NCBI GenBank assembly: GCA_014236755.1
Contig: JACCKY010000007.1
Location: 1 to 48,622, forward strand
Source: Candidatus Petromonas tenebris
GTDB lineage: Bacteria; Bacillota; Clostridia; Peptostreptococcales; Caminicellaceae
Direction: 5' to 3'
Length of the DNA: 48,622 nt
The notes beneath the pieces are model-generated. The model ran no database searches. It saw nothing but the letters and a program-made list of their open reading frames with translations, and was not told the DNA's origin. A program made the translations under genes and the position numbers. Below, piece by piece: positions 1 to 48,622 of the stretch (position 1 is the stretch's first letter; each line of letters starts with the position of its first letter).

Positions 1-41
1 AAATTTACTTGATTTCTATTTACACCTTCAATAAATGCCAT
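1..41 (-). CDS. Transposase N-terminus, partial (IS1182-like)
   Basis: The minus strand reads ATG at 41 down to the window edge and gives MAFIEGVNRNQVN, with a GGGAGA ribosome-binding site seven bases upstream. This opening resembles the start of IS1182-family transposases, which begin with a short GxNRxQ segment before the catalytic region. Only 13 codons are visible, so the family call rests on that similarity alone. It lies beside a group II intron remnant, consistent with an insertion-prone edge. Confidence 0.5.
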   Translation of the reverse strand, partial: MAFIEGVNRNQVN

Positions 42-124
42 ACTATCATCTCCCTTATATATACATTCGACAGTGATAGTCATTTTCCTTTTTGCTTAGA
101 TAATTTTTTATAATTGTTAAACAG

Positions 125-190
125 ACTTACGTACGGTTTGATGAGGAGATGGTGGAAGAGAGTTACCTCAAATCCACCGTTTTACTCTAC
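125..190 (+). mobile_element. Group II intron 3'-end remnant (part of domain V and domain VI)
   Basis: The segment opens with ACTTACGTACGGTTT, which matches the 3' strand of a bacterial group II intron domain V. It is followed by a stem (GGTGGA near 160, TCCACC near 173-178) like domain VI and ends in a typical TTTACTCTAC. The 5' half of domain V and everything upstream, including any reverse transcriptase, are missing, so it is a truncated and inactive copy. The identification is by pattern and was not folded computationally. Confidence 0.55.
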
Positions 191-289
191 AACTTGAAAA
201 ATTGCACAAGAAATTGAGAAATATATTAATAATGAAATTAAGTAAAGGCCAATTATTGCTCTATCTCATATACTGTAAAGGGGTCTTTT

Positions 290-562
290 ATGAGTATATA
301 TAAAAAGAATGCTTTGAACCAATTAAAGGATACATTTGAGATTTTGTTAGATGAGTATAGAGAAAATCTTTCGCAGGATGAAGTTTTCAAAATGGCAAAG
401 GAATATGAGATTAGGGTATGGAAAGAGCAGATGGAAAGCTATAAATTGATAAAAATAGAGGATGAATCTAGAGATATAAAAAATGCCATTAAAATTTGCA
501 AGTCAATGATAAAAGAACTCAGCAAAATTAGTATGAATGAGGTTCTAAGTACGTGGTATTGA
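290..562 (+). CDS. Small hypothetical protein (90 aa)
   Basis: A 90-residue, charged, helical-looking protein with no signal peptide or membrane segment and no motif I recognise. An AAGGGG ribosome-binding site lies six bases before the ATG, which supports translation. It stands alone between the intron remnant and the aminotransferase gene, on AT-rich DNA. It could be a resident gene or cargo of the decayed mobile region to its left. No function is proposed. Confidence 0.5.
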   Translation: MSIYKKNALNQLKDTFEILLDEYRENLSQDEVFKMAKEYEIRVWKEQMESYKLIKIEDESRDIKNAIKICKSMIKELSKISMNEVLSTWY

Positions 563-832
563 ATTATATAGGATTTCAAGTTAAAAATATAAAATAGTTT
601 GCTTTTTAATAGGGGCCCTTAAAATAGAAAGGGATCCCTTTGATTATATTTATCATTTTGAATATGCATAAGAGGTTTTTTTATTTTTTGAACTAAAGAC
701 AAAAAGAAAAATAATAAATACTTAAAAAAATTCAGTAATAATTAAGAGACAACTTCATAAGAATTAAGTAATAATTAAAAAAATAAATTTTAAATTAATA
801 AAATAAATGTTTCAAATGGGGAGGAGAAAATA

Positions 833-2182
833 GTGGGAAAAACTGATAAATGCACACAAATAGTTAAAGAAGATGAAAGGGTTATATCACCTTTTACTAG
901 AGTACCCTATTATCCCTTAGTAATAAAAAGGGGATATGGTGCTATGGTAGAGGACACTGATGGTAATCAATATATAGATTTATTATCAAGTGCATCAGCG
1001 TTGAATACAGGACATTCTCATGAAAAGGTAGTCGAAGCAATTATTGAGCAAGTGAGAGAGTTTATTCATTATACTCCAGCTTATATGTATCATGAACCTT
1101 TAGTAAAATTAGCTAAAGAGATTATAAAAATTACACCAGGAGATTGTGCCCAAAAAGTCGCATTTGGTCTTTCGGGTTCTGATGCTAACGATGGAATGAT
1201 TAAATTAGCACGAGCCTATACAGGAAGAAGCAAAATTATTTCTTTTATCGGTGCTTATCATGGTTCAACTTATGGGGCTCTTTCTTTATCTGCAATAAGT
1301 CTGAATATGAGAAAGAAAATAGGACCCTTTGTACCAGAAATTTATCATATTCCCTACCCAGATTGTTATCGTTGCACGTTTGGCAAGGAAGAAAAAAGTT
1401 GCAATATGGAGTGCTTAAAACATCTAGAATTAGCTTTTAATCACTATATACCAGCTGAAGAAGTAGCAGCAGTAATAATTGAGCCAATTGCAGGTGACAT
1501 TGGTTTAGTTGTGCCTCCTAAGAAATATGTAGAAAAGCTATATGATCTATGCAAAAAAAATGGAATACTTTTTGTTACAGATGAGGTACAACAAGGATTT
1601 GGTCGTACAGGAAAATGGTTTGGAATAGAGAACTTTGAGGTGGTTCCCGATATAGTGGTTATGGGTAAATCTATAGCTTCCGGTATGCCTTTGAGTGCAA
1701 TTGTAGCAAGAAAAGAGATAATGGACTCATGTGATGCACCTGCACATTTATTTACGATGGGAGGAAATCCCGTTTCATGTAAAGCTGCACTTGCAACTAT
1801 AGAAATAATTAAAGATCAAAAACTTTTAGAACATACTAGGCAACTAGGAGAATATGTAAAACAACGTTTTAATGAGATGAAGACAAAGTATGAAATCATA
1901 GGGGATGTTAGAGGATTAGGATTATCAATAGGAGTAGATTTGATCAAAGATACACAGACCAAGGAAAGAGCAAGAGAGGCGGCTGCTAAAATATGTTATC
2001 GATGCTGGGAAAAGGGAGTGATTATCACCTTCTTTGGAAATAGTGTTCTAAGAATCCAACCTCCGTTAGTAATCAAAAAAGAGCAGATGGATAAGGCATT
2101 GAATATTATTGAAGAATCTATTCAGGAGTATATAAAGGGAAATATACCAGATGAGGTTCTTGAGGTAGCAAAGGGTTGGTAA
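833..2182 (+). CDS. Class-III PLP-dependent aminotransferase
   Basis: A 449-residue protein with the full fold-type I, class-III layout of 4-aminobutyrate/ornithine-type aminotransferases: a substrate-entry region near the N-terminus, SGSDANDGMIKLAR in the cofactor-phosphate region, the FVTDEVQQGFGRTG aspartate loop and the Schiff-base lysine in VVMGKSIASGMP. A cysteine cluster (near residues 180-197) is an uncommon insert for the class. The GTG start is fixed by GGGGAGGAG eight bases upstream. The substrate cannot be read from sequence; 4-aminobutyrate or another omega-amino acid is possible. The next gene is a membrane transporter 100 bases downstream, so the pair may import and transaminate one amino acid. 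Two copies of a 12-base repeat (734-745 and 767-778, 33 bases apart) lie upstream and might bind a regulator. Confidence 0.85.
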   Translation: MGKTDKCTQIVKEDERVISPFTRVPYYPLVIKRGYGAMVEDTDGNQYIDLLSSASALNTGHSHEKVVEAIIEQVREFIHYTPAYMYHEPLVKLAKEIIKITPGDCAQKVAFGLSGSDANDGMIKLARAYTGRSKIISFIGAYHGSTYGALSLSAISLNMRKKIGPFVPEIYHIPYPDCYRCTFGKEEKSCNMECLKHLELAFNHYIPAEEVAAVIIEPIAGDIGLVVPPKKYVEKLYDLCKKNGILFVTDEVQQGFGRTGKWFGIENFEVVPDIVVMGKSIASGMPLSAIVARKEIMDSCDAPAHLFTMGGNPVSCKAALATIEIIKDQKLLEHTRQLGEYVKQRFNEMKTKYEIIGDVRGLGLSIGVDLIKDTQTKERAREAAAKICYRCWEKGVIITFFGNSVLRIQPPLVIKKEQMDKALNIIEESIQEYIKGNIPDEVLEVAKGW

Positions 2183-2284
2183 TTAGTATAAAAACCATTG
2201 TTTTAGGATTGGAGGTGAATAAGTACAAATTTAACCTGCGAAAAGATCAAAACTATTAGTTTAAAAAGGAAGGGAGATATGGGA

Positions 2285-3430
2285 ATGGAAGTTTCGAAAG
2301 GTAAAAAGAAAAGTTTTTTTGAAGGAGCTTTTGGAAAGTTTATACTTCCAGGAATTATATTGCAATCTGTTCTGATAGGGGGAGGCTATGCCACGGGCCG
2401 TGAAATAGTTGCCTTTGGAGCAAAATTTGGTGCTCTTGGGTGGTTAGGTGGTATTGGGATATTTATTGGCTTTACGGTTATGAGCATCTTGACATTTGAA
2501 ATTGCTAGAATATATAAAGTCTATGATTACAAGTCATTAGTACAACAATTTGCGGGGAAACTATGGATTGTATACGATATTATTTATTTGCTTCTCGCTA
2601 TTTTAATAATTGCCGTTATGGCTGCTGCAACAGGAGAAATCGTTGAAAATACACTAGGAATTCCCTATTGGGGTGGAGTTACAGGAGTTATAATTATAGT
2701 TGGTATTCTTAATTTTTATGGTAGATGGTTAATTGAGAGATTTGAAACTTACGGGACCATTGCATTATATATAGGATATATTATATTTGGTGGGTTAGTA
2801 ATTTCAAAAACATGGACTCATGCACAAAGCATATTTGCTACAGGAGATGTTAGTTATATAAAAGATTCCGCTGTAACTATTGGAGCAGTTTTATGGACAG
2901 GAGTAGTTTATGTGGGATATAACTTAGCTGTTTATCCGGCTTGTCTCTTTACTTTAGAAAGACAAACCAGTAGAAAACAAACTGTATGGGCAGGTATAAT
3001 CTCAGGAATATTGATGACTGTCCCATGGTTTTTGACATATTTTGCTATAATGGGATTTTACCCTTCAGAAAATATTTTGGGGGCACCTGTACCTTGGTTA
3101 GCTATGTTAGATGGAATAGGAGGTCCTGGAATAGTAGCAATATTTGGAATTGTAGTAGGTTGGACGTTAATCGAAACGTCAACGGGGATAATACATGCTT
3201 TAGTAGAAAGAATAAACTCTGGATTGATAGAAATGGGCAAAAAACCTTTTACTTCTAAACAAAATGCGATAGTCACTGTGTTAGTACTGATTACAGCTAC
3301 GATTATGGCAAAGATAGGAATTATAGATCTAATTGCAAAGGGATATACAATGATGGCATATGGAATGATTGTAGTATATGCAATTCCCCTTGTAACGATT
3401 GGGTTAATTAAAATACTTAAGGCAAATTAA
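2285..3430 (+). CDS. YkvI-family membrane transporter
   Basis: About 381 residues with ten or more hydrophobic segments. A GGGYATGREIVAFGAKFG stretch lies in the first membrane helix, like the unwound, glycine-rich TM1 of LeuT-fold amino-acid transporters; this matches the uncharacterised YkvI family. The ATG at 2285 is preferred over 2279 because the GGGAG site is eight bases from it and only two from the other. Its neighbour is an aminotransferase, so an amino acid is the likeliest substrate, but none is demonstrated for the family. A terminator follows at 3530. Confidence 0.75.
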   Translation: MEVSKGKKKSFFEGAFGKFILPGIILQSVLIGGGYATGREIVAFGAKFGALGWLGGIGIFIGFTVMSILTFEIARIYKVYDYKSLVQQFAGKLWIVYDIIYLLLAILIIAVMAAATGEIVENTLGIPYWGGVTGVIIIVGILNFYGRWLIERFETYGTIALYIGYIIFGGLVISKTWTHAQSIFATGDVSYIKDSAVTIGAVLWTGVVYVGYNLAVYPACLFTLERQTSRKQTVWAGIISGILMTVPWFLTYFAIMGFYPSENILGAPVPWLAMLDGIGGPGIVAIFGIVVGWTLIETSTGIIHALVERINSGLIEMGKKPFTSKQNAIVTVLVLITATIMAKIGIIDLIAKGYTMMAYGMIVVYAIPLVTIGLIKILKAN

Positions 3431-3529
3431 ATAAAAAAATTGAATTCTATTCTGTAGTTGGCTGTATTTAGATTTTACGATAAACAAGAATTTTATATTA
3501 ACATAGTGAAAATTTATATTTTTATGAAT

Positions 3530-3563
3530 TCCCTAGAGCATTATCTAGGGAGTTTTCGTTTTT
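3530..3563 (+). terminator. Rho-independent terminator after the aminotransferase/YkvI pair
   Basis: The hairpin TCCCTAGA-gcatta-TCTAGGGA (3530-3551) is followed by a thymine-rich run to 3563. It ends the two-gene transcript before the acc promoter. Confidence 0.8.
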
Positions 3564-3622
3564 TATACTTAAAAAAGTTATGGAGTGGATGTAAACTAGA
3601 AAACATTGCATACATTCATACA

Positions 3623-3651
3623 TTGAAATAAGTGTATACAGATGATATAAT
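3623..3651 (+). promoter_or_regulatory. Sigma-A-type promoter of the accBCDA operon
   Basis: TTGAAA at 3623-3628 and a perfect TATAAT at 3646-3651 are separated by exactly 17 bases. Transcription would start near 3658, at the left edge of the palindrome described next. It is the clearest housekeeping promoter in the left part of the window. Confidence 0.8.
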
Positions 3652-3658
3652 ACTAACA

Positions 3659-3683
3659 GATATTAGTACTAACTACTAATATC
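3659..3683. promoter_or_regulatory. FapR-like operator in the acc leader
   Basis: A perfect inverted repeat with ten-base arms, GATATTAGTA-ctaac-TACTAATATC, lies at the predicted transcription start. Its core TTAGTACTAACTACTAA has the length and outer bases of the FapR box of Firmicutes (TTAGTAC, 3 bases, GTACTAA), with differences only near the centre. FapR represses lipid-synthesis genes until malonyl-CoA accumulates, which suits an acetyl-CoA carboxylase operon. The FapR gene itself is not in the window. Confidence 0.65.
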
Positions 3684-3707
3684 AAATACAAATTAGGAGG
3701 AATATAA

Positions 3708-4151
3708 ATGAATATTAAAGATATACGAGAATTGATATTAACGATCGATAAAACAAATATACAAAAAGTCGAAATTGAAGAAAAAGATATAAGGATAAGC
3801 ATATCAAAATCAACTCTTTGTGAAAATAAGAACTCTCAAATAAAAGAAGAACAAGTAAAACAAAAAATAGAGTCTGAAAAAAATGAAAAAAATATAGACC
3901 ATACAGATGATGAATTTTACATAGTTAAATCTCCTATAGTAGGAGCTTTTTATGCAGCTCCAAGTCCTGAGTCAAAACCATTCGTAAAGGTTGGAGATGA
4001 AGTGGTGAAGGGTCAAACTCTCTGTATAATAGAAGCCATGAAGATTATGAATGAAATTGAAAGTGAAGTATCAGGTAAAGTAGTAGAGATTTTGGTAGAC
4101 AATGAAGATGCTGTAGAATATGGTCAGCCTTTAATGAAAATTAGGAGGTAA
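3708..4151 (+). CDS. accB: Biotin carboxyl carrier protein of acetyl-CoA carboxylase
   Basis: A 147-residue protein that carries biotin between the carboxylase and carboxyltransferase of acetyl-CoA carboxylase. The C-terminal biotinyl domain (about residues 72-147) has the signature [10 protein letters not shown], with the biotin-accepting Lys112. A charged, flexible linker precedes it. The length is normal for AccB. It is first in an accB-accC-accD-accA operon; accC starts nine bases after its stop. TTAGGAGGAA sits just upstream of the ATG. Confidence 0.95.
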
Positions 4152-4159
4152 TATATACA

Positions 4160-5500
4160 ATGTTTAAAAAAGTACTTATAGCTAACAGAGGGGAAATTGC
4201 TCTGAGAATTATTAGGGCATGTAAAGAGATGGGACTAAATACGGTAGCAGTCTACTCAGAAATCGACAGAGATTGTCTCCATGTACATATGGCAGATGAA
4301 GCCATATGTATTGGGCCGGCAGATTCATCAAAAAGCTATTTAAATATAAAAAACATTATTAGCGCTGCCATTATAAGCGGTGCTGAAGCCATTCATCCGG
4401 GATATGGTTTTTTATCTGAAAATCCTAAATTTGCGAGAGTGTGTAAGCTCCAAGGATTAAAGTTAATTGGGCCTAGTGAAGAAAATATAAGGAAAATGGG
4501 CAATAAATCCGAGGCAAGAAGAACAATGGTTGAAGCAGGTATACCTGTAGTTCCGGGAACAAAGGATGTCACAATCAATGCAGATGAAGGACTGAAGTTA
4601 GCTAAGGAAATAGGATTTCCCGTCATCATTAAAGCTTCAAGTGGTGGCGGAGGTAGAGGAATGAGAATAGTCTATAGTGAGAAAGAATTTACAGATGCTT
4701 TCAATACTGCAAAGTCAGAGTCTGCTGTTGCCTTTAATGATGATTCAATGTACATAGAAAAGTATATTGAAGAGCCAAGGCATATAGAGTTTCAGATTTT
4801 AGCAGATGAGTATGGAAATATTCTTCATTTAGGAGAACGCGACTGTTCACTGCAAAGACGCAATCAAAAAGTTTTAGAAGAAGCTCCATGCAGCATAATA
4901 GATAGTCCCTTGAGAGAGAAGATGGGAGAGATGGCAGTGAAGGCTGCTAAAACAGTTAATTATGTGGGGGCGGGGACTATTGAATTTTTATTAGATAGGT
5001 ATAATAACTTTTATTTTATTGAAATGAATACCAGAATTCAGGTAGAACATCCCGTTACGGAAGTAATTACAGGTATAGATCTAATCAAAGAACAAATTAA
5101 AATAGCTAAAGGAGAAGAATTAAAGTTTACTCAAGATGATATTAAAATAAGTGGACATGCGATAGAATGTAGGATAAATGCAGAAGACCCTAATAAAAGC
5201 TTTAGGCCTTCACCTGGTACCGTTGAACATTATTTCGTTCCAGGAGGAAATGGTGTGCGTGTAGATAGTCATATATACAGCGGATATAGAATTCCTCCGA
5301 CTTATGATTCCATGATTGGCAAGTTGATAGCATGGGGAAAGAACAGGGAAGAAGCAATAGCTAGAACTAGGAGGGCATTAGATGAAATGATAATAACAGG
5401 AATAAATACAAATATAGATTTTCACAGAAAAATATTAGACAATAAAAAATTCCTTGAAAACCAAATCAATACTTCATTTATAGAGAAAGAAATAATGTAG
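4160..5500 (+). CDS. accC: Biotin carboxylase subunit of acetyl-CoA carboxylase
   Basis: This 446-residue enzyme carboxylates biotin on AccB with ATP and bicarbonate. The order is standard: N-terminal [10 protein letters not shown], the ATP-grasp glycine loop [14 protein letters not shown] near residue 158, the [13 protein letters not shown] metal/ATP segment, the [14 protein letters not shown] active site and the biotin-carboxylase C-terminal domain. The length equals the family norm, with no breaks. The AGGAGG site is in the end of accB, suggesting coupled translation. Confidence 0.96.
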
Positions 5501-5510
5501 GAGGAAAAAA

Positions 5511-6425
5511 ATGATAAGTGAATTTTTACGTAAAAAGAAGAAATATGTAACAATAAATTTGAATGAAAAAGAAGACAAGAAAAAGACTTCTATGAATATT
5601 GAGTTTGCTAATAGGATAGTAGAGAAAGATATTGATGAAAAGATTTGGATTAAATGTTCAAATTGCAGTGAGATTCTTTTAAGTGAAGATGTAGAGAAAA
5701 ATTTATACATATGTAACAAATGCGATTATCATTTTAGAATGGGTGCACGAGATAGACTAAGTATAGTACTTGATGAAAATAGTTTTAAGGAATATGATAA
5801 AGAGTTAAAAATTACAAATCCTTTAGACTTTCCCGGCTATAGTGAAAAAATCAGTAAAGCTTTAGAAAAATCAGGGGAGGACGAAGCGGTAATTACAGGA
5901 GAGGGAAAAATAAATGGAATACAAGCGGTTGTATGTGCTATGGAACCAAAGTTTATGATGGGAAGCATGGGGTGTGTAGTGGGAGAAAAAATTTCCAGGG
6001 CAATAGAGAGGGCTACTAGAAAGAGGCTACCTTTGATTATTTTCTCAGCTTCAGGAGGTGCCAGAATGCAGGAAGGGATATTGTCACTTATGCAGATGGC
6101 TAAGACTTCAGCGGCACTTAGTAGATTTTCAGAAAAAAGGCTACCGTATGTATCTGTATTAACTGATCCTACAACTGGAGGAGTTACCGCTAGCTTTGCC
6201 ATGCTAGGAGATATTATTATATCAGAGCCAGGAGCGTTAATAGGGTTTGCAGGTCCAAGGGTGATAGAGCAAACAATAAGACAAAGGCTTCCTGAAGGAT
6301 TTCAAAGAGCTGAGTTTTTAAAGGAAAGAGGATTTGTAGATAAAATAGTCCATAGGAAGAATTTAAGGGAAATACTATTTAAAATATTATATATCCATAC
6401 ATTAGAGGGTGAAGTAAATGAATAA
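5511..6425 (+). CDS. accD: Acetyl-CoA carboxyltransferase beta subunit
   Basis: A 304-residue carboxyltransferase half that, with AccA, moves the carboxyl group from biotin to acetyl-CoA to give malonyl-CoA. A zinc ribbon of two CxxC pairs (KCSNCSE and [10 protein letters not shown]) opens the protein at about residues 46-70. The crotonase-fold region follows, with [12 protein letters not shown] and [12 protein letters not shown]. The start is preceded by GGAGGAAAAAA. Its last eight bases overlap accA. Confidence 0.95.
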
Positions 6426-7362
6426 TGCTTTAGAATTTGAAAGACCTATAATAGAATTGGAGGATAAAATCCATGAGCTGGAGAGTTTTATAAGGGAAAA
6501 TGAGGTTGATTTATCACATGAAATAGATATATTGAAAAATAAACTGGATAACATTAAAAAAAATATATACAATAATCTCACGCCATGGCAAAAAGTAAAG
6601 ATTGCAAGATTACTGGACAGACCAACTACCCTAGAATACATAGAAAGGATCTTTACCGATTTTATAGAGCTTCATGGGGATAGACTTTATAGAGATGATT
6701 ATGCTATTATAGGAGGGATTGGGTTACTTGATGGAATCCCCGTTACGGTTATAGGGCATCAAAAAGGCAGGGATACAAAGGAGAATATCAAGAGAAATTT
6801 TGGTATGGCTCATCCTGAAGGATATAGAAAAGCCTTGAGGCTTATGGAGCAGGCAGAAAAATTCGAAAGGCCGGTGATTATGTTTATAGATACACCAGGT
6901 GCTTATTGTGGAATAGGAGCAGAGGAGAGGGGACAAGGCGAGGCAATAGCTACAAATCTGTTGCAGATGAGTAAATTAAAAATCCCTATAATAGTTGTGG
7001 TTATAGGTGAAGGAGGAAGTGGAGGAGCCCTAGCCCTTGGAATTGGAGACAGAGTTTGTATGCTTGAGCACTCTGTATATTCTGTTATTTCCCCTGAAGG
7101 TCTTTCTAGCATTCTGTGGAAGGATGCATCTTTAGCTGAAAAGGCTGCTGAAATCATGAAGCTAACAGCCCAAGATTTATTAGAGCTAAATATAATTGAT
7201 AAAGTTATTGAGGAGCCTTTAGGTGGTGCACATAAGGATGTAGATCTTGTGTCAAGTAATATAAAAAACTATATAGTTAAAGAATTGACGGAATTGCTAA
7301 AATTAGATTCTAATACGTTGCTGGATATGAGGTATCAAAGGATTAGAAAAATAGGAGTATAA
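6418..7362 (+). CDS. accA: Acetyl-CoA carboxyltransferase alpha subunit
   Basis: A 314-residue partner of AccD. It starts with a helical segment and continues with the crotonase-like domain: [36 protein letters not shown] and [13 protein letters not shown], which build the acetyl-CoA/biotin site. It begins inside the accD 3' end (eight-base overlap), the usual coupling for obligate heteromers. It is the last gene of the operon; no fab genes follow, unlike many fatty-acid clusters. Confidence 0.95.
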
Positions 7363-7363
7363 A

Positions 7364-7456
7364 GATATAAGTAGTCCTTTAAAGAGCTTGCTTTCATCAG
7401 GCATTAGTGCAGGAACTATGACTGCACTAATTTTGAATATAGTTTTAGAGGAATAA
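7364..7456 (+). pseudogene. C-terminal remnant of an NCS2 purine/uracil permease
   Basis: Directly after accA, a short open stretch reads SSPLKSLLSSGISAGTMTAL and continues to a TAA at 7454-7456. This matches the last membrane helix of NCS2 xanthine/uracil permeases, which end in a P..(L)..LLSSGI.(A)G..(T)A..LN pattern. No start codon and no other part of the permease is present, so it is a deletion relic. It lies beside a PucR-type purine regulator, suggesting that a regulator-permease pair was once adjacent here. The remaining non-coding part of 7363-7773 holds the terminator at 7535 and AT-rich sequence. Confidence 0.6.
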
Positions 7457-7534
7457 TATGTAGAAGAAGATGAAAGGGATGAAAAGGTTGCTACCCTAGT
7501 TGAGGGATTATTTATAATGAAATAGAAACTTAGG

Positions 7535-7560
7535 GATTCGGGATTTCCGAATCTTTTTTT
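7535..7560 (+). terminator. Rho-independent terminator
   Basis: GATTCGG-gattt-CCGAATC followed by seven thymines. It terminates the acc operon and the permease relic behind it. Confidence 0.85.
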
Positions 7561-7773
7561 GAATCATAAAAATTTCGACTTTTCAAAATTGTTTGTAAAA
7601 CAACTATAAAATAAGAAGGATTCTTAATTTAAATAGCGAAAACATGAAATATTACTCATAAAAATATAATGAAAAATCTAGATATATTTGTGAAAAAACT
7701 ACATATAGATTGTTATATAGGTGTATTTTAAAGAGATTATTTATAAGATTTTTACAATAAGAGGGTGAATAGC

Positions 7774-9435
7774 TTGCTAAGGGAAAGTGGAATTACATTG
7801 AAGGAAGCATTGGAAATGGAGTGTTTGAAGGACTGTAGATTAATTGCAGGATTTGAAGGATACAACAATGTTATCACAAGGGTAAATATTATGGCGGATC
7901 CCGATATTATCTATTGGGTAAGCGAAGGAGAACTGCTATTGACGACGGCATATTTTTTTAAAACTGCCCATATTGATGAACAGATACAGTTTATAAAAGA
8001 ACTCAGTAAAAGAAACCTGTCTGGAATAGCAATAAAGATATATCCCTATCTTGAGAGACTTCCAAGGGAGGTAATAGACCTTGCAAATCATTTAAAGTTT
8101 CCTATTATTGAACTTGACTATCAAATACCCTTTACCGATATAATAACACCTATTTTTAAAGAAATATTCAATAAGCAAGCATCACTACTTCAAAAGATCG
8201 AAGACCTCCATGAAAATCTAATGAATATAATTCTGACTGGAGGTGGTGTTAAGGATATTATTACTACCCTGATCCAAACAGTTGGAAATCCTATATTAAT
8301 TAAAAATCACTACTTTGAAGACTTTATTTATGGCGATGCCATTTATCCATGGAGCTATGAAGAACTGGAAAATAAGATAGAAATTTTTTTAAAAAACAAT
8401 ATCAATAATAAAAGATTAAAGGAAACATACTCTACGAAATTAAAAATAGATGATAAGATGTTGGATACGGCGTTTATTCCAATAAAGGTAAAGAGTAGTG
8501 TTTATGGATATATAATAGTTATAGCCAGTGAGAAAAGTATAACTAATTTTGATATTGTATCTATTGAAACTGCATCTGCAATTATTGCCGTTGAATCCTT
8601 AAGAAGAATATCCATCCAAGAGGTTGAAAATAGATATAAGGCTGAATTTTTTGAAGATCTTATTTCCTTTGATAAGATTAGAAAAAATAAAGCTATTGAG
8701 AGAGCTCTATATTACAATTTTGATAAACAAGCACTATACAATATAGTTACTATACATTTTTCTCAAAGAGACTTAAACATAGAGAACCAATACGATTTTG
8801 ACCAGTATAAAAATAAAGCCATTCATATAATTAACAGCATATGCAGCTATGAAAACACTACCTTTTTAGCTACAAGTAAAGGGAGTACCATAAATATATT
8901 GTTTATGTGGAAAAATGGGAAAGACTTAAAATCAAAAATAGATAATATAGTTACAGAAATAAATAAAAAAATTAAAGAGAAAATGAATTTAGCAAAATAT
9001 AAGATAGGTATAGGGAGACCATATGAAGGATTAGAAAATGCTTTCAAGAGTTTGAAGGATGCAGAAAAGGCCATAGAAGCCGGGAAAAAATATGTGGATG
9101 CTGAAATAATAGATTTTGACGAATTGGGAATCTATAAAATCTTTTGTCAAGATAATTTAAAAGAAGAGCTCATGAAATTTTATAGGTCTACACTTATGCC
9201 CCTTTGCGAATATGATACTAAAAGAAATACGGAGCTTGTAAGGACTCTTGAGGTATATTTTGAAACCAACGGCAACTTGAAAAAGATGTCACAGAAACTT
9301 TTTACCCACTATAATACTATCCTGTACCGAATTAATAGAATATGTGAAATAACAGATATGGACTTAAATGACGAACATGATAGATTTAGTCTAGAGACAG
9401 CACTTAAAATAAAGAAAATGATGGGAAATGTATAA
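7774..9435 (+). CDS. PucR-family transcriptional regulator
   Basis: A roughly 553-residue regulator with the PucR layout: an N-terminal purine-catabolism regulator domain (about residues 1-130), a central GGDEF-like/CdaR-type region with a GIGRPYEGLENAFKSLKDAE segment, and a C-terminal PucR helix-turn-helix (about 490-550; NTELVRTLEVYFETNGNLK and HYNTILYRINRI). Relatives control purine, allantoin or sugar-acid catabolism. A TTG start at 7774 is chosen because GAGGGTG is seven bases upstream; the GTG at 7765 would overlap that site. It sits next to the purine operon, converges with the cyclase gene and is the natural candidate regulator of 10487-22992. The direction of control is not shown. 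Confidence 0.85.
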   Translation: MLRESGITLKEALEMECLKDCRLIAGFEGYNNVITRVNIMADPDIIYWVSEGELLLTTAYFFKTAHIDEQIQFIKELSKRNLSGIAIKIYPYLERLPREVIDLANHLKFPIIELDYQIPFTDIITPIFKEIFNKQASLLQKIEDLHENLMNIILTGGGVKDIITTLIQTVGNPILIKNHYFEDFIYGDAIYPWSYEELENKIEIFLKNNINNKRLKETYSTKLKIDDKMLDTAFIPIKVKSSVYGYIIVIASEKSITNFDIVSIETASAIIAVESLRRISIQEVENRYKAEFFEDLISFDKIRKNKAIERALYYNFDKQALYNIVTIHFSQRDLNIENQYDFDQYKNKAIHIINSICSYENTTFLATSKGSTINILFMWKNGKDLKSKIDNIVTEINKKIKEKMNLAKYKIGIGRPYEGLENAFKSLKDAEKAIEAGKKYVDAEIIDFDELGIYKIFCQDNLKEELMKFYRSTLMPLCEYDTKRNTELVRTLEVYFETNGNLKKMSQKLFTHYNTILYRINRICEITDMDLNDEHDRFSLETALKIKKMMGNV

Positions 9436-9437
9436 CA

Positions 9438-9469
9438 AAAAATCTATGGACCTGAGTCCATAGATTTTT
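9438..9469. terminator. Bidirectional terminator between two convergent genes
   Basis: The inverted repeat AAAAATCTATGGA-cctgag-TCCATAGATTTTT has A and T runs on its two sides. It can stop transcription both from the PucR gene (plus strand) and from the cyclase gene (minus strand). Confidence 0.85.
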
Positions 9470-10161
9470 TATTCTTCCAGTAATGCAACAGCTCTTATAG
9501 GAGAACCGGAGCCCCCCCTTATCTTTAATGGAAGACCTATGTATAAAAATCTCTTATTCACAACCTTATCTAAATTACATAGGTTTTCTGTATTAGTTAT
9601 GTGATATTCACCGCAGATTAAGTGTCCGGAAAAATCTAAATCCTTGGGATGGTCTATGGCTGGAGCGTCTACTCCTATATTTACTACTCCTTTTTCAGCC
9701 AGCCATTTGGCAGCCTCATAGCTAAGTCCCGTATACTCAGTTTGCCACTTATCAGTACCAAAATTTCTATCATAATGTGCTGTATAAAGTAAAACTATAT
9801 CCCCCTTCATAATTTCCTGACCTGATTTTTTTACAGCTTCCTCTAAATCTTTAGGTTCGATATAACGGTTTGAAGGTATATAGGATAAATCTATGCAGAT
9901 AGCACTTCCCCAAAAATACTCCATAGGCATTTTGTCTATAGTTGCTCCCGATGGATTATACTCCCATACTGCATCACTATGGGTTCCTCCATGCTCGCTT
10001 ATGAGAAGATTTCTTGCAGAAAACCCCAGTGTTTTACTACCCGTCTTTTGCATATTCTCTTCATGGGTCATATTCACCATTATAAATGTTGGTTGGTGCA
10101 TTGGAAATACTGACATACCCTGAAAAATTTCCTGAGAAAGATCAATAAGTCTTAAACCCAA
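9469..10161 (-). CDS. Cyclase-family metal-dependent hydrolase
   Basis: About 230 residues, with the HGGTHSDA form of the HxGTHxDxP metal motif seen in kynurenine formamidases, isatin hydrolases and related cyclase-family amidases. Members hydrolyse amide or lactam bonds using Mn or Zn. A TTG at 10161 is preferred because AGGGAGG lies seven bases upstream; the ATG at 10179 would precede that site. It is divergent from the microcompartment operon and shares its upstream region. A lactam-opening enzyme is exactly what the 4-imidazolone step of xanthine fermentation needs, so it is one candidate for imidazolonase. That is inference; another amidase role is equally open. Confidence 0.8.
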   Translation of the reverse strand: MGLRLIDLSQEIFQGMSVFPMHQPTFIMVNMTHEENMQKTGSKTLGFSARNLLISEHGGTHSDAVWEYNPSGATIDKMPMEYFWGSAICIDLSYIPSNRYIEPKDLEEAVKKSGQEIMKGDIVLLYTAHYDRNFGTDKWQTEYTGLSYEAAKWLAEKGVVNIGVDAPAIDHPKDLDFSGHLICGEYHITNTENLCNLDKVVNKRFLYIGLPLKIRGGSGSPIRAVALLEE

Positions 10162-10486
10162 TAAAATTCCTCCCTTCATCTTAAATGTATATATACATTT
10201 AAAGATTTTATTCTAAAAACCTTTGTAAAAACTACACAAAAATAGCCATGTTTCATTCTAAAAGTAAAATGGTATTCATAGGATTTATATAGAAGAATTT
10301 AATGTAAAATCCTTATGGAAAATATATAAAAACAAGCACAAAATCATTCTGAAAATATACTATTGTTCATAGAATCTATACAAAGGGCATTCTTGTCTTC
10401 TATAGAAAAAATATAAATGAGATAGAAAATAAAAAATATTTTTAAAATTTGGGCAAGTAAAAATTAAGCATGAGGAGGGTATGTCT
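10162..10486. promoter_or_regulatory. Divergent intergenic control region of the purine operon
   Basis: A 325-base AT-rich gap separates the divergent cyclase gene from the 14-gene operon and must hold both promoters. Short motifs recur: TTCATTCT (10252), ATTCATAG (10273), ATCATTCT (10342), TTCATAGA (10367) and GCATTCTTG (10388). They could be binding sites for the PucR-type protein. I see no clear -35/-10 pair, riboswitch or ORF in it. Confidence 0.4.
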
Positions 10487-11395
10487 ATGTCTGATGAAAA
10501 AAAGTATATTTTAGCCGTTCCAAACTTTAGTGAGGGAAGGCGAAAGGAAGTGATAGAAGCCGTAGTTAATCAGGTTAGAGATGTGGAAGGTGTAAAACTT
10601 GTAAGCTATGAACCAGAACATGATTTTAATAGAACTGTTATAACCGTGATTGGTGAACCTGAACCACTTAAGAAAGCCCTTATAGACATGGCAGGTAAAA
10701 GCTATGAGCTTATAAATATGGAGGAGCACTCAGGCACTCATCCAAGGATTGGAGCACAGGATACTATACCGGTTTTCCCTTTTAAAAACATTACTATAGA
10801 AGAATGTAAAGAGTTCATTGAAGAGTTGGCAGAGGAATTATATGCAAAGTATGAAGTACCAATTTACTTTTCAGGGATAAACGCAAGGTGTGAAGAGAGA
10901 AAAGCTTTGTCCTTTATTAGAAAGGGACAGTATGAAGGATTAAAAAAGGTTGCCCATACAGAAGAAAGAAAGCCCGATATAGGACCAGCTGCCCTTCATC
11001 CTACAGCAGGAGCTACAATTTTAAGTGCCGATTACGAAGGACTTACAGCTTATAATATTTTTTTAGATACGGAAAACCTTGAAATTGCAAAAAAGATAGC
11101 AAAGGCAGTGAGAGGACCAAGCGGTGGTTTTTCAACTGTTAGGTCTGTAGGAATTAAATTCCCTGAAAGGGAAGGCGTAGTAGTATCTATGAATATGTTT
11201 GACTGTGGAAAGACTCCTCTGTACAGGACATTTAACTTTGTTAAGCAGGAGGCTGCAAGATACGGTATAGCAGTTACGGGATCAGAAATTGTTGGACCAG
11301 TTAAACTCGATTATCTACTTAATTCTTTAGAATATTTTCTGGGGTTAGAAGGCTTTGATAAAAGACAAATATTAGAAACCCATTTGATAGATTAG
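10487..11395 (+). CDS. ftcD: Formimidoyltransferase (glutamate/glycine formimidoyltransferase)
   Basis: About 302 residues covering only the two formiminotransferase subdomains of FTCD; the cyclodeaminase half is absent. Recognisable segments are the N-terminal VPNFSEGRRKEVIEAV, EHSGTHPRIGAQDTIPVFP and IGPAALHPTAGATI. The family transfers a formimino group from formiminoglutamate to tetrahydrofolate. In purine-fermenting clostridia the donor is formiminoglycine, and with no histidine-degradation gene nearby that donor is favoured here (inference). The ATG at 10487 is chosen over 10481 because GAGGAGGG is seven bases from it. First gene of the operon, 66 bases before fhs. Confidence 0.9.
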   Translation: MSDEKKYILAVPNFSEGRRKEVIEAVVNQVRDVEGVKLVSYEPEHDFNRTVITVIGEPEPLKKALIDMAGKSYELINMEEHSGTHPRIGAQDTIPVFPFKNITIEECKEFIEELAEELYAKYEVPIYFSGINARCEERKALSFIRKGQYEGLKKVAHTEERKPDIGPAALHPTAGATILSADYEGLTAYNIFLDTENLEIAKKIAKAVRGPSGGFSTVRSVGIKFPEREGVVVSMNMFDCGKTPLYRTFNFVKQEAARYGIAVTGSEIVGPVKLDYLLNSLEYFLGLEGFDKRQILETHLID

Positions 11396-11461
11396 AAAAA
11401 ATTTATGGATAACAACCAAGTCACATTTTAGAAATTATACATAGGTGAAAGGAGTGCTTTA

Positions 11462-13132
11462 ATGAAGACAGATGTTCAAATAGCCCAAGAGGCTAAGATG
11501 CTTCCTATAGTAGAAATTGGAGAGAGGTTGGGACTTGATGAAGATGAGTTAGAACTTTATGGAAAATATAAGGCAAAGATTTCACTGGATGCATACAAAA
11601 GACTTGAGGGTAGAGAAGATGGTAAACTCATATTAGTTACGGCTATAAATCCTACTTCAGCAGGAGAAGGTAAAACTACTACAAATGTAGGTTTAAGCAT
11701 GGGACTAAATAAGATTGGTAAAAAGGCCATAACTACCCTAAGGGAACCTTCCTTGGGTCCATGCTTTGGCGTCAAGGGGGGAGCAGCCGGTGGAGGATAT
11801 GCACAGGTAGTCCCAATGGATGATATCAATCTCCATTTTACGGGAGATATTCATGCAATAACTACAGCTAATAATCTTCTGGCAGCCCTCATAGATAACC
11901 ATATACATCAAGGTAATAACTTGAACCTCGACCCAAGAAGAATAACCTGGAAAAGGGCTCTAGATATGAACGACAGAGCATTAAGAGATATCGTTATAGG
12001 GTTAGGTGGTCGAGGCAATGGTGTACCTAGACAGGATGGATTTGATATTTCAGTTGCGTCGGAGATAATGGCAATACTTTGTCTTGCTACCAATATGGAT
12101 GATTTGAAAAGTAGACTTTCAAAAATGATTGTTGGATATACCTATGACAATGAACCCGTTACAGCAGGTCAATTGGATGCCACAGGAGCTTTAGCTCTGC
12201 TTCTAAAGGATGCTATAAAGCCAAATTTAGTTCAAACCTTAGAAAATACTCCTGCAATTATCCATGGAGGGCCCTTTGCAAATATAGCTCATGGATGTAA
12301 TTCAGTGATGGCGACAAAGACGGCACTGAAACTAGCTGATTATGTAGTAACAGAAGCTGGATTTGGAGCAGACCTAGGGGCAGAAAAGTTCTTTAATATT
12401 AAGTGTAGATATGCAGGATTAAAACCGAATGCCGTTGTGATAGTAGCCACAGTTAGAGCCCTCAAAAACCATGGTGGAGTATCTAAGGCTGAATTATCTC
12501 AGGAAAATATGGAGGCTCTAGCTAAAGGATTTGAAAATCTTGAGAAGCAGATAGAAAATGTTTCCAAGTTTGGGGTTCCTTCAGTTGTGGCATTAAATAG
12601 ATTTCCTACAGATACGGAAAAAGAATTGGAATTTGTGCAGGAAAGATGTAAGGAACTAGGAGTAAATGTAGTTCTATCAGAAGTATGGGCAAAGGGTGGT
12701 GAAGGTGGAACAGAGCTGGCAGAAAAGGTAGTAGAACTTGCTGAAGACAGGAAGTCAGGCTATAAGCCCCTTTACGACCTCGATCTGACAATAAAAGAAA
12801 AAATCGAAACAATAGCTAAGGAAATATATGGGGCAGAGGGAGTAGAATTTACTGTTAAAGCATTAAAGGAAATAGCTAAATATGAAAAAATAGGACTCGA
12901 TAAGCTGCCGATATGTATGGCAAAAACTCAATATTCTCTATCGGATAATCCTAAACTTTTAGGAAGACCTAAGGAATTTAAAATTACTGTAAGTGCCGTG
13001 AGAGCTTCAGCTGGAGCAGGTTTCCTCGTAGCCCTTACGGGAGACATAATGACTATGCCTGGTCTACCGAGGATACCGGCAGCAAATAAAATGGATATTT
13101 TAGAGGATGGAGAGATTATTGGGTTATTCTAA
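11462..13132 (+). CDS. fhs: Formate-tetrahydrofolate ligase
   Basis: A 556-residue enzyme interconverting formate, THF and ATP with 10-formyl-THF, ADP and phosphate. The P-loop [15 protein letters not shown] is near residues 62-76, and [20 protein letters not shown] and the C-terminal [12 protein letters not shown] are intact. The length is exactly typical. It follows the formimidoyltransferase in one transcript. The known purinolytic pathway runs this enzyme in reverse to make ATP from the C1 unit released as formate, so its placement here points to energy conservation. Needed between the two genes is a formimidoyl-THF cyclodeaminase, not present in the window. Confidence 0.96.
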
Positions 13133-13189
13133 CAAATGCGTCAAAGACGCCTTTGCATATTCTTAATTAAATTAGAGGAGGATTTATTT

Positions 13190-14605
13190 ATGACTTATGA
13201 TGTAATTATCAAAAATGCACGTATTCCTCAGGGAGATAACACAGTACTTACAAATATTTTAGTAAAAGATGAAAAAATCTCAGGTTTTACATTAGATGTA
13301 GAGGGATTAGATGCAAAGGAAATTATAGATGCTCAGGGACATCTTACTTTACCGGGATGCATAGACTCTCATACCCATATTAATGACCCGGGATTTACCC
13401 ATAGAGAAAACTTCTTAACAGGAACGTCTGCCGCAGCGAGCGGTGGAGTTACAACTATCGTAGATATGCCTTGCTGCTCTGTACCATCAGTGAGAAGCGT
13501 TGAAAATTTAGAACATAAACTGAATGCCATAAAGAATAAAGCCATAATCGATTATGGAATGTGGGGAGGAGTTACAGGCGAGGATGTAAGAGAAGGTTGG
13601 CTTCACAATGTAAAGGAACAGGCTGATTATGGAGTGCTTGCCTTCAAGGTTTATATGACTCCTTCAGTTCCTACTTATCCAAGAGTAACGGATCCAGAAA
13701 TGCTCGAGGCTTTTAGAGCAGTTGCTGAAACGGGTCTTCCTATAGGAATCCATGCAGAAAACTTTGCTATGTGTGATTTTTATGTTAAGAAGTTTCAAGA
13801 GGAAGGAAGAATGGACGGTCCAGCATGGGCTGAGGCAAGAATGCCTTTAGCTGAAAAGGTGGCTATAGAGCTTGGCATAAGCTTTGCAGAAGAAACAGGG
13901 GCAAGACTTCATATAGTTCACATGAGTACTGGCGTGGGAGCTAAATTGATTGGAGAAGCTAAGAAGAAGGGATTAGATGTCACAGCTGAAACTTGTCCCC
14001 ATTATCTCACATTGAACTATCAGGAAGCCATGACGGAGTTTAAACAGTTTGCTAAGATAGCTCCACCATTGAGAAGTAAAGAGGATAATGAAGAACATTG
14101 GAAAGCCCTTGCCGATGGAAGAATAGATTTCGTTGCAACGGATCATGCCCCCTATGAGATTCCTACAGAGAAAGAAGCAGAAGGAATGAATATATGGACT
14201 GCATTTCCAGGTATTCCGGGAGTGGAAACCATGGTGCCTATATTAGTAAGTGAAGGTTATAACAAAGGAAGAATATCTTTAAGCAGATTGGTTGAAGTTT
14301 TATGTACAAATCCTGCCAAACACTACGGACTATACCCTAAAAAGGGTTCTATGCATATAGGCTCAGATGCTGACTTTACAATAATAGATCTTGATAAGGA
14401 ATGGACCATTGATAAGGATAAAATGTACACAATGGCTAAGTATACTCCGTTCCATGGATACAAATTAAAGGGTAAACCTGTTAAGACAATTGTTAGAGGC
14501 AAACTCGTTTACGATGATAATTTAGGCATAGTTGGTCAGGAAGGATATGGACAGTTTGTAAGAAGACAAAGTATTCAAAAGCTCGACAAGGTTATTAAGT
14601 ATTAG
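13190..14605 (+). CDS. Allantoinase/dihydroorotase-family ring hydrolase (candidate xanthine amidohydrolase)
   Basis: A 471-residue cyclic amidohydrolase with a binuclear metal site: His61 and His63 (DSHTHINDPG), the carboxylated lysine Lys153 (AFKVYM), histidines in IGIHAENFA and LHIVHMSTG, and Asp318 (FVATDHAPY). It is closest in look to allantoinases. ATG 13190 is used, eight bases after AGAGGAGG; an in-frame upstream extension lacks a site. No allantoin-forming gene is near. The surrounding genes fit xanthine fermentation, where the first step hydrolyses xanthine to 4-ureido-5-imidazolecarboxylate, a cyclic amide opening of this type. That assignment is inference; allantoinase or hydantoinase remains possible. 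A roughly 30-residue C-terminal tail ending in RRQSIQKLDKVIKY could be a targeting helix. Confidence 0.85.
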   Translation: MTYDVIIKNARIPQGDNTVLTNILVKDEKISGFTLDVEGLDAKEIIDAQGHLTLPGCIDSHTHINDPGFTHRENFLTGTSAAASGGVTTIVDMPCCSVPSVRSVENLEHKLNAIKNKAIIDYGMWGGVTGEDVREGWLHNVKEQADYGVLAFKVYMTPSVPTYPRVTDPEMLEAFRAVAETGLPIGIHAENFAMCDFYVKKFQEEGRMDGPAWAEARMPLAEKVAIELGISFAEETGARLHIVHMSTGVGAKLIGEAKKKGLDVTAETCPHYLTLNYQEAMTEFKQFAKIAPPLRSKEDNEEHWKALADGRIDFVATDHAPYEIPTEKEAEGMNIWTAFPGIPGVETMVPILVSEGYNKGRISLSRLVEVLCTNPAKHYGLYPKKGSMHIGSDADFTIIDLDKEWTIDKDKMYTMAKYTPFHGYKLKGKPVKTIVRGKLVYDDNLGIVGQEGYGQFVRRQSIQKLDKVIKY

Positions 14606-14652
14606 TAAGGCGATTACAGATGAATTTAAAATTATATTGAGGAGGATTTTTT

Positions 14653-15255
14653 ATGCCACGACATGCCATTGTGATAATAGATATGCTTAATGATTTTGTA
14701 GGAGAAAAGGCTCCCTTAAGATGTCCAGGGGCCGATGGGATAGTTCCTAATCTTCAAAGGTTAATAGAGTGGGTAAGGCAGAGAGAAGACGATGATATCC
14801 ATCTGGTTTACATTCAGGAAGCCCATAGGAAAAACGACGCTGACTTTAGAGTTAGGCCTGTACACGCAGTAAAGGGAACCTGGGGATCTGATTTTATTGA
14901 GGAACTTTATCCACAGGAGGATGAATATATAGTTCAAAAGAGAAGACACAGCGGATTTGCTTACACTGACTTAGATCTTTATTTAAGAGAAGAAAATATT
15001 GATACAGTTGTAGTTACGGGCGTATGGACAAACGTGTGCGTAAGGAGCACTGCATCCGATGCTCTATATCATGCATATAAGGTTATTACCTTAAGTGATG
15101 GTTGTGCTTCGAAAACTGAAGAAATGCACGAGTACGGCTTAAAGGATTTAAGCATATTTACAAAGGTAATGACTATAGATGAATATATTAATGCATGGGA
15201 AAATGGAGAAGACCCATGGATTGGTGGAGGAGATAGAGAAAATAAAGTTGAATAG
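14653..15255 (+). CDS. Isochorismatase-family cysteine hydrolase (candidate ureidoimidazole-carboxylate amidohydrolase)
   Basis: A 200-residue hydrolase with the family triad: Asp10 (IIDMLNDF), Lys96 (VQKRRHSGF) and nucleophile Cys129 (GVWTNVCVRSTASDA). Relatives include nicotinamidase, N-carbamoylsarcosine amidase and ureidoacrylate hydrolase, the last two removing a carbamoyl group as ammonia and CO2. That is the chemistry required to turn 4-ureido-5-imidazolecarboxylate into the 4-amino compound, the step after xanthine opening, and the gene directly follows the ring hydrolase and precedes the decarboxylase pair. The family is certain; the substrate is inferred from order and chemistry. 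Confidence 0.87.
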   Translation: MPRHAIVIIDMLNDFVGEKAPLRCPGADGIVPNLQRLIEWVRQREDDDIHLVYIQEAHRKNDADFRVRPVHAVKGTWGSDFIEELYPQEDEYIVQKRRHSGFAYTDLDLYLREENIDTVVVTGVWTNVCVRSTASDALYHAYKVITLSDGCASKTEEMHEYGLKDLSIFTKVMTIDEYINAWENGEDPWIGGGDRENKVE

Positions 15256-15270
15256 ATGAGGATTGATACT

Positions 15271-15828
15271 ATGAGAATAGTAGTTGGTATGACGGGAGGT
15301 AGCTGCTCACTATATGGAGTGGCCCTCCTTAAGGCACTTGAACAGCTTGATATTGAAACACACCTTGTGGTATCTAGGATGGGACGATATGTTGCTAAAC
15401 ATGAATGTGATATGGATCTGGATGAACTTAAAACTATGGCAGCCTATTTCTATGAGATAGATGATTTGGCAGCTCCGGTGGCAAGTGGGTCCTTTAAAAC
15501 AGATGGAATGATTATTATCCCTTGTTCCATGAATACCTTGGGCGCAATTGCAAGCGGACTAAGTATAAACCTTATTCACAGGGCTGCTGATGTAACTATA
15601 AAAGAAGGAAGAAGACTAGTTTTAGTTCCCAGAGAAACACCCTTAAATGTAATACATCTTGAAAATATGCTTAGGCTTGCTAAGGCAGGTGTTAGGATAC
15701 TCCCAGCTGCACCGGGATTTTATCATAAGCCTCAGACTATAGGAGATTTAGTGAATATAATGGTGGGGAGGGCCCTAGACCAACTGGGAGTAGATAATGA
15801 TTTATTCAATAGATGGGGGAAAAAGTAG
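15271..15828 (+). CDS. ubiX: UbiX-like flavin prenyltransferase
   Basis: About 185 residues, opening MRIVVGMTGGSCSLYG and containing PCSMNTLGAIASGLSINLIHRAADV and VLVPRETPLNVIHL, all standard for UbiX/Pad1. It prenylates FMN to supply the cofactor of UbiD-type decarboxylases. The ATG at 15271 is chosen because it gives the normal family N-terminus with GAGG upstream; the earlier ATG at 15256 abuts the previous stop. The next gene is the matching UbiD, so this is a dedicated cofactor-enzyme pair inside a purine operon, not part of quinone synthesis. Confidence 0.93.
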   Translation: MRIVVGMTGGSCSLYGVALLKALEQLDIETHLVVSRMGRYVAKHECDMDLDELKTMAAYFYEIDDLAAPVASGSFKTDGMIIIPCSMNTLGAIASGLSINLIHRAADVTIKEGRRLVLVPRETPLNVIHLENMLRLAKAGVRILPAAPGFYHKPQTIGDLVNIMVGRALDQLGVDNDLFNRWGKK

Positions 15829-15867
15829 TTTACAGGTTGCGGATAATGGGCTATAGGGGATGATGAA

Positions 15868-17217
15868 ATGGAAAGACAGATGTTAAGGGCTGTGATGGAA
15901 AAGTTAATGGAAGCGGATCGGATTTTAGTTTGCGATAAATCGGTTGACCCAAAATTTGAACTTGGAGCGGTATTGAAGTATTTTAAAAATAAAAAGCCTG
16001 TATTATTCAATAATGTTAAGGGAAGTAATGTGCCTGTAATTGGGGGAATGTTTGGAGATAGGGAAATATTTTATAGGATGCTGAAGATAAGCCATGAAGA
16101 GCGTATATTTAAATTTATGGATGCGGTAGCAAATCCTAAGCCTGCAAAACTCCTTGATAAGGGTCCCATAAAGGAGAATATAATAACGAGAAACATAGAT
16201 ATTACCAGAATGTTTCCCATACCTACCTTTCATGAAAAGGATTCATCCAGCTTTATAACAGCAGGTATTGTGGTCATAAAAGACCCTGAAACGGGAAAAA
16301 GATATACTGCCGTAAGAAGGCTGCAGGTAAATGGAAGGGACAGATTGAATATATTAGTTGCGTCTCCTATGTTGAAAAATCAAATCGAAAGACTAAGGGA
16401 GAGAAAGAAAGATTTAGAGGTGGCCGTTATATTAGGTTATGATTATAGATTTCTTTTAGCATCACAATTTAGCAGTGAACTTTATGGAGTAGACAAGTAT
16501 GAGATAGATAGTGCCTTAAGGGGAGAGCCCTTAGAACTAGTAAAATGTCAAAGTGTTGATCTGGAAGTGCCGGCCTATGCTGAGATAGTAATGGAGGGAG
16601 TTATACCTTATAACAAATTGAAAACAGAGGGTCCCTTTGGAGAACTGATGGGATATTACGGAGGAGTAGCTGATCATCCTACAATAGAAATAAAGACAGT
16701 AATGCATAGAAAGGATCCAATTTTACAAGTGTCTTTCCCCTGTAGAGAAGAACATCTTTCAAATGGATTAGTGAGGGAAATGGAACTATATATGCATGTA
16801 AACAAATTTGCAGAGATAAAGGATGTAAACGTAACTATAGGTGGAGGGTGCAGATTTCACGGTATTGTCTCAATTAATAAAAAGCTTGAAGGAGAGCCTA
16901 AAAGTGTACTGATAGGTGCATTGGGAAGCAGCAAAGATATTAAGCATGTCATAGTTGTAGATAAAGATGTGGATATATTTGATGGAGACGATGTAGAGGG
17001 AGTCCTTGCCACTAGAGTGCAGGGCTCAAAGGATATAGTGATTGTACCTAGTGCCTTAGGATCGGGACTGGACCCTTCCCATAATATACAGGAGGTTACG
17101 GACAAGATAGGCATTGATGCAACAAAACCTATTGGAGAAGAAGGCGTAAAATTTGAAAAGGCAAGGATACCTGGATATGAAAATATCGATATTGAAAAAT
17201 ATTTCCCCAATTTTTAG
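15868..17217 (+). CDS. UbiD-family prenyl-FMN decarboxylase (candidate 4-amino-5-imidazolecarboxylate decarboxylase)
   Basis: A 449-residue UbiD-fold protein with the conserved cofactor-region arginines (YTAVRRLQVNGRDRLNI) and the acidic EGPFGELMGYYGG segment that holds the catalytic glutamate. Known members decarboxylate unsaturated or aromatic acids by prenyl-FMN chemistry. In the classical clostridial pathway 4-amino-5-imidazolecarboxylate is decarboxylated to 4-aminoimidazole, and this is the only decarboxylase in the operon. It lies between the upstream hydrolases and the shell genes, 18 bases before the first BMC-H. No UbiD with this purine-derived substrate is known to me, so the activity is a prediction. 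Confidence 0.9.
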   Translation: MERQMLRAVMEKLMEADRILVCDKSVDPKFELGAVLKYFKNKKPVLFNNVKGSNVPVIGGMFGDREIFYRMLKISHEERIFKFMDAVANPKPAKLLDKGPIKENIITRNIDITRMFPIPTFHEKDSSSFITAGIVVIKDPETGKRYTAVRRLQVNGRDRLNILVASPMLKNQIERLRERKKDLEVAVILGYDYRFLLASQFSSELYGVDKYEIDSALRGEPLELVKCQSVDLEVPAYAEIVMEGVIPYNKLKTEGPFGELMGYYGGVADHPTIEIKTVMHRKDPILQVSFPCREEHLSNGLVREMELYMHVNKFAEIKDVNVTIGGGCRFHGIVSINKKLEGEPKSVLIGALGSSKDIKHVIVVDKDVDIFDGDDVEGVLATRVQGSKDIVIVPSALGSGLDPSHNIQEVTDKIGIDATKPIGEEGVKFEKARIPGYENIDIEKYFPNF

Positions 17218-17235
17218 AGGTAAGGAGGGGAGGAA

Positions 17236-17502
17236 ATGAGGCAGGCTATAGGTTTTTTTGAAGTAAGAAGTATGGTTGCTGCCATAGAAGCTGCGGATAC
17301 AATGCTCAAGGCTGCTGATGTAAAGATAAAGGATTTCAATTTAGTTGGTTCCGGAGTTATTTCCGTTGTCATTGAAGGCGAAGTAGCTGCTGTAAAGGCT
17401 GCCATTGAAAGTGCTGAGGTAACTGCAGGTAAGATGGCTGAGATAATATCAATAAATGTAATTCCAAGACCAAATGAGGAAGTAGATGGACTATTTGGCT
17501 AA
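17236..17502 (+). CDS. Bacterial microcompartment hexameric shell protein (BMC-H) 1
   Basis: An 88-residue single BMC domain: RQAIGFFEVRSMVAAIEAAD at the start, a VGSGVIS pore-loop region, VKAAIESA and a VIPRPNEEV ending. Such proteins form hexamers that tile the facets of polyhedral compartments. The start is preceded by GGGGAGGA. It is the first of three BMC-H genes in this operon, directly after ubiD. Its pore loop differs from those of copies 2 and 3, so its channel may pass different metabolites. Confidence 0.95.
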   Translation: MRQAIGFFEVRSMVAAIEAADTMLKAADVKIKDFNLVGSGVISVVIEGEVAAVKAAIESAEVTAGKMAEIISINVIPRPNEEVDGLFG

Positions 17503-17517
17503 TAATGGGGTGTTAAT

Positions 17518-17877
17518 ATGAGTAATCAGCTGACTAAAGTTATTATGGAGAGCATTATAGATAGATGTTCAAATACTAGCAAAAATAACGATAGAGTAAA
17601 CCTTAAAAATAATGAGGAAGATATCATAAGGAATATAATTCATAAGGAAACTAAAATAGAGTTTAAAAAAGAAACACCACAAGATACCAAAGTTACAGCA
17701 GGAAAAGAGCCTAGAAACTATGTCACACTGGATGAACTTTTTTCAAAATATAAAAAGTCAGATGAAAAGCTAGAAACAAAAGCTAAACAGGATTATTCAA
17801 GTAAAGGAACAAAGAAAGTTAAACTCGATGATATAGTTCCAAAGGTTTCCTTAGCGTCAATTGGAAAGAAAAGATAA
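17518..17877 (+). CDS. Unknown lysine-rich protein in the microcompartment operon (119 aa)
   Basis: No family recognised. The protein begins MSNQLTKVIMESIIDRC, which could form a short amphipathic helix. About 90 residues of charged, low-complexity, probably disordered sequence follow (many K, E, D, N), with a LDELFSKYKKSD patch near 72 and a basic C-terminus. It sits 15 bases after BMC-H 1 and 20 before BMC-H 2, in step with both. A similar MSN-plus-helix opening occurs in the flavoprotein at 18659. Position and composition suggest a cargo adaptor or scaffold that ties enzymes to the shell, as disordered proteins do in carboxysomes; this is a hypothesis. Confidence 0.75.
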   Translation: MSNQLTKVIMESIIDRCSNTSKNNDRVNLKNNEEDIIRNIIHKETKIEFKKETPQDTKVTAGKEPRNYVTLDELFSKYKKSDEKLETKAKQDYSSKGTKKVKLDDIVPKVSLASIGKKR

Positions 17878-17897
17878 AAGCATTGGAGGTGTAAGCC

Positions 17898-18263
17898 TTG
17901 TTAAATGCAGCACTTGGACTTATTGAAACAGTAGGATTATCAGCGGCTGCAGCTGCCCTTGATGCTGCTGCAGATACTGCAGACGTAAAGCTTGTGGGTT
18001 ATGAGAAGGTTATAGGGGCTGGGAAATCTGTAAGTGTAACTATAAATCTAGCCGGGGATGTGGCAGCTGTTAGAGCGGCGGTAGATTCAGGAGTAATTGC
18101 TGCTAATAAAGTAGGAAGAGTTTTATCATCCAGGGTGATACCAAGACCTCACAGTGATGTTCAAAAGTTAATAGATCAGTTTAACAAAAATATTAAGAAG
18201 TCTCAAAATGAAGAAGATAGAAACAGGACAGACAAAGTAGAAAAAGAAGCAGAATTAGAGTAG
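17898..18263 (+). CDS. Bacterial microcompartment hexameric shell protein (BMC-H) 2, with C-terminal tail
   Basis: A 121-residue protein: a BMC domain (about 1-92, with LNAALGLIETVGLSAAAAAL, an IGAGKSVSV pore region and VIPRPHSDVQKLI) followed by a roughly 30-residue charged tail rich in K, E, N and D. The tail is absent from the other two copies and could face the lumen or bind cargo. The TTG start is supported by TTGGAGGTG seven bases upstream. Confidence 0.94.
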   Translation: MLNAALGLIETVGLSAAAAALDAAADTADVKLVGYEKVIGAGKSVSVTINLAGDVAAVRAAVDSGVIAANKVGRVLSSRVIPRPHSDVQKLIDQFNKNIKKSQNEEDRNRTDKVEKEAELE

Positions 18264-18315
18264 AAGGAAACCTTAAAATCTCTATTATATTTATTTAAAA
18301 AAGGAGGATATCAAC

Positions 18316-18591
18316 ATGAATCAAGCTTTAGGTTTAGTGGAAACTAAGGGTTTAGTAGGAGCTATAGAAGCGGCAGATGCAATGGTTAAGGCGGCCAATG
18401 TGACACTGGTAAGCTATGAAAAAATAGGCTTTGGATTAGTAACAGTTATGGTTAGGGGAGATGTTGGTGCAGTTAAAGCTGCTACAGATGCAGGTGCAGA
18501 AGCTGCACGGTCTGTTGGAGAGCTTCACTCTGTACACGTAATACCTCGCCCCCATTCAGAAGTTGAAAGAGTTATATTAAAGAGTGAATAA
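18316..18591 (+). CDS. Bacterial microcompartment hexameric shell protein (BMC-H) 3
   Basis: A 91-residue BMC domain and the most canonical of the three: [20 protein letters not shown], pore region [28 protein letters not shown] and [14 protein letters not shown], close to PduA-type facet proteins. It is probably the bulk shell component. GGAGGATATCAAC precedes the ATG. No tandem (BMC-T) protein is present in the operon. Confidence 0.96.
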
Positions 18592-18622
18592 GGGGAATAA
18601 AGGTAGCGGAGTGTAGATTATC

Positions 18623-18640
18623 CCTGTTACATGTCACAGG
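18623..18640. repeat. 18-base dyad in the BMC operon
   Basis: CCTGTTACATGTCACAGG is an almost perfect palindrome in the gap before the flavoprotein gene. Its core words CCTGTTAC and TGTCAC recur in the longer element at 19464-19510, so both look like copies of one dispersed, hairpin-forming repeat. It could also attenuate or stabilise the long transcript. Confidence 0.5.
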
Positions 18641-18658
18641 AATTAAGGGGTTAGTAAG

Positions 18659-19453
18659 ATGTCTAATAGAGAACTTATTAGAAACATTCTTAAAGATATT
18701 ACCGTAAAAGCAAGTAGTTCAAATAATAAAGATCGTACCAAAACCACAGGAACAAACTTAAATATAAAAAAAAGAGTTGTGGTTTTATTTACCGGGAGCA
18801 ATATTAAACTAGATGAGGTAATCAAGGGTTTAAGAAACTTAAAACAACAGGACTATCTATTAACGCTTTGTTTTTCAGAAAATGCTGAAAGGATATTAGA
18901 TAAGGACAGAATTCTAACCATAGTAAAGCCAGAAAAAGTTCTTTTGGAAAGAGATAGGGACCGGTATATGGATATCGTCAATTTTACCGATATGGCTATA
19001 GTACCTATACTTACTCAGAATACTTTGGCAAAGGTATCCACAGGAGTTCAGGATAATTTTATTACCATGTTACTTTGGCAGATACTGTGGCTAGGAAAGA
19101 AAGTGATTATAAATCCTGACTCGGCTTTAAGTAATAGAGGCACACACTGCAGAAATAGCAAAATGCTTAATTTAATTAAAAAACATGTAGATAAACTTAA
19201 AGAGTTTGGAGCAGACATTATACACGATCATGATTATTTAAACCATATAGAAATTAATATAGAAACAGGGCAAGATAACGAAAAAAGTTCTAGTAATGAA
19301 GAACAGAGCAAAGTAAAAGAGCTCATAACAGAGAGGGATATTTTGAATTTAGTAGGAAAGAAGGATAATCTATATCTAACAAAGGGAACTATAATAACTC
19401 CCTTAGCTAGAGATACGGCAAAGGAAAAGAAAATAAGAATAATTTACAGGTGA
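18659..19453 (+). CDS. Microcompartment-associated flavoprotein-like protein with EutQ/EutT-type C-terminal segment
   Basis: 264 residues in three parts. The N-terminus MSNRELIRNILKDITVK could form an amphipathic, encapsulation-type helix, followed by an S/N/K-rich linker. Residues about 40-190 look like a Rossmann-type flavoprotein domain (VVVLFTGSNIKLDEVIKGL at its start, a VNFTDMAIVPILTQNTLAKV segment, LGKKVIINPDSA). The C-terminus (ITERDILNL to GTIITPLARDTAKEKKIRII) matches the short module that opens EutQ and EutT proteins. Flavoproteins of this type recur in BMC loci without a firm role. It could bind FMN or prenyl-FMN for the UbiD enzyme, or be an adaptor. Domain calls are by eye. Confidence 0.7.
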   Translation: MSNRELIRNILKDITVKASSSNNKDRTKTTGTNLNIKKRVVVLFTGSNIKLDEVIKGLRNLKQQDYLLTLCFSENAERILDKDRILTIVKPEKVLLERDRDRYMDIVNFTDMAIVPILTQNTLAKVSTGVQDNFITMLLWQILWLGKKVIINPDSALSNRGTHCRNSKMLNLIKKHVDKLKEFGADIIHDHDYLNHIEINIETGQDNEKSSSNEEQSKVKELITERDILNLVGKKDNLYLTKGTIITPLARDTAKEKKIRIIYR

Positions 19454-19463
19454 AGGGGTTACT

Positions 19464-19510
19464 AGGTGGCAATTGTCACCTGTTCCCTGTTACCTGTCAC
19501 CTGGTAATAA
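19464..19510. repeat. Palindromic repeat before the BMC-P gene
   Basis: The palindrome AGGTGGCAATTGTCACCT (19464-19481) is followed by overlapping copies of CCTGT and TGTCACCTG (19475-19483 and 19495-19503). This resembles small dispersed repeats common between genes of clostridial genomes. It overlaps an in-frame upstream extension of the BMC-P reading frame that I reject as coding. Confidence 0.5.
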
Positions 19511-19521
19511 GGAGAGATTTT

Positions 19522-19809
19522 ATGCAAACAGGGGTGGTTATTGGAACTGTTGTTGCTACAAGAAAGGATGAAAGACTTATTGGAAATAAACTGCTTTTAA
19601 CCCAACCGGTAAATATAAATAGAAAGCCCGTTGGTGAACCATTGGTTGCAGTAGATACAGTTGGTGCTGGAATAGGTGAGTTTGTTATATATACAAAGGG
19701 AACTGCAGCAAGATATGCAGCTAATAAAACCGATTCACCGATCGATGTTGCAATTATAGGAATTATTGACAGCATAGATATTTATTCCGACGTATTGGAG
19801 AGAGAATAA
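19522..19809 (+). CDS. Bacterial microcompartment pentameric vertex protein (BMC-P, EutN/CcmL family)
   Basis: A 95-residue EutN/CcmL-fold protein: TGVVIGTVVATRKDERLIGN, LLLTQPVN, VAVDTVGAGIGEFVIYTKGT, AARYA and a final AIIGIIDSID. Pentamers of this family cap the twelve vertices of the icosahedral shell, so with the BMC-H proteins a closed compartment can be built. ATG 19522 is used because AAGGAGAG is seven bases upstream; the longer frame from 19450 runs through a repeat. Only one BMC-P gene is seen. Confidence 0.95.
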   Translation: MQTGVVIGTVVATRKDERLIGNKLLLTQPVNINRKPVGEPLVAVDTVGAGIGEFVIYTKGTAARYAANKTDSPIDVAIIGIIDSIDIYSDVLERE

Positions 19810-19823
19810 GAGGGGGGATTTAG

Positions 19824-21632
19824 TTGAACCCGCATGTAATAAAAAAGGCAATGGAATACAGACAACTTATAGATGTACTTATGTCCGATAAAGACTTCGC
19901 CGACATAGTTTTGTATGGAGGAAATATAATTAATGTATTGACAAAGGAAATATATAAATCCGATGTGGCAATTAAAGGCAAATACATTTTAATGGTAGGG
20001 AATGCCGAAAAACTCATAGGAAATGAAACTCTAGTTATAGATGTGGAGGGCAAATATATTTCACCGGGTTTCATAGATTCTCATATGCATTTTGAAAGCA
20101 GTATGTTGACTATATCTGAATTTTCCAGACTATCTATACCTTCGGGAACTACAACATTAGTAGCAGATCCTCATGAAATAGGAAATGCTTTGGGACCAGA
20201 AGGTATATTAGCTATGGCAGATGAAGCGGGAATTGTTCCCAACCATGTTCATCTAGTGGTGCCTGCATTGACACCTGACTGCCCAGAACTTGAAACCGCA
20301 GGGGTAGATATTACTTCAAAGGATATGGAGTTGCTTCTTAATTATAAAAATATAATTGGCATCGGTGAGCTGCAAGGGTTCAGTAATGCAAAGCATGTAT
20401 ATAGAAATACCCCAGAAATAATAACGGATCTCGTTGCATCTACCGTCTATGCTTCCAGCATGGGTAAAGTAGTGGACGGCAATGCTCCAGAGCTCTTTGG
20501 AAATGAGCTTGCAGCCCATATTATATCAACGGGGGGGAAGTGCTCCTGTCATGAAACCACAACAAAGGAGGAATGTGTTGAAAAACTGAGACAGGGTGTA
20601 TACGTTTTTATGAGGGAAGGGTCAACCCAAAGAAATATGGCCCAGTGCATAAGGGCTATAACAGAAGAAGGACTGGACTCTAGGAGAGCCATACTGGCTA
20701 CCGATGATATGGTTGCAGAAGATTTAGAAAAGCTGGGTCATATGAATGAAATAGTAAAAAGAACAATAGCCGAAGGAATAGATCCGGTAGAAGCCATACA
20801 AATGGTCACAATAAATCCTGCAGAATATTTTGGACTGGGAGACAGAGGCGTCTTAGCACCAGGTAAGCTGGCGGATATAGCCATAATAAGTGACCTTCGA
20901 AATATGACTGTGGACGCAGTGTTAATTGAAGGAAATTTAGTGGCAGCAAAGGGTGAAATGCTTATAGACATACCTAAATACGTTTATCCTGATAATGTCA
21001 AAAACTCTGTAAAACGGGGACTGATTAGTAAAGAAGATTTACAAATAAAGACAGAGGGAAATAGAGCAAAGGTTAGATGTATTGAACTTATTCCCGATCA
21101 GAACTTATCGGGAAGTCTAAAATTTGATATTCCAGTAAAAAATGGAGTAGCACTGCCCGATGTATCCCAGGATGTACTGGAAATAGCTTGTATAGAGAGA
21201 TATGGAAGAAATGGCAACATAGGTAAAGCCTTTGTAAAAGGGTTTGGTATGACAAGAGGTGCATTTGCAGAAAGCGTTGCCCATGATACACATAATATCA
21301 TAGTAGTGGGAACTAATCTAGAGGATATGACTATAGCCGTAAATAGGGTTATAGAAATAGGCGGCGGACTGGCTATAGCCAATAATGGCCGGGTCCTTGG
21401 TGAATTGAGGCTTCCTGTGGGTGGGCTTATAACAGATGAGTTAACCGGTAGTGAAGTTAGTAAAAAAATTAATGAACTCGAAACTATTGCCAAAGATAAA
21501 CTTGGATGTGGTGTTCATGCACCCTTTATGCATCTATCATTCCTTGCGCTATCTACTAGTCCTAAATGGAAGATCACAGATAAGGGATTAATAGATGTAA
21601 ATAATTTTGAAATTCTAGATCCTATATGCTGA
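19824..21632 (+). CDS. Divergent adenine-deaminase paralogue (candidate 4-aminoimidazole deaminase)
   Basis: A 602-residue amidohydrolase of the Ade family: DSHMHFESSM metal histidines, DPHEIGNALG, a GIGEL glutamate, SCHETTTKEE, REGSTQRN and a TDD aspartate segment, then the C-terminal Ade domain (AESVAHDTHNIIVVG). One conserved site differs. Adenine deaminases, including the second copy here, have DGHxP; this protein has DGN with Asn220 in place of the His. The N-terminus is about 25 residues longer than in the second copy. It lies in the shell operon between the BMC-P and permease genes. The xanthine pathway requires deamination of 4-aminoimidazole, an amino-azole chemically akin to adenine, so this substrate is proposed. 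TTG start after GAGGGGGG. Confidence 0.85.
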   Translation: MNPHVIKKAMEYRQLIDVLMSDKDFADIVLYGGNIINVLTKEIYKSDVAIKGKYILMVGNAEKLIGNETLVIDVEGKYISPGFIDSHMHFESSMLTISEFSRLSIPSGTTTLVADPHEIGNALGPEGILAMADEAGIVPNHVHLVVPALTPDCPELETAGVDITSKDMELLLNYKNIIGIGELQGFSNAKHVYRNTPEIITDLVASTVYASSMGKVVDGNAPELFGNELAAHIISTGGKCSCHETTTKEECVEKLRQGVYVFMREGSTQRNMAQCIRAITEEGLDSRRAILATDDMVAEDLEKLGHMNEIVKRTIAEGIDPVEAIQMVTINPAEYFGLGDRGVLAPGKLADIAIISDLRNMTVDAVLIEGNLVAAKGEMLIDIPKYVYPDNVKNSVKRGLISKEDLQIKTEGNRAKVRCIELIPDQNLSGSLKFDIPVKNGVALPDVSQDVLEIACIERYGRNGNIGKAFVKGFGMTRGAFAESVAHDTHNIIVVGTNLEDMTIAVNRVIEIGGGLAIANNGRVLGELRLPVGGLITDELTGSEVSKKINELETIAKDKLGCGVHAPFMHLSFLALSTSPKWKITDKGLIDVNNFEILDPIC

Positions 21633-21672
21633 TAAATTGGTGTTGAAACTTGAATACTGAGGGGGAGAAATA

Positions 21673-22992
21673 ATGTCAAGTAATACCAAAACAAATAGCA
21701 GTTTTTTGGAGAAAACCTTTAGACTTTCAGAACACAAGACTGACACAAAGACTGAAATACTAGCAGGAATAACTACCTTTATGACAATGGCATATATACT
21801 AGTTGTAAATCCGATTATACTGAGTAATACGGGCATGGATAAGGGAGCCTTGTTTACGGCTACATGTCTTGCTGCAGCCCTTGCAACATTTATAATGGCA
21901 TTTATTGCCAACTACCCCTTTGCTTTAGCACCTGGTATGGGACTTAATGCATTCTTTGCTTTTACCGTGGTACTAGGGATGAAATATTCTTGGCAGTTTG
22001 CATTGACAGCAGTGCTTATAGAGGGGATTATATTCATAATACTTACTATGTTCAATGTACGTGAGGCCATAATAAATTGTATTCCTATAAATATTAAACA
22101 TGCAGTAAGTGTAGGGATAGGACTTTTCATAGCATTTATAGGATTATCGGGAGCTAAAATCGTAGTAGATAGTCCAGCAACATTAGTTACCTTTGGCAGT
22201 GTAAAGGATCCAAATGTAATTGTAGCACTGTTTGGATTAGTTATTACCGGAATACTGCTTGCTAAGGGTGTAAAAGGAGCATTATTATTGGGGATATTGA
22301 TATCTACCGCTGTGGGTATACCTTTAGGGGTAACTCCTATGCCAAATAAAATTGCAAGTATGCCTCCATCACTGGCACCAATAGCTTTTAAATTTGAATT
22401 TAGCAGAGTATTTTCAGTAGATATGTTAGTGGTTATTTTTACATTTCTCTTTGTGGACCTTTTTGATACCCTTGGAACTCTTGTTGGAGTTGCATCAAAG
22501 GCTGATATGCTTGACGAAAAGGGTCAGCTTCCAAGGGCTAAGCAGGCATTATTGGCTGATGCTATAGGCACTACCTTTGGTGCACTGGTAGGAACAAGTA
22601 CAGTTACTACATACGTTGAAAGTGCTTCAGGAGTTGCAGAGGGAGGAAGAACGGGCCTCACATCCTTCACAACGGCCGTTATGTTCGTTATAGCACTCTT
22701 GTTTTCCCCTATCTTAACTATAGTACCTGCAGCTGCAACGGCTCCAGCCTTGGTTCTGGTTGGTTTATTCATGATGTCACCTATACTTAAAATAAACCTT
22801 AATGATTTTACAGAAGCCATTCCAGCATTTTTAACAATAATCATGATGCCTCTTACCTACAGTATAGCTGAAGGGCTGGTATTTGGAATGCTTAGCTATG
22901 TATTCTTAAAGCTCTTTACAGGTAAAAGTAGAGATATATCTCCCGTAATGTATATAGTTTCCATTTTGTTTATAATTAAATTCTTTGTATAG
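21673..22992 (+). CDS. NCS2-family purine permease (AzgA/PbuG type)
   Basis: A 439-residue membrane protein with about twelve hydrophobic segments and the family signatures TEILAGITTFMTMAYILVVNP, ALAPGMGLNAFFAF, DLFDTLGTLVG and GTSTVTTYVESASGVAEGGR. AzgA/PbuG-type members import hypoxanthine, guanine or adenine with protons. As the last gene of the shell operon it supplies substrate for the pathway. A strong inverted repeat follows at 23005, closing the transcription unit. Confidence 0.9.
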   Translation: MSSNTKTNSSFLEKTFRLSEHKTDTKTEILAGITTFMTMAYILVVNPIILSNTGMDKGALFTATCLAAALATFIMAFIANYPFALAPGMGLNAFFAFTVVLGMKYSWQFALTAVLIEGIIFIILTMFNVREAIINCIPINIKHAVSVGIGLFIAFIGLSGAKIVVDSPATLVTFGSVKDPNVIVALFGLVITGILLAKGVKGALLLGILISTAVGIPLGVTPMPNKIASMPPSLAPIAFKFEFSRVFSVDMLVVIFTFLFVDLFDTLGTLVGVASKADMLDEKGQLPRAKQALLADAIGTTFGALVGTSTVTTYVESASGVAEGGRTGLTSFTTAVMFVIALLFSPILTIVPAAATAPALVLVGLFMMSPILKINLNDFTEAIPAFLTIIMMPLTYSIAEGLVFGMLSYVFLKLFTGKSRDISPVMYIVSILFIIKFFV

Positions 22993-23004
22993 ACCTTCAA
23001 CATT

Positions 23005-23061
23005 GGAATTAAAGTAAAAAGAAAAATACCTTATCCTATTTCTTCTTTTTACTTTAATTCC
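23005..23061 (+). terminator. Long inverted repeat ending the microcompartment operon
   Basis: Perfect 19-base arms, GGAATTAAAGTAAAAAGAA (23005-23023) and its complement (23043-23061), flank a 19-base loop. No long T run follows, so it may act as a 3'-stabilising hairpin as well as a terminator. The rest of 22993-23324 is AT-rich and holds the repeat described next. Confidence 0.65.
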
Positions 23062-23157
23062 TTGTATCTAGAGAAGTGATATTAGGATTTTGGATTAAAG
23101 TTTAGAGTTAAGAATTAACAGTTTATTATATATAGATATCCAATGTGAAAACTTTAC

Positions 23158-23263
23158 TTTAGTCTTTGCTGTAAGCTGTAGACTATGAGCTGTTAGCCTA
23201 GAAAATATTAAGCATTGAAAAAAACTTAAATTATTAAATAAATATAATTTTGAAGTTGGATAT
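23158..23263 (+). repeat. Leader repeat copy A (upstream of the amidohydrolase gene)
   Basis: Block 1 (23158-23201, 44 bases) matches 28345-28388 at 42 of 44 positions. Block 2 (23234-23263, 30 bases) matches 28400-28429 exactly. Copy A has 32 bases between blocks, copy B 11. Each copy ends about 50-60 bases before a purine-deaminase-type gene, so it is either a mobile repeat or a shared leader/operator. Confidence 0.8.
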
Positions 23264-23324
23264 CTATATAGTCATAAATTGTTAATTGTTAATTTTAAAT
23301 TAATAAAATTAGAGGGGGATATCT

Positions 23325-24653
23325 GTGAAGACTTTAAAAATAAAACAGGGTACTATAGTAACTATGAACAAAAAAAGAGAAATATTTACAGGTGATATTT
23401 ATATAGAAGATGGTAGGATTAGTGAAGTATCATCTGAGATTCAGAGAAGAGCAGATGAAGAAATATATGCAAAGGGTAAAGTAGTAATTCCAGGATTAAT
23501 TCAGACCCATATACATTTAACCCAGACATTATTCAGAGGTATGGCAGATGACATGGAGCTTCTTGACTGGCTCAGAAAAAGGATTTGGCCCTTAGAGGGA
23601 AACCATACTGTTGAAACTAATTATGTCTCTGCAAAGTTAGGAATAGTGGAGCTTATAAAGGGCGGCACTACTTCGATTATTGATATGGAAACAGTAAATC
23701 ATACGGAAGGAGCTTTAGCAGCTATAGAGGAAAGCGGCTTTAGAGCCGTAATAGGTAAGTGTATGATGGACTATGGCGAAGGAGTCCCTGATAGTCTGAT
23801 GGAAGATACACAGACCTCTATAGATGAAAGTGTTAGACTCTTAAAGAAATGGCATGGAAGGGGAAAGGGTAGGATTATATATGCCTTTGCTCCGAGATTT
23901 GTAGTTTCATGCTCAGAAAAGCTTTTAGTAAAGGTTAGGGATTTGGCAAAGGAATATGGTGTAATGATTCATACCCATGCTTCTGAAAATAGGGGAGAAA
24001 TAGAGTTAGTTCAAAGCGATAGGGGCATGAGAAATGTTGTATATCTGCATAAATTAGGAATGACAGGGGAAAATCTGATTTTAGCCCATTGTATCTGGTT
24101 GGATGATGAAGAGATGAAGATACTGGCCGATACGGGAACTAAAATATCCCATTGTCCTAATTCCAACCTAAAGCTTGCTTCTGGAATTGCCAAAATACCG
24201 GAGCTTTTAGATATGGGTGCCGATGTTTCCATAGGAGCTGACGGAGCACCTTGTAATAATAATCTTGATATGTTCAGAGAGATGAGAAGTGCTGCTCTTA
24301 TTCAAAAAGCCAGACTTCTTAATCCCACAACGATGCCCGCTGAAAGGGTATTTGAAATGGCTACCCTAGGCGGAGCTAAAGCAATGGGAATGGAGAAGAA
24401 ACTTGGCAGCTTAGAGCAAGGAAAAAAGGCTGACATTGCAATAATAAATCTAAGGACTATTCATAACAGTCCCTGCGGTGAAGACAATATAATACCACAA
24501 CTGGTATATTCCGCATCTGCTAATGATGTTGAAACTACAATAATTGACGGAGAGATTGTGATGAAGGATAGGAAGATGACCGCTATTAATGAAAGAAACA
24601 TTATTGAAGAGGCTAATAGATTAATAAAAAAACAGATAGAGAAAATAATTTAA
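23325..24653 (+). CDS. Amidohydrolase of the MtaD/guanine deaminase group
   Basis: A 442-residue metal-dependent deaminase: THIHLTQTLFRGMADD (HxH), THASENRGE, AHCIWLDDEE and SIGADGAPCNNNLDMF (catalytic Asp). The layout fits methylthioadenosine/5'-deoxyadenosine deaminases, SsnA-like and guanine-type purine deaminases. Placed before a Mo hydroxylase and adenine deaminase, it most likely feeds guanine or a related aminopurine into xanthine. HutI-like imidazolonases belong to the same superfamily, so a role as the missing 4-imidazolonase cannot be excluded. GAGGGGGATATCT precedes the GTG start. The repeat at 23158 lies in its leader. Confidence 0.82.
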   Translation: MKTLKIKQGTIVTMNKKREIFTGDIYIEDGRISEVSSEIQRRADEEIYAKGKVVIPGLIQTHIHLTQTLFRGMADDMELLDWLRKRIWPLEGNHTVETNYVSAKLGIVELIKGGTTSIIDMETVNHTEGALAAIEESGFRAVIGKCMMDYGEGVPDSLMEDTQTSIDESVRLLKKWHGRGKGRIIYAFAPRFVVSCSEKLLVKVRDLAKEYGVMIHTHASENRGEIELVQSDRGMRNVVYLHKLGMTGENLILAHCIWLDDEEMKILADTGTKISHCPNSNLKLASGIAKIPELLDMGADVSIGADGAPCNNNLDMFREMRSAALIQKARLLNPTTMPAERVFEMATLGGAKAMGMEKKLGSLEQGKKADIAIINLRTIHNSPCGEDNIIPQLVYSASANDVETTIIDGEIVMKDRKMTAINERNIIEEANRLIKKQIEKII

Positions 24654-24715
24654 TCTGTTATAGTTTTTAATGGCGAAGCAGTATTGCTTTGTCATAATTG
24701 TAAAGGAGGTATTTC

Positions 24716-25573
24716 ATGGGAGTAACAAGGGTGCTAAAGGCTTATAGCATAGAGGAAATATTGGATGTTATGGAAAAATATGGTGAAAAAGTAGAGTTGT
24801 TAGCTGGCGGAACGGATTTATTAGTAGATATTAGAGCAGGTAAAAATAAAGGAAGCGTAATAATAGATATCTCCGATGTCAAGGAAATGAAAAAGATAGA
24901 GATAGGTGAAGATGATATAGTTTTGGGAGCATTAACGACATTTACTGATATAGCCGAAAACGATTACTTGAAGGAAAATGTGACTGGATTATGGAAGGCT
25001 GCCAAGTCTGTAGGATCGCCCCAAATAAGAAATATGGGAACCGTTGGAGGAAACATATGTAATGGTTCACCGGCAGCAGATATAGTCCCCCCCTTATTGG
25101 TCCTTGATGCTAAACTAAACATAAAGAGCAGGTCAAAACAAAGAAAGATAAAACTTAAGGAATTCTATATGGAAAATGGAAGCAGAAATTTAAGGAGTGA
25201 TGAGCTATTATATAGTATTAGTTTTACAAAATCTAGGGATAAAAATATAAGGATAGGATTTGAAAAACTTGGACTTAGAAATGCATTGGCCATATCTAGA
25301 ATAAGCTGTTCGGTTTATGCTATTATAGGAGAAAATAATCGGATTGAAAATATTCGTATTGCATCGGGAGCACTGGGAAAGTATCCCTTGAGAGAATATG
25401 CTTTAGAAAAGTTTTTGAAAGATAAGAATTTAAATGATGGACTGATAGAAGAGGCGGCAGAAATATTTTCCCATGAAGTTAAACAGAGGCTTTCAGGAAG
25501 AAGTTCATGTCCATATAAAAAAGAGGCAGTAAAGGGAATCTTTAAAAAGGCAATTTCTTTTGAGGGGGAATAG
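24716..25573 (+). CDS. Molybdenum hydroxylase FAD subunit (xanthine dehydrogenase type)
   Basis: A 285-residue FAD-binding subunit of the CoxM/XdhB family. LLAGGTDLLVDIRAGKN and SPQIRNMGTVGGNICNGSPAAD form the FAD pyrophosphate sites, and the C-terminal CO-dehydrogenase-flavoprotein domain follows. It passes electrons from the iron-sulfur subunit to NAD(P) or another acceptor. The start follows AAAGGAGG. It lies two bases before the iron-sulfur gene and is the first subunit gene of the enzyme. Confidence 0.93.
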   Translation: MGVTRVLKAYSIEEILDVMEKYGEKVELLAGGTDLLVDIRAGKNKGSVIIDISDVKEMKKIEIGEDDIVLGALTTFTDIAENDYLKENVTGLWKAAKSVGSPQIRNMGTVGGNICNGSPAADIVPPLLVLDAKLNIKSRSKQRKIKLKEFYMENGSRNLRSDELLYSISFTKSRDKNIRIGFEKLGLRNALAISRISCSVYAIIGENNRIENIRIASGALGKYPLREYALEKFLKDKNLNDGLIEEAAEIFSHEVKQRLSGRSSCPYKKEAVKGIFKKAISFEGE

Positions 25574-25575
25574 AT

Positions 25576-26070
25576 TTGATTAATATAAAGCTTAATGTAA
25601 ATGGTAAGGATTATGATTTAGAGATAGAGGAAGATTTGAGACTTATAGATTTGCTGAGAGATAGACTGGGGTTTACGGGAACTAAAGAAGGATGTGGGGA
25701 AGGGGAGTGTGGAGCATGCACAGTAATACTTGAAGGAAAAACCGTAAATTCATGTCTTCTATTGGCAATCCAGGCCCATGGAAAAGAGATCACAACAATA
25801 GAAGGAATTGGGAAGGAAGATGATCTTCATCCTATCCAAGAGTCGTTTTTAGAAAATGGAGCTGTGCAGTGTGGCTATTGTATACCGGGAATGGTTTTGT
25901 CGGCAAAAGCATTACTGGATAAAAATAAAAACCCTACAAGAAAGGATATAAGGGAAGCCATATCGGGCAATTTATGCAGATGTACCGGCTATGAAAAGAT
26001 AGTTGACTCTATTGAAAAGGCATCTAAAATTTTGCAGCAAAGAGGGAGTGAATCCCATGAACAACTATAA
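25576..26070 (+). CDS. Molybdenum hydroxylase 2Fe-2S subunit
   Basis: A 164-residue electron-transfer subunit with two [2Fe-2S] clusters: a plant-ferredoxin set (CGEGECGACTVILEGKTVNSC) and the helical-domain set (QCGYCIPGM and NLCRCTGYEK). The TTG start at 25576 is supported by GAGGGGG eight bases upstream. It overlaps the next gene by 14 bases. The length is normal for XdhC/NdhS-type subunits. Confidence 0.95.
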   Translation: MINIKLNVNGKDYDLEIEEDLRLIDLLRDRLGFTGTKEGCGEGECGACTVILEGKTVNSCLLLAIQAHGKEITTIEGIGKEDDLHPIQESFLENGAVQCGYCIPGMVLSAKALLDKNKNPTRKDIREAISGNLCRCTGYEKIVDSIEKASKILQQRGSESHEQL

Positions 26071-27325
26071 AAATATAGGTAAAAATTTATTAAGAGTAGA
26101 CGGAAAGCAAAAGGTAATGGGTAAAACTAAATATCCCCAGGATATATATATGGATGATATGCTCTATGGAGCTACATTAAGGTCTACAGAACCCCATGCC
26201 TATTTTAAAATTGATATCAGTGAGGCAGAAAAGCTTGATGGAGTAGTTAAAATACTTACCCATAGAGATATTACCGGTGAAAACCGTCATGGGGTACTTT
26301 TTAAGGATCATGAAGTACTATGTAAAGAGAAGGTTAGAAGGATAGGAGATCCTATTGCCTTTGTAATAGCTGAAAGCCCCAAAAAGGCTAAAGAAGCGAA
26401 AAAGTTAATCAAAATTCAATATGAGAAAATCTCAGCAGTTTTTGATCCGAAGGAAGCAATGAAAGAGAATGCACCTAAAATCCATGATGATAGTAATATA
26501 GTTTATCATTACAAATGCAGAAAGGGAAATGTAGAAAAAGGATTCAAAAAATGTGACGTAATTGTAGAGAGAGAATATAAAACTTCAATGGTAGACCATG
26601 CGTTTTTACAACCAGAAAGTGGGCTTTCATACATGGAAGAGGATGGAACCTTAGTAATATGTGCAGCAACTCAATATCCGCATTTCGATCAAATAGAGAT
26701 AGCTGACGCTTTAGGTCTACCGAAAGAAAGAATAAAAATAATAAATCCTGCCGTTGGAGGAGCCTTTGGGGGTCGTGAAGATATAACAATGCAGATACAT
26801 ATTGGACTTGGAGCACTACTTACTGGACGACCTGTCAAGGTTTGTTATGACCGGGAAGAATCCTTCTATGCCCATTCTAAAAGACATCCCCTCTACATGA
26901 AGTATAAAACAGGAGCAGATCGAACAGGAAAATTGATTGCCCTTGAAGCAGAAATAATTGGAGATACAGGGGCCTATGCCTCATGGGCTGTAAATGTACT
27001 GAGAAAGTCGGGAGTACATGCTACGGGGCCCTATGAAATCGATAATGTAAAAATCGACAGCTATGCAGTCTATACTAATAATCCTTTTTGCGGGGCAATG
27101 AGAGGATTTGGAGCTACACAGATTCCTGTAGCTTGTGAGCAGCAGATGGATATAATAGCTGAAAAACTGGGAATAAGTCCCGTCGAAATAAGACTTAGAA
27201 ACTGTTTTAGAAAGAATTCAGTAACTGCCACAGGTCAGGTATTGGTTGAAAGTGTACCCCTTGACAAATGTATCAGGATCGTATCCAAAAGATTATTTGC
27301 AGAAAGTGAGATGGTGTGGGGATGA
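26057..27325 (+). CDS. Molybdenum hydroxylase Mo-binding subunit, large part (N-terminal half)
   Basis: 422 residues equal to the N-terminal half of a xanthine dehydrogenase Mo subunit: KVMGKTKYPQDIYMDDMLYG, then GAFGGREDITMQ and GAMRGFGATQ, which bind the molybdopterin. It ends at TGA 27325 where an ordinary subunit would continue for about 330 residues; the rest is encoded by the next gene through a four-base ATGA overlap. A comparable split exists in the selenium-containing nicotinate dehydrogenase of Eubacterium barkeri (large and medium subunits). ATG 26057 follows AGAGGGAG. The substrate is probably a purine, given the deaminase neighbours. Confidence 0.88.
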   Translation: MNNYKNIGKNLLRVDGKQKVMGKTKYPQDIYMDDMLYGATLRSTEPHAYFKIDISEAEKLDGVVKILTHRDITGENRHGVLFKDHEVLCKEKVRRIGDPIAFVIAESPKKAKEAKKLIKIQYEKISAVFDPKEAMKENAPKIHDDSNIVYHYKCRKGNVEKGFKKCDVIVEREYKTSMVDHAFLQPESGLSYMEEDGTLVICAATQYPHFDQIEIADALGLPKERIKIINPAVGGAFGGREDITMQIHIGLGALLTGRPVKVCYDREESFYAHSKRHPLYMKYKTGADRTGKLIALEAEIIGDTGAYASWAVNVLRKSGVHATGPYEIDNVKIDSYAVYTNNPFCGAMRGFGATQIPVACEQQMDIIAEKLGISPVEIRLRNCFRKNSVTATGQVLVESVPLDKCIRIVSKRLFAESEMVWG

Positions 27326-28317
27326 AAAAAAGAGGCAAGGGTATTGCAGTAAGCTTTTATGGTACAGGATATGGGAATGGATTTCCAGATGTTTCAACGG
27401 CAACTATTAGACTTGAGGATGAGGGAAAAATATCTATATCTGTAGGTGCTACTGAAGTAGGTCAAGGCGCTAAGACCGTACTTAGTCAAATAGGCTCAGA
27501 GGTTTTAGGAATTGAAATAGAAGATATAGTTTTAATAAATGAAGATACGAGTAAAACTCCTGATTCTGGAACTGCTGCCGCAAGTAGACAAACCTATAAT
27601 ACGGGAAATGCGGTAAAAATTGCTATGGAGTCCTTTAGAAAAAAACTCTTTGAAGAATCAAAGGAGCTCCTTGGATTAAATACATCTATAGGACTTGAAA
27701 CTAAAAATAAAGAAGTCTATCTTAAAATGTTTCCTCAAAAAAAGACTACCTTTAAGGAAATAGCACAAAAGCTAAAAAAACAAAAAAGAAGACTGGAAGC
27801 AACCGAAAGTTTTACTGCTCAAACCACCGAAATGGACCCTGAAACCGGCCAGGGGGCTCCCTATTGGCCCTATACTTTTAATTGCTATGGAGTAGAGGTA
27901 GAAGTAGATACTGAAACTGGAAAGGTAGATATTATAAGGGCTCTATGTGCTCAAGATGTTGGCAGAGCCATGAACCCTACTATGATAGAGGGACAAATTG
28001 ACGGTGGATTTGCCATGGGAGCAGGATATGCTCTCTTTGAAGATTTAGGACTGAAGGAGGGTAGAATAAAAAATAATAAGTTTTCAAAGTATATTATACC
28101 TACTGCTCTAGATTTGCCGGAGATAGAGAAATTTATTATAGAGGACCCTGAATCAACGGGACCTTTTGGAGCAAAGGGAATTGGTGAGCCCGTTATGATA
28201 CCTGTGGCTCCTGCGATATTAAATGCCATTTATAATGCTGTAGGCGTAAGGATACTGGAGCTGCCTGCTACACCTGAGAAAATATTGCAGGCTATTAAGA
28301 GTTATGGTAAAGTTTAA
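27322..28317 (+). CDS. Molybdenum hydroxylase Mo-binding subunit, medium part (C-terminal half)
   Basis: 331 residues equal to the C-terminal half of the Mo subunit: KGIAVSFYGTGYGNGFPD, GATEVGQGAKTVLSQIG, SGTAAASRQTYNTGN and the active-site glutamate segment PFGAKGIGEP. The ATG at 27322 overlaps the previous stop (ATGA), which implies coupled translation and a 1:1 complex. All cofactor and catalytic motifs are intact across the two pieces, which argues against decay. A sequencing or evolutionary frameshift remains formally possible, since the junction moves the reading frame by one base. Confidence 0.87.
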   Translation: MKKRGKGIAVSFYGTGYGNGFPDVSTATIRLEDEGKISISVGATEVGQGAKTVLSQIGSEVLGIEIEDIVLINEDTSKTPDSGTAAASRQTYNTGNAVKIAMESFRKKLFEESKELLGLNTSIGLETKNKEVYLKMFPQKKTTFKEIAQKLKKQKRRLEATESFTAQTTEMDPETGQGAPYWPYTFNCYGVEVEVDTETGKVDIIRALCAQDVGRAMNPTMIEGQIDGGFAMGAGYALFEDLGLKEGRIKNNKFSKYIIPTALDLPEIEKFIIEDPESTGPFGAKGIGEPVMIPVAPAILNAIYNAVGVRILELPATPEKILQAIKSYGKV

Positions 28318-28344
28318 TCTAATTAGGAGTTTGAGAATCCTTAT

Positions 28345-28429
28345 TTTAGTCTTTGTTGTAAGCTGTAGGCTATGAGCTGTTAGCCTAGACAATGACTATT
28401 TAAATAAATATAATTTTGAAGTTGGATAT
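28345..28429 (+). repeat. Leader repeat copy B (upstream of ade)
   Basis: Second copy of the two-block repeat at 23158-23263; block 1 is 28345-28388 and block 2 is 28400-28429. It fills most of the gap between the Mo hydroxylase and the adenine deaminase gene. A shorter, reverse-oriented relative (AGCTGTTAGCC word) occurs at 48565-48590. Confidence 0.8.
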
Positions 28430-28477
28430 ATATCTATGTATAAGCTAATAAATCCAATATCAGAAAGGATGATATTT

Positions 28478-30199
28478 TTGACCGATATAAAAAAGAGAAT
28501 AGATGTGGCGGCGGGACGGAAAAAGGCAGACTTAGTTCTTAAAAATGCCAAGATAGTTAATGTGTTTACAGAAGAAATAATAGAAGGAGATGTTGCCATA
28601 ACCGGTAAAAATATTGTAGGAATAGGAAGGTATGAGGGTGAGAGGGAAGTAGATATCGAAGGGAAATATATTGTTCCAGGACTTATAGATGGTCATGTGC
28701 ACATAGAATCATCAATGGTATCACCGGGGGAATTTGCAAAGGCAATAGTGCCCCACGGTACAACAACTATAATAGCTGACCCCCACGAAATTGCAAATGT
28801 TTGCGGGATAGATGGAATAGAATATATTTTAGAAGAAAGCAGAAATATTCCTTTGGATGTATTCGTTATGCTGCCCTCCTGTGTACCGGCCACATCCTTT
28901 GAAAATTCAGGTGCAAAACTCTTAGCCAAGGATCTTGGAAAGTTAATAGATAATGAATGGGTTCTGGGCCTAGGGGAAGTAATGGATTATCCTGCAGTAA
29001 TAGCAGGAAATGACAAAATATTAGACAAAATCAAAGTAGCTGAGACTAAAATAAAGGATGGCCATGGTCCTGGTATTACTGGAAAGGACCTTAATGCCTA
29101 TGTAGTTTCAGGAATCAAAACGGAACATGAATGCACGACAATGGAGGAAATGATTGAAAGACTAAGGTTAGGCATGTATATTCAAATAAGGGAAGGGTCA
29201 GCAGCCAGAAATTTAGAAGCTTTGATAAGAGGAGTAAACAGAGCTAATTTAAGAAGAATTCTGTTTTGTACTGATGATAGACATCCGGAGGACATTTTGG
29301 TTAGTGGACATATAGATAATAATGTAAGACTTGCAATAAAAAATGGAATAGACCCTATATTAGCAATAAAAATCGCTACACTCAATGGAGCAGAATGTTA
29401 CGGCCTTCACGATAGAGGTGCAGTTGCCCCAGGGTACATAGCTGATTTGATAGTGGTTGATGATATTAATACATTTAATATAGAAAGAGTATACAAAAAT
29501 GGGAAATTGGTGGCCCAAAAGGGCAAAGCAATGTTTCACATTAATGCAAAAACAAATTCTAAAATATTGAATACTATAAAACTAAAAAAAATAACTGATG
29601 ATATGCTTAAGATAAGGATGAAAACTGATATTGCCAACGTCATTAAACTTATGCCCCATAGTTTGGTGACCAAAAAAGCAGTTCGAAAAGTAGAAGTAGA
29701 GGACGGGTACTTCAAATATCACCATAAGCTGGATATATTAAAGCTAGTCGTAGTAGAAAGGCATAGAGGTACGGGAAATATAGGACTTGGGCTTGTAGAA
29801 GATTTCGGACTTAAAGGAGGGGCTATAGCCTCTACAGTTGCCCATGATTCCCACAATCTCATTATTGTTGGAGATAATGATGAAGATATTCTGTTGGCAA
29901 TTGAAGAAATAAAAAGAATAGATGGTGGAATCAGTATATGTTCTAAGGGTAAGGTTGTAAAATCTTTATCTTTACCCATAGGAGGACTTATGTCGGATAA
30001 GTCTTTAGAGGAAGTAGACCTTGAATTAAAGGAAATGCAGAAGACAGCATATGAAATGGGAGTAAATAAAGAAATAGATCCCTTTATGACCTTATCTTTC
30101 CTAGCACTTCCTGTAATACCGGAGATTAAGCTTACGGATATGGGCTTATTTGATGTAAATGAGTTTGATTTTATGGATATCTGTGTAAATGATAATTAA
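28478..30199 (+). CDS. ade: Adenine deaminase
   Basis: About 573 residues with the whole canonical Ade motif set: DGHVHIESSM, DPHEIANVCG, GLGEVMDYPAV, DGHGPGITG (His196 present), EHECTTMEE, REGSAARN and CTDDRHPEDI, then the C-terminal Ade domain. It converts adenine to hypoxanthine, which the neighbouring Mo hydroxylase could oxidise. A TTG start at 28478 is preferred, six bases after AAAGGATG; in-frame ATGs at 28469 and 28436 sit on or before that site. It starts the second purine sub-operon and ends one base into a potential start of the MoeA-like gene. Confidence 0.93.
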   Translation: MTDIKKRIDVAAGRKKADLVLKNAKIVNVFTEEIIEGDVAITGKNIVGIGRYEGEREVDIEGKYIVPGLIDGHVHIESSMVSPGEFAKAIVPHGTTTIIADPHEIANVCGIDGIEYILEESRNIPLDVFVMLPSCVPATSFENSGAKLLAKDLGKLIDNEWVLGLGEVMDYPAVIAGNDKILDKIKVAETKIKDGHGPGITGKDLNAYVVSGIKTEHECTTMEEMIERLRLGMYIQIREGSAARNLEALIRGVNRANLRRILFCTDDRHPEDILVSGHIDNNVRLAIKNGIDPILAIKIATLNGAECYGLHDRGAVAPGYIADLIVVDDINTFNIERVYKNGKLVAQKGKAMFHINAKTNSKILNTIKLKKITDDMLKIRMKTDIANVIKLMPHSLVTKKAVRKVEVEDGYFKYHHKLDILKLVVVERHRGTGNIGLGLVEDFGLKGGAIASTVAHDSHNLIIVGDNDEDILLAIEEIKRIDGGISICSKGKVVKSLSLPIGGLMSDKSLEEVDLELKEMQKTAYEMGVNKEIDPFMTLSFLALPVIPEIKLTDMGLFDVNEFDFMDICVNDN

Positions 30200-30219
30200 T
30201 GACATATGGAGGAAGTATT

Positions 30220-31239
30220 TTGAAGAAAATTAGAGTAGAAGAAGCTGTTGGTATGATATTGGGACATGATTTGACCAAAATATTACCTGGGAAATTTAAG
30301 GGGGCCGCATTTAAAAAGGGATATATCATAAGGGAAGAAGATATAGAAGTATTGAAGGATATGGGTAAATATCACATTTATGCTGTTGATTTAAATGAAG
30401 ATTATATTCATGAGGACGAAGCCGCCATAAGAATAGGAAGAGCGGTAGCTGGAGAGGGGCTGTATTTAGAGGGTCCTTCCGAGGGAAAGGTAAGCCTTAA
30501 ATCTAAATATAAAGGACTTCTCAAAATAAATTTAAAGGCTCTAGAAGCTATAAACAATATAGATTTAATAGTTTTAGCAACTTTACATAATAATACCCTA
30601 GTAGAACAGGGTAGAACAGTTGCAGGAACAAGGATAATACCTTTAACTATAAAAGAGGAGAGGGTAAAAGAGGTTGAAAAAATATGTAGTGAACATGGAG
30701 CTGTCATAAGTCTGAATAAAATGAGACCTGTGAAGGTTGGTATAGTAGTTACGGGTAATGAAGTATATGAGGGAAGAGTTAGTGATAAATTTGGACCGGT
30801 ATTGAGAAGCAAGATAAACAAATATGGGGTTAAACTGTTGAATATAGAGTATGTTCCCGATAGAAGTAAAAAGATACAAAAAGCTATAAAATCTCTAATC
30901 GGTAAAGGGGCAGAGGTCGTTCTTGCTGCTGGTGGCATGTCTGTAGATGCTGATGATGTTACCCCCGACGCCATAAAGAAAGTTTCCAGTAAAGTGATAA
31001 CCTATGGTTCACCTGTATTACCGGGAGCTATGTTTATGCTCGCATATACTGAAAAAGCAGCTATTTTAGGAATACCGGCCTGTGGCATGTACTCCAAGAC
31101 TACAGTACTAGATTTGATTCTGCCACGAGTTCTTATAGGGGAATCATTATCGAAAGGGGATATAGTGAAGCTTGCTCATGGAGGACTTTGTCTCAGTTGT
31201 GAAGAATGTAGGTATCCAACATGTCCCTTTGGTAAGTAG
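30220..31239 (+). CDS. MoeA/MogA-type molybdopterin-binding protein with C-terminal cysteine motif
   Basis: About 339 residues. The C-terminal half has the MPT-binding MoCF_biosynth signature (VGIVVTGNEVYEG and AAGGMSVDADDVTPDAI). The tail GGLCLSCEECRYPTCPFGK carries four cysteines (CxxCxxCxxxxC) that could bind a metal or sulfur species. Related proteins insert or handle molybdenum during cofactor assembly. The TTG at 30220, eight bases after GGAGGA, is preferred to the ATG at 30199. Located between ade and the YqeC gene, it probably serves the Mo hydroxylase made upstream. Confidence 0.82.
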   Translation: MKKIRVEEAVGMILGHDLTKILPGKFKGAAFKKGYIIREEDIEVLKDMGKYHIYAVDLNEDYIHEDEAAIRIGRAVAGEGLYLEGPSEGKVSLKSKYKGLLKINLKALEAINNIDLIVLATLHNNTLVEQGRTVAGTRIIPLTIKEERVKEVEKICSEHGAVISLNKMRPVKVGIVVTGNEVYEGRVSDKFGPVLRSKINKYGVKLLNIEYVPDRSKKIQKAIKSLIGKGAEVVLAAGGMSVDADDVTPDAIKKVSSKVITYGSPVLPGAMFMLAYTEKAAILGIPACGMYSKTTVLDLILPRVLIGESLSKGDIVKLAHGGLCLSCEECRYPTCPFGK

Positions 31240-31247
31240 GCTCAAAT

Positions 31248-32018
31248 ATGAAGATATATAAACTTTTGAATATAGATTTTAGAAAAAGTGAACTCATATG
31301 CTTTGTGGGAGCAGGAGGTAAAACTACTACACTGTTTAAGTTGGCAGAGGAACTGAAGAGTTTGAATAAAAAGGTACTAGCCACCACTACTACATCAATA
31401 TATTGTCCGGTAAAAGATGATTATGATGAACTTATAATCGATAATTGTGATAAGATTATAGAATGTCTTTATAAAGTTAAAAAGGCTGCTGTTACTGTCA
31501 TAGGCAAAGGAGTTTCAAAGGAAAATAAGCTGTTAGGAATAGATAGGGAAATAGTACAGGAAATACATGATAGAAAATTCTTTGACTACACTTTAGTTGA
31601 GGGAGATGGTTCAAGGAGAAAACCTATTAAATCACCTGCATCCTATGAACCTGTAATACCTTGTAATACTGATAAAGTTGTGGGAGTTATTGGACTGGAT
31701 TCTTTAGGAAAGAAAATTAATGAAGAAAATGTCCATAGGCCTCAAATTTTCTGCAGGGCTACGGGAAGTAAAATAGAAGAAGTAATAAATGAAGAAACAA
31801 TATTTAAACTGATTATAAATGAAGCAGGACTATTTAAAGATGTACCAAGTAGATGCAAAAAATATGTTTTTCTAAACAAGATAGAGAATGAAGAGACAAA
31901 AAATAGTGGATACCTCATTAAAGATTTAATTGTTAAAAGCGGACTTAAGGTAGCTGGTATTATTGGAACGAGTATGATTAATGGAAGACTTATTTTTAAT
32001 TGGAGTGATAGAGATTGA
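31248..32018 (+). CDS. yqeC: Selenium-dependent molybdenum-hydroxylase accessory protein YqeC
   Basis: A 256-residue protein with a P-loop-like N-terminus FVGAGGKTTTLFKLAEEL and a VEGDGSRRKPIKSP segment. Both match YqeC proteins, which by comparative genomics accompany SelD-dependent molybdenum hydroxylases and are presumed to act in selenium/molybdenum cofactor maturation. It overlaps the MocA-like gene by four bases. Its presence with YqeB is the main reason to predict that the hydroxylase here carries labile selenium. Confidence 0.85.
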   Translation: MKIYKLLNIDFRKSELICFVGAGGKTTTLFKLAEELKSLNKKVLATTTTSIYCPVKDDYDELIIDNCDKIIECLYKVKKAAVTVIGKGVSKENKLLGIDREIVQEIHDRKFFDYTLVEGDGSRRKPIKSPASYEPVIPCNTDKVVGVIGLDSLGKKINEENVHRPQIFCRATGSKIEEVINEETIFKLIINEAGLFKDVPSRCKKYVFLNKIENEETKNSGYLIKDLIVKSGLKVAGIIGTSMINGRLIFNWSDRD

Positions 32019-32593
32019 TCACAGGCATTATTATGGCTGCAGGTTTTTCTAGAAGAATGAATCGGGATAAATTGACCTTGGAGGTTGGAGGGGTAACAGT
32101 AGTTGAAAGGGTCATAAGGGCCGTAAAGGGGTCTAAGGTTGAGGATATGGTAATTGTATATAGAACAAATAGGATAAGGGAGTTAGGGGAAAAATATGGA
32201 ATAAAGCCCCTTTATAATCAAAAAGCAGAGCTTGGACAAAGTGAGTCCATAAAGCTAGGGATTAATAATTCATCTAAAGAAACAACCGGGTTTATGTTTT
32301 TTGTCGGAGATCAACCCTTTTTAAATAGTGATATAATAAATAGATTGATAGAAGTATTTCAAGCAGGACATTATCCTATAATAGTGCCTGAATACAGGGG
32401 ACAAAGGGGAAATCCTGTGATTTTTTCATCAAGTCTTAAAAATGAACTTCTTGGGCTGGAGGGGGACAGTGGAGGAAGGAGTATCATTAAAAAACGATAT
32501 AATGATATAAAAACTGTACCTATTGACAATGACATCCTAGGGAAGGATATGGATACATGGGAGGAATATCAATGTTTGATGACATTGTTGTGA
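32015..32593 (+). CDS. mocA: MocA-like molybdenum cofactor nucleotidyltransferase
   Basis: A 192-residue nucleotidyltransferase with TGIIMAAGFSRRMNRDKL (NTP binding), FFVGDQPF (Mg site) and PEYRGQRGNPVIF. MocA attaches CMP to molybdopterin for xanthine-dehydrogenase-family enzymes. The TTG start within a TTGA overlap is required to keep the NTP-binding G before the MAAG motif. It lies inside the accessory set, between yqeC and yqeB. Confidence 0.88.
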   Translation: MITGIIMAAGFSRRMNRDKLTLEVGGVTVVERVIRAVKGSKVEDMVIVYRTNRIRELGEKYGIKPLYNQKAELGQSESIKLGINNSSKETTGFMFFVGDQPFLNSDIINRLIEVFQAGHYPIIVPEYRGQRGNPVIFSSSLKNELLGLEGDSGGRSIIKKRYNDIKTVPIDNDILGKDMDTWEEYQCLMTLL

Positions 32594-33378
32594 TAAGGGG
32601 TGGTGGGGATATAGCAACGGGAATTGCCCACAGGCTCCATCGAAGTGGATTTAGAATACTCATGCTTGAGATAGAAAATCCTACCATGATTAGAAGAAAG
32701 GTTTCCTTTGGAGAAGCAATATTCGAAGGACAGATTGTTGTTGAGGATGTTAAGGCAGTCAGAACCTATAGCTTAGAGGATATATATGAAATATGGAATC
32801 AAGGACATATACCAATTATGGTTGATAAAGAGTGTAGCATAATTAATAAACTAAGCATCGATATTTTAGTAGATGGGACATTGATTAAGAAAAATATGGG
32901 AAATAACAAGGAAATGGCAGCTATTACAGTAGGGGTGGGTCCGGGATTTAACGCTGGAGAAGATGTTGATGTAGTTATCGAAACTGATAGAGGACATGAT
33001 TTAGGGAAACTTATATTCAGGGGATATGCTAAACCAGATACGGGAGTTCCTGGTAAAATATTGGGATATGACGTTGAAAGGGTAATAAGGGCACCCTGTG
33101 AAGGAATAATAGAAAACCTTTTAGAGATAGGTGACATGGTAAAGAAAGATGAGATTATTGCCTATGTTAATGGAATTTCTGTAATATCTAAGATAGATGG
33201 AGTGCTTAGAGGAATTATTAAAAATAAGTCGAGGGTGAAAAAGGATTTTAAGATAGCTGACGTTGATCCCAGAGGAATCAAAGAATACTGCTTTACTATT
33301 TCTGATAAGGCGAGAGCCATAGGTGGAGGAGTTTTAGAAGCTATTTTATATATGAAAAGGATTAAAGAAGTGAGGTGA
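32572..33378 (+). CDS. yqeB: Selenium-dependent molybdenum-hydroxylase accessory protein YqeB
   Basis: A 268-residue protein beginning FDDIVVIRGGGDIATGIAHR, with TVGVGPGFNAGEDVDVVIET and GRPA-like turns, matching YqeB (EF2563-type) proteins, a genomic marker of selenium-dependent molybdenum hydroxylases. ATG 32572 follows GGGAGGAATATC and overlaps the end of mocA. Biochemical function is unproven; a role in delivering selenium to the Mo centre is the accepted inference for the family. Confidence 0.88.
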   Translation: MFDDIVVIRGGGDIATGIAHRLHRSGFRILMLEIENPTMIRRKVSFGEAIFEGQIVVEDVKAVRTYSLEDIYEIWNQGHIPIMVDKECSIINKLSIDILVDGTLIKKNMGNNKEMAAITVGVGPGFNAGEDVDVVIETDRGHDLGKLIFRGYAKPDTGVPGKILGYDVERVIRAPCEGIIENLLEIGDMVKKDEIIAYVNGISVISKIDGVLRGIIKNKSRVKKDFKIADVDPRGIKEYCFTISDKARAIGGGVLEAILYMKRIKEVR

Positions 33379-33383
33379 GGATA

Positions 33384-34202
33384 GTGGAGTATAGGGTGTT
33401 AGAAAAGGTACTAGAAGAAATTAGACTAAATAAAAAAACGGCCTTAGCTACAATAACCAATATAAAAGGCTCCACTCCAAGAAAGGAAGGAGCAATGATG
33501 ATGGTTATGGAGGATGGCACAACCTTTGGCACTATAGGAGGAGGCAAGCTAGAGCTTGTAGTAACTAAGTGGGCTAAGAAGTGCATGGAAGAAGGACAAA
33601 CTAAAACCTTTAATTTTAAGTTGACCGATGAAGAAGGAAGTCTTCACATGCAGTGTGGCGGTGAAGCCGATGTGTTTATTAAAGTTTTTAATCCTTACAA
33701 CAAGTTGCTTATTGTAGGAGGAGGGCATATTGCCCTAAAGCTTTATAAATTAGGAAAAATGTTGAACTTTTATACTGTCGTAATTGAGGATAGGGAGGAG
33801 TTTTGTAATACAGATAGATTTCCTGAGGCTGATGAATTAAAATTTGGAAATATAGAAGAAATTCTTAGTGAGTACCCTATAGATGGGAATACTTATATAG
33901 TTATAGTTACTAGAGGTCATAAGCATGACGAAACTGCTCTAAAAACTGTTATAGATAGTAAGGCTAAATATATAGGAATGATAGGTAGTAGTAATAAGAC
34001 AAAATATGTAATGGATAATCTGCAAAGAGAAGGTATATCCCAGGAAAAGTTTGATAAGGTCTATGCGCCTATTGGAATTAACCTGGGAGGCGAAGCACCT
34101 GAAGAAATAGCCTTTAGCATAATGTCGGAAATACTTCTCGTCAAAAACAAAGGAAGCCTTGATCATATGAAAGAAATCAAAGGCAACAAACAAGAAAGGT
34201 AG
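33384..34202 (+). CDS. xdhC: XdhC/CoxI-family molybdenum hydroxylase maturation protein
   Basis: About 272 residues: N-terminal XdhC_CoxI region (ATITNIKGSTPRKEGAMM, GTIGGGKLE) and a C-terminal Rossmann region (LLIVGGGHIALKLYKLG, VTRGHKHDETAL, IGMIGSSNKT). XdhC binds and sulfurates the molybdenum cofactor before insertion; here it may handle the selenido form. GTG 33384 is chosen for the GAGGTGAGG upstream; GTG 33375 overlaps that site. Last gene of the plus-strand purine region. Confidence 0.88.
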   Translation: MEYRVLEKVLEEIRLNKKTALATITNIKGSTPRKEGAMMMVMEDGTTFGTIGGGKLELVVTKWAKKCMEEGQTKTFNFKLTDEEGSLHMQCGGEADVFIKVFNPYNKLLIVGGGHIALKLYKLGKMLNFYTVVIEDREEFCNTDRFPEADELKFGNIEEILSEYPIDGNTYIVIVTRGHKHDETALKTVIDSKAKYIGMIGSSNKTKYVMDNLQREGISQEKFDKVYAPIGINLGGEAPEEIAFSIMSEILLVKNKGSLDHMKEIKGNKQER

Positions 34203-34238
34203 GAAGCAGTTAAGTTGTTATAAAAATATTGGATTTGT

Positions 34239-34487
34239 TTATCGGAAATAGAAGTATACAAGAAGTGCATAAATGAAAGCGCTTGAGATACTGGGATAGA
34301 AAACACTTATTCCAAACCTTTGTAAAATAAGGGCTACGATTCCAAAAACTATAAACAAAACCGTGTAGTATATATTTGATGATCTTATTTTAGCCGATAA
34401 TTTTTTCTTAATATAGAGGTATCTATCTACAAAAGAAAAGATAACTAGAAAAAATAGAAATGTAAAGAGATAAATTATAAATTTCAT
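34239..34487 (-). CDS. Small membrane protein of unknown function (82 aa)
   Basis: About 82 residues with three hydrophobic stretches: an N-terminal one (KFIIYLFTFLFFLVIFSF), a middle one and a C-terminal one, joined by a basic loop. ATG 34487 follows GGAGG at seven bases. No family recognised. It stands alone, convergent with the xdhC-type gene. Confidence 0.6.
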   Translation of the reverse strand: MKFIIYLFTFLFFLVIFSFVDRYLYIKKKLSAKIRSSNIYYTVLFIVFGIVALILQRFGISVFYPSISSAFIYALLVYFYFR

Positions 34488-34612
34488 ACTTAAACCTCCA
34501 TTTATAATAGATAATTTACTCTTGTATATCATTCTTATTATATAAATATTAAAATTATTATAAATTGTTACAATTTTAGGTTTAAGTATGGATAAATTTA
34601 AAATAGATATGC

Positions 34613-35413
34613 TTACTCTAAAAACAGCTTTTCTAAAGTATTGGCAACAGCGTCTTCGTCATTGGTTTCAATTATAGGATTATTAGGAAGAGCAGCTTTA
34701 AGCTTATCATGAGCATTTCCCATGATAAATCCTTTCCCCACAATCTGTAGCATTTCAAGATCATTCAGCCCATCTCCAAAGGCTACAGATTCCTTAGGAT
34801 GAACTCTGTATTTTTCAAGAACTTTTTTTATTGCAAAGCCCTTTGAAATCCCGTGGGGCATTATCTCTAAGCAAGTAGGAAGAGAAAAGGACAAATTTAA
34901 TCTTCCTGGAAATATATTTTCTATTTTATGTTGAAGTTCTACCAATTTTTCATGATCATCGCAAATAAAGAACAATTTTGATGCAGTGTACTTTTCGAGA
35001 GTTTCAAAATCAACGATTTCATAAAAAAATCCCGAATCATTATGAAATTGATTAATCCACTTGTTTTCCTTTTCAACAAACCACTGATCATCTTGATATA
35101 TATTTACATGAATATTTGGATCAATTTCTATTGCTAAAAGCTGCTTAACTATATCTTCTGAGAGGTCATAGGCTAAAACCGTTTCCTTATTGGGATTATG
35201 AACTCTGCAACCATTAGATGTAATAAAGACGGTATCAAGTCCCAATTGCTTTCGTATATGATTTACATCTACATGATGCCGTCCAGTAGCGATAAAAAAA
35301 TGAACTCCTCTAGATAGTACTTTCTTGATAACTTTCTTTGTATATTCACTAACTTGATGATTGCTGTTTAAAAGCGTGCCATCGAGATCTGAAATAACTG
35401 CTCTATATTTCAT
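34613..35413 (-). CDS. Cof-type HAD-IIB phosphatase
   Basis: A 266-residue HAD hydrolase: motif I ISDLDGTLL with the nucleophile aspartate, motif II FIATGR, a type IIB cap, motif III around KGFAIKKVLEK and motif IV FGDGLNDLEML. Such enzymes dephosphorylate sugar phosphates or cofactors in the cytosol; the substrate is not readable. ATG 35413 follows AGGAG; the ORF continues to an upstream GTG at 35422 that lacks a site. It is divergent from glcT and may share the control region with the cre-like site. Confidence 0.88.
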   Translation of the reverse strand: MKYRAVISDLDGTLLNSNHQVSEYTKKVIKKVLSRGVHFFIATGRHHVDVNHIRKQLGLDTVFITSNGCRVHNPNKETVLAYDLSEDIVKQLLAIEIDPNIHVNIYQDDQWFVEKENKWINQFHNDSGFFYEIVDFETLEKYTASKLFFICDDHEKLVELQHKIENIFPGRLNLSFSLPTCLEIMPHGISKGFAIKKVLEKYRVHPKESVAFGDGLNDLEMLQIVGKGFIMGNAHDKLKAALPNNPIIETNDEDAVANTLEKLFLE

Positions 35414-35478
35414 AAAATGCACTCCTAATTTAAATATTTACATATAAAGTATAGCCATAACCGAAATAATAATCAATA

Positions 35479-35495
35479 GAAGGAAACGTTTGCTC
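35479..35495. promoter_or_regulatory. CcpA (cre)-like site between the HAD and glcT genes
   Basis: GAAGGAAACGTTTGCTC has the pseudo-palindromic AAACGTTT core of catabolite-responsive elements (consensus WTGNAANCGNWNNCW). It lies in the divergent region, about 155 bases before glcT. A similar core occurs in the ptsG promoter at 36529. Confidence 0.45.
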
Positions 35496-35650
35496 TTAAA
35501 ATTTTTTCAAAAAAGTAATATAAATAATAGAAATAAGTAGGTAGCTTGGTGAATAAACCTTCTATTGACATCTAATCTGAAATATAATATAATTTTCACA
35601 CTAAATTTAATTTTTAAGTGAACGGGACAACGTTAACATGGAGGTTAGAC

Positions 35651-36478
35651 GTGGAAAAATATATAATACAAAAAATTTTAAGTAATAATGTGGTGCTTGT
35701 AAAGAAGGATAATCAGAACTATATATTAGTCGGAAAAGGGATCGGATTTGGCAAGAAAAAAGGTTTCGTTTTGGAGGACTCTGACGTTATTGAAGAAAGG
35801 TTTATATCTTTAAAGGGGCTTAACGAAAGCGAATATGAAAACTTTCTGGAAACAGTAGACCCTAAAATAATAGAACTATCAGAAAAAATAATGGAAATGG
35901 TAAAAAAAGAGTTGGGCGAAGCTTTAAGCCCTAATATTCATGCGGGACTTATAGATCATATAAACTTTGCCATTAGAAGATTAAAAGAAGGAGTAGAAAT
36001 CGTAAATCCTTTTCTGTTTGAAACTAAGCTTTTATATCCTGTTGAATACAACTTGGCTGAAAAAGCAGTAAAAATATTGGAGGAAAATTTAAATATAAAC
36101 ATTCCAGAAGCAGAAATCGGATTTTTAGCCCTCCATATATATGGTGGTAGAGGAGGGAAAAGTAAAAATGAAGCTCTTCAGAATTCAAAAATGATAAATC
36201 AAATTCTGCAAGTGGTAGAAAAAAAGCTGAAGATTGATTTAGATAGAAATTCTTTCTTTTGCAGACGGTTCGTTATGCATCTTATGGGAGTAGTAAATAG
36301 AATTTCCAGCGGTAAAACTATTAAAAACATATTTTTGTCACAGTTAAAGAGTGAGCTTAAATTTGAATTTTACGTTGCCTATGATGTATCAAAGATTATG
36401 GAAAGGACATTAAAAATACGTATACCGGAAAGTGAAGTGGGGTACATTGCCCTGCACCTGCACAAAATGAACAGCTAA
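35651..36478 (+). CDS. glcT: GlcT-type transcription antiterminator (BglG family)
   Basis: A 275-residue regulator with an N-terminal RNA-binding domain (EKYIIQKILSNNVVLVKKD to about residue 55) and two PTS regulation domains (about 65-170 and 175-275), each with conserved histidines (LIDHINFAI, FLALHIYG, RFVMHLMG, YIALHLHK). Phosphorylation by the glucose PTS controls such proteins; when active they bind a RAT hairpin and prevent termination. GTG 35651 follows GGAGG at seven bases. Its target leader lies directly downstream, ahead of ptsG. Confidence 0.93.
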   Translation: MEKYIIQKILSNNVVLVKKDNQNYILVGKGIGFGKKKGFVLEDSDVIEERFISLKGLNESEYENFLETVDPKIIELSEKIMEMVKKELGEALSPNIHAGLIDHINFAIRRLKEGVEIVNPFLFETKLLYPVEYNLAEKAVKILEENLNINIPEAEIGFLALHIYGGRGGKSKNEALQNSKMINQILQVVEKKLKIDLDRNSFFCRRFVMHLMGVVNRISSGKTIKNIFLSQLKSELKFEFYVAYDVSKIMERTLKIRIPESEVGYIALHLHKMNS

Positions 36479-36522
36479 AATGTCGAAAAAAGTAGAAAAA
36501 CATAAAAAATATAAAAAAAGTA

Positions 36523-36551
36523 TTGCACAAGAAAACGTTTTATGGTAAAAT
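36523..36551 (+). promoter_or_regulatory. ptsG promoter with embedded cre-like site
   Basis: TTGCAC (36523-36528), a 17-base spacer and TAAAAT (36546-36551) preceded by TGG (extended -10). The spacer contains AAGAAAACGTTTTAT (36529-36543), a cre-like palindrome, so CcpA binding would block RNA polymerase here. The region 36479-36860 otherwise holds the RAT/terminator leader and no gene. Confidence 0.7.
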
Positions 36552-36590
36552 GAAAATTGGCAATATAAAAACCTAATATTCAATACTTTT

Positions 36591-36679
36591 ACGTGTTACT
36601 GATTCGATCAGGCATGAGTGAAAGGTTTTAAATGGAATAGTAACTATAGCTATTTCATTCCTTTACTCATGCCTTTTTT
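36591..36679 (+). promoter_or_regulatory. GlcT-dependent RAT antiterminator overlapping a terminator
   Basis: The sequence from 36591 to 36620 (ACGTGTTACTGATTCGATCA then GGCATGAGTG) closely matches the RAT target known upstream of Bacillus ptsG. Its 3' part is also the 5' arm of a terminator: GGCATGAGTGAAAGG (36611-36625) pairs with CCTTTACTCATGCC (36660-36673), followed by a run of T. GlcT binding to the RAT would keep the terminator from forming and allow ptsG transcription. Confidence 0.9.
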
Positions 36680-36860
36680 TGCTGCCCAAAATCAATATTT
36701 TGTGTAGCAAAGGAGAGAAGATTTCCTTATTTAGTTGCTTTAATAAGACAAAAACAGTTAACTGTGAAAACTTGGCCGGCATATGTAGTAGATAAAAAAT
36801 TCCTACTAAAGTGTTCAACTTTTATATGAAAACTAAAAAACAAGAAAGGAAGATATATAG

Positions 36861-38894
36861 ATGACTAAGAGAGCATTTGGAGTTTTACAACAAATTGGTA
36901 AAGCGTTAATGCTTCCAGTAGCATTATTACCTGCTGCAGGTCTATTATTGGCATTTGGTAATGCATTTCAAAACCCGGAGATTTTAAACAGAATTCCGGC
37001 TTTAGGTGCTGATTGGTTTCAATTGGTAGCTCAAGTTATGGAGCAGGCCGGCGGCATCATATTTGCTAACCTTCCAGTATTATTTGCAGTAGGGGTAGCT
37101 GTAGGGTTAGCTGGAGGAGAAGGAGTAGCTGGTATAGCTGCTATTATTGGGTTCCTTGTAATGAATGTCACTATGGGTGTAATTAAAGGAGTTACTCCTG
37201 AAATGATTGGCGCTGCTGATAAATCAGTAACAAGTGTACTAGGCATACCAACACTTCAGACAGGAGTATTTGGAGGTATTATTGTAGGTATTTTAGCAGC
37301 ACATATGTATAAAAAATATTATGACATTGAGTTACCACAATATTTAGGATTTTTTGCAGGAAAGCGATTTGTTCCAATAATTACTTCGGTATCTGCACTG
37401 GCATTAGGAATTGTAATGACCATAGTGTGGCCTCCAATCCAAAACGGTTTAAATGCATTCTCACACAATATGATTGATGCAAATAAGACACTTTCCGCAT
37501 TTGTTTTCGGTCTAATAGAGCGTTCACTGATTCCTTTTGGACTTCATCATATATTTTATTCACCATTCTGGTTTGAATTCGGTGAGTATGTAAATAAGGC
37601 AGGAGAGTTGGTACGTGGAGATCAGACAATTTTCTTTGCTCAATTAAAAGATAATGCGAAGCTGACTGCCGGCACTTTCATGACTGGTAAATTCCCATTC
37701 ATGATGTTCGGGCTTCCTGCGGCGGCATTAGCTATGTATCATGAAGCCCGTGAAGATAAGAAAAAAATGGTTGCAGGTATTATGGCATCTGCAGCTCTGA
37801 CATCCTTCCTGACAGGTATTACTGAACCGATAGAGTTTACGTTTTTATTTGTGGCTCCGGCACTATTTGCGGTACACGCAGTATTTGCAGGATTATCCTT
37901 TATGGTCATGCATATTTTAAATGTTAAAATTGGTATGACGTTTTCTGGTGGTGTTATTGACTACCTCCTATTTGGAGTACTGCCAAATCGTACTGCATGG
38001 TGGCTGGTTATCCCTGTAGGATTAGTATTTTCAGTTATTTACTACTTCGGGTTCCGTTTTGCAATCCGCAAGTTTGATATAAAAACTCCCGGTCGTGAAG
38101 ATGAAACAAATGTGGATATTGATGACGAAGCTGTTGAAATGGGAGACCTTGCGGCAAACGTACTTGAAGCTCTAGGTGGCAAAGAAAATATTAAGAATCT
38201 TGATGCTTGTATAACTCGTCTTCGTATAACCGTAAATGACATAGGAAAAGTGAATAAGGAACGTATTAAATCTCTAGGAGCTGCTGGAGTCCTCGAGATA
38301 GGAAATAATATTCAAGCCATATTTGGACCAAAGTCAGACCAATTAAAAGGGCAGATAAAAGATATAATGAAAAATAAAAAGATTTCAACAAAAGCTGTAA
38401 AAGAAGCTGAAATAACTAAAAAAGAGGTTAAAGTAACAGCTAAGAGTGAGTTTGTCGCTCCTTTAAGTGGAAAACTAGTTGAATTGAAGGATGTACCAGA
38501 CGAAGTGTTTTCACAGAAAATGATGGGAGATGGATTTGCCATCGAGCCTACTAAGGGAGAAGTGGTATCTCCTGTAAATGGTAAAATCACTACACTTTTC
38601 CCAACTAAGCACGCAATAGGTATCGCAGCAGATGACGGTCGTGAAATCTTGATTCACTTTGGTATAGATACAGTTAATCTAAAGGGTGAAGGCTTTGAAG
38701 CCCTTGTAGAGCAAGGGGATAAAGTAAAGGTGGGTCAGCCGCTACTTCGAGTAAAACTCGAGGAGGTAAAGAAAAAGGTACCTTCTACTATTACACCAGT
38801 TATTTTTACAAATCTTTCTGATGATGAAACAATATCTTTTAAAGCTGGTGCAAAGGTAGAAGCAGGTGAATCAAATATTGTAAATATTAAATAG
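36861..38894 (+). CDS. ptsG: Glucose PTS permease EIICBA
   Basis: A 677-residue fused transporter: EIIC membrane domain (about 1-415; MTKRAFGVLQQIGKALMLPV, GITEPIEFTFLFVAP), EIIB (about 430-510; phospho-Cys450 in DACITRLRIT) and EIIA (about 535-677; phospho-His599 in LIHFGIDTV). It imports and phosphorylates glucose. Arginine codon use differs sharply from every neighbour: 13 of 15 are CGN here, while ptsI uses AGA/AGG nearly throughout. With the Bacillus-like RAT this suggests recent transfer of leader and gene. AAGAAAGGAAG precedes the ATG. Confidence 0.95.
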   Translation: MTKRAFGVLQQIGKALMLPVALLPAAGLLLAFGNAFQNPEILNRIPALGADWFQLVAQVMEQAGGIIFANLPVLFAVGVAVGLAGGEGVAGIAAIIGFLVMNVTMGVIKGVTPEMIGAADKSVTSVLGIPTLQTGVFGGIIVGILAAHMYKKYYDIELPQYLGFFAGKRFVPIITSVSALALGIVMTIVWPPIQNGLNAFSHNMIDANKTLSAFVFGLIERSLIPFGLHHIFYSPFWFEFGEYVNKAGELVRGDQTIFFAQLKDNAKLTAGTFMTGKFPFMMFGLPAAALAMYHEAREDKKKMVAGIMASAALTSFLTGITEPIEFTFLFVAPALFAVHAVFAGLSFMVMHILNVKIGMTFSGGVIDYLLFGVLPNRTAWWLVIPVGLVFSVIYYFGFRFAIRKFDIKTPGREDETNVDIDDEAVEMGDLAANVLEALGGKENIKNLDACITRLRITVNDIGKVNKERIKSLGAAGVLEIGNNIQAIFGPKSDQLKGQIKDIMKNKKISTKAVKEAEITKKEVKVTAKSEFVAPLSGKLVELKDVPDEVFSQKMMGDGFAIEPTKGEVVSPVNGKITTLFPTKHAIGIAADDGREILIHFGIDTVNLKGEGFEALVEQGDKVKVGQPLLRVKLEEVKKKVPSTITPVIFTNLSDDETISFKAGAKVEAGESNIVNIK

Positions 38895-38969
38895 ATGGTT
38901 TATAATGGAAAAAAACTACTTGGAATTAAGATATAACTTTTCAGTATAGGAATAAAAATAATAGAAAAG

Positions 38970-39028
38970 ATAAAAGAGACAGGATAAAGTTGCCTCTGTC
39001 GATACTTCCTTTATCCTTTCTCTTTTAT
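38970..39028 (+). terminator. Terminator between ptsG and ptsH
   Basis: Arms of 20 bases (38970-38989 and 39009-39028) pair with one mismatch around a short loop and end in a T-rich stretch. ptsG is therefore largely a separate unit from ptsH-ptsI. Confidence 0.75.
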
Positions 39029-39097
39029 TCAAATTTTTTCATATGTTTCAATAAATAAACTATATATAGACAACAAATTTTTGAGGAGGAGATAAAC

Positions 39098-39361
39098 ATG
39101 GAAAAAACAGTAAAAATATTAAATGAAACAGGCTTACATGCTAGACCAGCTACATTATTTGTGAAAACTGCATCTCAGTTTGCATCCGATGTAAACATAG
39201 AGTTCAATGGTGCAGTTTCAAATGCAAAATCTATTATGAATATTCTAAGTCTCGGACTTAAAAAAGGTGATGAAATAAAAATCGTTGCAGAGGGAGAAGA
39301 TGCAAAGGAAGCTGTAGAGGCTTTAGTTAATCTCATAAATAGTAAATTTGAAGAAAAATAA
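39098..39361 (+). CDS. ptsH: Phosphocarrier protein HPr
   Basis: An 87-residue HPr with the phospho-acceptor His14 in ETGLHARPATLFV and the regulatory serine (Ser45, equivalent of Ser46) in SNAKSIMNILSLG, target of HPr kinase in Firmicutes. It relays phosphate from EI to the EIIA domains and, when Ser-phosphorylated, acts as a CcpA cofactor, which suits the cre-like sites nearby. GAGGAGG precedes the start; ptsI follows after 12 bases. Confidence 0.96.
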   Translation: MEKTVKILNETGLHARPATLFVKTASQFASDVNIEFNGAVSNAKSIMNILSLGLKKGDEIKIVAEGEDAKEAVEALVNLINSKFEEK

Positions 39362-39373
39362 GGAGGTCTTTAC

Positions 39374-41080
39374 ATGATGAAGGGAACAGGAGCTTCCCCG
39401 GGGATAGCTTTGGGCAAGGCCCTGGTCATAGAAAATGAACCCTTAGTGGTGGAAAAAAAGGAAATTGAAAGTACCGAAAAAGAGAAAAGTAGATTTTTAG
39501 AGGCCCTTGAAAAATCTAAAGAGCAGTTAAAGAAAGTTAGAGAAAAAGCCTTAAAGGAAATGGGGCAGGAAAAGGCAGCGATTTTTGAAGCACATCTAAT
39601 GATTTTAGAAGATCCTGAATTGATTCAAAGTACAACAAAAAAAATAGAAGATGAAGGTCTTAATGGGGAATATGCCTTTAAAGAAATCACTACCCAGTTT
39701 GTATCTATATTTGAAGCAATGGATAATGAGTATATGAAGGAAAGGGCAGCAGATATCAGAGATGTGTCAGACCGTGTACTTAGAAATCTAATGGACCAGC
39801 CGATAATCGACTTATCTATACTTGATGAAGAAGTTATACTTATTGCCCACGACTTGACGCCTTCTGATACTGCAACAATGAATAAGGAAAAGGTACTGGG
39901 CTTTTTAACAAATATAGGAGGAAGAACTTCCCATACGGCTATTATGGCCAGAAGTCTTGAAATACCTGCCGTGGTTGGGCTTAAAGATATTACAGAAAAG
40001 GTGAACACATCCGATTTTATTGTACTTAACGGTGAGACAGGAGAAGTTATGATAAATCCCGATGAAGAGGAAATTCAAAAGTATAAAACCATGAAAGAAA
40101 AATATGAACATGAAAAGAAGGAGCTTGAGTCCTTAAAGGATCAGCCTAGCATAACGCCCGATGGTAGAAAAGTTGAACTTGCAGGGAATATAGGAACGCC
40201 CAAGGATATCGATGGACTTCTTAAAAATGATGCCGAAGGTGTAGGTTTATACAGAACTGAATTTATCTATATGGACAGAGATTCTATGCCTACTGAAGAC
40301 GAGCAGTTTGAGGCATATAAAGAAGTTCTGGAATCTTTAAATCCAAAACCAATAGTAATAAGAACTCTAGATATTGGAGGAGACAAAGAACTTCCTTATC
40401 TTCATATAGATAAAGAAATGAATCCATTCTTAGGATATAGGGCAATCAGACTTTGCTTAAAGGAGCAGGAAATATTTAAAACCCAGCTTAGAGCACTATT
40501 AAGAGCCAGTATTTATGGAAAACTAAAAATAATGTTTCCTATGATTTCCAGCTTGGAAGAGCTTTTAGAGGCTAAGAAAATACTAAATGAAGTAAAGAAA
40601 GACTTAGATAAAGAAGGAATAGAATATTCAAAGGATATTGAAGTGGGAATGATGATTGAGGTACCATCTGCAGCAATAATCAGCGACATTTTAGCTAAAC
40701 ATGTTGACTTTTTCAGTATAGGTACAAATGACTTAATACAGTATACTACTGCAGTAGATAGAATGAACGAAAAGATACACTACCTGTATAATCCATTTAA
40801 TCCTGCAGTATTAAGACTTATTAAAATGGTTATAGATAATGGACATAAGGAAGGTATATGGGTAGGTATGTGTGGAGAGATGGCTGGAGACAAGAGAATG
40901 ATACCTATTCTTTTAGGAATGGGTCTCGACGAGTTCAGCATGAGCCCAATATCCATATTACCCGCAAGAAAGCTTATAAGATCCCTGAAGCATGAAGATA
41001 TGAAAAAGGTAGCTGAAAATGTGCTTAGTATGGGTAGTGCAGAGGAAATAGAATCATACCTTGAAGAAATCTTTGATTAA
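39374..41080 (+). CDS. ptsI: PTS enzyme I (phosphoenolpyruvate-protein phosphotransferase)
   Basis: A 568-residue enzyme that takes phosphate from PEP and gives it to HPr. The active His187 is in GGRTSHTAIMARSLEIPAVVG; the C-terminal PEP-binding barrel has LYRTEFIYMDRD, GTNDLIQYTTAVDR and the proton-donating cysteine in MCGEMAGD. Full length. Translation starts at ATG 39374 or the adjacent 39377, after AAGGAGG. Forms the ptsHI pair. Confidence 0.96.
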   Translation: MMKGTGASPGIALGKALVIENEPLVVEKKEIESTEKEKSRFLEALEKSKEQLKKVREKALKEMGQEKAAIFEAHLMILEDPELIQSTTKKIEDEGLNGEYAFKEITTQFVSIFEAMDNEYMKERAADIRDVSDRVLRNLMDQPIIDLSILDEEVILIAHDLTPSDTATMNKEKVLGFLTNIGGRTSHTAIMARSLEIPAVVGLKDITEKVNTSDFIVLNGETGEVMINPDEEEIQKYKTMKEKYEHEKKELESLKDQPSITPDGRKVELAGNIGTPKDIDGLLKNDAEGVGLYRTEFIYMDRDSMPTEDEQFEAYKEVLESLNPKPIVIRTLDIGGDKELPYLHIDKEMNPFLGYRAIRLCLKEQEIFKTQLRALLRASIYGKLKIMFPMISSLEELLEAKKILNEVKKDLDKEGIEYSKDIEVGMMIEVPSAAIISDILAKHVDFFSIGTNDLIQYTTAVDRMNEKIHYLYNPFNPAVLRLIKMVIDNGHKEGIWVGMCGEMAGDKRMIPILLGMGLDEFSMSPISILPARKLIRSLKHEDMKKVAENVLSMGSAEEIESYLEEIFD

Positions 41081-41151
41081 TTTCAAAGATTTCTTCTGGT
41101 ATAAAATTTTATGTTATATTACAGATAACAAAGTTAAAGGTTTGATCTATT

Positions 41152-41265
41152 AGGATTTTGAGAATCCTTCTAGTTCATGTGAAGATTTGTTGTTTATTTT
41201 AAAAAAAGATAAAAGTAGCAACAAATGTTTCAAAATCATTTAGAAGGAAACCTCAAAATCTTTAA
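41152..41265. repeat. Long imperfect inverted repeat between ptsI and pgi
   Basis: The left half from AGGATTTTGAGAATCCTTCT (41153) pairs with the right half ending in AGAAGGAAACCTCAAAATCTT (41242-41262), and the pairing extends inward (left ATTTGTTG, right CAACAAAT). A hairpin of roughly 110 bases results. Similar sequence words occur at 28322-28344 and, reversed, at 18265-18283. It looks like a small non-coding mobile repeat, though it could also affect the ptsHI or pgi transcripts. Confidence 0.65.
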
Positions 41266-41371
41266 AGTAATATAAATTGAATCTTAGAGTTGTTCATCTA
41301 TAAAAAAATTAACTGCGGGATGTATTAGAAGTCTTGTACTTTCCACAAAAAACTGTTACAAGGAGGTAGCC

Positions 41372-42712
41372 ATGAAAAATTTATCTTTAGATTATTCGAA
41401 TGCACTGATAAAAGATAATGAACTTGAGTATTTGAAAGGGCCTGTACTTGAAGCCCATAGGATGCTCCATGATAAAAACGGTGCCGGAAATGACTTTTTA
41501 GGATGGATTGATCTTCCTGTGAATTATGACAAAGAGGAGTTCGAAAGAATAAAAAAGGCGGCTGAAAAAATAAAAGGAAATTCACAGGTGCTTTTAGTTA
41601 TTGGTATAGGAGGGTCCTATTTAGGAGCGAGGGCAGCCATAGAAGCGCTATGTCATTCCTTCCATAATTTGCTTCCTAAAGATAAAAAGGATGCACCGGA
41701 AATTTATTTCTTGGGAAATAATATAAGCGGTACATATTTAAAACATTTAATGGATATTATCAAAGATAAAGACATAAGTGTGAATGTAATATCAAAATCT
41801 GGTACGACTACAGAGCCGGCAATAGCCTTCAGAATAATAAAATCATATCTAGAAGAAAAATACGGTAAAGGAGGTGCCAAAGAAAGAATCTATGTCACCA
41901 CTGATAAATCCAAGGGAGCATTAAGAAAATTATCAGAAAATGAAGGATATGAGACCTTTATTATTCCCGATGATGTAGGAGGAAGATTTTCAGTGCTTAC
42001 TCCCGTTGGACTCCTTCCAATAGCTGCAGCAGGTATTGATATTGAAAAAATGATGGAGGGAGCTAAAGATGCAAGGAAAGAATATAGTCAAGAAGACTTA
42101 AGCAAAAACCAATGTTATCAGTATGCTGCAGTGAGAAATATACTTTATCGCAGAGGAAAAGCTATAGAGGTATTGGTTAACTATGAGCCTTCACTTCACT
42201 ATGTATCTGAATGGTGGAAACAATTATATGGAGAAAGTGAAGGTAAAGACGGAAAGGGAATTTTCCCTGCATCAGTAGATTTTTCTACGGACCTTCATTC
42301 AATGGGACAGTATCTTCAGGATGGAAGAAGACATCTGTTTGAGACCGTTCTTAATGTTGAAACTCCAAAGGAAGATATTGAAATCAGAGAAGACGAAGCA
42401 AATCTGGACGGACTTAACTATTTAGCCGGAAAGACAATGGATTTTGTAAACAAGATGGCCTATAAAGGTACGTTATTAGCTCATTTAGACGGTGGAGTTC
42501 CTAATCTAGTAATCAATATACCTAAAATGGATGAGTATTATTTTGGCAAGCTGGTATATTTCTTTGAAAAGGCATGTGGAATCAGTGGTTACTTACTAGG
42601 AGTAAATCCATTTGACCAGCCTGGAGTGGAAGCTTATAAGAAAAACATGTTTGCACTTCTTGGAAAACCAGGATATGAAGAATTGAGAGAAGAATTAAAC
42701 AAAAGAATATAA
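41372..42712 (+). CDS. pgi: Glucose-6-phosphate isomerase
   Basis: A 446-residue isomerase of glucose 6-phosphate and fructose 6-phosphate. Visible motifs are [32 protein letters not shown] (phosphate site) and [26 protein letters not shown] precedes the ATG. First gene of a three-gene glycolytic operon that uses the sugar phosphate made by ptsG. Length equals the Firmicutes form. Confidence 0.96.
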
Positions 42713-42726
42713 AGGTGGGATTTTAA

Positions 42727-43584
42727 ATGTTGGTAACAGGTAAGGAAATACTACAGCATGCCCATGAAAATGGATACGCAGTAGGAGCATTTAATGTAAA
42801 TACTATGGAACAGGTTCAAGCTATTATTGAGGCTGCTGAAGAGACTAATTCACCGGTAATAATACAGGCAAGTCAAGGTGGGCTTAAGTATGCCGGTGTA
42901 GAATATATAGCGGCAATGGTTAAGGTAGCAGCAGAAAAGACATCTGTTCCCGTTGCATTACATCTAGATCATGGTACAGATTTTAAACAAATCATGTTGT
43001 GTTTAAGAAATGGATTTACATCTGTTATGATAGATGGTTCTCACTATGAATTGGAAGAAAATATTAAAAAAACTAGACAAATAGTAGAAATGGCCCATGC
43101 CGTAGGAGTATCGGTTGAGGCAGAACTTGGTAAAATAGGCGGAACTGAAGATGATATATCTGTAGATGAAAAGGACGCTACCTTTACTGATCCCGATGAA
43201 GCAGAAAGATTTGTAAAGGAGACAGAAGTGGATTACTTGGCTATAGCAGTAGGAACTGCCCATGGACCATATAAAGGAGAACCTAAGATAGACTTTGATA
43301 GAATAAAAACTATCAAAGAAAGACTTAATATGCCCATAGTTTTACACGGATCCTCAGGAGTTCCAGAAGAAAGTATCAAAAAGGCAGTGAGCCTTGGAAT
43401 AAATAAGATTAACATAGATACTGATATCAGAATGGCCTTTCATAGAGCAGTTAAAGAGTTTATAAAAAACAATCCCGATGTATATGATCCAAGAAAGATA
43501 CTAGGACCTTGTAAGGTAGAAATGAAGAATGTAATAGCAGATAAAATGAGAATGTTTGGAGCTGCAGGTAAGGCTTGGAAATAA
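42727..43584 (+). CDS. fba: Class II fructose-bisphosphate aldolase
   Basis: A 285-residue zinc aldolase splitting fructose 1,6-bisphosphate. The catalytic and metal segment LHLDHGTD, FTSVMIDGSHYELEENI and VEAELGKIGGTED are present, with VLHGSSGVP and NIDTDIRMAF for the phosphate sites. Tagatose-bisphosphate aldolases share this layout, but the pgi-pfkA neighbours favour fructose bisphosphate. It starts 14 bases after pgi. Confidence 0.94.
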   Translation: MLVTGKEILQHAHENGYAVGAFNVNTMEQVQAIIEAAEETNSPVIIQASQGGLKYAGVEYIAAMVKVAAEKTSVPVALHLDHGTDFKQIMLCLRNGFTSVMIDGSHYELEENIKKTRQIVEMAHAVGVSVEAELGKIGGTEDDISVDEKDATFTDPDEAERFVKETEVDYLAIAVGTAHGPYKGEPKIDFDRIKTIKERLNMPIVLHGSSGVPEESIKKAVSLGINKINIDTDIRMAFHRAVKEFIKNNPDVYDPRKILGPCKVEMKNVIADKMRMFGAAGKAWK

Positions 43585-43597
43585 GCTTAGGAGGTGA

Positions 43598-44563
<966 letters not shown>

Positions 44564-44607
44564 TAAAATTATAGAGAATTTTAATGGCTATGAGAATCTA
44601 TCTTTAG

Positions 44608-44634
44608 TAAGAGCAGGGCTTAATCCTGCTCTTA
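44608..44634. terminator. Terminator between pfkA and a convergent gene
   Basis: TAAGAGCAGG-gcttaat-CCTGCTCTTA, ten perfect base pairs, with AT-rich sequence on both sides. It can serve both pfkA and the minus-strand gene that ends at 44686. Confidence 0.75.
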
Positions 44635-44685
44635 TTATATCTCTTTTCTTTTTACTTTTATAATTATAAGTTAGTTGCCTATATA

Positions 44686-45081
44686 TTAAAAACACTCAAA
44701 GTAATCAATATTTCTGAGGTCAGTGCCAAAGTAAACCCATCTGCGGCCGGTCCATCTAAATCCGGAAACTGATCTTCGTCCAATAAATACTAGATAAGCC
44801 CAAAACTCTCTACCGTTATCAAGCCATAAGTAGGTAAACTTATAACGGCATCGTCTAATGGCACCAGGGTCTACTGCTAATAAAGCAGCAGGCCTTTCAG
44901 GCGTAAATGCTGGTGGTGCTCCCGTAGGTGCTCCTCCTGCTCCTGGAGGTCCCATTGGAGGGCCGAATGGCGGTCTATCAGGCTGTTCGAAAAAAGGGGG
45001 AGCTTCAAAGGGGGGGCGAGGTCTACGTCTATAAAGAGAGCCAATATAGTCGTCAAAAAAAACATCATCATGGATACTCAT
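44686..45081 (-). CDS. Proline-rich hypothetical protein (131 aa)
   Basis: The first half (about 18-65) is rich in Pro, Gly and Phe (RRRPRPPFEAPPFFEQPDRP, GPPMGPPGAGGAPTGAPP). The C-terminal half (about 72-131) is a folded-looking aromatic, arginine-rich domain with FWAYLVFIGRRSVSGFRWTG. No signal peptide. GAGGAGT precedes the ATG. The DNA is visibly richer in G and C than its neighbours. Proline-rich proteins of this size with such domains occur among clostridial surface or spore-associated proteins, but no family is certain. Confidence 0.7.
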   Translation of the reverse strand: MSIHDDVFFDDYIGSLYRRRPRPPFEAPPFFEQPDRPPFGPPMGPPGAGGAPTGAPPAFTPERPAALLAVDPGAIRRCRYKFTYLWLDNGREFWAYLVFIGRRSVSGFRWTGRRWVYFGTDLRNIDYFECF

Positions 45082-45149
45082 CTAAATCACTCCTCAAAAT
45101 AAAATGTATTATATCATATGCAGGAGAAAAGGATTGTGTGAATGAAAGC

Positions 45150-45177
45150 AAAAGGACAGGTTTAAACCTGTCCTTTT
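45150..45177 (-). terminator. Terminator of the KDG operon
   Basis: A perfect 14-base inverted repeat, AAAAGGACAGGTTT / AAACCTGTCCTTTT, lies about 60 bases past the stop of the sugar kinase on the minus strand. It separates that operon from the proline-rich gene. Confidence 0.75.
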
Positions 45178-45237
45178 ACTTCACTATTATTGGTTTTGGC
45201 ATTTATATAAAAAGAGAAGGAACCAATTTAAGTATAA

Positions 45238-46263
45238 CTATCTTTGTACTCTACCTGAAGCGTCACCTTCAACAAGGGTCATAACTTCATCTACAGTTAC
45301 TAAATTGAAATCTCCATGAATAGTGTGTTTGAGAGCTGAAGCAGCAACGGCAAATTCCAATGCATCCTTGAAGTCCTTTCCAGTAACTAGTGAGTAGATA
45401 AGTCCACCAGCAAAGGAGTCTCCGCCTCCTACTCTGTCAACTATTCTGATATCATATTTTCTTGAGTGATAAAACTCGTTTCCATCATATATTAAAGCTG
45501 ACCAACCATTATCAGATGCTGAATAACTTTCTCTTAAAGTAGTTACAACATATTTAAAATTGAACTTTTCTTTCATTTTTTTGAAGATATCCTTATAACC
45601 ATCAAGCTCAAGTTCTCCTTTTGTAACATCAGTTTCGCCAGGTTTGAATCCTAACGTCATTTCTGCGTCTTCTTCATTTCCTATACATACGTCTACATAT
45701 TCCATAAGCTTAGTCATGACTTTCTGAGCTTTTTCTGGTGTCCAGAGTTTTTTTCTGTAGTTAAGGTCAACACTAACTGTAACTCCCTGTTTTTTAGCTG
45801 CTTTAAGGGCCTCTTCAGTAAGTACTGCAGCTTTGTCGCTTAAAGCCGGTGTAATACCTGAAAAGTGGAACCACTCTGCATCTTTAAAAATTTCATCAAA
45901 GTTAAAGTCTTCTACGTCTGCTTCAGATATAGCAGAGTGGGCTCTGTCGTATACAACCTTTGAGGGTCTCATGGAAGCCCCGGTTTCCAAGAAGTATATA
46001 CCTATTCTTTCGCCACCTCTAGCGATGTAGTTGGTATTAACTCCAAATCTTCTTAAATGATTTACTGCACTTTGACCTATAGGATTGTTTGGAAGCTTAG
46101 ATACAAAGTATGCATCCAGGCCATAGTTTGCAAGAGATACGGCAACATTTGCCTCTCCGCCTCCATACACTACATCAAAGCTATCAGCTTGATTGAATCT
46201 TTCATATCTTGGAGTTGATAATCTAAGCATTATTTCTCCCATAGTAACTACTTTTTTAGTCAT
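45238..46263 (-). CDS. kdgK: PfkB-family sugar kinase, probable 2-keto-3-deoxygluconate kinase
   Basis: A 341-residue ribokinase-fold kinase: GEIMLRLSTPRYERFNQADS and YGGGEANVAVSLANYGLDA at the N-terminus, and the ATP/catalytic signature VDRVGGGDSFAGGLIYSL near the C-terminus. Phosphorylating 2-keto-3-deoxygluconate fits because the KDPG aldolase gene lies 38 bases upstream in the same operon. Other PfkB sugars cannot be excluded by motif alone. GGGAGG precedes the ATG. Confidence 0.9.
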   Translation of the reverse strand: MTKKVVTMGEIMLRLSTPRYERFNQADSFDVVYGGGEANVAVSLANYGLDAYFVSKLPNNPIGQSAVNHLRRFGVNTNYIARGGERIGIYFLETGASMRPSKVVYDRAHSAISEADVEDFNFDEIFKDAEWFHFSGITPALSDKAAVLTEEALKAAKKQGVTVSVDLNYRKKLWTPEKAQKVMTKLMEYVDVCIGNEEDAEMTLGFKPGETDVTKGELELDGYKDIFKKMKEKFNFKYVVTTLRESYSASDNGWSALIYDGNEFYHSRKYDIRIVDRVGGGDSFAGGLIYSLVTGKDFKDALEFAVAASALKHTIHGDFNLVTVDEVMTLVEGDASGRVQR

Positions 46264-46301
46264 GTTTTTACCTCCCTGTTATTTTATGAATAATCAACTT
46301 T

Positions 46302-46940
46302 TTACTTTCGGGCTTCTTTTATTCTTTTTACAAATTCCTTTGCAGTCTCAGTGATCTTATCATAATCTCCTGTTTTTGCACCTTTAGTCAAGCTGCTGCC
46401 CGCACCTACAGCTATACATCCATTTTTAATCCATTCCGATACATTATCCAAACTTACACCACCTGTAGGCATGAGATTAGCCTGTGGAAGGGGGCCTTTA
46501 ACAGCCTTGATTATTGACGGCCCAAAGGCACTTCCCGGGAATACTTTAATAATATCTGCTCCTGCCTCCATAGCGGTAATTATTTCAGTTAAGGTCATGC
46601 ATCCGGGCATATAGGGAACCTGATATCTGTTACAGAGCTTCGCAGTATCAAGGTCGAAGGCAGGACTCACTATGTATTTAGCTCCAGATAGTATTGCGAT
46701 TCTAGCAGTTTCGCTGTCAAGTACAGTGCCCGCACCAACTAAAAGCTCATCTCCAAATTGTTTGGTTAAATCTTCAATAACTTTATGGGCGCCAGGAACA
46801 GTAAATGTAATTTCTATAGAATCTATTCCACCTTCTATACAGGCCTTAGATATTTTTACAGCCTTTTCTGTGTTTTCTGCTCTAACAACTGCAACTATGC
46901 CTATGTCTTCGATTCGTTTTAAAACTTCATATTTTTGCAT
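46302..46940 (-). CDS. eda: KDPG/KHG aldolase
   Basis: A 212-residue class I aldolase cleaving 2-keto-3-deoxy-6-phosphogluconate to pyruvate and glyceraldehyde 3-phosphate. The acid/base glutamate is in SIEITFTVPGA, and the Schiff-base lysine in DIIKVFPGSAFGPS. ATG 46940 is chosen, six bases after AGGAGGTG; the frame extends nine bases upstream to an extra ATG. With the kinase it forms the lower part of hexuronate or gluconate breakdown. Confidence 0.94.
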   Translation of the reverse strand: MQKYEVLKRIEDIGIVAVVRAENTEKAVKISKACIEGGIDSIEITFTVPGAHKVIEDLTKQFGDELLVGAGTVLDSETARIAILSGAKYIVSPAFDLDTAKLCNRYQVPYMPGCMTLTEIITAMEAGADIIKVFPGSAFGPSIIKAVKGPLPQANLMPTGGVSLDNVSEWIKNGCIAVGAGSSLTKGAKTGDYDKITETAKEFVKRIKEARK

Positions 46941-46958
46941 AATTAACACCTCCTAAAA

Positions 46959-46975
46959 GTTTCACTATATGAAAC
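46959..46975. promoter_or_regulatory. KdgR/IclR-like operator upstream of eda
   Basis: GTTTCA-ctata-TGAAAC is a perfect 17-base inverted repeat resembling known KdgR-type boxes built from TGAAA and TTTCA halves. It lies about 25 bases downstream of the predicted transcription start of eda-kdgK, and an IclR-family gene is immediately upstream. Confidence 0.7.
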
Positions 46976-47004
46976 TATGGTTTACATATCGAACCTTTGA
47001 CTAT

Positions 47005-47033
47005 ATTATAAAAGATTGAAAACCTTTTCGCAA
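47005..47033 (-). promoter_or_regulatory. Promoter of eda-kdgK
   Basis: On the minus strand, TTGCGA (47033-47028), a 17-base spacer and TATAAT (47010-47005). The operator at 46959 lies in the early leader, consistent with repression as a roadblock. Confidence 0.7.
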
Positions 47034-47044
47034 GAGGTAATTAA

Positions 47045-47093
47045 AAAAAAATAAAAAAGAGCTTAGATACTATTTAAAATATCCAAGCTCTTT
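47045..47093 (-). terminator. Terminator of the IclR-type gene
   Basis: On the minus strand AAAGAGCTT pairs with AAGCTCTTT (47085-47093 with 47056-47064) and is followed by a long T run. The stem begins inside the last codons, so the stop codon lies in the loop region. Confidence 0.8.
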
Positions 47094-47837
47094 AGAAATT
47101 TTATCGGCTGTGTCTTTAACCAACCTTCCGAATAACTTTATTTTTTCATCATTTATTCTGATCTTGGGTGTCGAAATACTTATGGCATATTTCACTTTTT
47201 TGTCGAAATTAAATATGGGTGCAGCAACACAAACCACATCTTCCTCATTTTCTTCACGATCTATAGAATATCCTGCATCCCTTATTCTTTTTAATTCTTC
47301 TAGCATAGCTTCTTTTGTAGTTATAGTATTGTCGGTCAGTTTAACTATATTCTTTTCAATGTTTTTCCAGGTCTCAAAAAACATTTCATCATCCATAGAG
47401 GCCATATATGCCTTGCCAACGGCAGTGCAATAAATAGGGATACTTTTACCTATATATGAGTGCATTCTTATAGTGTTGTTTGAATCTATCTTATCTATAT
47501 AGACCACTTCATTACCTTCTATGGAAACTAGGTGTACAACTTCATTTGTTTCTTCAGCAAGTCTTGTAATATAGGGCTTGGCGATACTAACTATACTTAT
47601 GGTGTTTAGCATTTTGTTACCTAATTCCAGAACTTTAAATGTAAGTCGGTATTTATTATTTTCAGGGTTTTGACTTACATAATTTTTATAAATCAATGTA
47701 TTTAAAAGCCTGTGAACTGTACTTTTATTCAACTCTACCTTTTTAGATAAGTCGATCAATCCCACTTCTCCATCCGATAAGGCTTCCAATATGGACAAGG
47801 CTCTATCTACAGACTGAACAACATCATTTGATTTCAT
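47070..47837 (-). CDS. IclR-family transcriptional regulator (probable KdgR)
   Basis: About 255 residues: a winged-helix N-terminus (SVDRALSILEALSDGEVGL, NKSTVHRLLNTLIYKNYV) and an IclR effector domain (IYCTAVGKAYMASM, SIDREENEEDVVCVAAPIFN). ATG 47837 follows GAGGAGGG. It precedes eda-kdgK, and a matching operator sits between the two units, so it likely represses them until a keto-deoxy sugar acid binds. Another effector remains possible. Confidence 0.9.
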   Translation of the reverse strand: MKSNDVVQSVDRALSILEALSDGEVGLIDLSKKVELNKSTVHRLLNTLIYKNYVSQNPENNKYRLTFKVLELGNKMLNTISIVSIAKPYITRLAEETNEVVHLVSIEGNEVVYIDKIDSNNTIRMHSYIGKSIPIYCTAVGKAYMASMDDEMFFETWKNIEKNIVKLTDNTITTKEAMLEELKRIRDAGYSIDREENEEDVVCVAAPIFNFDKKVKYAISISTPKIRINDEKIKLFGRLVKDTADKISKELGYFK

Positions 47838-48044
47838 ATTATAAACCCTCCTCTCATAATATAAACTAATTCCAAGTATAAGATAAGTAGAGTAAATAAT
47901 CAAGGAGTTAATGCAGACTGCTGCATCAAATACTACAAATTAAACTTTATTATTCTTTACGTATACTATAGAAAATATTAATAATTAAGATAAATACATA
48001 AATAAAATCAATTTGAATATATTCAGTGGCTTTGTTAACATAGA

Positions 48045-48483
48045 AAGGAGCTTTTAGAGGCAAAGGGTATCACTCGAGATAAAACAGTTGTACTTTGTGA
48101 TGCAAAGGGCGAGAAAGTAGAAGTTATGGCTGATATTCTAAAGAGTTTAGGATATGAAAAAGTATTAACCTATGATGTAGGAATAATAGAATGGGCGGCA
48201 GATGAAAGTTTACCTATGGATAAACTGCCTAGATATGAAAAGCTGGTATATCCTGCATGGGTCAATGATCTAATTCATGGGAAAAACCCTGTAACCTACC
48301 CAGGTAATGGGTACAAAATATTTGAAGTCAGCTGGGGTGAACCGTTACAATAAGGGTCATATTCCAGGGGCTATACATCTCGATACTAATAAGATAGAAG
48401 AAGAACCTCTATGGAATCGTGTATCAGATGAAGATATTGAAAAAATGCTTTTAGAATTGTATAGGAATTCAAACATTTTTTGA
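48045..48483 (+). pseudogene. Rhodanese-type sulfurtransferase, decayed
   Basis: Translated stretches match a two-domain sulfurtransferase: GITRDKTVVLCDAKGEK, SLGYEKVLTYDVGIIEWAAD, then NGYKIFEVSW and, one frame over, RYNKGHIPGAIHLDT. A shift near 48345-48352 breaks the second rhodanese domain just before its GHIPGAIH motif. No start codon serves the N-terminus, and the frame ends at TGA 48483 before a catalytic cysteine loop. It is therefore a relic. A possible 75-residue ORF inside (48126-48353) is not considered a gene. Confidence 0.75.
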
Positions 48484-48559
48484 AAAAAATTGCAGGTATA
48501 AAACAAAGTAAATTCAAGCGATGCAAGAAATTACAAACTTTTACCAGTTAAATATTAAA

Positions 48560-48590
48560 AAGGCTAACAGCTAACTGCTGACCGCTCATG
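48560..48590 (-). repeat. Partial relative of the leader repeat
   Basis: Read on the minus strand, this segment contains ATGAGC and AGCTGTTAGCC, words shared with the leader repeats at 23158 and 28345. It shows the repeat is dispersed, not specific to purine genes. Confidence 0.4.
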
Positions 48591-48622
48591 GCAAAAAGGT
48601 GAAGGGCCGCAAGAAAGACCCT

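Follow-up and report, generated by a model that had tools for sequence, protein, structure and literature searches.

A UbiX/UbiD pair in a purine operon of Candidatus Petromonas tenebris and its predicted role in the decarboxylation of 4-amino-5-imidazolecarboxylate

The window analysed here, a stretch of 48,622 nucleotides from Candidatus Petromonas tenebris, carries a UbiX gene and a UbiD gene side by side, and it raises the question of which acid a decarboxylase of this family might act upon in such a setting. Very probably, judging from sequence comparison, the UbiX would supply prenylated FMN (prFMN) to the adjacent UbiD, and the latter would convert 4-amino-5-imidazolecarboxylate into 4-aminoimidazole and CO2 during the anaerobic breakdown of xanthine. 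The original prediction had proposed this decarboxylation and held it to be new; the predicted reaction is well supported by gene context, by co-occurrence across 198 genomes and by the UbiD tree, whereas its novelty did not stand. The window provides a further clear instance, as a predicted activity, of prFMN chemistry in purine fermentation, and the pathway, which removes purines without oxygen, bears on uric acid.

The operon and its predicted pathway

The UbiX/UbiD pair had been described as lying between purine hydrolases and shell genes, an arrangement borne out by the gene and domain calls at 13136-17502 (Table 1). Hydrolases do lie upstream; their purine role is an interpretation, as the first of them passes the NCBIfam allantoinase model TIGR03178 (383 vs a cut-off of 358 bits) and would be given an automatic name other than xanthinase. 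Over that name, we infer that it is a xanthinase, and 4-aminoimidazole is likewise proposed as the substrate of the protein encoded at 19824-21632 over its NCBIfam name, adenine deaminase. The similarity of the isochorismatase-family hydrolase to the BiuH/RutB model is far under cut-off. Downstream, the BMC1 gene starts 18 bp after the UbiD gene. The small protein encoded at 17518-17877, possibly a shell or cargo linker, has homologues in 4/69 named loci by tblastn (L033, L039, L040 and L045), and the putative product of 18659-19453, located among the shell genes and poorly conserved across loci, could handle flavin or prFMN. Within the xanthine dehydrogenase-like set, the molybdenum subunit is encoded in two pieces, by ORFs that overlap in different frames (26003-27325 and 27316-28317). 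This division seems to be widespread and not a sequencing error, because a single ORF spanning both halves occurs in only 4 of the 29 loci compared, including the outgroup L101.

Table 1. Coordinates of the features discussed, in the window and in three comparison loci (M20/AbgT features)
Feature	Sequence	Position	Strand	Evidence
Cyclase/arylformamidase-like hydrolase, candidate 4-imidazolonase	window	9469..10179	-	PF04199; TIGR03035 under cut-off
Glutamate formimidoyltransferase-like, candidate formiminoglycine formiminotransferase	window	10481..11395	+	PF07837/PF02971; TIGR02024 318 vs 221 bits
Formate-tetrahydrofolate ligase	window	11462..13132	+	recognised by eye in translation, not by model scan
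Allantoinase/dihydroorotase-like amidohydrolase, probable xanthine amidohydrolase (xanthinase)	window	13136..14605	+	PF01979
Isochorismatase-family hydrolase, probable 4-ureido-5-imidazolecarboxylate hydrolase	window	14653..15255	+	PF00857
UbiX-family flavin prenyltransferase (predicted)	window	15271..15828	+	TIGR00421 241 bits vs cut-off 109; PDB 6m8v
UbiD-family prFMN decarboxylase, predicted 4-amino-5-imidazolecarboxylate decarboxylase (XauD)	window	15868..17217	+	Pfam, TIGR00148, 6h6v, clade
BMC-domain shell protein BMC1	window	17236..17502	+	PF00936
Small protein between shell genes	window	17518..17877	+	no Pfam family
BMC-domain shell protein BMC2	window	17898..18263	+	PF00936
BMC-domain shell protein BMC3	window	18316..18591	+	PF00936
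Protein with partial UbiX-like Flavoprotein domain	window	18659..19453	+	PF02441 E 1e-11
EutN/CcmL-type shell vertex protein (ORF opens 19450)	window	19522..19809	+	CcmL/EutN models from residue 25, under their cut-offs
Adenine-deaminase-like amidohydrolase, candidate 4-aminoimidazole deaminase	window	19824..21632	+	TIGR01178 495 vs 472.5 bits
Xanthine/uracil permease family	window	21673..22992	+	PF00860
5'-deoxyadenosine-deaminase-like; XauE of Ravcheev 2019 by gene order	window	23325..24653	+	NF005557 707 vs 522 bits
Xanthine dehydrogenase-like FAD, Fe-S and molybdenum subunits	window	24716..28317	+	model matches
M20 amidohydrolase/AbgT features	L095	15228-17951
M20 amidohydrolase/AbgT features	L092	7124-8653 and 15509-16696
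M20 amidohydrolase/AbgT features	L094	2641-3792	-

The UbiX ORF as opened covers 15256-15828 (+) and encodes 190 aa. Its likely start is 15271 and not 15256: in the alignment with the solved UbiX 6m8v (E 7.6e-56), the match begins at residue 6 of the longer reading frame. Together with the GAGG preceding this second ATG, the alignment supports the start originally chosen. The product matches TIGR00421, a curated NCBIfam model at subfamily level. Elsewhere in the same genome (L002, contig C22, 3-476 and 1273-1872), a second UbiX is found near a 199-aa UbiD-like ORF that seemingly lacks its middle.

The UbiD has 449 aa, passes the cut-offs of Pfam UbiD_N, UbiD and UbiD_C, and scores 319 bits against the 245-bit cut-off of TIGR00148. 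Its nearest solved structure by sequence is HmfF (6h6v; E 3.2e-107, about 44% identical), which is also the nearest fold in a Foldseek comparison made with an AlphaFold2 model (E 3.5e-41). As that model has a mean pLDDT of 71.8, with residues 381-435 below 50, no pocket argument is drawn from it. The E254-R151-E259 network is present, each of these residues being kept in 25/25 rows of the purine-operon clade; R151 and E259 align with R155 and E266 of AnInD, and the third member was assigned on spacing, the invariant E254 lying five residues ahead of E259. A histidine of the HmfF type, H296, aligns in 24/25 purine-operon UbiDs, and the window UbiD has a gap where AnInD has its substrate-binding D169. 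These active-site residues do not fix the substrate; 4-amino-5-imidazolecarboxylate is proposed on the strength of context.

According to the predicted pathway, the xanthine ring would be opened by the allantoinase-like amidohydrolase and the ureido group then removed by the isochorismatase-family hydrolase. In the middle step, the UbiD would decarboxylate 4-amino-5-imidazolecarboxylate to 4-aminoimidazole, inside the shell or outside it, using a cofactor that UbiX would produce for its neighbour by prenylating reduced FMN to prFMNH2 and that would mature to prFMN-iminium. The adenine-deaminase-like enzyme would deaminate 4-aminoimidazole, and the cyclase-like enzyme would open the remaining ring to give formiminoglycine, the formimino group of which may pass to tetrahydrofolate. 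4-Amino-5-imidazolecarboxylate may lose CO2 fairly easily without an enzyme; this would leave the need for prFMN unexplained, and it counts against the proposed role. That the UbiD mainly works the other way and carboxylates 4-aminoimidazole is scarcely credible: UbiD reactions are reversible, as documented for HudA and AnInD in the portions of the literature available, but the hydrolases, the purine permease and the formiminotransferase of the operon are all degradative in kind.

Conservation, co-occurrence and phylogeny of the UbiD

A sample of 198 genomes of the order was searched with the UbiD and with the xanthinase, the latter query starting at the ATG at 13193. The UbiD query matched 50/198 genomes at E 1e-30 or better, 41 of them at 57-100% identity and the next at 38%; the xanthinase query likewise matched 50/198, at E 1e-80 or better, with 41 at 67-100% identity and the next at most 39%. 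The 41 genomes with a UbiD orthologue are identical to the 41 with a xanthinase orthologue, although these genomes are related to one another and do not amount to 41 independent events. UbiD and xanthinase share a contig in 39/41, 1.2-1.7 kb apart, and lie on separate contigs in the other two. A shell gene stands 16-105 bp from the UbiD gene in 41/41; since the shell query alone matched 92/198 genomes, it is adjacency, not presence, that ties the shell gene to UbiD.

A scan of named genomes (69 loci) gave a similar picture. Of the 65 loci that extend far enough, 64 have UbiX directly upstream of UbiD, and in 67/69 a shell gene lies within 500 bp downstream, so the UbiX-UbiD-shell arrangement is not due to chance; the exceptions are L093, with a partial UbiD match, and L101, a distant outgroup whose UbiD (36% identity) has no purine core at all around it. 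The closest UbiD relative found, with 77% identity, is that of L033. Xanthinase is present in 57/62 loci (missing from L071, L092, L094, L095 and L101) and the cyclase-like gene in 42/46 (missing from L037, L038, L097 and L101). The adenine-deaminase-like gene is near-universal (53/54 loci with enough downstream sequence) and, as candidate for the 4-aminoimidazole deaminase, is preferred to the 5'-deoxyadenosine-deaminase-like gene, an orthologue of which, >60% identical, occurs in 24/46.

The UbiD tree was built from 51 rows, comprising a chosen subset of the loci together with HmfF, AnInD, E. coli UbiD and other paralogues; AroY, VdcC, Fdc1 and HudA were left out. All 25 purine-operon UbiDs form one clade (support 100/100). 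HmfF and its kin (10 rows) make up a neighbouring clade (100/96), outside which the window UbiD falls, and these two clades join the AnInD pair at 91/92; the AnInD pair, on a long branch, joins HmfF weakly (83/63). In sequence searches, phenolic-acid UbiDs such as AroY and VdcC are more distant than HmfF. The expectation that the enzyme would stand apart from decarboxylases of aromatic acids agrees with the tree, in which the window UbiD has its own clade beside HmfF and away from E. coli UbiD, with AroY and VdcC absent from it. As an observation on the HmfF clade itself, one of its members, at L127 10186-13210, lies by an iron alcohol dehydrogenase and an aldehyde:ferredoxin oxidoreductase, as if oxidation of a furfuryl-type alcohol precedes decarboxylation.

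Phenolic or acrylic acids are the substrates of most UbiDs characterised so far, and the UbiX/UbiD pair might on that ground serve an unrelated aromatic or quinone acid and sit in the operon by chance. This is very unlikely, given that the same 41/198 genomes carry UbiD and xanthinase, that the purine clade is apart from the remote E. coli UbiD and other paralogues, and that the only other UbiD match in the organism's own genome looks internally deleted. A quinone or phenolic-acid role was accordingly set aside on tree position and co-occurrence.

Decarboxylation of the purine-derived imidazole acid remains the preferred reading, and it gains from genomes that have the chemistry and no detected shell. 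When 398 genomes sampled from the phylum were searched with the UbiD profile, 61 gave a match at E 1e-70 or better, and the best of these loci were examined. In G361 and G436, which belong to a single genus and have an estimated completeness of 99% and 100%, the genes for UbiD, the isochorismatase hydrolase and xanthinase are neighbours, with UbiX elsewhere in the genome; their UbiDs (41-42% identity) fall inside the purine clade, and a search of both genomes for BMC-domain proteins gave no match. The UbiD therefore follows purine chemistry and not the shell, and a solely shell-linked role was set aside because of these two genomes. The comparisons thus connect UbiD with the breakdown of purines irrespective of the microcompartment.

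Loci without a nearby xanthinase

Four loci, L092 (Synergistales), L094 (an uncultured member of the Oscillospiraceae), L095 (Neofamilia massiliensis) and L155 (G709), have no xanthinase nearby, although UbiX-UbiD-shell is retained in each, together with the genes for the adenine-deaminase-like and cyclase-like enzymes. Searches of the L094, L095 and L155 genomes, of which that of L094 is of uncertain completeness, gave no xanthinase orthologue and only partial matches of 30-42% identity; with three genomes of this kind holding UbiD and shell, the link between UbiD and xanthine is not absolute. A survey of the Neofamilia order gave UbiD matches (E 1e-90 or better) in 45 of 249 genomes; 40 loci were fetched, among which L155 and the L071-like L157 have no nearby xanthinase and L170, L171 and L180 are too short to tell. 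Two other candidates were rejected as xanthinase-less, namely L071, the genome of which (G839) has two xanthinase orthologues elsewhere, and L124 (G416), which has a xanthinase on the same contig.

What is carried instead of a xanthinase differs between loci. The M20 amidohydrolases of L092, L094 and L095 show 44-48% mutual identity; those of L092 and L095, the two that were scanned, pass TIGR01891 and have HmrA and a Xaa-Arg dipeptidase as nearest solved relatives. An AbgT-family transporter accompanies them in L092 and L095, and none was found in the L094 stretch. The three M20 loci occupy three places in the UbiD tree, corresponding to three changes, and a single clade was rejected (p 1.8e-70, for a group named post hoc). 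L155 gave no M20 or AbgT match and has instead a TRAP transporter and a 73%-identical isochorismatase hydrolase, the ureido-hydrolase homologue. The features noted in L155 lie at 360-4962 and 14589-16241, and they include another isochorismatase homologue that adjoins a membrane protein, a pair also present in L092. The 350-residue protein beside that homologue was considered as an alternative ring-opening enzyme and rejected, since it reads as a membrane protein, with a weak, below cut-off similarity to permeases and no solved relative.

These modules suggest other routes to the same imidazole acid. It is conceivable, though we hold it only tentatively, that UbiX, UbiD, shell and deaminase form a portable module for 4-amino-5-imidazolecarboxylate with exchangeable front ends, these being M20 (with or without AbgT), TRAP plus ureido-hydrolase homologue, or xanthinase plus ureido hydrolase. 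An M20 front end, with an AbgT importer in 2/3 loci, might bring in the imidazole acid as an amide conjugate and cleave it, the conjugate being perhaps a carboxamide or an amino-acid derivative that stems from purine biosynthesis; the TRAP front end could take up ureido acid that others release. In that case, some 'xanthine' microcompartments would use no xanthine, and the shell would handle aminoimidazole or imidazolone; if confirmed, such loci would make the core from decarboxylation to formiminoglycine reusable with several inputs. Nothing on the M20/AbgT variant was found in the literature searched or in passages of the BMC catalogue, a scope outside which the supplementary locus diagrams and most subscription papers fall.

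The same loci bear on the order of steps. Sequence cannot tell whether the UbiD acts one step earlier, on 4-ureido-5-imidazolecarboxylate, with the ureido group hydrolysed afterwards; both acids are imidazole-5-carboxylates of one pathway, and the isochorismatase-family gene adjoins UbiD. We nevertheless regard this order as unlikely, as L094 and L095, in the stretches read, hold UbiD and no ureido-hydrolase match, and as the available text of Ravcheev et al. 2019 (PMC6620236), in a prediction itself built on 1956 biochemistry, places carbamoyl removal third and decarboxylation fourth.

Comparison with the Xau/BUF1 locus and other prFMN enzymes

With decarboxylation of 4-amino-5-imidazolecarboxylate as the preferred step, the window is a locus of the published Xau/BUF1 kind, an extra case of a known pathway and of low novelty. 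It contains BMC and vertex genes, ring-opening hydrolases, UbiD, formiminotransferase and xanthine dehydrogenase-like subunits. Tong et al. 2023 (Cell Chem Biol) reportedly characterised four hydrolases of different families and a prenyl-FMN-dependent decarboxylase, a set that resembles that of the window by description. The step, proposed in print in 2019, has reportedly been confirmed biochemically in that work. The clostridial xanthinase pathway gene cluster, which occurs in Clostridia and Bacilli, is credited to Tong et al. 2023 in the accessible part of PMC12507026. Within the accessible literature, a search on the decarboxylation reaction with prFMN returned no paper.

The xanthine-utilisation (Xau) microcompartment locus of Ravcheev et al. 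2019, as far as its available text goes, has Amet_4581 (XauD) as its sole decarboxylase, and its gene order is the same as that of the window as far as Amet numbers allow, by gene counting and not by sequences. In that text, Amet_4587 is given the opening of xanthine and Amet_4584 the imidazolone step. Our data favour the reverse, and for the deaminase they point to the adenine-deaminase-like gene in place of Amet_4572, a reassignment that rests on matching Amet genes to the window by gene order only; the cyclase-like gene is present in all four loci that have no allantoinase-like gene nearby, which fits the allantoinase-like protein being the xanthinase and the cyclase-like one the imidazolone-opening enzyme. 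The name BUF1 was given to this locus type in a 2021 human-microbiome survey (PMC8156839), and the BMC catalogue (PMC8217296), in the portion available, has one BUF1 locus in Maledivibacter halophilus, the species of L033, and L033 is probably that locus.

The proposal of a new substrate class for prFMN must be withdrawn in view of the 2019 XauD assignment and of the accessible accounts of UbiDs acting on five-membered heteroaromatic rings, namely HmfF (furan), HudA (pyrrole) and AnInD (indole). HudA, or PA0254, a pyrrole-2-carboxylate decarboxylase, applies prFMN chemistry to a five-membered N-heterocycle and gave 1.3% conversion of imidazole-4-carboxylate (PMC7976604, in its available part), so that an imidazole acid was already on record as a trace substrate for prFMN chemistry. 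It is a more distant UbiD than HmfF (phmmer E 6.2e-21). In the same source, a histidine of HmfF numbered H297, taken to be H296 of the 6h6v chain, is key to furan specificity. HmfF shares R151, E254, E259 and H296 with the window UbiD, but it belongs to a separate clade, 10/10 rows of which have H, P and E where the purine rows (24-25 of 25) have R150, S166 and K210.
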